Source: Deltaproteobacteria bacterium (GTDB lineage: Bacteria > Myxococcota_A > Polyangia > Haliangiales > Haliangiaceae). Taken from it: a stretch of DNA of 32,705 nt. This document shows, in pieces, positions 1-32,705 of the stretch; position 1 is the first letter of the stretch, and each line of letters begins with the position of its first letter. Position numbers and translations under genes: made by a program. The stretch covers positions 1 through 32,705 of the forward strand of contig JACCRC010000068.1 in assembly GCA_013813765.1 (NCBI GenBank), in the 5' to 3' direction. The notes beneath the pieces were generated by a model. The model was not told the origin of the DNA. It saw nothing but the letters and a program-made list of their open reading frames with translations, and searched no databases.

Positions 1-3000
1 CGCCGCGAACGCTTCCTTGAGGTTCGAGAGGTAGGTCTCGACCTCGCCGCGGAAGCTGCGCCGGCCTGGTGCCGTCGCCATCTTCTCCTTCTCGAGCTTG
101 CTGCCCGCGTCCACGAGGTCATCGCGCAGCGACGAGTCGAGGTTCCAGAACGCGCTGAACGACGCCGCGCGATCGGCGCCGAGCTTCTTCTTGATCGTGC
201 CCATCACCCAGTCGTAGCCACCCTCGCCGTTCTTCTGCACGCTCGACGCGAGCGTCGAGAGCACGAAGCTCCAGATCCGCGTGTCGCGCTCGCCGGCGGT
301 CTTCTGTGCCGACTCCGCGGCCCTCCGCTTCTCCTCCGCCTCGCGCATCTCCTTCGGATCGAGGTTCGGGATGCCGTCCTCCCACACCGCCTCGATGTGC
401 AGCGGGTAGGAGCGATTCGGCTTCGCCTTGACGGTCTTGTAGGAGTTGTAGAGCTCCTCGTTGACGCGCTTGAAGAAGTAGATCGGCACACCGAGCAGCG
501 CCCGGTAGAACACGATCATGTCCTCCTCGCCCCAGCCATCGATGAAGTCGATGCCGCTCGCGGCGCCCTTGATCAGCTGGCGCAAGCTCGTGGCCTCGTC
601 GCCGGAGTAGCGCGGCGCGACACCGACGTAGAACACGTCGGCGGGCACCACACTCGGATCATCGCGTTTGGTCTTGTCGATCGCGGCGAGCAACACACAT
701 TGATCCACGACGCGCCGCAGCTTGTCGGCGAGGTGGTTCTGCACGTCGCGCGACGACACGGACTCGATCGCCTTCTCGTCGGACGGCTTCGCATCCGGCG
801 TGGCGACGTAGCGCGCCTCCATCTCCATCGCTGTGCGCAGGTCGAAGCCCATCTCCGCGAACACGCGGTCGTAGGTGTCCTTCGCCTGGGCCTCGAGCTT
901 CTCGCGGAGGTCCTTCACGATCTCCATCGCGTCCTTCGCGCGCACGCGGCCGTCCTGACCCACGGCGGGCGCAAACGCGGCGGTGATTCCGTCGAAGATC
1001 TTGTCCTCGTCGAAGTACGCGCTCTTGTCGAGCTTGTGCGACCACAGGCGGTTCCACAGCCGCTGGCCGGCGCGGTCGTCGCGCATGACCTCGCTGTCGA
1101 GATAGAACGAGCCTGCATCCGACGCATCGCCGCGCGCCGCCGCCGGATCGATCCGCAGCTTCTCGGCTTCCTGCGCCACGTTGCGCGCGACCTCGTCGGA
1201 GACCGCGGACACCGCGCGGAACTGCGAGAGCCGGACTTCCACGGCGCGCTGCAATTCCTCGTGATAGCGCTGCCAGAAGCTCGCCTTCTGGAAGTCGCGC
1301 TGGCCGGTCTCGACCTGCGTGAACCAGTCCTGCGTCTTGCGGCGGACCTGATCGAACTCCTTGTTCTCGCGCGACAGCACCGAGCCGAGGAAGCCCTTCT
1401 TCGACGTCTCGCGCAGCCGCTTCTCGAGGTCGGCGAACTCGCGCGTCACGTGATCGCGATCGAGATCGAACGCGTTCTCCTTCAGCTCCTGGAGGAACAT
1501 GCCGTCGGCGGCGTCCTCGAACGGCGTCAGGAACCCCTCGCGCTTCAGCTTGATCAGGAAGTAGCGCTGCGAGAGCGGACCGACGGTGTTCGCGCGGAAG
1601 AAGTCGCTGAAGAACCGGCCGCTCTTGAGGTCGGCGATCTGCGAGTCGAGGAAGGACATGACCTTCCCTCGGCTCGCCGCCGCGTCGCGCCGGACGTTCT
1701 CGATCGGCCGCGACAGCGAGGTGTTGCCCTCGTGGACTTGAAGAGGGTCGAACGGCGCGATCTGGATCTGCTCGTCGAGCGTGTTGAACATCTCGGCGAA
1801 CCGGCGGGTCAGCGTCTGGCGCAGCGTCGCGCCGTCCGTGGACTTCTGCGCGACGATCGCGGAGTACACGCCCTTCTCCTGCTGGTCCTCCTCGAGCCGC
1901 GCGACGTGCTCGACATAGCCGTTGAACTTGTCGTCGACGATGCGGTCCTGCTCGTCGCGCGCGAGGCGCTGGAACTTCGGGTCGTCGTACGGCACGCGGA
2001 ACGCGTCGTCCTTGCCCGAGACGAGGTAGGTCTCGAGCACGCGGCCGATCCAGCGGAGCGACGCGTAGTGGACGATGTCCGCACGCGGAAGCACGAGCAC
2101 CGCGGCGCCGAAGCTGCCGTAGTGAACGCTGAAGTTGCCGAGCGCGAGCGACTTCTGGTGCTTGTCGTAGTTGTCGTACTCGCCGGCCTGCGCGCCGATG
2201 ATCGGCGAGAACAGCTGGAGGAACGCGGAGTCGGAGACGGCGTTGATGTAGCGCTCGACGGAGATCTCGTTCGGCTTGTCGATCAGGTAGGTCAGCGCGA
2301 ACGGCCGATTGCGCGCGTGGATGCGCTCCTTGTTCGTCGGGTTGTAGTGGAACTCGACGTCCTCGCGGGATCCCTCGTAGCCGAGCTTCGTGACGAACTC
2401 GAGCTCCTTGAGCGCGGCGTAGCCATTGGCGTTGATGTCCGCGATCAGCGCCTGCTCGACGTCCGCGGTGAACACCGAGGGCAGCATCAGCGTGCCGACG
2501 ATGTTCGGCCGCCCCCAGCCGTGGTCCTTCACGAGATCCTGCAGCAGATAGGCCATCGGGAGGAAGCCGCCCGAGCCGGTGCCGCCGGCGACCGACGCGT
2601 AGATCATCACGTTGATCACGCGGTCCTCGTTGTCGCGGAACGGGTTATCCGGCCGCGACATCGCGTCGAGGATGCGCCGGAACGAGCGCAGGATGCCCGC
2701 GCGATCCTCCTCGAGGTTGTAGTAGATGCCGAGGCGGCTCTCGACGCGGATCTGACCGGCGCCGGCGCCCTGTGCATCGCGGAACTGATAGTCCGGGTGC
2801 ACCCACTGCGTGAGCATCTTGTCCTCGGCGAGCTCCTGCTTGCCGCGCTTGCGCTGGACGTAGGAGCGGCGATCGAACGCGGACACGAGGAACCGGTTCG
2901 ACTCCGGGATGTTCTTCATCGTGTGGAGGTCGGCCTTGTTCGTGTCGATGCCGACGATGTGGATCAGGTCCTTGAACTTTGGATAGTTCGGATGCCGCCG

Positions 3001-3096
3001 GATCTTCCCCGAGAGCATGTTGACCGCCTTGCAGCCCGAGCCCCCCAGGCCCAGGAAGATCGTCGGTGAAAGGCGGTCGGCGCGCAGGATACCCAT
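1..3096 (-). CDS. Tubulin/FtsZ-superfamily protein (Tubulin_2-like), C-terminus cut by window edge
   Basis: Open from an ATG at 3096 to the left edge, giving 1032 codons without a stop, so the C-terminus lies outside. The N-terminal 200 residues carry a tubulin-type nucleotide fold: GLGGSG at residues 16-21, a DTN motif at 51-53 where FtsZ has NTD, a GAGAGQIRVESR stretch near 110-121, and the signature loop GGTGSGG at 171-177. That loop is the GTP-phosphate binding T4 loop of FtsZ/tubulin. The rest is a long, charged, mainly helical region, so the protein is far larger than FtsZ (about 400 aa) and matches the large Tubulin_2 type. An AAGGAG Shine-Dalgarno sits 4 nt before the ATG and supports the start. 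It lies 23 nt after the vWA gene in the same operon, a pairing known for FtsZ-like families linked to membrane remodelling. GTP binding is likely; polymerisation is inference. Confidence 0.88.
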   Translation of the reverse strand, partial: MGILRADRLSPTIFLGLGGSGCKAVNMLSGKIRRHPNYPKFKDLIHIVGIDTNKADLHTMKNIPESNRFLVSAFDRRSYVQRKRGKQELAEDKMLTQWVHPDYQFRDAQGAGAGQIRVESRLGIYYNLEEDRAGILRSFRRILDAMSRPDNPFRDNEDRVINVMIYASVAGGTGSGGFLPMAYLLQDLVKDHGWGRPNIVGTLMLPSVFTADVEQALIADINANGYAALKELEFVTKLGYEGSREDVEFHYNPTNKERIHARNRPFALTYLIDKPNEISVERYINAVSDSAFLQLFSPIIGAQAGEYDNYDKHQKSLALGNFSVHYGSFGAAVLVLPRADIVHYASLRWIGRVLETYLVSGKDDAFRVPYDDPKFQRLARDEQDRIVDDKFNGYVEHVARLEEDQQEKGVYSAIVAQKSTDGATLRQTLTRRFAEMFNTLDEQIQIAPFDPLQVHEGNTSLSRPIENVRRDAAASRGKVMSFLDSQIADLKSGRFFSDFFRANTVGPLSQRYFLIKLKREGFLTPFEDAADGMFLQELKENAFDLDRDHVTREFADLEKRLRETSKKGFLGSVLSRENKEFDQVRRKTQDWFTQVETGQRDFQKASFWQRYHEELQRAVEVRLSQFRAVSAVSDEVARNVAQEAEKLRIDPAAARGDASDAGSFYLDSEVMRDDRAGQRLWNRLWSHKLDKSAYFDEDKIFDGITAAFAPAVGQDGRVRAKDAMEIVKDLREKLEAQAKDTYDRVFAEMGFDLRTAMEMEARYVATPDAKPSDEKAIESVSSRDVQNHLADKLRRVVDQCVLLAAIDKTKRDDPSVVPADVFYVGVAPRYSGDEATSLRQLIKGAASGIDFIDGWGEEDMIVFYRALLGVPIYFFKRVNEELYNSYKTVKAKPNRSYPLHIEAVWEDGIPNLDPKEMREAEEKRRAAESAQKTAGERDTRIWSFVLSTLASSVQKNGEGGYDWVMGTIKKKLGADRAASFSAFWNLDSSLRDDLVDAGSKLEKEKMATAPGRRSFRGEVETYLSNLKEAFAA

Positions 3097-3119
3097 GACG
3101 TCTCCTTGATCAGTGACAA

Positions 3120-5144
3120 CTAGCCAAGCCGGAACACGAACTCGCCGGACTTGTAGACAATCCCTCGTCGAAGATAGATCGGTCCCTTCGAGAGATCGAC
3201 CGGCTGGAACTTCCGAGTGCGCGGGTCTTTTTCTTCGAGCCCGCCATTGATCGTGACCTGCGGATCGCCCTTCGCGGCCTTCAGCAGGATCGACACGCCC
3301 GAGGTCGCGCGGACGGCATTGCCGCCGCCGTCGAACGCGACGCGCGCATCACGATAGAAGCCGCGCTTGCCACCCGGAAGGTCACGCAGCCGGCGTCCAC
3401 CCGCGCGGGTCAGCGCCTGCTCGGTCTTCGCGAGCCGGATCACGTCTTCCTTGTCGAAGTCGCGAGGCCGGATGAAGCCCATCACGATGATGATGAAGAT
3501 GATCGTGCCGATCGCCGCGGCGATGTAGGGCCACCAGCACGTGAGGAACGGCGTCGGCGCGACGGCGTAGCTCATGGGCATCTTCACCGCTTGCGGGTGG
3601 TAGTGCGGATCGATGCCGCGCACGGTGAGCGTCGCGCCCTTCGGCGCCTCGCCGCAGCAGCCCGGCGCGACGAGGCACGCCTCGAACTTGTTGTCCTTCA
3701 CGACGAGCGGGTGCTCGACCTCGAGGCCGAAGCCGCCCGACAGCCCCTCGGCGAGCGCCTCGATCGAGACCTTGTCGGCGTTCACCGAGCCCGCGAGATC
3801 GACGGAGATGCAGCTCTTCGTCTCGTTGCGACCGCCGGTCCAGCTGCCGAAGTCGATCGGCGCGATCTTCAAGTCGAGCGGCGCCCACGCGTCGACCGTG
3901 ATCTCGCGGCTGTCACCAAAGCTCTTCCACTGGTTCTTGAACCGCACGGCGACGCGATCAGTGCGGGGCTCGCCCGCGACCGTCAGCTTGCCGGTGAACG
4001 TGCCGTCGTCGCGCACGGTCATTGGGACCTCGACGTCGCCGATGGCCAGCACCGCGGTGAAGCCGTCCGCCTTGAAGAACGCGGGGTCGTTGAAGGTCTT
4101 GCCGCGCCAGATGATCCGCGCGGTGACCTCGAGCGACTCGCCGACCTTGATCTTCGTCGGCGCCGACACGAGGTCCGCGGTGAGGTCGTACTTGAGCACC
4201 GTGCCGAACGCGACCGGGCCGGAGGCGCCGGGCGGCAGCGTGAGGACCAGGTCCGACTGCTTCTCGGGATCGTGCGAGAAGCGGAACACCTGGTACGCGT
4301 GACACGGCGGGTTCTTGCACCCCGCGTCGCCGGAGTCGACCTGGTTGACGGTCGCGCCGTCCATCGTCAGCTTTGTGGTGAACGGACCGCTCTTGCGTTC
4401 TGTCGCGATGCCGACAAACACGTCGGTGACGTACTTGCCGGCGGAGAACTTGAATGACTCGCCGGGGTTCAGGCGGCCGGTCTCGGGCCGCGAGCGGATC
4501 GAGTCCGCGTACACGTTCGTGAACGCGGCGACGAGCTTTGCCGGATCGGCGATGAACTCGTAGCGGCCGAGCGGCTTGAGGAAGTTCTCCATCGAGTTCA
4601 CGTAGCCCTGCGACTGCTGGCTCAGCGCGAGCGCGACGACCTCGAACTTTCCCGGTCCCGGGTCGAGCCCCAGCAGCTTGCGCGCCTCGGGTGCGGTGAT
4701 CGCGGCTTGGCCGCGCGCTTCCTCCGACGGCGCACCGTCAGTCGCGAACACGAGGATCTTTCGCTGCGCGGTCGAGGCCTCCAGGATCTTCTTCGCCTGG
4801 GTCAGCGGACCGACGACGAACGTCAACGTCCTGAAGTCCATCGAGCGGATGCTCTTCGGATCGTTCGGGATCGTCGCGTAGATCGCGGGGCGCGAGTCGT
4901 CGAACGTGAGGATCGTCAGCTTGTCCTCGGGCCCCATCAGTGCGCGGAACACGAGCGTCGCGATCACCGCGAGGCGGTCCGGATCGTTCGGCGGCAGCGG
5001 CGCCTTCGTGACACTGTCTTCCCCGCCGAGGCCCATGCTGCCCGAGTTATCGAGGACGAGCACCCACTCGGTGTCAGCCGCGACGGGACGCGCCGCGAAG
5101 AGGACCGCGACGAGGACGAACAGGTGGAGCAGCGTGCGCTTCAT
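3120..5144 (-). CDS. vWA-domain membrane protein with signal peptide and C-terminal cytosolic module
   Basis: 674 aa. A signal peptide covers residues 1-23 (hydrophobic core LLHLFVLVAVLFA, AxA-type end). A von Willebrand factor A domain follows from about residue 26, with a complete MIDAS DxSxS (D32, S34, S36) and the second metal-site TDG at 135-137. The central part (about 220-530) is beta-rich and probably Ig-like. One TM segment lies at about 536-558, followed by a 116-residue tail. The tail and TM are clearly homologous to those of the upstream gene (shared CWW, GRRLRDLPGG, FYR, GGLE). The ATG at 5144 overlaps the TGA of the upstream gene as ATGA, which fixes the start although the frame stays open to 5888. 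Expected topology is vWA outside the inner membrane, tail inside. Likely a metal-dependent protein-binding scaffold working with the tubulin-like protein encoded next; its partner is unknown. Confidence 0.9.
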   Translation of the reverse strand: MKRTLLHLFVLVAVLFAARPVAADTEWVLVLDNSGSMGLGGEDSVTKAPLPPNDPDRLAVIATLVFRALMGPEDKLTILTFDDSRPAIYATIPNDPKSIRSMDFRTLTFVVGPLTQAKKILEASTAQRKILVFATDGAPSEEARGQAAITAPEARKLLGLDPGPGKFEVVALALSQQSQGYVNSMENFLKPLGRYEFIADPAKLVAAFTNVYADSIRSRPETGRLNPGESFKFSAGKYVTDVFVGIATERKSGPFTTKLTMDGATVNQVDSGDAGCKNPPCHAYQVFRFSHDPEKQSDLVLTLPPGASGPVAFGTVLKYDLTADLVSAPTKIKVGESLEVTARIIWRGKTFNDPAFFKADGFTAVLAIGDVEVPMTVRDDGTFTGKLTVAGEPRTDRVAVRFKNQWKSFGDSREITVDAWAPLDLKIAPIDFGSWTGGRNETKSCISVDLAGSVNADKVSIEALAEGLSGGFGLEVEHPLVVKDNKFEACLVAPGCCGEAPKGATLTVRGIDPHYHPQAVKMPMSYAVAPTPFLTCWWPYIAAAIGTIIFIIIVMGFIRPRDFDKEDVIRLAKTEQALTRAGGRRLRDLPGGKRGFYRDARVAFDGGGNAVRATSGVSILLKAAKGDPQVTINGGLEEKDPRTRKFQPVDLSKGPIYLRRGIVYKSGEFVFRLG

Positions 5145-7516
5145 TTGATCTGGAAGAAGATGTTCCCCGCCGCGTACACCGTGTTCTTCGACGCGTTGTG
5201 CCCGTCCTTCGTCGCCGCCTCGGGCACCGGCTCGAGCTTCTTCGACTGCGGGCTCACACGCTCGAGGCCGCCGCGGCTCCGGATGATCACCTCGCCCTTG
5301 CGCGCGTGAAGCTGGACGACGGCATTGTCGACCTTGTTCGTCGCCTGGCCGTTCTCGAGGAGGCCGACCGCTGCCGATCGGTACCAGCCCGGGCGTCCAC
5401 CCGGCAGCTCGCGCAACCGGCGACCGGCCGCGCGTGCGAGCTGCTCGCGCTTGCTGGCGAGCTGGACCTGATCGTCGATCGCGAACCGATGCGGTCGCAC
5501 GAAGCCATAGCCGAGGAAGATCACGAACAGGGCACCGCCGATCGCGGCGATGAGCCACCACCAGCAGGCGATCAGGCTGCGGCCTTCGACTTTCCACGTC
5601 ACGTCGATCGTCGCCTTCTGATCGGGGAAGTCCGGCGACACCGCCTGCACGGTCAGCACCGACGCGCCCGACTCGCCCGAGCACCGCGGCACGTCGGCGA
5701 GGCACACCGTCACGCTGCGCGAGTCGAGGATCTCGGTCTCCACACCGTCGCCGTGCAGCGCGAAGCCGACGCCGGTGCCCGCGTCGTAGACGACCGGGTA
5801 GCTCTCGCAGCCCTGCGCGCGCGTCGCGGTCAGCTTGAACCGCTGATAGAGCACGCCGCGCGACTTGTTGAAGTCGAGCTCGACGCACTTCGTGTTCGCC
5901 TTCGTCCCTGCCGGCACCGTGCCTAGATCGAGCGGGCCCTTGAGGTTCAGCTCGATCGGCTCGAGCACGGTGATCGACGCCTGGTCCTTCACCGACCAGC
6001 CGTTCGACTCGGCCGCGGCCTCGAGGCTCACTTCTCCGGAATCGCCCGGGACGACGGTGCCCTTCCAGATCGCGTCGAGGTCACCGAGCTTGTCGGTGGC
6101 GAGCGGGCTCGTCGCACCGCCGGCGCGCGCCGTCATCTTCATCGCCGTCGACTTGATGAACGCCTCGCCGTTCGCGCGCGCCTTCGGATCCGCGGGTAGC
6201 CGGAACTTCGCGGTCACCGGGCACGGCCGGTCCTTGTAGCACTGGCGATCCGGCGTGATCTGGATGCCCACGCCGAGCGACGTGACCTTCGCGTCGACGT
6301 TGGCCGACGGACACACATCCCCTGCTCCACCCTCGGCGATCAGCCGCACGTGAACTTCCTCGCTGTTGGTCTGCGGGCGCGGAATCGTGACCGTGCCCGC
6401 CGCGTTGCCCGTGGCATCGACCGTCGCTGCGAGCTGCTGCTCTTTCTCGGCGCCGATCTGCACGATGAAGAACACCTTCACGCCCGCCGGATTGATCGGC
6501 TTGCCGCCCGCATCGACGAAGTGACCGGCGAGCTTCGTCGGCGCATCCGCGACGAGGATCTCGCCCGACGTCGGCGCATCGAGGCGACCCTCGACGCGGC
6601 AGCCGGCGACCTGGATCGTCTGCTCGCCGGGGGTGATCGTCTTTGGCACCTCGCCGAACACCGCGAACGCCTTCGGCTCGAACCTGAGCGTCACCTGCCC
6701 GCCCTGCGGGATGTTCACCATCGCGAACACGACGCCGTTCTTGCGTGTGCCGTGGATGCGTTTCACTTCCTTGCCGTCGGGCCCGACGATCACGAAGTCG
6801 CCGCGCACGACCTTGCGTGGCTTGCCTCCCTGCGTCGTCTTTGCTCCGCCCTCGACGCGGATCGGCGTGTTCACCGCATACGGACCCGGCGCGATCTTCG
6901 CGACGATTCCGTCGTAGTCCGTCGGCTTCGGCGGCGGCGGCGGTGCGAGCACGACCGGCGCGGGCGGCGGCGGCGGAATCGGAGGCGGAGGTGGTGGAGG
7001 CGGCGGAGGCGGCGGAGGCGGCGGCGCGCTGATCCCGGTATCCGGATCCGGAGGCGGAGGCGGCAGCGGCGGCGGCGGAGGAGGCAGCGGCGGTGGTGGC
7101 GGCGGCAGCGGATTCGCCCCGAAGTACATGCCGCCCTTGTCGGGCGTCGCGCGCGTCGTCGAGGCGCAGCTGTTATGTCCGACGTAGCGGAAGCCCTGGC
7201 TCGGCGACTTGCTCTCGCAGGTCGAGTCCTCCTCGTCCCAGCACGAGTAACAGATACCGCCCTTCTCGACGAAGCCGTGCTGATGCCACGCCTTCTTGAC
7301 GCCGAGGTAGCGCGCGCACGAGTCGGTGATCGTGCGCGTGTTGTCGCCGTTGCTCTGACCGTAGGCCGGGCCTTCGTCAAAGCCCGACGCGCACCACGTC
7401 TTGTTGTCGGCGTTGTCGGCGAGCGCTTCGCCGGAGATGACGAGCAGCAGCGCGCACCCGAACGCGAAGAGGCGCGTGATCATCGAGGAGCCCGCTGTCC
7501 GCGCACGCCGCGTCAT
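5141..7516 (-). CDS. Proline-rich secreted/membrane protein with Cys-rich head and C-terminal module shared with the vWA protein
   Basis: 791 aa from the ATG at 7516. Order: signal peptide (1-33, ending ALA before DN), a Cys-rich head of about 85 residues with eight cysteines, a proline-rich linker (about 135-205) with several poly-Pro runs including one of 15, a long beta-rich region with Ig-like character (about 205-645), one TM (about 650-673) that begins CWWW, and a roughly 118-residue cytosolic tail. TM and tail align throughout with the next gene's (GRRLRELPGG, GWYR, GGLE). The chosen ATG overlaps an upstream TGA as TGATG and has GGAGG 9 nt before it. A shorter start at 7483 would also leave a signal peptide. 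No catalytic motif is visible. The Pro-rich linker suggests that the head is held away from the membrane. Function is not recognised. Confidence 0.82.
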   Translation of the reverse strand: MTRRARTAGSSMITRLFAFGCALLLVISGEALADNADNKTWCASGFDEGPAYGQSNGDNTRTITDSCARYLGVKKAWHQHGFVEKGGICYSCWDEEDSTCESKSPSQGFRYVGHNSCASTTRATPDKGGMYFGANPLPPPPPPLPPPPPPLPPPPPDPDTGISAPPPPPPPPPPPPPPPIPPPPPAPVVLAPPPPPKPTDYDGIVAKIAPGPYAVNTPIRVEGGAKTTQGGKPRKVVRGDFVIVGPDGKEVKRIHGTRKNGVVFAMVNIPQGGQVTLRFEPKAFAVFGEVPKTITPGEQTIQVAGCRVEGRLDAPTSGEILVADAPTKLAGHFVDAGGKPINPAGVKVFFIVQIGAEKEQQLAATVDATGNAAGTVTIPRPQTNSEEVHVRLIAEGGAGDVCPSANVDAKVTSLGVGIQITPDRQCYKDRPCPVTAKFRLPADPKARANGEAFIKSTAMKMTARAGGATSPLATDKLGDLDAIWKGTVVPGDSGEVSLEAAAESNGWSVKDQASITVLEPIELNLKGPLDLGTVPAGTKANTKCVELDFNKSRGVLYQRFKLTATRAQGCESYPVVYDAGTGVGFALHGDGVETEILDSRSVTVCLADVPRCSGESGASVLTVQAVSPDFPDQKATIDVTWKVEGRSLIACWWWLIAAIGGALFVIFLGYGFVRPHRFAIDDQVQLASKREQLARAAGRRLRELPGGRPGWYRSAAVGLLENGQATNKVDNAVVQLHARKGEVIIRSRGGLERVSPQSKKLEPVPEAATKDGHNASKNTVYAAGNIFFQIK

Positions 7517-7815
7517 CAGTTGCCGCCTCCGCTCGGAGGCGTCATGCCCGGCGGGGTGGTCGGCATCGTCGACGGCGCGGTCGCGCCGGGCGCCGCGCTC
7601 GGTGTGACCTTCGCCGGCTGCTTCGCCGCGGGTGGTGTGGTCGCGCCGGAACCCGTCGGTGTTGTGCCGGCGGATCCCGCACTCGCACCGGAGCCTGCAT
7701 TCGCGCCGGAGCCCGCGTTCGCGCCCTTGCCGGCGCCGAGCTTCGTTGCGAAGCCCGCATTCACCTTCGCGCCGAGTCCCGCACCCGAGCCCGAACCCGC
7801 ACCCGAACCCGAACC
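7516..7815 (-). other. Severed C-terminal tail of the PP2C gene (in-frame continuation after a TAG)
   Basis: This 300-bp stretch holds no convincing independent gene. It continues the PP2C reading frame without shift for 99 codons, past the TAG at 7816-7818, to a TGA at 7516-7518 that overlaps the next gene's ATG. Its translation carries on the same Gly/Ser/Ala repeat (GSGSGAGSGSGAG) and then becomes Ala/Thr/Pro-rich. The first possible initiator is a GTG at 7764 with no visible ribosome site. The TAG stands where the repeat predicts TCG (Ser), so a single C-to-A change explains the split. It could be a recently truncated tail, a sequencing error, or an occasional readthrough extension. Confidence 0.6.
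7526..7530 (-). promoter_or_regulatory. Ribosome binding site GGAGG for the proline-rich protein gene
   Basis: GGAGG on the minus strand ends 9 nt before the ATG at 7516, which itself overlaps a TGA as TGATG. This decides between the ATG at 7516 and the ATG at 7483, which has no comparable motif. Confidence 0.6.
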
Positions 7816-9117
7816 CTAACCCGATGCCGCACCCGAACCCGATGCCGCACCCGAGCCGGAGGCCGCACCCGAACCCGCGCCCGATCCCGACGACGAGCCA
7901 GCGCCCGATCCTGCCGACGAGCCAGCGCCCGAGCCTTTCTTTCCGCCGCCACCCCCACCTCCCGTCTTCGGCTGATCCCACACCGGCGCGGTCAACGTCC
8001 CGCCATCCGGCGCCGCGCCCGCGGTACCTCCCGCGTCCGGATCCGCGCCCGCCGCGTCGAAGACGCCGGGCTGCGTTCCACCCTCTCCCGCATCGCGCCC
8101 GGGATTGTTGGTCTGCTGCGAGCCACCACCGCGCGTGAGGAAGAATACGGCCGCCGCAATGCCGACGAGCGCGAGCCCGCCGATCACGAGGATCGCCGCC
8201 TTCTTCGATCGTGCATCGGGCTCGGTCGCGGTTGCCACTGCGGCCTCCTTCGCCCTCTCCTTCGCGACGATCGCGCGCGCCGCAGAGGCGCTCTTCGCGA
8301 CGTCGGTGGTCTTCATCGCGCTGGACGGACCGGGCTCGTCGAGATCGGTCTTGCGTGGGCCGCCCTTGCGAACGGCTCCCTCACCCCACCGCATGATCGT
8401 GACGGTGATGTTGTCGTGACCGCCGCGGCGGTTCGCGAGATCGACGAGCCGCTGCGCAGCCTCGGCCGGCGTGTCCTCGCTACCGAGCTCCGCGATCTCG
8501 TCGTCCTTGACGAGGTCGTAGAGGCCGTCGGAGCACAGCAGCAACAGATCTCCGTCGCGCAGCTCGCGGCCGGCCTCGATGTCGGGCTCCGGCTGCTCTT
8601 CGCCGCGCGCGAAGCCGAGCGCGCGCGTGACGACGTTCGCGTCCTCGTGCGTCTTCGCCTGCTCGGGCGTGAGGATGCCGCGATCGATCATCTTCTGCAC
8701 GCGGGTGTGGTCCGCGGTGCGCCACAGGACGTTCCCGCCGCGCAGGTGATACGCGCGGCTGTCGCCGACGTGTCCGATCCACGCCTCGCCGTTGCGCACG
8801 AACGCGGCGACGGCGGTGGTCCCCATGCCGTCGAGGCCGGCCTTCTCCGCGTGCGCGAGGATGCGCTGGTTCGCGACGAGAAAGCCGTTCTTCAGCCGCT
8901 CCGACGGATCGCTCGCCGGCGAGTTCTGGAAGATCTGCATGATCGCGTCGCAGGCGATCCGGCTCGCGACCTCGCCCGACTCGTGACCGCCCATGCCGTC
9001 GCACACGACGAGCAGCTCGCCGCCAGCGGCCTCGACCTCGCCGCACGCGTCCTCGTTCTGCTCGCGACCTCGACCAACGTCGGTGACCGCATGAAACGTG
9101 TACGCCGGAGCTGCCAT
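7816..9117 (-). CDS. PP2C-family Ser/Thr protein phosphatase with TM anchor and Gly/Ser-rich tail
   Basis: 433 aa. The PP2C (PPM) domain spans residues 5-245 and has its metal-site residues: REQNED (18-23), VCDGMGG (38-44, D40), GMGTT, GDSR with D119, SDGLYD with D197, and GGHDN with D235. These dephosphorylate phospho-Ser/Thr using two metal ions. A 60-residue linker leads to a TM at about 307-327, and an outer tail rich in Gly, Ala and Ser with repeats of GSGAAS. The catalytic domain is therefore cytosolic and membrane-tethered. The ATG is 3 nt after the stop of the vWA-FHA gene. It is the obvious counterpart of the two kinases encoded nearby. The tail ends at a TAG that interrupts the repeat; the ancestral protein was probably about 533 aa. 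Confidence 0.93.
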   Translation of the reverse strand: MAAPAYTFHAVTDVGRGREQNEDACGEVEAAGGELLVVCDGMGGHESGEVASRIACDAIMQIFQNSPASDPSERLKNGFLVANQRILAHAEKAGLDGMGTTAVAAFVRNGEAWIGHVGDSRAYHLRGGNVLWRTADHTRVQKMIDRGILTPEQAKTHEDANVVTRALGFARGEEQPEPDIEAGRELRDGDLLLLCSDGLYDLVKDDEIAELGSEDTPAEAAQRLVDLANRRGGHDNITVTIMRWGEGAVRKGGPRKTDLDEPGPSSAMKTTDVAKSASAARAIVAKERAKEAAVATATEPDARSKKAAILVIGGLALVGIAAAVFFLTRGGGSQQTNNPGRDAGEGGTQPGVFDAAGADPDAGGTAGAAPDGGTLTAPVWDQPKTGGGGGGGKKGSGAGSSAGSGAGSSSGSGAGSGAASGSGAASGSGAASG

Positions 9118-9120
9118 GGT

Positions 9121-10980
9121 CTAGCGGTTCCCCGGATCGAACTTGGTCTTCGGCTTCTGCTTCTTCACCGGAGTCTCCGCCTCTGCCGGTGCCGCAGCCT
9201 CGACCTTCGCAGGAGCGGGCTCATCATCGACGGCGCCCTCGCCGGGTCGCTCGACGACGAGGATCAGATTCTGCGACAGCTTGATCTGATCACCGACCAC
9301 CAGCTTCGCGCGCTCCTTCTCCTTGAGTCGCCGGCCGTTCACGAACGTCCCGTTCGACGATCCGAGATCGCTGACCCAGAGGTCTCCGGACGGGAACAGC
9401 TCGAACTGCGCGTGCCGTCCGCTGATCTGCTTGACGGTGAACCGCAGGTCCACGCCGTCGGCCGGGTCATCGGATCCGCCCGCGACCGTCTTGCGCTTGT
9501 GCAGGCGCCAGCGCTCGCCGGGCGTCGCCCAGCCACCCATTGCGACGAGGTGCGTCTCCGGAAGCGGATCGAGCTCGACCGCGGTCTGCGCCTTCTCGAC
9601 GAGCGGCGCCTCCGGAAGCGGCTCCGGCGCGAGCGGCGCAGGAATGATCTCCGGCTGTGGCTTCTTGCGCAGCAGCACGAACAGCGCCGCGATCAGGAGC
9701 AGCGCACCGGCACCGGCGAGCAGCCAGATCAGCATCGAGCTCTTCGCCTTCGGCGGCGTGCACGTGCCGTCCTTGCACATCGAGCCGGGACCGCACGACT
9801 CGTCGCCCGCGCACGTGCGCGCGACGCATGCGCCGCCCTTGCACTCCTGCCATGCGCCGCACGCCTCGCTGCACGGCTTGTCGCACTTGCCGCCGATGCA
9901 CACGGCGCCGCCGGGACACGCGCCATCGCTCGTGCAGGCGCGCGGCTGACACGTGCCGGCGATGCACTCCGCCCACGGATCGCAGGGCGTCTTGCACAGC
10001 GACGGACAGGGCGCATCGGAGCCCGGCGCCCACGCGGCAGCGGCGAGCTGCGTGCCCGCGCTCCACGCCTCGCGCTTTGCACCCGGCACGTACTCGACAC
10101 GCACGTCGACCGGCTGATTCGATCGTGCGCCGCACAGCTTCGCGTCGAGCACGAGCCAGTTCTTCACCTTCGCACGCGCGTCCCGCAGTCCGTTCGCGAT
10201 CGCTGTCGGGTCGTTCGAGGTGAGGTACGTGCCTGCGGTCTCGGTCACGATGCGATTCAAGTTCGTCGTCGTGGTGACCCAGAACTCGTGCTTGGTGCCC
10301 CTGGGCTTCTTGTCGTCGGTCGGCAGAACCACGCTGATCCGCACGCCCGCTTCCTTCGCCTGCGTGATGATCTTCGCCCACACGGTCTTGTCGACGTCGG
10401 CCTCGTCGCCGGCGTCGGTGAAGACCACGATCTCGCGCAGGCCGGGCTCGCCTTCCTTCGCGGCGAGCGCGATCCCCGCGGCGAGACCGATCGTCACGCT
10501 CGTCGCCTGGCCGGGCTTGCGCTTGCCCACGCTCTGCAGGTCCGCCATGAAGTCCGCCGGCCCGACGTGCACGGGGAACGCCTTGACGTCGAGCGAGAAC
10601 ACGACGAGCGCGAGCTCGTCGCTGCCGGCGTCCTTGCCGTACTCGAAGATCGCGGGCAGCGCGACCCTCGCGCCCTCGCCCGACTTGTACGACGCGCTCT
10701 CGTCGAGCAGGATCACCGTCGTCAGCGGCTTGCCGCGCCCACCGTTGCGCGCGATCGCGAGGTTCGGTGCAGCACCGCCGCCGAGCCACATCGTGAAGTC
10801 GGTGGGCTTGGGGTTCGCGCCGATCGTCTTGTCGTGCTTCGGGTCGGCGGAGAGCAGCACCTGGATCGACCCCGGCGAGGGGCTCGACACCGTCTCGACA
10901 TGGAGACCACCGTCCTGGCTCGGTTGCGCGGCCGCGGTTGCGGCACCGAGCACCAGCGCGAGCGCGACGGCGGCCTTCAC
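9121..10980 (-). CDS. Transmembrane vWA-FHA protein with Cys-rich stalk
   Basis: 619 aa from a GTG at 10980 that overlaps the upstream TGA as GTGA and has GGAAG before it. The frame runs upstream to an ATG at 11028, but only the GTG gives a clean signal peptide (1-18). Order: vWA domain about 86-270 with MIDAS D93/S95/S97 and TDAG at 188-191; a Cys-rich stalk at 325-407 with EGF-like C-x3-5-C spacing; TM at 414-436; FHA domain at about 490-578 with SGRHA (520-524) and SSNGTFVNG (541-549); a Pro/Ala-rich tail. Topology places the vWA outside and the FHA in the cytosol. FHA domains bind phosphothreonine, so this protein could couple an external ligand to kinase/PP2C signalling. The usual GR of FHA strand 3-4 is not obvious (AGG at 500-502), so phosphopeptide binding may be altered. 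Confidence 0.92.
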   Translation of the reverse strand: MKAAVALALVLGAATAAAQPSQDGGLHVETVSSPSPGSIQVLLSADPKHDKTIGANPKPTDFTMWLGGGAAPNLAIARNGGRGKPLTTVILLDESASYKSGEGARVALPAIFEYGKDAGSDELALVVFSLDVKAFPVHVGPADFMADLQSVGKRKPGQATSVTIGLAAGIALAAKEGEPGLREIVVFTDAGDEADVDKTVWAKIITQAKEAGVRISVVLPTDDKKPRGTKHEFWVTTTTNLNRIVTETAGTYLTSNDPTAIANGLRDARAKVKNWLVLDAKLCGARSNQPVDVRVEYVPGAKREAWSAGTQLAAAAWAPGSDAPCPSLCKTPCDPWAECIAGTCQPRACTSDGACPGGAVCIGGKCDKPCSEACGAWQECKGGACVARTCAGDESCGPGSMCKDGTCTPPKAKSSMLIWLLAGAGALLLIAALFVLLRKKPQPEIIPAPLAPEPLPEAPLVEKAQTAVELDPLPETHLVAMGGWATPGERWRLHKRKTVAGGSDDPADGVDLRFTVKQISGRHAQFELFPSGDLWVSDLGSSNGTFVNGRRLKEKERAKLVVGDQIKLSQNLILVVERPGEGAVDDEPAPAKVEAAAPAEAETPVKKQKPKTKFDPGNR

Positions 10981-11672
10981 GCCGGCTTCCACAGCGCCGA
11001 GACCTTCGCCTGATCGAGCAGCCGGCACATGAGGTTCGTGCGGCCGAGCCGGATCACATCGCCGTCCTTGAGGTCGGTCTTCTCCATGACGTCGGCCTCG
11101 TTGAGGAACGTGCCGTTCTGCGACTTCTCGTCGTCGACGATGGTGCGACCGTTGCGCCAGAGCAGCACCGCGTGCGTGCTCGACACCATATCGTCGCCCT
11201 CGATCACGATGTCGCAGTCCTCGTCGCGACCCATCGTGTTGCGGCCCTCTCGGATCACCCAGTAGTGGCCTTCGACCACGCGGTCGAACGTCACCAGGAA
11301 GCCAACGATCCGTCGGCCCGCGTTCTTGTCCTGCTGCTTCTTCGCCTTCGGATCCGGTGGAGCGAACGGATCGCTCGGGTCCTTGCCGCCGGCGGCGGGA
11401 CCGTCGAACATCGTCTTGTACTTCGGCTTCGCAGCGCCGCCCGCGAACGGATCGGCGGGCGGCGGCGGCGGCTTCGGCGGCGAGGCACTCCCGACACGCG
11501 GGGCGAACGGATCGAGCGGGTCGGCCGCCATCTCCGTCTTGTGCTTGGGCGCCGGGCCGCCCTCCATCTCGGTCTTCCGCTTACCCGCGGGTGCGTTCCC
11601 GAGCGGAGTGCCGCAGAAGTCGCAAAAATCGATGCCTTCGGCATTTGGCCGCTTGCAAGACGGACAGTTCAT
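10977..11672 (-). CDS. Zinc-ribbon FHA-domain protein with three KxKT motifs
   Basis: 231 aa, cytosolic (no signal or TM). An N-terminal zinc ribbon has C3-x2-C6 and C17-x2-C20. A disordered linker (25-118) is rich in Pro and Lys, with three DPFA repeats and three near-identical motifs K-x-K-T-[EM]-[MF] (T34, T46, T87). The C-terminal FHA domain (about 122-218) is complete: GRDEDCDI (148-155), SSTHA (164-168), SQNGTFLN (184-191). FHA domains read phosphothreonine. The arrangement recalls small FHA proteins with phosphorylatable N-terminal threonines, such as mycobacterial GarA, where the tail binds its own FHA; that parallel is inference. It is the first gene of its operon, starting 95 bp from the divergent kinase gene, and its TGA overlaps the next GTG. 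Confidence 0.92.
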   Translation of the reverse strand: MNCPSCKRPNAEGIDFCDFCGTPLGNAPAGKRKTEMEGGPAPKHKTEMAADPLDPFAPRVGSASPPKPPPPPADPFAGGAAKPKYKTMFDGPAAGGKDPSDPFAPPDPKAKKQQDKNAGRRIVGFLVTFDRVVEGHYWVIREGRNTMGRDEDCDIVIEGDDMVSSTHAVLLWRNGRTIVDDEKSQNGTFLNEADVMEKTDLKDGDVIRLGRTNLMCRLLDQAKVSALWKPA

Positions 11673-11767
11673 AGAGCCCCCGGCATACAGACGATCAGCG
11701 GCACGCTACCACAGCAAACACGGTGCAGTCCCCTGATCGATCAGGCGGAACTGCAGTGTTAGTGTGC
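11673..11767. promoter_or_regulatory. Divergent promoter region between the FHA operon and the kinase pair
   Basis: This 95-bp gap is the only place between oppositely facing operons, so it should hold both promoters. I could not assign -35/-10 boxes with confidence. It contains the palindrome at 11732-11745. No strong Shine-Dalgarno precedes the kinase ATG at 11768. In-frame GTG codons at 11723 and 11762 are possible alternative starts. Confidence 0.6.
11732..11745. promoter_or_regulatory. Perfect 14-bp palindrome, candidate operator
   Basis: CCTGATCGATCAGG is a perfect inverted repeat in the divergent promoter gap. Weaker outer arms TGCAGT (11724-11729) and ACTGCA (11750-11755) flank it, offset by two bases from symmetry. 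Such a site could bind a dimeric regulator of both operons. No regulator gene is present in the window. Confidence 0.45.
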
Positions 11768-13918
11768 ATGGTGATGCTTCCTGCTGGAAGCCGTGTAGGC
11801 GACTACGAGATCGAAGCCGAGCTGGGTGAAGGCGGCATGGCGCGGGTGTACCGCGCGCGGCACGCCCTCCTCGACACCCCGCACGCGGTCAAGGTCCTCG
11901 ACAGCGCGCTGCGCACCAACGCGGACGCGCGCCAGCGCTTCCTCGACGAGGCGCGCATCCAGGCCAAGCACCTCGATCACCCGGGCATCGTCAAGGTCAC
12001 GAACATCGTCGCCACCGCGGACCACGCGGCGCTCGTGATGGAGCTGATCGAGGGTTCGAGCCTCGAGGCGCTGATGCACGAGCTGGTGAACGACCCCGCC
12101 GAGATCCGCCGCATCATGCTCGCGGTCCTCGATGCGGTGGGGCACGCACACGCTGCCGGCATCGTGCACCGCGACCTCAAGCCGGCGAACGTGCTGCTCG
12201 CGGGCAAGGGTCGCGTCCCGAAGGTCTCGGACTTCGGCATCGCGAAGCTGAGCGATCCCGAGCGCGCCGCATCGAAGAAGTCCACGCACGCGGGCGCGCG
12301 CATGGGGACGCTCGCGTACATGAGCCCGGAGCAGATCCGCCGCGCCAAGGACGTCACGCCGCGCTCCGACATCTTCTCGCTCGGCGCGATGCTGTACGAG
12401 CTTGCCACCGGTGCGATGCCGTTCGAGGGGGCCGATGACTTCGAGGTGATGGAGAAGATCGTCCACGGCAGGTATCGGCCGCCGGCCGAGGTCAACCCGC
12501 GGATCGATCCGGTGTTCGTCACGGTGATCGACAAGGCACTCGAGTCCGCGCCCGGCGATCGATACCAATCGTGCGACGACATGGCCGCGGCGCTCCGCGA
12601 GGACCTGAAGCCCGTGGCGCGGCCGCAGGACTCGGTGCCGAACATGGCGCCGCCGAAGTCACGCGTGAACCTCGCGATCGGCGGCGCAGTCGCGGGACTC
12701 GTCGTGATCGGCGCCGCGCTGTTCGTGGTGGATCCGGGCGGCGGGTCCGAGCCCGATCCGGTGCGGCCTCCGGTGGTCGAGGATCTCGCGATCTATCGCA
12801 AGGCGCTCGGCCTCCACGGCAAGTTCATGTCGGCGACGATCGAGACCTCGGCCGGCATCGTCCGCTGCAACCTTCTTCACGACCAATCGCCGATCGGGGT
12901 CGCGAACTTCATCGGCCTCGCGAGCGGGCAGAAGCCGTGGCGCGATGGAGCCGGCCGCATCCACACGAACCAGCCGTACTACGACGGGACCGCCGTCTAT
13001 CGGGTGATCCCGGCGTTCCTCGTGCAGGCGGGCCGGCCGGCGGATACGCTCGATGTGCCGAGCAACCCCGGCTACACGTTCGCGGACGAGAAGAGCGCCT
13101 TGATCCACCTTCCCGGGTCGCTCGCGTTGGCGAACAGCGGGCCGGACACGAACGGCGCCGAGCTGGTGTTCGTGCTCGAGCGAGCGCAGCGGCTCGATGG
13201 CACCGAGACGATCATCGGCAAGTGCCCCGACATCACCGTGCTGACGGCGATCTCGACGCTCGACCGCGACTCGAAGGACCGCCCTCTGCTCCCGGTGACG
13301 ATCAGGAGCGTCCGCTTCGAGGACAAGATGGTGGGCCTCGCGGAGAAGCCGGTCGAGGAGAAGAAGCAGGAGAAGAAGCAGGCGAAGCCGGAACGGATCC
13401 ACATCGTCCCGCTCGAAGGGAGCCCGGTCGAGGGCCCGAGCGACGCAAAGGTCACCATCGTCGCGTTCCTCGATCTCGCCGAGCCGTACTCTGGAAAGCT
13501 GTGGCCCTCGCTGCGGAAGGTGATGCGCGAGCGCGCCGGCTCGGTGAACCTCGTGATCAAGCACGTGACGGTCCATCCGGGGACGGGCAACCTTGCCGGG
13601 CTCGCGATGTGCGCGGCGCGCAACCAGGGCAAGGCCCACGCGTTCGCCGAGGCGGTGTGGGCGGAGCTGCCGCGCAAGGACATCACGCCGGCATCGCTGC
13701 GCAAGGTCGCCGTTAGCCTCGGCCTCGACCGCGCGAAGTTCGATGCGGACGTCGACGGCGCGCTGTGCTGGAGCCGGTTCGAGACCGACACGAAGCTGTT
13801 CGGCAAGCTCGGGATCACCGGCGTGCCGCAGACGTTCATCAACGGGCGCGGCATCACCGGCGCGCAGCCGTACGAGAAACTGCTCGAGATGGTCGACGAG
13901 GAGCTGAAGAGTGAGTGA
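11768..13918 (+). CDS. Receptor Ser/Thr kinase fused to a cyclophilin and a cysteine-less DsbA-like domain
   Basis: 716 aa. The Hanks-type kinase domain (12-280) is complete: GEGGMARVY glycine loop (20-28), catalytic Lys42, HRDLKPANVLL with D136, DFG at 155-157, SPE at 186-188. A TM follows at about 301-321. The extracytoplasmic part begins with a cyclophilin-type peptidyl-prolyl isomerase (about 355-518) with the catalytic-region signature YRVIPAFLVQAG (411-422, R412) and a GAELVFVL segment. A charged Lys/Glu linker leads to a DsbA/thioredoxin-like domain (about 545-712) that keeps the cis-Pro loop GVPQTF (685-690) but has EPYS (572-575) where the family has CPYC, so it cannot be a thiol oxidoreductase. 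The start ATG is chosen for agreement with the paralogue downstream. It overlaps the next kinase gene by 8 nt. Likely role: sensing misfolded or client proteins in the envelope and phosphorylating cytosolic FHA partners (inference). Confidence 0.9.
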   Translation: MVMLPAGSRVGDYEIEAELGEGGMARVYRARHALLDTPHAVKVLDSALRTNADARQRFLDEARIQAKHLDHPGIVKVTNIVATADHAALVMELIEGSSLEALMHELVNDPAEIRRIMLAVLDAVGHAHAAGIVHRDLKPANVLLAGKGRVPKVSDFGIAKLSDPERAASKKSTHAGARMGTLAYMSPEQIRRAKDVTPRSDIFSLGAMLYELATGAMPFEGADDFEVMEKIVHGRYRPPAEVNPRIDPVFVTVIDKALESAPGDRYQSCDDMAAALREDLKPVARPQDSVPNMAPPKSRVNLAIGGAVAGLVVIGAALFVVDPGGGSEPDPVRPPVVEDLAIYRKALGLHGKFMSATIETSAGIVRCNLLHDQSPIGVANFIGLASGQKPWRDGAGRIHTNQPYYDGTAVYRVIPAFLVQAGRPADTLDVPSNPGYTFADEKSALIHLPGSLALANSGPDTNGAELVFVLERAQRLDGTETIIGKCPDITVLTAISTLDRDSKDRPLLPVTIRSVRFEDKMVGLAEKPVEEKKQEKKQAKPERIHIVPLEGSPVEGPSDAKVTIVAFLDLAEPYSGKLWPSLRKVMRERAGSVNLVIKHVTVHPGTGNLAGLAMCAARNQGKAHAFAEAVWAELPRKDITPASLRKVAVSLGLDRAKFDADVDGALCWSRFETDTKLFGKLGITGVPQTFINGRGITGAQPYEKLLEMVDEELKSE

Positions 13919-15701
13919 GGAGCCCGCGCCGACGAAGATCGGTGACTACGACATCGAAGCGCTGCTCGGCGAGGGAGGGATGGCGAAGGTCTATCGCGCG
14001 AAGCACGCGTTCCTCGAGACCGTGCACGCGATCAAGGTCCTCGATCCCAGCTACCGGGTGAACGCGGAGGCGCGCAAGCGCTTCCTCGACGAGGCGAAGA
14101 TCCAGGCGAAGCACCTCGATCACGACAACATCGTGAAGGTCACGAACATCGTCGCGACGGCGGAGCACGCGGCGCTCGTGATGGAGCTGATCGAAGGCAG
14201 TGGCCTCGAGGGACGCATCGGCGACCTCAGGACGAAGCCCGCCGAGATCAAGCACATCATCCTCGCCGTGCTCGATGCCGTCGGGCACGCGCACGGCGCC
14301 GGCATCATCCACCGCGATCTCAAGCCGGCGAACGTACTTCTACATCAGGAGGACGGTGTCATCGTCCCGAAGGTCACCGACTTCGGCATCGCGAAGGTCA
14401 CCGCCACCGACAACAATGCCGTGAAGAAGTCCACGCACGGCGGCGCTCGCATGGGCACGCTCGCCTACTCGAGCCCCGAGCAGATCCGGCGCGCGAAGGA
14501 TGTCACCGCGCGCTCCGACGTCTACTCGCTCGGCGCGATGCTCTACGAGATGGCGACCGGCGAGATGGCGTTCGGCGGCGACAGCGACTACGACGTGATG
14601 GAGAACATCGTCAACGGCCGGTTCACGCCGCCGGAGCAGCGCTACCCGCAGATCGATCCGACGCACGCGGCGGTGATCCGCAAGGCGATGGCGAAGGATC
14701 CGGCGGAGCGCTACGCGAGCTGCGCCGAGATGGCGGCAGCGCTGCGCAGCGCCAGCACCCCGGTCGTGGTGGTGGCGGCACCGACGCGCGTCAAGCTGGA
14801 TCCATCGGTCGAGCAAAAGATGGCGGCGTGGAACGCGCCGAAGTCAGGCGGCAGCAAGGCCCCGCTCGTGATCGGTCTCGGTGTCGCCGCACTCGCGCTC
14901 GGCGGTATCGCCGTGTACCTCGGCACGCGCGGTGGTGGCGAGCCCGTGAAGCCTGCGCCGGTGGTCGCGGGCTCCGGCTCCGACTCGACTGCACCGGATC
15001 CGTGGAAAGGCAGCGGCGCCGCCGTCTGGGACCTCGCGCGCACCGAGTTCCCTGCGGGAATGGAGAGCGCGCCCGACGCCGCGCTGACGACTGCGAGCGG
15101 ACTGCGCTACCTCGTACTGCGCGAGTCCGGTCCCGGGAAGCATCCGACGACCGGGGACGTCGTCACGGTGGAGTTCAATACCTGGAGACTCTCCGACAAG
15201 GGGCTGGTTCGGACGACCCACGGCCAGCCACGGTTCGAGCAGGCGATCGACACACAGGAGGGCTCGATGAGCGAGATCCTCCGGATGATGACCCCCGGCG
15301 GCCGGATGCGCGTGTGGACGCCCGCGGGTCCACAGCACCCCGCGGTACTCGTTGACATCGAGCTCGTGTCGTTCAGGCCCGCCGCTCCGCTTCCGTGCGC
15401 CGGCACGTTCAAGTCCGACGAAGATCTGACGATCACGCTAGAGGGAACGACGACGGGCGCGTGTGGCACCTACGCGTTCGTCGACACGAGCGGGGTGCGA
15501 GGCCCGATGCGCTGCGCGGGCGCTCTCACCTGCGAGGGCCACAAGGCCGAGTTCACGTGCACGTACACGAAGATGGCCTCGATGAAGCTCGCCGGCACGA
15601 TGGACTGGACGTGCGCGGACGACGTGCTGGCCGTCGACATCAAGATGGGAAGCGGCACGCGCACGTGGCGGCTCAGTCGGGACAGCCGTCCCCGTCCTTG
15701 A
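13911..15701 (+). CDS. Receptor Ser/Thr kinase fused to an FKBP-like PPIase domain
   Basis: 596 aa from a GTG at 13911 inside the end of the previous kinase gene, with GAGGAG just upstream. The kinase domain (12-280) is complete (Lys42, HRD 134-136, DFG 157-159, SPE 188-190) and closely resembles its neighbour, showing a tandem duplication. TM at about 318-338. Outside the membrane lies an FKBP-type domain (about 395-488): GLRYLVLRESGPG (398-408), GDVVTVEF, MMTPGGRMRVWTP (459-471), LVDIELVSF. The FKBP consensus Y of VHYTGW is F422 here and several pocket residues differ, so isomerase activity is uncertain. The last 100 residues form a beta-rich domain with six cysteines, likely three disulfides. 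Its 3' end overlaps the convergent lipoprotein gene by 29 bp. Both kinases joining to PPIase folds of different families suggests a shared sensing task. Confidence 0.9.
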   Translation: MSEEPAPTKIGDYDIEALLGEGGMAKVYRAKHAFLETVHAIKVLDPSYRVNAEARKRFLDEAKIQAKHLDHDNIVKVTNIVATAEHAALVMELIEGSGLEGRIGDLRTKPAEIKHIILAVLDAVGHAHGAGIIHRDLKPANVLLHQEDGVIVPKVTDFGIAKVTATDNNAVKKSTHGGARMGTLAYSSPEQIRRAKDVTARSDVYSLGAMLYEMATGEMAFGGDSDYDVMENIVNGRFTPPEQRYPQIDPTHAAVIRKAMAKDPAERYASCAEMAAALRSASTPVVVVAAPTRVKLDPSVEQKMAAWNAPKSGGSKAPLVIGLGVAALALGGIAVYLGTRGGGEPVKPAPVVAGSGSDSTAPDPWKGSGAAVWDLARTEFPAGMESAPDAALTTASGLRYLVLRESGPGKHPTTGDVVTVEFNTWRLSDKGLVRTTHGQPRFEQAIDTQEGSMSEILRMMTPGGRMRVWTPAGPQHPAVLVDIELVSFRPAAPLPCAGTFKSDEDLTITLEGTTTGACGTYAFVDTSGVRGPMRCAGALTCEGHKAEFTCTYTKMASMKLAGTMDWTCADDVLAVDIKMGSGTRTWRLSRDSRPRP

Positions 15702-16371
15702 GCCCGTTCTTCGTCTCGGGCTCGTCAGGACACTTGTCGCTACCGTCGGGGAAGCCATCCCTGTCCCGATCCACCGGCTGCTTCGCTTTCGCGGGGCCAT
15801 AGAGGCAGTTCGTCGTGTTCGCCTCGTTCGGACACGGGTCGTCGAAGTCCGGCCGGCCGTCGCGATCGCTGTCTTTCGGCGTTGCATCCGGGCAGCCGTC
15901 GTCGTCCATGAAGCCGTTCCTCACCTCCGGCTGTGCCGGGCACTTGTCGGTCGCATCGCCGACCCCGTCGCCATCATTGTCGGGGTCCGGGCAGCCGTCG
16001 TCGTCCTGAAAGCGGTCCTTGTCCTCCGCTTCGTTCGGGCACTTGTCCGCGGCGTCCCGGATGCCATCACCGTCGTTGTCGAGCTCGGGGCAGCCGTCGT
16101 CGTCCTGAAAGCCGTCCTTGTCCTCCGGCTCCGTCGGGCACTTGTCGACGGCGTCGGCTGTGCCATCGTCGTCGTTGTCGGCATCGGGACAGCCGTCGTC
16201 GTCCTGAAACGCGTCCTTGTCCTCGGGCTCATTCGCGCAGCTGTCGGCGGCGTCAGCGATCCCATCACCGTCGACATCGCCATCGGCAGCCGGTGGCGAG
16301 ACGGGCGGGGCATCCAGGGGCTTGCGAGCGGCACAGGCCACGAGCACGAGCAGAAGTATCAGTCGGGACAT
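15673..16371 (-). CDS. Thrombospondin type 3 repeat lipoprotein (second of tandem pair)
   Basis: 232 aa. A lipobox LVAC ends at C13, so it is a lipoprotein. The mature part is almost wholly Ca-binding TSP3 repeats of about 36 residues, each with DxDxDG, DKCP and DGCPD. Such repeats usually form rigid linkers before OmpA-like peptidoglycan-binding domains in outer-membrane proteins, but no OmpA domain follows here. It ends in the same KNGLxDGDGCPD as the preceding gene, indicating gene duplication. Its ATG at 16371 lies inside the upstream gene, overlapping it by 13 nt. Its 3' end overlaps the convergent kinase gene. Role inferred: calcium-stiffened periplasmic or surface spacer. Confidence 0.88.
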   Translation of the reverse strand: MSRLILLLVLVACAARKPLDAPPVSPPAADGDVDGDGIADAADSCANEPEDKDAFQDDDGCPDADNDDDGTADAVDKCPTEPEDKDGFQDDDGCPELDNDGDGIRDAADKCPNEAEDKDRFQDDDGCPDPDNDGDGVGDATDKCPAQPEVRNGFMDDDGCPDATPKDSDRDGRPDFDDPCPNEANTTNCLYGPAKAKQPVDRDRDGFPDGSDKCPDEPETKNGLKDGDGCPD

Positions 16372-17030
16372 CCGTCACCATCCCTCAGGCCGTTCTTCGT
16401 CTCTTTCTCGTCGGGGCACTTGTCGGTCGCGTCGGGGAACCCATCGCCATCGCGATCGACGGGCTTCTTCGGCGGTGGTGGCGGAGGCGGCGGCGGTGGC
16501 GGTGGCGGTGCCGAGATGATCACCCGGCCACGATCAGGGCAACCGTCCTCATCCTCGATACCGTTGTAGAGCTCCGCGTCGTTTGGACACTTGTCGACGT
16601 GATCGAGGATCTGGTCCCTGTCGTTGTCGGGATCGGGGCAGCCGTCGGAGTCGTCGAAGCCGTCCTTGTCCTCCGGATCGTTCGGGCACAGATCCTTGGC
16701 GTCGAGGACGCTGTCGCGATCATTGTCGGGATCCGGGCAGCCGTCGGCGTCCTCGAACCCGTCCTTGTCCTCGGGATCGTCCGGGCACTTGTCGGCGTTG
16801 TCGGGAATGCCCTCGCCGTCGCGATCGCTATTCCCCGTCTCCGGGCAACCGTCGTCGTCCTCGTGCCCGTTCTTGCTCTCGGCGTCGTTCGGACAGCGAT
16901 CGTCGACGTCGAGCACGCCATCGCGATCGTTGTCGGGCTCTGGACAGCCGTCGGAGTCCTCGAACCCGTCGAAGTCCTCCGGGTCACTCGTGCAGCGGTC
17001 GTCAGACTTGAGGCCGTCGCCGTCGTAATC
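15690..17030 (-). repeat. Array of coding TSP3 repeats across two genes
   Basis: Imperfect tandem DNA repeats of about 108 bp run through both lipoprotein genes. The recurring plus-strand core is gggcagccgtcgtcgtcctg followed by a cacttgtcgg-type segment. They encode the 36-residue TSP3 unit. The strong similarity between units makes slippage or gene conversion likely, and assembly of this stretch could collapse copies. Confidence 0.75.
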
Positions 17031-17096
17031 GCCGCCGCCGCCTCCGAAACCGGGGCAGCCCGCCAGTGCAAGCACGAACAGGACAGCGCGGATCAT
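16359..17096 (-). CDS. Thrombospondin type 3 repeat lipoprotein (first of tandem pair)
   Basis: 245 aa. Signal peptide with lipobox LAGC (C14), then five or six TSP3 repeats (DNDRDG, DKCPNDPEDKDGF, DGCPDPD), a run of 13 prolines near residue 200 after RVIIS, and a final TSP3 unit ending DGDGCPD. No OmpA C-domain is present. It starts a few bases after the 3' end of the group II intron, so its transcript is joined to the upstream genes only through the intron. It sits next to a copy of itself. TSP3-bearing OmpA-type proteins are known neighbours of the FtsZ-like/vWA systems. The Pro-run here and in the gene at 5141-7516 suggests similar extended linkers. Confidence 0.88.
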   Translation of the reverse strand: MIRAVLFVLALAGCPGFGGGGGDYDGDGLKSDDRCTSDPEDFDGFEDSDGCPEPDNDRDGVLDVDDRCPNDAESKNGHEDDDGCPETGNSDRDGEGIPDNADKCPDDPEDKDGFEDADGCPDPDNDRDSVLDAKDLCPNDPEDKDGFDDSDGCPDPDNDRDQILDHVDKCPNDAELYNGIEDEDGCPDRGRVIISAPPPPPPPPPPPPPKKPVDRDGDGFPDATDKCPDEKETKNGLRDGDGCPD

Positions 17097-17104
17097 TGGT
17101 AGAT

Positions 17105-18121
17105 CTAACCTTCTTCCGTCTCGCGACGGACGTGAGTAAGACCCCCGTTCAAACCGTACGTGCGGATTTCCCGCATACGGCTTACCGGTGATCGTTCAGA
17201 GCGCGGCAGTTGTGCTTGCCCAGGGTAGCGGATCGTTCCGTGCAGTCTGTGAAGCCCGAGTTGGTAGAAGGCTTTCGTCGTCCACCGGCGCATCTCGCCA
17301 GGTCGCAGGTTCCGGCCTTTGCGACGACGCATCAGCTTGCGTAGGCGCATCCAGACGTAGCTGTCGACCTGCTTGAATTTCGCCGATGCGTTTCCGGTCG
17401 CGAAGTAGCCACCCCAGCCACGGATCATCGGATTGATCTTCGCGATCGTCTCGCGCAGATCACGGTGACATGCGTTGTTCGGTGCTAGCTCCTTCACGCG
17501 CTCCTTCACCCGCTTCACGCTTGTCGTCGACGGCCAGCGCTGGAGAAAGTAGACGCGCTTGCGCTCGTTCTCCCAGATCCGACCTGACATGCGCTTCTGC
17601 AAGTGACAGCCGAGAAAGTCGAAGCCTTCGTTACCGTCGGTCAGCTCCACCTTCCTCGTCTTGTCCGGGTGTAGTTCAAGTCGCAGCCGCTTGAAGATCA
17701 GCTTCACGTACTGCGCACACTGTTTGGTCCACAGCTCGTCGAGAAACGACAGGTAGATGTTCGAGAGCAGCGGCGAGATCACACCACCCTGCGGTGTCCC
17801 GCTGAGCAGCTTGGTCTCGCGCCCGTCTTCCATCACACCGGCGTCGAGCCACATCCAGATCAGGCGCAGCACCCGACGGTCGCTCACGCGCCGCTTCACC
17901 CGCTCCATCAGGATCTCGCGATCGAGACTCCCGAAGAAGTCGCGGATGTCGGCATCGAACACGAAGTTGCCCTTGTGCCCGGAGCCGCGCAGACGGATTG
18001 CTTCCAGCGCCTGCGTCGCCGAGCGACCGGGCCGAAAGCCGTACGAGCAGTCCTTGAAGTCGACCTCGAAGATCGGTTCCAGGATCAGTTTCGCTGCCGT
18101 CTGCACCACGCGATCACGCAC
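17105..18121 (-). pseudogene. ltrA: Degenerate group II intron reverse transcriptase/maturase
   Basis: 338 codons remain open. Visible RT blocks: [50 protein letters not shown], then [10 protein letters not shown] and GFDFLGC, and the maturase X domain ([11 protein letters not shown]). The catalytic YADD block, expected between [11 protein letters not shown] and [11 protein letters not shown], is absent: a few dozen codons were lost in frame. The N-terminus is also missing; the open frame continues back only to a TGA at 18173 and reads TRIPTV just before the GTG, the usual lead-in to this block. At the 3' end the frame runs through domain V, so the original stop seems lost too. It cannot polymerise DNA. 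A residual RNA-binding maturase role is possible but unlikely. Confidence 0.88.
17151..17183 (-). ncRNA. Group II intron domain V
   Basis: On the minus strand this reads as the classic domain V hairpin: AAGCCGTATGCGG, a GAAA-type loop, then CCGCACGTACGGTTT. The AGC catalytic triad is present at the base of the stem. It is preserved although the maturase gene is broken, so the ribozyme core could still function if domain I is adequate. Confidence 0.85.
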
Positions 18122-18447
18122 CGTCGGAATCCTCGTCGATCGTTTCGGATCGTCTCGTCGAGGATGTTGCCTTCACCGTGAAATGAGCGGCTCGGCTTCC
18201 CGGTTGTAAATGTGTCGAGGCTGCAAGCTTCACTTCATGTTGCGGCCCGCGTCCTTGCCTCCCGTTGTTCACGGGCTCCTGACGTAGCGCTTCGGCCTCC
18301 AGAATCTCTTCTGGCTCCGGCGACCTGCTACCCGGCGCTCCGACGCTTACCGGGGCGGGACTTGCACCCGCGGGAGAACCGCAGCGTGACAGCTCCGAGT
18401 CTTGCAACTCGTCGTCGTCGTCACGGCGCACCATCCGCGCATCTTAC
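18122..18447 (-). other. 5' intron RNA and short 5' exon between ExbD-like gene and RT remnant
   Basis: No protein gene is supported here. From 18431 downward it is the 5' part of group II domain I, followed by degraded leader that joins abruptly to the RT remnant near 18130-18140. The 16 bp from 18432 to 18447 are exon sequence after the ExbD-like stop codon. Confidence 0.55.
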
Positions 18448-18945
18448 TCAGAACTGCGGTCGCGCTGACAGTCCCTGAGGCTCGGTGAGCCCGACGTCCG
18501 CGAAGCCGACCTTCACCGCGACGTCCATCGCGAGGACCATCTGCTGGTAGGACACCGGCTCGGCGGTTGTCGACTCCGCCGCGATCTCGATGTTCGACTT
18601 GTCGATGAAGAACGCCGAGCCCTTCTGCGTCTTCAGCACCTCCTCGAGCTTCGCCCAGTCGTAGCCGCTCGCGATCTTCGGGATCACGGTGAAGTCGCCG
18701 ACGCGCGACACGCCGACCCAGATCTTGTCGGCCTGGATCAGCACGGAGAGCTCGGGATCGTCCTTCGGCTCCTTCACCTGATCGCGGGCTTTCCCGGCGG
18801 TCTTCACGTCGAGCGAGGCGATGTTTACCCAGACGGCCGTGACCAGCAGGAACGCTGTCAGGCAGCTCATCAGATCGATGAACGGGATGATGTTGAGCTC
18901 GACGTTGACCGAGCCCTTCTGGTCAGTTCCGATGGCTGCGCCCAT
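18448..18945 (-). CDS. ExbD/TolR-like protein without a visible ExbB/TolQ partner
   Basis: 165 aa. The N-terminus has the ExbD/TolR pattern: a short cytosolic segment, then NIIPFIDLMSCLTAFLLV with the conserved Asp (D24) at the start of the single TM (22-42). In this family that Asp carries protons in a motor with ExbB/TolQ. The periplasmic part (about 120 aa) fits family length. The start ATG has GAGG close before it, 25 nt after the J-like gene. Its TGA is 16 bp before the intron. No TolQ/ExbB gene is present in the window, so either the partner lies elsewhere or this copy serves another membrane complex. The nearest multi-TM neighbour is the 607-aa protein just upstream. Confidence 0.85.
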   Translation of the reverse strand: MGAAIGTDQKGSVNVELNIIPFIDLMSCLTAFLLVTAVWVNIASLDVKTAGKARDQVKEPKDDPELSVLIQADKIWVGVSRVGDFTVIPKIASGYDWAKLEEVLKTQKGSAFFIDKSNIEIAAESTTAEPVSYQQMVLAMDVAVKVGFADVGLTEPQGLSARPQF

Positions 18946-18970
18946 GCCTCACAGACACGGGCGGTCGCCA

Positions 18971-20794
18971 CTAGTTGCGGGCGCAGACCTTCAGCGCGAT
19001 CGCGGCCACGAACAGTCCAACGTAGAACAACGTCTTCAACACCTCCGCGCCATCGCCGCCACCGTGGCTCGCTTTGACACCGTTCTTGTTGATGAGTTCC
19101 CACGCATTTGGGCGGTAGTCGTATTTCATCGAGACGAAGCCATCCGCGCGGAGGCCCTCGACCGCCGTGGAGCCGTGGTAGTCGCCGAACTTGCGCTCGC
19201 CCTTCGGGGTGACGCGGCTCGACGCGATCTCGCGGGCGATGAAGCCGGCACCGTAGGCAGCTGCCACACCGAGGACCACCAGCACGATGCCGACGCCGGT
19301 CGAGATGCTCTTGAACCAGCCCGGCGGGTGGATGAGGCCGAACAGCACGATCGCCGTGGCGAGCGTGATGAACGCGATCGTACCGACGTTGCGGATGTAG
19401 TGGTGCAACGTCGAGCAGCGCAGACAGCGGGCGACCGGGCGCGCACCGACCTGGTAGTGAATGCGCGTGGTGTTGCCGTAGTACTCGCGGCCGGTCTCCA
19501 TCTGCGAGCTGACCGATGCACACGAGCTCGCCTCGAGCTCGCGCTTGCCGCAGAAGTGGCACATCGCCTTCTGAACGTCGGCGAGCCGCTCGTGATAGGC
19601 CTTCACGCGCTCCTTGATCGAGCTCGAGTGCGCGACCGCACCGACCTTGTCGATCACTTCCTTGAAGCGAGCCTCGAGCTGTTGCTCGCGCGGGATGCCG
19701 CGGAGCTTGCCGAACGCTTCACCGACGGCCTCGTCGATCAGGGCCGAGAGGCCGAGCAGCTGCGCCTCGTCGAGCGGGCGCCAGCGCGCCGCCAGCGTGG
19801 AGAGTCGCTCGAGGTACGCCGCGACATCCTCGACGAGACCGTTGCCGGTCTCGGCATCCGGCGCGAGCTCCGCGAGCTCGGACTGGAACTGCGTCTTGAG
19901 CGGGCGGAACGCGACGAGCCACGTCTCCGCATCGACCTTGCTCTTGCCGGCGATCGACGACAGGTGCGCGACGTTCCCGACGCGGCCCTGTGCCATCTCG
20001 ATCTTCGTCTCACCGACGACGAGATCCGCGAGCCGCGTACGCAGCGCCGCGATCACCGCCTCGGTGTCGTCCGCACCGAGCAACTCGTCGCCGAGCGCCT
20101 CGATCTTCATGCGCACGTGAACCGCGAACTGCTCGGAGCCGAGCAGCTCGCCCCACTTCGCGACGCCCTCGCCGAGCAACCACGCCCAGACGCTCTGGTT
20201 GCCGAGGAGAGCGCCGGTCGCGCGGATCACCTTGTGTGGATCCTCGACAAGCGACAGTCCCCCGCGATCCTGCCACGCGAGTGCAGCGGCCTGCGCCGCG
20301 CTCTGCGCCGCGACGATCGTCGGACCGCTCTCGCGCAGCGACGAGAAGCCGACGAGCAGGCGAAGGTTCGCCTGGTTGAGCTGGTGTGCCATCGGCGCGC
20401 CTTCGCGCACCAGGTTCAGATAGCTGCGGATCGCGGTGCCATCCGAGCTCGTCAGCGCCGAGTGCAGTGCGCCGCCGTCCGCGTCGTCGATGACGTCGAA
20501 CCACAGGAGCTGCTCGACGAGGCGAGCCAGCGGGCTCTCCATCGTCTGGGCGGCCTCCTGGATCTCGATCTCGTCGCCCGGCGGTAGCCACGGCACCGGA
20601 TCGGGATCGGGCAGCGACATTCCGACGCGCGCGCGAGCGAGCGCCTTGTCGCACTGCCACACCGCTTGCTTCGCGGTCGCGTTCGTCGGCAGCCGGAGCA
20701 ACCGGAACGGTGACTTGCGGAACTGCCCGAGACCCGGCGAGCGCAGGAGCGCCCGATCAGCTTCCGTATTCGACATGTCGATGGCTGCGGTCAT
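18971..20794 (-). CDS. J-like N-terminus, zinc-ribbon, multi-TM protein next to Hsp70
   Basis: 607 aa. The first 100 residues contain SPFRLLRLPTNATAKQAVW (28-46), the opening of a J-domain-type helix, and later ESPLARLVEQLLWFD (86-100). The HPD motif of true DnaJ is not seen. A long helical middle (100-410) has no recognised motif. A zinc-binding segment follows with C412-x2-C415 and C457-x2-C460, then two TMs (about 469-487 and 497-518) and a last TM near 588-603. The ATG has GAGGA 7 nt upstream and is 7 nt after the Hsp70 stop. Position beside the Hsp70 supports a cochaperone-like role at the membrane. The J-type call is based on sequence pattern only. Confidence 0.75.
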   Translation of the reverse strand: MTAAIDMSNTEADRALLRSPGLGQFRKSPFRLLRLPTNATAKQAVWQCDKALARARVGMSLPDPDPVPWLPPGDEIEIQEAAQTMESPLARLVEQLLWFDVIDDADGGALHSALTSSDGTAIRSYLNLVREGAPMAHQLNQANLRLLVGFSSLRESGPTIVAAQSAAQAAALAWQDRGGLSLVEDPHKVIRATGALLGNQSVWAWLLGEGVAKWGELLGSEQFAVHVRMKIEALGDELLGADDTEAVIAALRTRLADLVVGETKIEMAQGRVGNVAHLSSIAGKSKVDAETWLVAFRPLKTQFQSELAELAPDAETGNGLVEDVAAYLERLSTLAARWRPLDEAQLLGLSALIDEAVGEAFGKLRGIPREQQLEARFKEVIDKVGAVAHSSSIKERVKAYHERLADVQKAMCHFCGKRELEASSCASVSSQMETGREYYGNTTRIHYQVGARPVARCLRCSTLHHYIRNVGTIAFITLATAIVLFGLIHPPGWFKSISTGVGIVLVVLGVAAAYGAGFIAREIASSRVTPKGERKFGDYHGSTAVEGLRADGFVSMKYDYRPNAWELINKNGVKASHGGGDGAEVLKTLFYVGLFVAAIALKVCARN

Positions 20795-20801
20795 CGGGTC
20801 C

Positions 20802-23228
20802 TCACTTCACGTCCGAGCGAATGGCCGAGGAGACGCGCTCGCGCTCCTCGGAGGGGAACATCGAAACGATCTCGCGGCAGACGCCGGGGACCTCGTGGAA
20901 GTCCTGGCGCTGGATCGCCTGCACGCCGCGCTCGAACTGCTTGCGCGTCATGTCCATGAGGCCCAGGCGCTCCGCCTCCTTCATCAGGTAGGCGAGGTAC
21001 CCCTCCCAGAACCACGGCTGGCGAGTCATCACGGTCAGGTTGAGCGTGCGAATGTCGTCGATCTTGCTCTCCACGAGGTCCAGATCGCCGCGCGCGAGAG
21101 CGCGGTCGGCCTCGACGAGCAGCGTCGCGAGCTGGCGCTTGTCACCGGGCTCGCCGTCTGCCTCGATGACCTCCGTGGCGCGGCCGCGGATCTCCTCGAG
21201 CTCGGTGGCGAGCCGGTTCTTGCGGCCGCCGTCCTCGGCGTGATCGAGATCCTGCGACATCATGCGGACCATCTGATCGGCGAGATCGATCGAGTCGCGA
21301 TCGCCCTCCTCGAGCAGCGCCTCGACCTCGCGGATCTTGACGTCATTCTTCTCCTCGCTGACGGAGGAGATGTCCTCCTCATCGAGCTGGTCGGCCATCT
21401 CCTCGAGCTTCTTCAGGCGGTCCTTCTGATCCGCGAGACCCTTCGCGACCTCGTTCGCCGGCTTGGTCTCGAGATCGAAGCGCACGACCTCCTCGAACCA
21501 CTGATCGAGCGCGGGCACGTAGGCGCGGCCGATCGTCTGCGCGCTCTCGTCGACGGCGATCGTCACCTCGACCGTGCTGCCCTCGGGGACATCGCGGCTG
21601 ATCTTGTCGGCGTGGATGTGCAGCACGCCGATCACCTTGTTGCGGTCGGCGCGCGTGCTCTCGCCCTGGACGAGCGGCACGTGAATCGCCTCACCCGACT
21701 GGCCGCGCTTCAGCGAGACCGTCGTCTGGTGGGTCATCGTCTGGCGCGCCGGCAGCACCACGCCCTTGCGCAGGTACCAGTGCACGCTGTTGTTCGCGAG
21801 CATGATGCCGACCGACGACGACAGCGGCGGTCGAGCGATCGAGAAGCCGTGCAGCATCTTGATCGTGTCGGGCTCGACGGCGAGCGGGTTGCCCATGCCG
21901 TCGACCGCGCCGACCTTGAACACGTTGAGCTGCGAGATCGCGAGCTGCAGGTCCACGGCGAATCCGCCGTTCGGCTGCACCGGCGAGAGAGGGGCCTTGA
22001 ACTGACCGTCATCGCGCTCGACCGTGATCTTCAGGCCCGGGGGCGGCGGCACCGGAGAGGTCACCTTGCCGACGATCAGCGGCGACGGGTCCGTGGTCAT
22101 CGCCTCGTACTCGAGGTGGAGCTCGATCGCCGCGCCGATCTTCTTCTTGCGCATCTCGACCGGCATGCGCTGGGTCGATGCGAACAGCGCCGCGCCGCGC
22201 GCGACGATCGTCATCGGATCGACGTAGTGCTTCGCCTCGACGCCGACGTCGAAGTGGATCTGCTTCGCGACGCACGGAGTGAGCGTGGGGCCACCGACCA
22301 TGACGAGGCCCGATAGCTCGGTCGCCTCGACGCGGTTGCGCTTCAGGAGCTTGTTGCAGAGCAGCGTCGTCTTCTCGACGAGCGGCTGGAGAAGATCTTC
22401 GAGCTCGTCGCGCGACAGCGAGAACTCGACAAGGTCGGGGATCGAGAACATCGTCGACTCGACATCGGAGAGCGCGTGGCGCGAGCGCTCCGCCTCGACC
22501 TTGATCTTCGCGAACGCGCCTTCGTTCGCCGGATCCGTGCGCTTGAAGTCGCCGTGCTTCTTCGACTCGCGGATGAGGTCGGTCGCCTTGCGCGCGATCA
22601 CTCGGTCGAAGTCGCGGCCACCGAGGTGATTGTCACCGTCGTGGTCGATGACCTGAAGGCGGCCGTCCTTGCAGCGGACGAGCGACACGTCGAACGTGCC
22701 ACCGCCGAGGTCGTAGACGAGCCACGAGCCATCGCGGACGGTGCCGGTGCCGGAGTGCGCGATCGCAGCGGCGATCGGCTCCTGCAGCAGCGGCGCGTGC
22801 TCGATTCCGGCCAGCGCGGCGGCGCGACGCGTGGCGTCGCACTGCGGCAGCTGGAACATCGCGGGGATGGTGATCACGGCGGCGCGCGGTGCCTCGCCGT
22901 CGATCGCCTTCGCACGCTCGACGAGCGACTTCAGCACCTCGGCCGACAGCTCCTCGGGGGTGTACTCCTTGCCGGACGCCGGGAACCGCTTCTTCTCGCC
23001 GGTGCCCATGAGCCGCTTGAACTCGATCGACGTGTTCTGCGGATCGACATCGAGCATCGCCTTGGCCTTCGCGCCGACGATGATCTGACCGGTGGGCAGC
23101 ACCTGGATCGCGGACGGCAGCAACGGATTTCCGTCGCTGTCGGGGAGCAGACGCTGCTGCCGGCCTTCCTGCCGCGCGAGCGCCGAGTTCGTCGTTCCGA
23201 GGTCGATACCGTAATCGATGGTCGACAT
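20802..23228 (-). CDS. Hsp70-family protein with helical C-terminal extension
   Basis: 808 aa against about 640 for DnaK. The actin-type ATPase domain is intact: GIDLGTTNS (7-15), DLGGGTFD (173-180), and VGGPTLTP (311-318). A beta-rich substrate-binding-like region (about 385-560) diverges from DnaK. Beyond about 565 there is a charged helical extension with LEEMADQLDEEDI-type stretches, probably coiled coil. It lacks a DnaK-like C-terminal tail. It is not the housekeeping dnaK, as no grpE or dnaJ is near. The start is 1 nt after the TGA of the 820-aa gene (TGA-A-ATG on the minus strand). The companion J-like gene follows 7 nt later. Probably a client-specific chaperone for this envelope system. 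Confidence 0.92.
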   Translation of the reverse strand: MSTIDYGIDLGTTNSALARQEGRQQRLLPDSDGNPLLPSAIQVLPTGQIIVGAKAKAMLDVDPQNTSIEFKRLMGTGEKKRFPASGKEYTPEELSAEVLKSLVERAKAIDGEAPRAAVITIPAMFQLPQCDATRRAAALAGIEHAPLLQEPIAAAIAHSGTGTVRDGSWLVYDLGGGTFDVSLVRCKDGRLQVIDHDGDNHLGGRDFDRVIARKATDLIRESKKHGDFKRTDPANEGAFAKIKVEAERSRHALSDVESTMFSIPDLVEFSLSRDELEDLLQPLVEKTTLLCNKLLKRNRVEATELSGLVMVGGPTLTPCVAKQIHFDVGVEAKHYVDPMTIVARGAALFASTQRMPVEMRKKKIGAAIELHLEYEAMTTDPSPLIVGKVTSPVPPPPGLKITVERDDGQFKAPLSPVQPNGGFAVDLQLAISQLNVFKVGAVDGMGNPLAVEPDTIKMLHGFSIARPPLSSSVGIMLANNSVHWYLRKGVVLPARQTMTHQTTVSLKRGQSGEAIHVPLVQGESTRADRNKVIGVLHIHADKISRDVPEGSTVEVTIAVDESAQTIGRAYVPALDQWFEEVVRFDLETKPANEVAKGLADQKDRLKKLEEMADQLDEEDISSVSEEKNDVKIREVEALLEEGDRDSIDLADQMVRMMSQDLDHAEDGGRKNRLATELEEIRGRATEVIEADGEPGDKRQLATLLVEADRALARGDLDLVESKIDDIRTLNLTVMTRQPWFWEGYLAYLMKEAERLGLMDMTRKQFERGVQAIQRQDFHEVPGVCREIVSMFPSEERERVSSAIRSDVK

Positions 23229-23229
23229 A

Positions 23230-25692
23230 TCAGGCGGCCTTCTCGTTGAGAGTCATCACGGAGGAGAACTTGTTCGCGCCGCGGTCGCGGGCTTCCTTCG
23301 CGTCGAGCAGCACCTCGGGATCCGAGCTCTGCACTCCATCCGAGTAGCCAACGAGCAACGACGCTTCGGCGGCATCCGGTCCGCACAGCACGACGAGCGC
23401 GAGCACGGGCAGCTGCGCCGCCTTCTGGATCGATGCGAGGTGCTCCGGCCACGGAGCGCTGAGGTAGCGTTGCGCGATCTGCGGGCGCGGGTGGCGCACC
23501 GGCAGTGCGACGACGTAGATCGCCTGACCCGGGCGGCGGATCAGGAGCGTGGCTGCATCCGCGCTCTTCGCGGCGCGGCGCACGGTGCTGCTCGCGGCGT
23601 TGATCACCGCCTCGTCGACACCGGCGAGCGCACGGCCCGCCGCCGAGCCCGCGAGCTCGCGCGAACCCTGAGCGACCGCACTGACGAGCTGGCGGCCGAG
23701 GCCGCTCGGCCCGAGGCGATCGTCGAGCTTCGCACCCGTCGCCTCTTCCTTGACCTCGACCGGGAGGTCCTTCTGCAGCTTGTTGAAGCGGCGCTTCATG
23801 AGCCAGTAGCCGATCGGCAGCGGGCCGACCAGCACGAGGATGCCGAGGATCGTCATCAGCAGCGCCTTGCGCTTCTTGCTCGCGAGCTTGTCGTTGACCG
23901 CGGTGATGCACGCCGCATCGGGCGTGATCCTCGCCGCGAGCTCGAGGTGCTTGGCCGGATCGTTGTCCCAGCGCACGGCGTCCTCGGCGTCGCGGCACGC
24001 GCGCTCCGCGATGAAGCCGGCGTCGAAGCCAGCGTCCTGGAACGACTTCGAGATGTTCACGAGGCCGTCCGGGTTCTTGACCGGCTCGATCAGCGCGCGC
24101 ACCGCGGTGATGAACTCGGGCTTCATGGCCGTACGCGCGTGCTTCACGAGCGCGCCCTCGCCGCTCTTGTCCTTGTACTCCTTGATGCTCTTCGTGCACT
24201 CGAGCAGCAGCTCGATCGTCGCCGTGCAGTCGGGGAAGTTCGCGTTGAACGCGAGGAACTCCGCCATGTCGATCCCAGCGGCCTGGAGCTTCTGCGCGTC
24301 GAACACCTTGCTGCTCGTGCGCGCCTGGTCGACGAGGACATCCTCGACGGCCTTCGGTGCGAGCTTCGCAAGGCCCTTGATGGCATCGCGCATGGCCGCG
24401 GCTTTCACGCCGCCGGTCGTCATCGTGCGCGTCGCCATCGTCACGGCGCCTGCAGCGGCATCGGGCGGGAGCGCCGCGAACTGCGCGGTCAACCAGTCGG
24501 CCTTGTGCTTCGCGCCGGGCCCCTCGGAGCTCTGCGAGACGGAGTCGAGCGCGGCGGCCTGACGGTCGGCGGTGATCAGCTTGATCGCCGCATCGAACCG
24601 CTCGGTCTTGTGACCATCGCGCAGGTACGCCATCAGCGACGCCGGCACGGCGGGCGCCTTGACCTTCGTCCATGCGGCGACCGCGCTCGCGAACAGCTCG
24701 TCATCGACGGCGTCGAGCACCGGGCCGGCGCGGTCCGGATCCTTCTCGAGCGCCGCGGTGATGCCCGGGCCATCGGCCTTCGTCGGCTTGCACTTCTCCG
24801 TGATGCGCGTGCGGAGCTCGGCGACCGGGATGTTGGTGTCGCTCTGCGCCTTGATCCACAGTCCAACGACGTCGGCGCGGTTACCGGTGCAGAGCTGCTT
24901 GTCGATCATCGGCAGCAGCTTGTCCTTCCAGCGCTCCGCGACCGACGAGCTCAGGAGCGTGCGGGCGAGCTGCGCCTGCTGTGCGGGCGGCAGCTTCGAC
25001 ATCGAGGTCACGACCTCGTCGGCGATCGCGCCGGTGCCGTTGGCCGCGACGGCCTCGCCGAGCTCCTTGCCGCCGACGCCGGTGCGGGCGATCGCCTGCA
25101 CCAGCTCCTTCGCGACCGCGCGGTCATCCATCTGGAGCGCGGTGACGAGCAGGCTCTCCTTGGTCCCGAGGCTCGGCGAGATAGTGGTGCCAACGCTCGA
25201 GTAGTCCGCGCGTAGGTCGAGCATGAGCGGCAGCGCTTCATCGATCGACTTCGCGCCCTGCGCCGAGTAGGTCAACGAGATGCCGCTGCTGCCCGAGTAG
25301 TCGTAGCGGCTGCGGTACGTGTAGTCCTGGAGGCACGACACGTTGATGCGAACCTTGCTGTTCGCGACCATGTACGGGAGGTTCACAACGTCCTTGCGGT
25401 CGGAGCGTCCCTCCTTCTGCTCGATCTTCGCCTCGACGAGCCAGATCGTGCGGTTCGTCGCGTTGATGATGTCGACGTCGACGCCCGGGCAGCCCGTGTC
25501 GTTCGACGTGGCGAACACGTCGATCTTGAGAAGGATGTCGGCCGTCTCGGCCTCGATGCCTTCACGCTTCGCGAGATCGCGCAGCTCGGTCTTCGCACGA
25601 CCGAGCGTGTACTCGTCGAGCTCCTGGCTGTAGCGAGGGTCTGCCGCGGCGATTCCGGACAGCAGCAAGATGGCGGCGATCGTTTTCAACAT
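23230..25692 (-). CDS. 820-aa single-pass envelope protein, helical periplasmic part, unknown function
   Basis: A signal peptide (1-18, ending AAADP) is followed by a short beta region with cysteines (C69, C120 area) and then a long Ala-rich helical part to about residue 605, with a HEAT-like look but no repeat I can define. One TM lies at about 609-632 (LLMTILGILVLVGPLPIGYW), then a basic stop-transfer KRRFNK and a 185-residue cytosolic domain ending MTLNEKAA. GAGGGA lies 5 nt before the ATG. It sits between the zinc-ribbon protein and the Hsp70 with 8- and 1-nt gaps, so it is probably the membrane partner or client of the Hsp70. No family recognised. Confidence 0.85.
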   Translation of the reverse strand: MLKTIAAILLLSGIAAADPRYSQELDEYTLGRAKTELRDLAKREGIEAETADILLKIDVFATSNDTGCPGVDVDIINATNRTIWLVEAKIEQKEGRSDRKDVVNLPYMVANSKVRINVSCLQDYTYRSRYDYSGSSGISLTYSAQGAKSIDEALPLMLDLRADYSSVGTTISPSLGTKESLLVTALQMDDRAVAKELVQAIARTGVGGKELGEAVAANGTGAIADEVVTSMSKLPPAQQAQLARTLLSSSVAERWKDKLLPMIDKQLCTGNRADVVGLWIKAQSDTNIPVAELRTRITEKCKPTKADGPGITAALEKDPDRAGPVLDAVDDELFASAVAAWTKVKAPAVPASLMAYLRDGHKTERFDAAIKLITADRQAAALDSVSQSSEGPGAKHKADWLTAQFAALPPDAAAGAVTMATRTMTTGGVKAAAMRDAIKGLAKLAPKAVEDVLVDQARTSSKVFDAQKLQAAGIDMAEFLAFNANFPDCTATIELLLECTKSIKEYKDKSGEGALVKHARTAMKPEFITAVRALIEPVKNPDGLVNISKSFQDAGFDAGFIAERACRDAEDAVRWDNDPAKHLELAARITPDAACITAVNDKLASKKRKALLMTILGILVLVGPLPIGYWLMKRRFNKLQKDLPVEVKEEATGAKLDDRLGPSGLGRQLVSAVAQGSRELAGSAAGRALAGVDEAVINAASSTVRRAAKSADAATLLIRRPGQAIYVVALPVRHPRPQIAQRYLSAPWPEHLASIQKAAQLPVLALVVLCGPDAAEASLLVGYSDGVQSSDPEVLLDAKEARDRGANKFSSVMTLNEKAA

Positions 25693-25700
25693 TCATTCCC

Positions 25701-26312
25701 TCACTTGCGCTCGAGGCCGCGCATCCGCCGGAAGACCGGGTGCGCGACGATCCGAGCATGGACGTCGGCCGCGCGGCGATGATCGCCCGCGAGGCGGTGG
25801 GTGAAGCCTTCCATCAACAGCAGCAGCAGCGAGAGGCGATCCTGCGTGGGCGAGAGGTTCTCGCGATTGAGCGTCCACCACTCGAGTGCTTCGGCCCAGC
25901 GCTGCTTCTTGAGGAACGTGAGCCCGCGCTTGATGATCTTGAGATCGGCGCCGCTGTTGTCGAGCAGCTCGGCAAGCGTGATGCCGTCGACCGCGATCTG
26001 CGACTCGAGCGCGAGCCCGTTCTCGAGATCGGCGACGCTCGGATCGAGGCGCTCGTCGACGCGCGTCAGCGCATCGCGCAGGTCGCCCGGCGACAGCGGA
26101 CCGGCGAGGTCGCGCGCGAGTAGATCCTCGATTCCCGCGTCGCTGCGCGCGAGTAGATTCTCGGTGACGATCCGGTCGAGCCGGTCATCGTTGCCCGGCA
26201 TCCGAGCCAGTCCCGCGAGCCCGCGCGGCGAGCGGCAGAACGGGCACACGATCGCCGCGGCATCGTAAGGCGATCCGCAGTTCTCACAGCCAGCGAGCGC
26301 CGCCTCGCTCAC
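25701..26312 (-). CDS. Zinc-ribbon protein with helical C-terminus
   Basis: 203 aa from a GTG that overlaps the preceding TGA as GTGA. An N-terminal zinc ribbon has C9-x2-C12 and C23-x2-C26. The remainder is helical. Its last part (WAEALEWWTLNRENL ... HRRAADVHARIVAHP) resembles one or two TPR units. No signal peptide or TM, so cytosolic. It resembles the zinc-ribbon head of the FHA protein at 10977-11672 in architecture only. Likely an adaptor in the same complex as the Hsp70 and TPR proteins; function not recognised. Confidence 0.8.
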   Translation of the reverse strand: MSEAALAGCENCGSPYDAAAIVCPFCRSPRGLAGLARMPGNDDRLDRIVTENLLARSDAGIEDLLARDLAGPLSPGDLRDALTRVDERLDPSVADLENGLALESQIAVDGITLAELLDNSGADLKIIKRGLTFLKKQRWAEALEWWTLNRENLSPTQDRLSLLLLLMEGFTHRLAGDHRRAADVHARIVAHPVFRRMRGLERK

Positions 26313-26503
26313 TTCCCGAGCCGCCTTGTGGTCAGCTCGAGCGGAGTCAGGAACGTGTCGACGTCGAGCTCGACCACTCCGCGAAGGTCGCTGCCCTCGT
26401 CGACCTTCAGCGCCTCGAGCACGGACGTGCCGTGGTACTCGAGCGGCGGGAGCTTGCCGAGCAGCGCCCGGCGCATGGCGGCGCCCTTGGGTTGTTCACT
26501 CAT
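26309..26503 (-). CDS. 64-aa small protein of unknown function
   Basis: This short frame is supported by its junctions: its ATG overlaps the upstream TGA as ATGA, and its TGA overlaps the downstream GTG as GTGA. The sequence is soluble, with a basic start and VELDVDTFLTPLELTTRRLG at the end. No cysteine, TM or known motif. It may be a small adaptor between the TPR protein and the zinc-ribbon protein. Confidence 0.7.
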   Translation of the reverse strand: MSEQPKGAAMRRALLGKLPPLEYHGTSVLEALKVDEGSDLRGVVELDVDTFLTPLELTTRRLGK

Positions 26504-28530
26504 CGCAGCACGATCCGTCCGAGCTGTTCCATCACCTGACGCTCGAGCGCGGCGATCCGCGTCGACGAGGTCTCCACGTTGTTCGCGAGCGACGTCAGCT
26601 CGCGATGGATGTCCGCGAGCTTCTGCACCGCAGCCGGCTCTGCGCGCCTCACCACCTCGCTCGCGATGCCGCCGACGAACGCGGCGCGCTCGCGCAGCGC
26701 CGTCACCGTGATCTCACCAGACGGCGCAGACTCGAGCGCGCCCGACTCCTGGAGATCGAGCACGACCGGACGGAACTCGTCGAACCGGCCGAGCTCCTCG
26801 ATCAGCGCCTTGCGCACGCTCACGCCGACCGCCGGATCCGAGAGGAACTGTGTCGACGCCGAGCGGAAGAGCTGCAGGAGATCCTTGCGAGTCTGTTCCG
26901 CCCGACGCGCCTCGCCGAGCAACGCACGCGCCCGCGGGCTGCGCACGCCCATCGTCAGCGCTGCATCGAGCCACGACAGTGCCTTCTCGGTGCGGTCCTT
27001 CTTGTACGCGAGGTAGAGCGCACCGAGGGCGGCGAGCGACTCGCGGTGGCGCGGCTGGAACTGCAGCGCGCGGAGCAGCGCGGTCGCGATCACGTCGACC
27101 TCGTCGGGCACGAGTGCCTGGCCGTTGCGCGACGCGAGCTCGATGCGGACGACCGCCTCGAGGAAGAACAGGCCGCGGTACAGATCGTTCGGAAGCTGCA
27201 ACGCGGCCTTGTCGATCGCGGGCAGGAGGAACTCGTCGGCGGCCTGGTCCTCGACATCCGGCAGCTGCGCCGGGAGCCAGTGGCTCATGAACTCGCGCGT
27301 CGCCGCGAGCGCCTTGTCCATGTCACCCGAGCGGTAGTGGATCGCGACGTCGTAGACATCGCAGGCGACGGTGGTCGCGCGCTGCGCCTTCTCGTCCAGA
27401 CCTTCGACCTGGCGAACGCGTGCGATGCCTTCGGCGGCCTCGGCGAACTTGCCTTCCTTGATGTGCGAGCGGACGGTGAGGATGCGGTGGGTGACCATCG
27501 CGACCGGAATCTGTCCCGCGAGCACGCCGAGCTGCGTGACCTCGTCGAACAGCTTCGTCGCGCCTTCGTTGTCAGCGGCCGCCAGCTTGCCCTCGGCGAG
27601 CATCAGAAGGCACACGCTCTCGTTGACCTCGCTCGCGTTGTTCGACTCGAGGCCTGTCTTCGCCGCGCGCATCGTGTCGAGACCCGCTTGCCACTCGCCG
27701 GCGCGCGCCTTCGTGTAGCCGAGCAGCCACTGCGCTTCCGCGGAGTGCGGCGCGAGCTCGAGCAGCGATGCGAGATCCTTCTGCGCGGTCGCGAGCTTCT
27801 CGGTTCGCTCCTGGTGCGTGACCGCGTTGCCGTCCTCGGGTGCGGCCACCGCCATCACCGAGCAGAACGCGCGGAGGTAGAGGAAGTCGATCACCTCGAG
27901 CTTGTGCAGCGTCTCTGCGCTCATCCGACCCGCCATCGCGAGCGCGGCCTTGTAGCGGCCCGCGTTCGCGTGGGCTGTGAAGCTCGCGAGCGTCGCGGGC
28001 TCCGGCTTGTCGAGCGCCTGCGGCGAGCCCGGCGTCTGCGTCGGTGCCTCCGGCTCCTGAGCCACCGTCTTCTTGCGTGGCAACAGCGTCTGCAGATCGC
28101 CGAGGGCGAGCGCGCCGAAGCCGAACAGAACGAGCGCGATGGCGATCATCAGCGGCCACTGCGCGGGCGCACTCGGCTCCGCGGGCGGCGCCATCGTCGG
28201 ATCGAGCTTCTCGAGCTCGGCCTGCTTCTTCGCGAGCTGCTCGCCGAGGTCGGCGATCTCTTTCTTCAGTCCAGCGATCTGCGCCTGCGTCGTCGCATCG
28301 CGCTTCACCGGCTCGGGCGCCTCGACCTGCGTGGGCCCGCTCGACGGCTTGTTGAACACGGTCTGGAACACCGCGGTGCCGAGCAGAGCGACGGCGATCG
28401 CGATCGAGATCGCGAAGCGCATCGAGGATGGCGGCAGACCTTCGCGCTTCTCGAGGAGATACGCGCGGGTAGCCAGGCCGGCCAGCACCACTCCAACCGC
28501 CGCCAGGAACCAGATGAGCAACGCGGTCAT
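26500..28530 (-). CDS. Three-TM protein with coiled coil and large TPR-like domain
   Basis: 676 aa. TMs at about 3-25, 39-59 and 125-146. Between the second and third is a coiled coil (about 80-110, QIAGLKKEIADLGEQLAKK). From about 165 to 660 it is helical, with TPR-like units (AEAQWLLGYTKARAGEWQAG; RHRESLAALGALYLAYKKD). It ends with another helical segment rich in ETSSTRIAALERQ. The N-terminus has no cleavable signal; the TPR part should be on the side opposite the coiled coil. The ATG is 2 nt after the TAG of the pseudokinase-like gene. TPR domains are protein-docking platforms, so this may be the membrane scaffold for the cytosolic members. Confidence 0.83.
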   Translation of the reverse strand: MTALLIWFLAAVGVVLAGLATRAYLLEKREGLPPSSMRFAISIAIAVALLGTAVFQTVFNKPSSGPTQVEAPEPVKRDATTQAQIAGLKKEIADLGEQLAKKQAELEKLDPTMAPPAEPSAPAQWPLMIAIALVLFGFGALALGDLQTLLPRKKTVAQEPEAPTQTPGSPQALDKPEPATLASFTAHANAGRYKAALAMAGRMSAETLHKLEVIDFLYLRAFCSVMAVAAPEDGNAVTHQERTEKLATAQKDLASLLELAPHSAEAQWLLGYTKARAGEWQAGLDTMRAAKTGLESNNASEVNESVCLLMLAEGKLAAADNEGATKLFDEVTQLGVLAGQIPVAMVTHRILTVRSHIKEGKFAEAAEGIARVRQVEGLDEKAQRATTVACDVYDVAIHYRSGDMDKALAATREFMSHWLPAQLPDVEDQAADEFLLPAIDKAALQLPNDLYRGLFFLEAVVRIELASRNGQALVPDEVDVIATALLRALQFQPRHRESLAALGALYLAYKKDRTEKALSWLDAALTMGVRSPRARALLGEARRAEQTRKDLLQLFRSASTQFLSDPAVGVSVRKALIEELGRFDEFRPVVLDLQESGALESAPSGEITVTALRERAAFVGGIASEVVRRAEPAAVQKLADIHRELTSLANNVETSSTRIAALERQVMEQLGRIVLR

Positions 28531-28532
28531 AC

Positions 28533-30245
28533 CTATGGCGCCCCCGACAGTGCCAACAAACGACTAGCGTCGTACCACACCAGCGGTGGCGTCTCCCGAC
28601 GTTGTTGCTCCGAGATCCTCGTGGCCATTCCCGACGCTGACAGGTACGCGGAGATACCCGTCCGGATTGCCTTTGCTTCGGGCACGTCCAGCCGGTTTGC
28701 GAGATCTCCGATCCAATACAGCCAGTGCACGTTTGCCTCGATCAGAGGGTCGGACGCATCGCACACCTGCGCAGTCGCATCCAGGGACGAGGTAATTCGA
28801 GAAAACGCGTCGGCCAGGTACCCGGGATCGTTGTACTGGCTCGTCGCTCCGTAGTGCGCGACCCCGTCGAGATAGTCGACGTACGCGACGACGTACTTCC
28901 CGAGCTGCCCACCGGAGAACTCCATCGCCTCCACGCTCGCCCGCGTCTCCTTGCAGATCCGCGCCGCGTGCGCCCACTCGCTGCGCGCCGCGTGACAGCG
29001 CGCGAGGATCACGCCGCGCAGCACGTTGTTCCACGGCTCCTTGCAGGTCGGATGCACGCGGTGCATCGCGCTCTCGGTCTTTCCGAGGTAGCGCGCCTCG
29101 ATGTGCGCGAAGTGCAGCCGTCCCAAGTCGCCGAGCTTGGCGCCCAGTGCATCCACCGCGGCCACCGCCTTCTCGATCATCGGCTTGCACTCCTCGGGCG
29201 GTCGCGAGTGCGCGAGCCTGCGCGTCACCGCCGCGAGCTCTCGCACGCCCTCCTCGTCCGCGCCCACCGCATCGATCGCCGCCTGCAGCGCTCCACCGTA
29301 ATCCTGGTCGCGTCCGCGCAAGCGGCTCAGCACGTCCCACGGCACGTGCTGCTTCGGTGCCGTCGCCGCGAACCTCTCGAGCACGCCGCGCGCGACATCG
29401 ATCTTCCCCTCGTACTCCCAGCGCACCGCCGTCCGATACGGACCCAGCTGCTCGTGGATCTGCACCAGCTGCTGCGCCCAGTCGCTCGGCGGACTCGGCT
29501 CGAGCAGCGACACCGCGAGCGCTGAGAGCGCCGCTGCCTCGTCGTTGAAGCTCGAGGGCAGCGCATCGATCACGCCCCGATTGATCCCCGCCGTCCCGGT
29601 CAACCAGCCGCGCAGCGCGCGCTTGAAGCGATGGCTCCGCGCGACGTGCGGCGGAAACACATCGCCGAGCAGCGCGCTCGCGAGCATCACGCCGATCGCG
29701 TAGGCGCCCGAGCTCGAAGCACTCGTGCTCTTGCCCAGCAGCGCCTTCGCCGGCGTCCACATCCACGCCTCCTGCGCCGCCCTCGCCCACTCTCCGACGC
29801 CCACATCGACGAGCGGCACCACCATCAACCGCCACGCGCCTTCATCGCGATCCGGGCAGTAGCGGAGGCTCATCGGCGAGATGAGCGCGCTGACCTCCAC
29901 CCGCTCTAGGATGCGGATCGCCGCCTCGAGGTAGCGCGCGAGCTCGACCAGCTCCGGCAGGTGGACACTCGGCTTCGCGGCGAACCGCGGCAGCGCGGCG
30001 GCGAAGCTCATGTGGTGCTCCTTCTCGAGCGCATAGTCGAGGATCAGCTGCGTGCCCATCTCGTCGACATGGCTCGGCACCCAGAACCACTCGGCCGCCA
30101 CGCCGTCGAGCCGCTCCACGATCGACTGTACGAGCCCACGCGTGCGCGCGTTCAGCGGCATCACCACGCGAACGCGTCCACCTTCCAGCTCCGTCAGCTC
30201 CCCCAGTGGCAACGGGACATGCGTCGTGATGTTCGTCCCCGGCAC
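28533..30245 (-). CDS. Pseudokinase-like protein with C-terminal helical repeats
   Basis: 570 aa from a GTG at 30245, the only possible initiator after an in-frame TAG three codons upstream; a GGAG lies 12 nt before it. No TM. Residues about 90-250 follow the pattern of a protein kinase C-lobe: VSALISPMSLRYCP (118-131) where HGxxxPxN would be, WRLMVVPLVDVG (138-149) in the DFG-strand position, AWMWTPAKALLG (160-171) like an APE segment, and GAYAIGVMLASALLGDVFP (180-198), closely resembling the SDVYSLGVxLYExLTGxxPF helix. The HRD Asp and DFG are missing, so it would be catalytically dead. The rest (260-570) is helical, perhaps TPR-like. This kinase relation is my inference and needs a structure comparison. 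Confidence 0.75.
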   Translation of the reverse strand: MPGTNITTHVPLPLGELTELEGGRVRVVMPLNARTRGLVQSIVERLDGVAAEWFWVPSHVDEMGTQLILDYALEKEHHMSFAAALPRFAAKPSVHLPELVELARYLEAAIRILERVEVSALISPMSLRYCPDRDEGAWRLMVVPLVDVGVGEWARAAQEAWMWTPAKALLGKSTSASSSGAYAIGVMLASALLGDVFPPHVARSHRFKRALRGWLTGTAGINRGVIDALPSSFNDEAAALSALAVSLLEPSPPSDWAQQLVQIHEQLGPYRTAVRWEYEGKIDVARGVLERFAATAPKQHVPWDVLSRLRGRDQDYGGALQAAIDAVGADEEGVRELAAVTRRLAHSRPPEECKPMIEKAVAAVDALGAKLGDLGRLHFAHIEARYLGKTESAMHRVHPTCKEPWNNVLRGVILARCHAARSEWAHAARICKETRASVEAMEFSGGQLGKYVVAYVDYLDGVAHYGATSQYNDPGYLADAFSRITSSLDATAQVCDASDPLIEANVHWLYWIGDLANRLDVPEAKAIRTGISAYLSASGMATRISEQQRRETPPLVWYDASRLLALSGAP

Positions 30246-30254
30246 CGCGGCAGT

Positions 30255-31481
30255 CTACTCCACGAGCTCCATCGCGTTCGACCGACCGGGCGCGACAGGT
30301 AGCGTTGTTACAGCGCCGGTCGCTGGATCGATCGAGCGCAACGTCTCGTCGGTGGCTGGGGCATAGAGCAGGCCGTTGAAGAAGCGCAGCTCCTCGAAGT
30401 GGATGCCTGCGGTGAGGGCGACGGGGACGGGCGTACCGAACGCGCCGGTCGTCAGGTTGACGGTGTTCAGATTGATGATGCCGGCGGTGCGCGAGGTGAA
30501 CCAGACCGTGGTGCCGTCGGTGGCGATGCCGAACGAGCCGCAGCACGGGATCATCGGGGTGCCGAGCGGGGTGAAGAGATTCGTGAGCGGATCGAACGTG
30601 CCGATGCGGCGCTGGATGCGCTCGATCGCGATGTGGCGGGTGCCGCTGCGAACGATCGCGGGGAACAGCGACTGGATCTGGACCGGATCGATCATCTCCT
30701 GCCTGCGGAAGTCGATGCGACCGAGTCGGCGCGAGCGATCGATGCCCCACAGGTCGCCGCGGTCGTCGGCGAACACGGTCGTGAACGCGACGTTCGCCGT
30801 GGGCAGACGTGGGATCGCGAACGACGTGGCCGCGACGGGATCATAGAACGTCGCGAAGCTCTCGCCGAAGCGCGAGAACAGCAGGAGGCCGGGTCGCGGA
30901 CCGGGGGAGTAGCGGAAGGCGCGCTGCTTTCGCGCGGTGCCGCGAAGGTTGACGAGCTCCACGGTGGGACGCACGAACGCAGGACCGCTCGGCACCGTGA
31001 ACATCAGCGAGGTGTCGGAGGTGACGACCGCGTCGTCGACGAGCACGCCGTCGACGACGATCGAGGGCTCCCCTGCCCCTTCGTCGAGGAAGCCGGTGCC
31101 GGTGAGCGTGATCACGCTGTCGCCGGAGCTCCAGATCACGTCGGTGGGCGACAGCGCCTCGATCGTCGGTGGAGCGCTGTAGTGGAACAGATCCGACTCG
31201 ATCGCGGAGCCGTCCTCGGTCAGCACGATCAGCTCGGCGTCTCCCGGCTCGTCGCCGGGAGGCAGCACCACGTCGAGGGAGGTGGTGCTGGTCGCGTGCG
31301 CGAGCGGCGCCTCGCGGCCGCCGACGAGGACACGCGTGGACGGACCGAAGCCAGAGCCCGCCAGCTCGATCACGGTGCCACCGACGAGCGGGCCATGGTC
31401 GGGCATCGCTCTCACGAGCGTCGGGCCGCTGGCAGGCGGTTCGGCGCATGCCGCGAGCATGACGAGGAGTGCGCGCTTCAT
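30255..31481 (-). CDS. IPT/TIG-domain lipoprotein with C-terminal beta-propeller-like region
   Basis: 408 aa. A lipobox LAAC at C12 makes it a lipoprotein. Two IPT/TIG Ig-like domains follow (about 20-104 and 105-195), with the typical AMPDHGPLVGGTVIELAGSGF and ALSPTDVIWSSGDSVITLTG openings. The C-terminal 210 residues contain repeating beta units (FADDRGDLWGID, GIATDGTTVWFTS, FNGLLYAPATDETLRSID) that look like a beta-propeller. The ATG overlaps the TGA of the upstream gene as ATGA. The stop is 9 nt from the next start. It is a surface or outer-membrane-anchored binding protein. The ligand is unknown. Confidence 0.87.
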   Translation of the reverse strand: MKRALLVMLAACAEPPASGPTLVRAMPDHGPLVGGTVIELAGSGFGPSTRVLVGGREAPLAHATSTTSLDVVLPPGDEPGDAELIVLTEDGSAIESDLFHYSAPPTIEALSPTDVIWSSGDSVITLTGTGFLDEGAGEPSIVVDGVLVDDAVVTSDTSLMFTVPSGPAFVRPTVELVNLRGTARKQRAFRYSPGPRPGLLLFSRFGESFATFYDPVAATSFAIPRLPTANVAFTTVFADDRGDLWGIDRSRRLGRIDFRRQEMIDPVQIQSLFPAIVRSGTRHIAIERIQRRIGTFDPLTNLFTPLGTPMIPCCGSFGIATDGTTVWFTSRTAGIINLNTVNLTTGAFGTPVPVALTAGIHFEELRFFNGLLYAPATDETLRSIDPATGAVTTLPVAPGRSNAMELVE

Positions 31482-32705
31482 CGCTCGCCTGCCGGGTGAC
31501 CGCCGACGAACGTTCCGGTTGGAAGCTCGGGACCGAGCGCGTGCGGCGAGGTGCCGGCGGGCGCGACGTACGGCGCACACGTGCCGGAGCGCAGGTCGAA
31601 CAGCGGCGCGGTCGTGCGCGCGCCGATCGCGTGCAGCCCGGGACCGATCACGTCGGGGATGGACAGCGCGGCGAACGCAGCCGAACCGCAAGAACGATCG
31701 GGCACCTCGGCGATCGGGACCTCGACGGCGCAGCCCTGCGTGAAGAGGCGGGTCGCGGGGAGCGTGGTCGCGGGGATGCAGCGCGTGACGGTCTCGTACT
31801 CGACCGGCGTGCACTCGCCTCGCGTCGCGGTATCGAACATGCGCACGTCGTGGAAGCGGAGCGCGCCCGACGTGAGCGCGACGCGGTGGAGCCGGTGCGC
31901 GCGATCGCGAACGACCTCGCGCGTCAGCGGTGCGGGCTCGACGGCGACGCCGAGCTCGAAGCCGCGACGCGTCGGGAACGCGGGCATGCACGCGGCACCG
32001 CTGCGCCGGAACAGCGAGCCTGTGTGCGAAGCTCCGAGGCGATGAACGGTCGCGCAGCCGAGCGCGGGCCGCAGCTGGACGAGCGCGGGAAGCGGATCGT
32101 CGACCCGCACGGCGACGCCGGGGGTCTCGCACCGCGAGTCGAGGAACACGTCGGCGATCGCCGTCACGACGGGAACGCACGCGTCGCCATCGGGTACGCA
32201 CGGAACGTCGAGGTCGCGATCGCGGAGGCCAACCGGCACGTGCAGCCCATCGACACTCTCGCGCACCCGCAGCGCGATCCGCTCGCCCTCTTCGAGCTCG
32301 CGCTCCGTCAGCTCGACGGTGTCACCGACACCGCTGATCTCGAACCACGGGAAGTCCGCCGGCGCAGATCGTGGACCGGTGCACTCGCCATCGACGAGCT
32401 CGTAGACAAGCGCCGGCGGATCGATCGACGTCGTCGACGCGTGGTAGATGACCGACGGCAGCCGCACTCCACTCGTGACGTCGTACGCGAGGAAGTGCCG
32501 CGGTTTTCCGATCACCTCGGCGTAGCCGACGGCGGTCTCGCACGTCGCCTCGGTGTAGTACGCCGTGTCGGCCTCCGGCACGCAGCGCACGGTGCCATCG
32601 GCCCAGTCGACCGGCGTGCAGCGCGCGTGCAGCGCGGTGTCGTAGTACGCCTCGGGCGCGACCTGCCGAGAGCCGTCGCCGTAGAACAGCCACTCGGCCT
32701 TCAGG
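31478..32705 (-). CDS. Cys-rich modular surface protein, N-terminus cut by window edge
   Basis: Open from the right edge to the TGA at 31478; 409 residues visible. The frame has no stop up to 32704, so the ATG at 32590 is not a convincing start. It contains about three related modules of some 110-130 residues, each with pairs such as RCTPVDWADGTVRCVP and a later LFxxRSGxCxP end. Paired cysteines suggest disulfide-bonded secreted modules. I recognise this as a pattern common in Myxococcota secreted proteins but cannot name a family. Overlaps the following lipoprotein by ATGA, so it is co-translated with it. Confidence 0.75.
   Translation of the reverse strand, partial: LKAEWLFYGDGSRQVAPEAYYDTALHARCTPVDWADGTVRCVPEADTAYYTEATCETAVGYAEVIGKPRHFLAYDVTSGVRLPSVIYHASTTSIDPPALVYELVDGECTGPRSAPADFPWFEISGVGDTVELTERELEEGERIALRVRESVDGLHVPVGLRDRDLDVPCVPDGDACVPVVTAIADVFLDSRCETPGVAVRVDDPLPALVQLRPALGCATVHRLGASHTGSLFRRSGAACMPAFPTRRGFELGVAVEPAPLTREVVRDRAHRLHRVALTSGALRFHDVRMFDTATRGECTPVEYETVTRCIPATTLPATRLFTQGCAVEVPIAEVPDRSCGSAAFAALSIPDVIGPGLHAIGARTTAPLFDLRSGTCAPYVAPAGTSPHALGPELPTGTFVGGHPAGER

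Follow-up and report, generated by a model that had tools for sequence, protein, structure and literature searches.

Four genes form an operon-like row on the minus strand of the window, by which we mean the whole stretch of 32,705 nucleotides that was analysed. In the order of reading, they encode an FHA-domain protein (9121..11028), a PP2C phosphatase (7816..9117), a protein that we call P0001 (5141..7516) and a vWA-domain protein (3120..5144). The FHA and vWA domains were assigned with Pfam, and the N-terminal part of the FHA protein was judged by eye to be vWA-like. The FHA gene ends with TAG, 3 nt ahead of the PP2C start. The vWA gene, which also ends with TAG, overlaps the end of the P0001 gene as ATGA. 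P0001 has 791 residues and is secreted or membrane-like. It matched no Pfam family, and its orthologues were found in four other genomes (G003, G018, G031 and G032). Near its N-terminus it carries a long proline-rich repeat (window 6929-7111, a period-3 CGG array), so that two adjacent genes both contain low-complexity repeats.

The PP2C gene opens at ATG 9117, and its first in-frame stop is TAG at 7818-7816. Read with the standard code, it encodes 433 residues, consisting of the catalytic domain, a transmembrane segment and the first part of a Ser/Gly/Ala tail; without the TAG, the full form would have 532 residues. The catalytic domain matched PF00481 (PP2C) with 69.2 bits against the curated Pfam cut-off of 20.3, and PF13672 (PP2C_2) with 67.8 bits against a cut-off of 24. 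The motifs NED, DGMGGH, GDSR, SDGL and GGHDNIT, which we take to be the metal-binding aspartate motifs of a PP2C-type phosphatase, follow in this order. All of them lie 5ʹ of the TAG, as does the hydrophobic membrane segment at residues 309-327.

The TAG lies inside a 6/18-base repeat array detected by Tandem Repeats Finder (7778..7890, minus strand), and the sequence around it reads GGT TCG GGT GCG GCA TCG GGT TAG GGT TCG GGT TCG GGT GCG. This reading agrees with the preliminary description, which had placed the TAG at 7816-7818 in the slot of a serine codon of the PP2C repeat tail. The repeat was also said to resume immediately after the stop, which holds for the 6-base sub-unit GGTTCG but not for the full 18-base unit. 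Thirteen TCG codons are found among codons 386-433 and each differs from TAG by a single base, thus such a repeat is prone to nonsense changes.

Beyond the TAG, the frame stays open for 99 codons (7516..7815, minus strand) until TGA at 7518-7516. The A of this TGA is also the first base of ATG 7516-7514, giving TGATG at the start of P0001. Both the 99-codon frame and its overlapping end had been described before, and were confirmed by our reading of the minus strand; the distance between the two genes, which had been given as about 300 bp, was counted as 299 nt (7815-7517). The length of the open frame is unsurprising in such GC-rich sequence: the segment was open over 99 codons in 1202 of 2000 dinucleotide-preserving shuffles. 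Therefore, only the comparison with relatives can make the case that the frame once belonged to the gene. No further damage was found in the operon, as the P0001, vWA and FHA genes are all open.

The start of P0001 at 7516 is preceded by a Shine-Dalgarno-like GGAGG (7526..7530, minus strand), 9 nt 5ʹ of the ATG and within the last codons of the PP2C frame. The junction string that contains it ahead of the P0001 start, GAGCGGAGGCGGCA, is identical in G018. An alternative start, ATG 7483, overlaps another TGA, at 7482, that is in frame with PP2C; no GGAGG-like motif was found before it, so 7516 is the likelier start. In the P0001 frame between 7980 and 7517 there is no ATG, GTG or TTG, and a ribosome terminating at 7816 therefore has no close place to restart in that interval. 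Pattern scans for promoters and terminators over 7400-8000, which covered only sigma-70-type sites, found none. Because the GGAGG is kept and this interval offers no other start codon, P0001 probably initiates independently at 7516, and can probably still start by its own GGAGG.

We searched 56 genomes for P0001 at E <= 1e-30, and five, including the source genome, encode it. In G003, which belongs to the same genus, the PP2C protein has 549 residues with no in-frame stop, and its gene overlaps the next start as GTGA. In G018, of the same family, the PP2C copy is split across two contigs, with the break in or near the tail; where the tail adjoins P0001, it has no stop between the membrane segment and a GTGA overlap. 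The tail of G031, of the same order, is open through to an ATGA overlap. In G032 the P0001 match starts 508 bases into the contig, with residue 187 as its first aligned residue, and no readable junction was found. The in-frame stop was thus absent from, and the 4-nt overlap between PP2C and P0001 present in, all three relatives with a readable junction. A relative having the same stop with no conserved downstream frame was sought and did not appear among these three.

The PP2C tails themselves differ strongly between relatives. The peptide encoded after the TAG nevertheless scored 163 when aligned with the G003 tail, whereas 1000 shuffles averaged 109 and never exceeded 151; the five other frames scored 31-68. 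When the first 14 repeat codons were removed, the score was 133, which was reached by 2 of 1000 shuffles. The words GFA[ST]KLG and PPGMTP are common to both peptides. Taken with the open frames and 4-nt overlaps of the relatives, this similarity indicates that the long frame and the overlapping junction are ancestral, as had been proposed for the junction, and that the TAG, seen in this assembly only, is derived. Judged by omega against G003 (0.24 for the PP2C core and 0.31 for P0001), both proteins are under ordinary constraint, although these values span the whole split of the two lineages and can neither date the TAG nor test constraint since it arose.

Wider searches yielded no additional PP2C-P0001 junction. 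P0001 was found in 5 of 35 genomes of the order, and its C-terminal 486 residues in 3 of 96 genomes of the class, the source genome being included in both counts. A search of contigs gave one locus (L050) with coordinates and stop contexts identical to those in genome G112; the two seem to be one contig. There, an FHA/vWA gene lies upstream of the P0001 relative, with no PP2C gene in between.

TAG terminates the FHA and vWA genes of this operon, and the vWA gene also in G003, G018 and G031. Since it closes two genes of the same operon, TAG is a working stop, and reassignment of TAG to a sense codon was rejected on the same ground. No suppressor tRNA with a CTA anticodon was found in the loci covering 56 tRNA matches, in a genome that is 88% complete. 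One of these loci (L089, G000:C70:1-9000) contains an array of 21 tRNA genes at 2507-8441 by ARAGORN, none with a CTA anticodon. Next to it are two ORFs, one of which matches phrog_850 'RNA-binding protein' with E 1.3e-92, while the other encodes an HNH endonuclease. The array is putatively mobile or phage-like, and either belongs to the source genome or was binned with it. In another locus (L093, G000:C71:10400-10800), a tRNA-like gene at 188-261 was reported by ARAGORN with an anticodon of two bases only, 'ca'.

We consider it probable that the TAG is a real, derived nonsense allele, a single-base change that leaves the PP2C protein 99 residues shorter. The change would have hit one codon of the TCG-rich Ser/Gly/Ala repeat and would spare the catalytic domain and the membrane segment, both encoded 5ʹ of it. 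What is lost would be a stretch of tail that changes fast, is probably disordered and lies beyond the membrane; the phosphatase would therefore be expected to keep its activity. Nonsense alleles with a shortened C-terminal tail are well known, in which a one-base change falls in a dispensable low-complexity tail and the conserved domain stays intact. The present case is the same in kind, and only its setting differs, namely an overlapping operon junction and a G-rich repeat. The truncation is probably ordinary and near-neutral, with no new mechanism.

The effect on the next gene would come from the position of termination, as the stop in use is not at the P0001 start but 299 nt upstream of it. 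Ribosomes stopping at the TAG would fail to reach that start, so termination-reinitiation coupling would be lost and P0001 would rely on its own GGAGG. The ancestral junction, of the ATGA/GTGA/TGATG form, resembles those described in studies of termination-reinitiation (PMC6728339, PMC10666635), and a premature stop upstream of the junction is the device used there to break coupling. In the E. coli experiments, reinitiation fell by 80-90% in two gene pairs when 38 nt lay between the genes, and in a third pair it was lost altogether (PMC10666635). In the four Haloferax volcanii constructs described, a premature stop before the overlap left the downstream reporter untranslated (PMC6728339). The present case differs in that the stop is natural (or an error), and in that 299 nt lie between the stop and the next start, against at most 38 nt in the E. 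coli constructs. From the distance and premature-stop experiments in these reports (PMC10666635, PMC6728339), 299 nt would be expected to end coupling, and the coupling of P0001 should by analogy be weakened or lost. Because the junction between P0001 and the vWA gene is intact as ATGA, a direct effect of the TAG would reach only P0001.

It is possible, though we think it unlikely, that the TAG arose by error in sequencing or assembly, or is the base of a minority strain, and that the organism makes the full 532-residue protein. The genome is a draft of 562 contigs with the incompleteness given above, and the site falls within a short-period, G-rich repeat. Such a place may be more error-prone, and it has the only two G-quadruplex motifs of the window (scan for G3N1-7 on both strands; both in the PP2C tail). 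The break of the G018 copy in or near the tail suggests that this tail may assemble poorly, and the absence of the stop from relatives is also what an error would give. The assembly is, however, not full of false stops: elsewhere in this genome, in-frame stops were absent from those of the 154 kinase matches that were listed, and likewise from 64 ABC and 11 PP2C matches, although none of these is a low-complexity repeat. Furthermore, the TAG is a substitution and not an indel, and the frame continues on either side of it.

Partial readthrough of a leaky TAG, perhaps aided by a G-quadruplex array in the mRNA, would give long and short PP2C proteins and retain some coupling. Eight G3-N3 tracts at 7822-7778 form a G-quadruplex motif with the TAG in its first loop. 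The predicted fold of a 90-nt stretch reached -42.5 kcal/mol when G-quadruplexes were allowed against -32.8 kcal/mol when they were not. In the experiment described in PMC3919603, which used reticulocyte lysate, readthrough was 0.3% without a G-quadruplex and 1.5% with one. The likeness to that system is a G-rich array directly after a stop; there it was an artificial (G3U)4, while here the stop is non-conserved and known from sequence. For the full 299 nt that follow the TAG, the same fold was predicted with or without G-quadruplexes, and the G3-N3 tracts are a plain consequence of the codons of the repeat. The stop is conserved in none of the three readable relatives, and the tRNA loci offered no suppressor. 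The nonsense allele accounts for the same facts more simply, and we consider a leaky stop highly improbable. The further idea that the organism has two PP2C forms, with and without an extended extracytoplasmic tail, and that readthrough tunes P0001 translation is more doubtful still. That the frame after the TAG was never coding, the short PP2C protein being original and the frame open by chance, would fit the many open shuffles and the strong variation of tails, but is barely credible against a similarity to the G003 tail restricted to the PP2C frame and an overlap present in every readable relative.

If the TAG is a real nonsense allele, as we favour, this would be a natural operon that lost its overlapping stop-start junction by one base with both genes kept, and a small natural test of the dependence of P0001 on coupling. 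If it is an error, it is a reminder that the G-rich repeat tails of draft genomes need read support.

Two further features were observed elsewhere in the window. The Pfam domains of a single ORF on the plus strand (11723-13918) make an unusual combination: Ser/Thr kinase, cyclophilin-type isomerase and DSBA-like thioredoxin. At 15886-16273 there is a 99/198-base tandem repeat of 3.9 copies.

Follow-up and report, generated by a model that had tools for sequence, protein, structure and literature searches.

The gene at positions 28533–30245 on the minus strand of the window (by which we mean the entire 32,705-nucleotide stretch of DNA analysed here) encodes a 570-residue protein in which a putative eroded kinase domain is joined to a TPR solenoid. 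On balance, this protein is probably a cytoplasmic, non-catalytic pseudokinase-TPR scaffold that would serve an Hsp70/membrane-TPR complex encoded by its own gene set. Such a protein is plausible and not unprecedented, and it is narrowly distributed. A preliminary description of this DNA had proposed a dead kinase fused to helical repeats, and homology of the C-lobe, loss of the catalytic residues and the TPR solenoid all agree with that proposal.

The gene is an open frame with a GTG start. This assigned start fits, since similarity to the related genome G003 in the upstream DNA reaches no further than 5 bases ahead of the start codon. Orthologues were found in G003 (86–88% identity), in G007 (69%) and in G031, a genome from another family (about 33%). 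The G003 orthologue lies in two pieces, of 86% and 88% identity, with a contig break between them. Against G003, the kinase-like part has a dN/dS of 0.23 and the repeat part one of 0.17, similar to the 0.21 of the neighbouring Hsp70 gene. Judged by these sequence comparisons, the frame is a real gene under purifying selection. The protein matches no Pfam or NCBIfam family at E≤1 and has no convincing match in a PDB sequence comparison; plasmid tblastn and viral-contig searches gave no useful match.

The C-terminal half, about residues 256–566 (28548–29480, minus strand), can be called a TPR solenoid with very little doubt. It is predicted to be all-helical, with pLDDT mostly about 75–93, and builds a superhelix of tandem helix-turn-helix units. 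Its top Foldseek matches are TPR superhelices, among them that of O-GlcNAc transferase (OGT; E 5e-4) and a consensus TPR. A profile of residues 265–365 matches TPR proteins elsewhere in the phylum.

Probable kinase ancestry of the N-terminal half

The C-lobe, comprising the APE segment and helices F–I, appears almost certainly kinase-derived, because one alignment register recurs across kinases and the profile-profile score lies far above shuffled controls. A profile of residues 1–266 of the four orthologues (A6) was run as a six-frame search of the protein's own genome at E≤10. Its sole non-self match there (G000:C424:2725-3057, E 0.003) falls within a live Hanks kinase with HRD, DFG and APE. 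In total, 27 non-self loci were fetched, one from the same genome and 26 from a search of 290 genomes of the class, and 20 of the 27 are kinase domains. An offset of 24 between the A6 register and that of an independent kinase HMM occurs in every one of these 20 (in 19 more often than any other offset, and in the remaining one as the runner-up).

This register places the helix F equivalent at residues 176–193 (29667–29720, minus strand). The segment GAYAIGVMLASALLGDVFP, residues 180–198 of the protein, lies in this region. Here the SDVYSLG-type motif of helix F reads SGAYAIG, and its Asp corresponds to G180. The APE equivalent, W163-T164-P165-A166-K167 (29745–29759, minus strand), aligns with Y-I-A-P-E of the live kinase on C424, so that in the window protein K167 takes the place of the APE Glu. 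The G031 orthologue carries a literal W-T-A-P-E ahead of its helix-F segment. An APE end, helix F and the helices of the C-lobe are thus all present, and in a register homologous to that of kinases, as descent from the Hanks-type kinase superfamily entails.

Profile-profile comparison with hhalign was carried out against nine unselected kinases from the same genome and the window. Residues 150–262 reached 78% probability, an E-value of 1.8e-5 and a score of 38.4, against 17.5 for the best of 40 column shuffles. The longer segment of residues 1–265 scored 31 (shuffle maximum 21.5), and none of four other alignments from the gene set exceeded 19.5 with these kinases. When the kinases were chosen by the A6 profile itself, the match rose to 96.7% and E 3.7e-10; this enriched set was used only for placing the catalytic-loop register, because the comparison is partly circular. 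Run on the nine unselected kinases, the A6 profile was only marginally above shuffled profiles.

For the N-lobe and the catalytic loop, assignment draws on the predicted order of elements and on the Foldseek ranking. AlphaFold predicts the order b-b-aC-b-b-aD-aE-b-b-aEF-aF-aG-aH-aI in residues 12–250, which as modelled is the secondary-structure order of a kinase with a shortened N-lobe. The predicted N-terminal elements are strands at 16–20 and 24–30, a helix at 33–46, strands at 56–63 and 66–72, and helices at 81–89 and 96–113. These are followed by strands at 127–131 and 138–142, a short helix at 166–169, the long helix at 176–193 and helices at 205–214, 217–228 and 231–248. With three orthologues as input, the repeat half was confidently modelled and pLDDT fell below 50 over residues 108–202. 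The domain alone, modelled from four orthologues, had a pLDDT of 44, too uncertain for superposition. Live kinases were left out of the AlphaFold alignment, because including them would have forced the answer.

In Foldseek searches with the domain model, the top 50 PDB matches were mostly protein kinases, the pseudokinases IRAK3 and BIR2 among them, and otherwise gyrase/topoisomerase A subunits. Since E-values were 0.016 or worse and the TM about 0.2, the predicted packing of the domain is not trustworthy, and the ranking was kept as supporting enrichment only. Against viral structures there were a few kinases, at E>0.1 and without clear enrichment. Taken with the C-lobe homology, the element order and the ranking make it likely that the entire N-terminal half, about residues 12–250 (29496–30212, minus strand), is an eroded kinase fold with an N-lobe remnant and a C-lobe.

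Several claims of the preliminary description can be refined at this point. It had read the segment at residues 180–198 and its flanks as kinase helix F/G; the resemblance exceeds chance by hhalign and by register, but the three-dimensional geometry does not follow from a low-confidence AlphaFold model. It had taken residues 80–250 as the kinase-like region, but the domain appears to begin near residue 12. Of the two checks that it proposed, profile-profile comparison with Hanks kinases placed residues 150–262 above shuffles, and structure prediction recovered the kinase element order and a Foldseek ranking of kinases but no superposable model.

Catalytic positions and alternative readings of the domain

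If the domain has a kinase fold, it is very probably catalytically dead, to judge from its aligned residues. The first 74 residues of the window protein contain no Lys, and the hairpin at the place of beta-3 reads RVRVVMP; the beta-3 Lys and the HRD Asp are missing in all four orthologues. By the hhalign register, the HRD equivalent is S119-A120-L121 (29883–29891, minus strand), with Leu for the catalytic Asp and no Asp in the orthologue rows. The enriched kinase set aligns I122-S123-P124-M125-S126 with the L-K-P-A-N of the kinase loop. Both the catalytic Asp and Asn would therefore be lost, as the loop reads S119-A120-L121-I122-S123-P124-M125-S126 against HRDLKPAN. The beta-3 Lys, HRD Asp and DFG Asp of an active Hanks-type kinase are not retained as a set. 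Loss of at least one canonical catalytic residue across orthologues, the mark of a pseudokinase, is found by sequence, and the complete fold is partly supported.

The DFG region (29799–29822, minus strand) depends on the register chosen. Beta-8 at residues 138–142 puts DFG on V142-V143-P144, whereas hhalign with the enriched kinase set prefers D147-V148-G149. The motif is in any case not conserved, since residues 147–149 read DVG in two orthologues (window and G003), DAT in G007 and KLS in G031. In the two former proteins, D-V-G could be a surviving metal-binding motif. The earlier statement that the HRD and DFG aspartates are gone is therefore correct for HRD, where the Asp is absent from four of four orthologues, but register-dependent for DFG.

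Three other readings of the domain were weighed. Mere chance resemblance of an Ala-rich helical protein to kinases would account for the low-confidence model and for the weak single-sequence scores: with an own-genome kinase HMM the protein did not rise above shuffles, aligning at helix F only and with a negative score. The single register in 20 of 20 kinase matches makes this reading unlikely, and with the hhalign margin over shuffles and the APE motif of the G031 orthologue we consider it highly improbable. A less drastic reading keeps only a C-lobe-like helical remnant (about residues 160–250) adjoining an unrelated alpha/beta N-terminal domain. Indeed, the sequence-level signal is restricted to the part C-terminal of about residue 120, hhalign of residues 1–155 alone against the nine unselected kinases gave no signal above shuffles, and the domain model does not superpose on kinases. 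However, the elements from 16 to 142 follow the kinase order, the Foldseek alignments cover the full domain (about 240–300 columns), and the partly circular alignment with the enriched profile reaches through the catalytic loop to residue 122. A bare remnant is thus improbable, though less so than chance. Between the two in likelihood stands a degenerate kinase that still binds nucleotide or is catalytic via non-canonical residues; D147 might serve for metal, for instance, and R24/R26 for the phosphates of ATP. Neither arginine varies among the four orthologues, and the enriched hhalign set aligns D-V-G of the window and G003 proteins with DFG. Nonetheless, G031 has Lys in place of D147, G007 has lost the DxG pattern, the HRD Asp and the catalytic-loop Asn are absent from all four proteins, and there is no glycine-rich loop, which leaves such an activity quite doubtful.

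Chaperone genes and live kinases in the neighbourhood

The preliminary description set the gene in a chaperone operon, and Hsp70 genes are indeed linked to it in three genomes. In the window it heads a tightly packed Hsp70 gene set on the minus strand, followed by P0002, P0006, P0003, P0004 and P0005, with small gaps except for 186 nt before P0006. P0002 (26500–28530), a membrane-anchored TPR-type protein, begins after a 2-nt gap and is syntenic in all linked orthologues. P0006 (25701–26312) is a small zinc-ribbon-like protein, and P0003 (23230–25692) is a secreted or membrane protein without a family assignment, with a weak bpX5 match (E 0.04). P0004 (20802–23228) has an Hsp70 ATPase domain (PF00012, E 1.7e-71, main stretch residues 7–351) and a non-standard C-terminal half. 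P0005 (18971–20794) is a CxxC-containing membrane protein. In G031 the gene order is the same, and a DnaK gene lies directly upstream with a 4-nt overlap with the start of the orthologue; in G003 the DnaK gene is 7 kb upstream. The gene set is rare: P0005 orthologues occur in five of 318 genomes of the class, P0002 in the same five, and the pseudokinase gene in four of these.

Several further features of this region were observed. About 450 residues of P0004 lie beyond the main Pfam match and may form a substrate-binding half of non-standard type. The N-terminus of P0005, PFRLLRLPTNATAKQAVWQ, resembles by eye the start of a J-domain without HPD, as does that of the protein before DnaK in G003/G031 (L012:4671-5936, plus strand), YARLGVSPLASTDDIRSFI; neither has Pfam support. 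The ExbD/TolR-like P0007 (18448–18945, minus strand) ends the chaperone gene set and has a counterpart in G003 at 87%. Upstream of the pseudokinase gene, a TIG-domain secreted protein and a DUF7481 protein (30255–32590, minus strand) share 74% DNA identity with G003, where an ATPase_2/DUF234 gene stands between them and the pseudokinase gene.

The two live kinases that had been reported in an adjacent operon are P0011 and P0012 (11723–15701, plus strand), Ser/Thr kinases with VAIK, HRD and DFG intact. The C-terminal part of P0011 holds a cyclophilin-type PPIase and a DsbA-like thioredoxin domain (Pfam); P0012 appears by eye to have an FKBP-like domain, a part for which there is no Pfam match. 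Beside the kinases, positions 1–11028 (minus strand) encode a tubulin_2-like protein, VWA proteins, a VWA-FHA membrane protein and a PP2C phosphatase. A group II intron lies at 17086–18373 (minus strand), with Rfam matches for D1-D4 at 18235–18373 and for domain V at 17086–17185 on either side of an RVT_1/GIIM reverse transcriptase ORF. It looks to have been inserted between the two gene sets, since G003 has no matching DNA for most of 15701–18447.

With the same pseudokinase-TPR anatomy, the partners could instead be P0011/P0012 and the PP2C/FHA-VWA cluster, the protein acting as an allosteric activator, inhibitor or substrate adaptor. The earlier suggestion of an allosteric partner of the live kinases belongs here. 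The kinases are intact and close by, and G003 has both gene sets on one contig, C373. A full-length FHA-VWA protein occurs in four of 35 genomes of the order, and three of these four also carry the pseudokinase gene set, so that a functional tie to the kinase cluster is possible. Against this, common descent and incomplete assemblies confound the co-occurrence; G031 has the FHA-VWA marker on other contigs and the chaperone genes still adjacent, and G018 has the FHA-VWA gene with no match for the pseudokinase/chaperone gene set. Judging from these two genomes, the pseudokinase gene has kept its chaperone neighbours better than its kinase neighbours, and we regard kinase partners as an unlikely alternative to the Hsp70-associated scaffold.

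Known systems and a proposed role

Hanks-type Ser/Thr kinases (PF00069), including P0011/P0012 and the kinase on C424, share with the protein the APE segment, helix F, the helix H–I register and the predicted order of elements. The protein differs from them in having no glycine-rich loop, beta-3 Lys, HRD Asp, conserved DFG or Pfam match. Bacterial pseudokinases are experimentally largely unexplored, and seven families have been reviewed (ActPs1-3, GLW, CP1, DYD and DLHK), of which ActPs1-3, GLW and CP1 are Ser/Thr pseudokinases whose three catalytic motifs have all diverged (PMC12599244). Compared by description only, these latter families resemble the protein in having lost all canonical catalytic motifs and in an expected non-catalytic role. 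Neither TPR nor Myxococcota nor linkage to chaperone genes comes up for the bacterial families in the text of that review (PMC12599244). In EssB/YukC of type VII secretion, a pseudokinase domain serves structurally within a complex of several proteins (PMC12599244, PMC9600267), the kind of role proposed here. EssB/YukC has another gene neighbourhood, the protein has its TPR solenoid attached, and it does not match the EssB/YukC Pfam family at E≤1.

TPR co-chaperones have in common with the protein a TPR superhelix and genetic linkage to Hsp70. Their EEVD-clamp mode, as in eukaryotes, needs a cognate Hsp70 ending in EEVD and is not indicated here, since neither linked Hsp70 has that terminus (P0004 ends IRSDVK and P0019 ends MKNRS).

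For the Hsp70-associated scaffold we propose the following mechanism. Residues of about 12–250 would stem from a Hanks-type Ser/Thr kinase in which the glycine-rich loop, the beta-3 Lys, the HRD Asp and a conserved DFG were lost. With these motifs lost, no phosphate transfer is expected. The TPR part would hold one partner, and the kinase-derived C-lobe would offer a second binding surface. We infer that the scaffold may in this way recruit clients or regulators to the Hsp70/membrane-TPR complex of its own gene set. That the protein works with this gene set at all we give an even chance. The narrower idea that it is a non-enzymatic component dedicated to a membrane-anchored Hsp70 machine of bacteria, found only in a few myxobacteria, and serves this machine as co-chaperone or client adaptor is speculative and rather unlikely. 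The gene offers a concrete, testable case of a kinase fold that may have been reused as a scaffold, invisible to Pfam and NCBIfam and beside defined Hsp70 and membrane genes.

On this reading the protein belongs to a broader group of eroded kinases within the phylum, as several degenerate Myxococcota kinases are among the best cross-matches of the profile (in G125, G010, G037, G244 and G209). In these, HRD has become HGN, HGA, HGG, HGS or PGE; unlike the window protein, they are parts of longer proteins and still reach about 20–70 bits with the kinase HMM. The protein's own genome has 154 kinase-domain matches, and our results suggest that standard searches under-count the degenerate kinases of kinase-rich myxobacteria. 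The degenerate domains with these five replacements of HRD are at loci L076, L078, L082, L084 and L090. In G125, one chain combines a kinase, with DFG and APE intact, and a pseudokinase.
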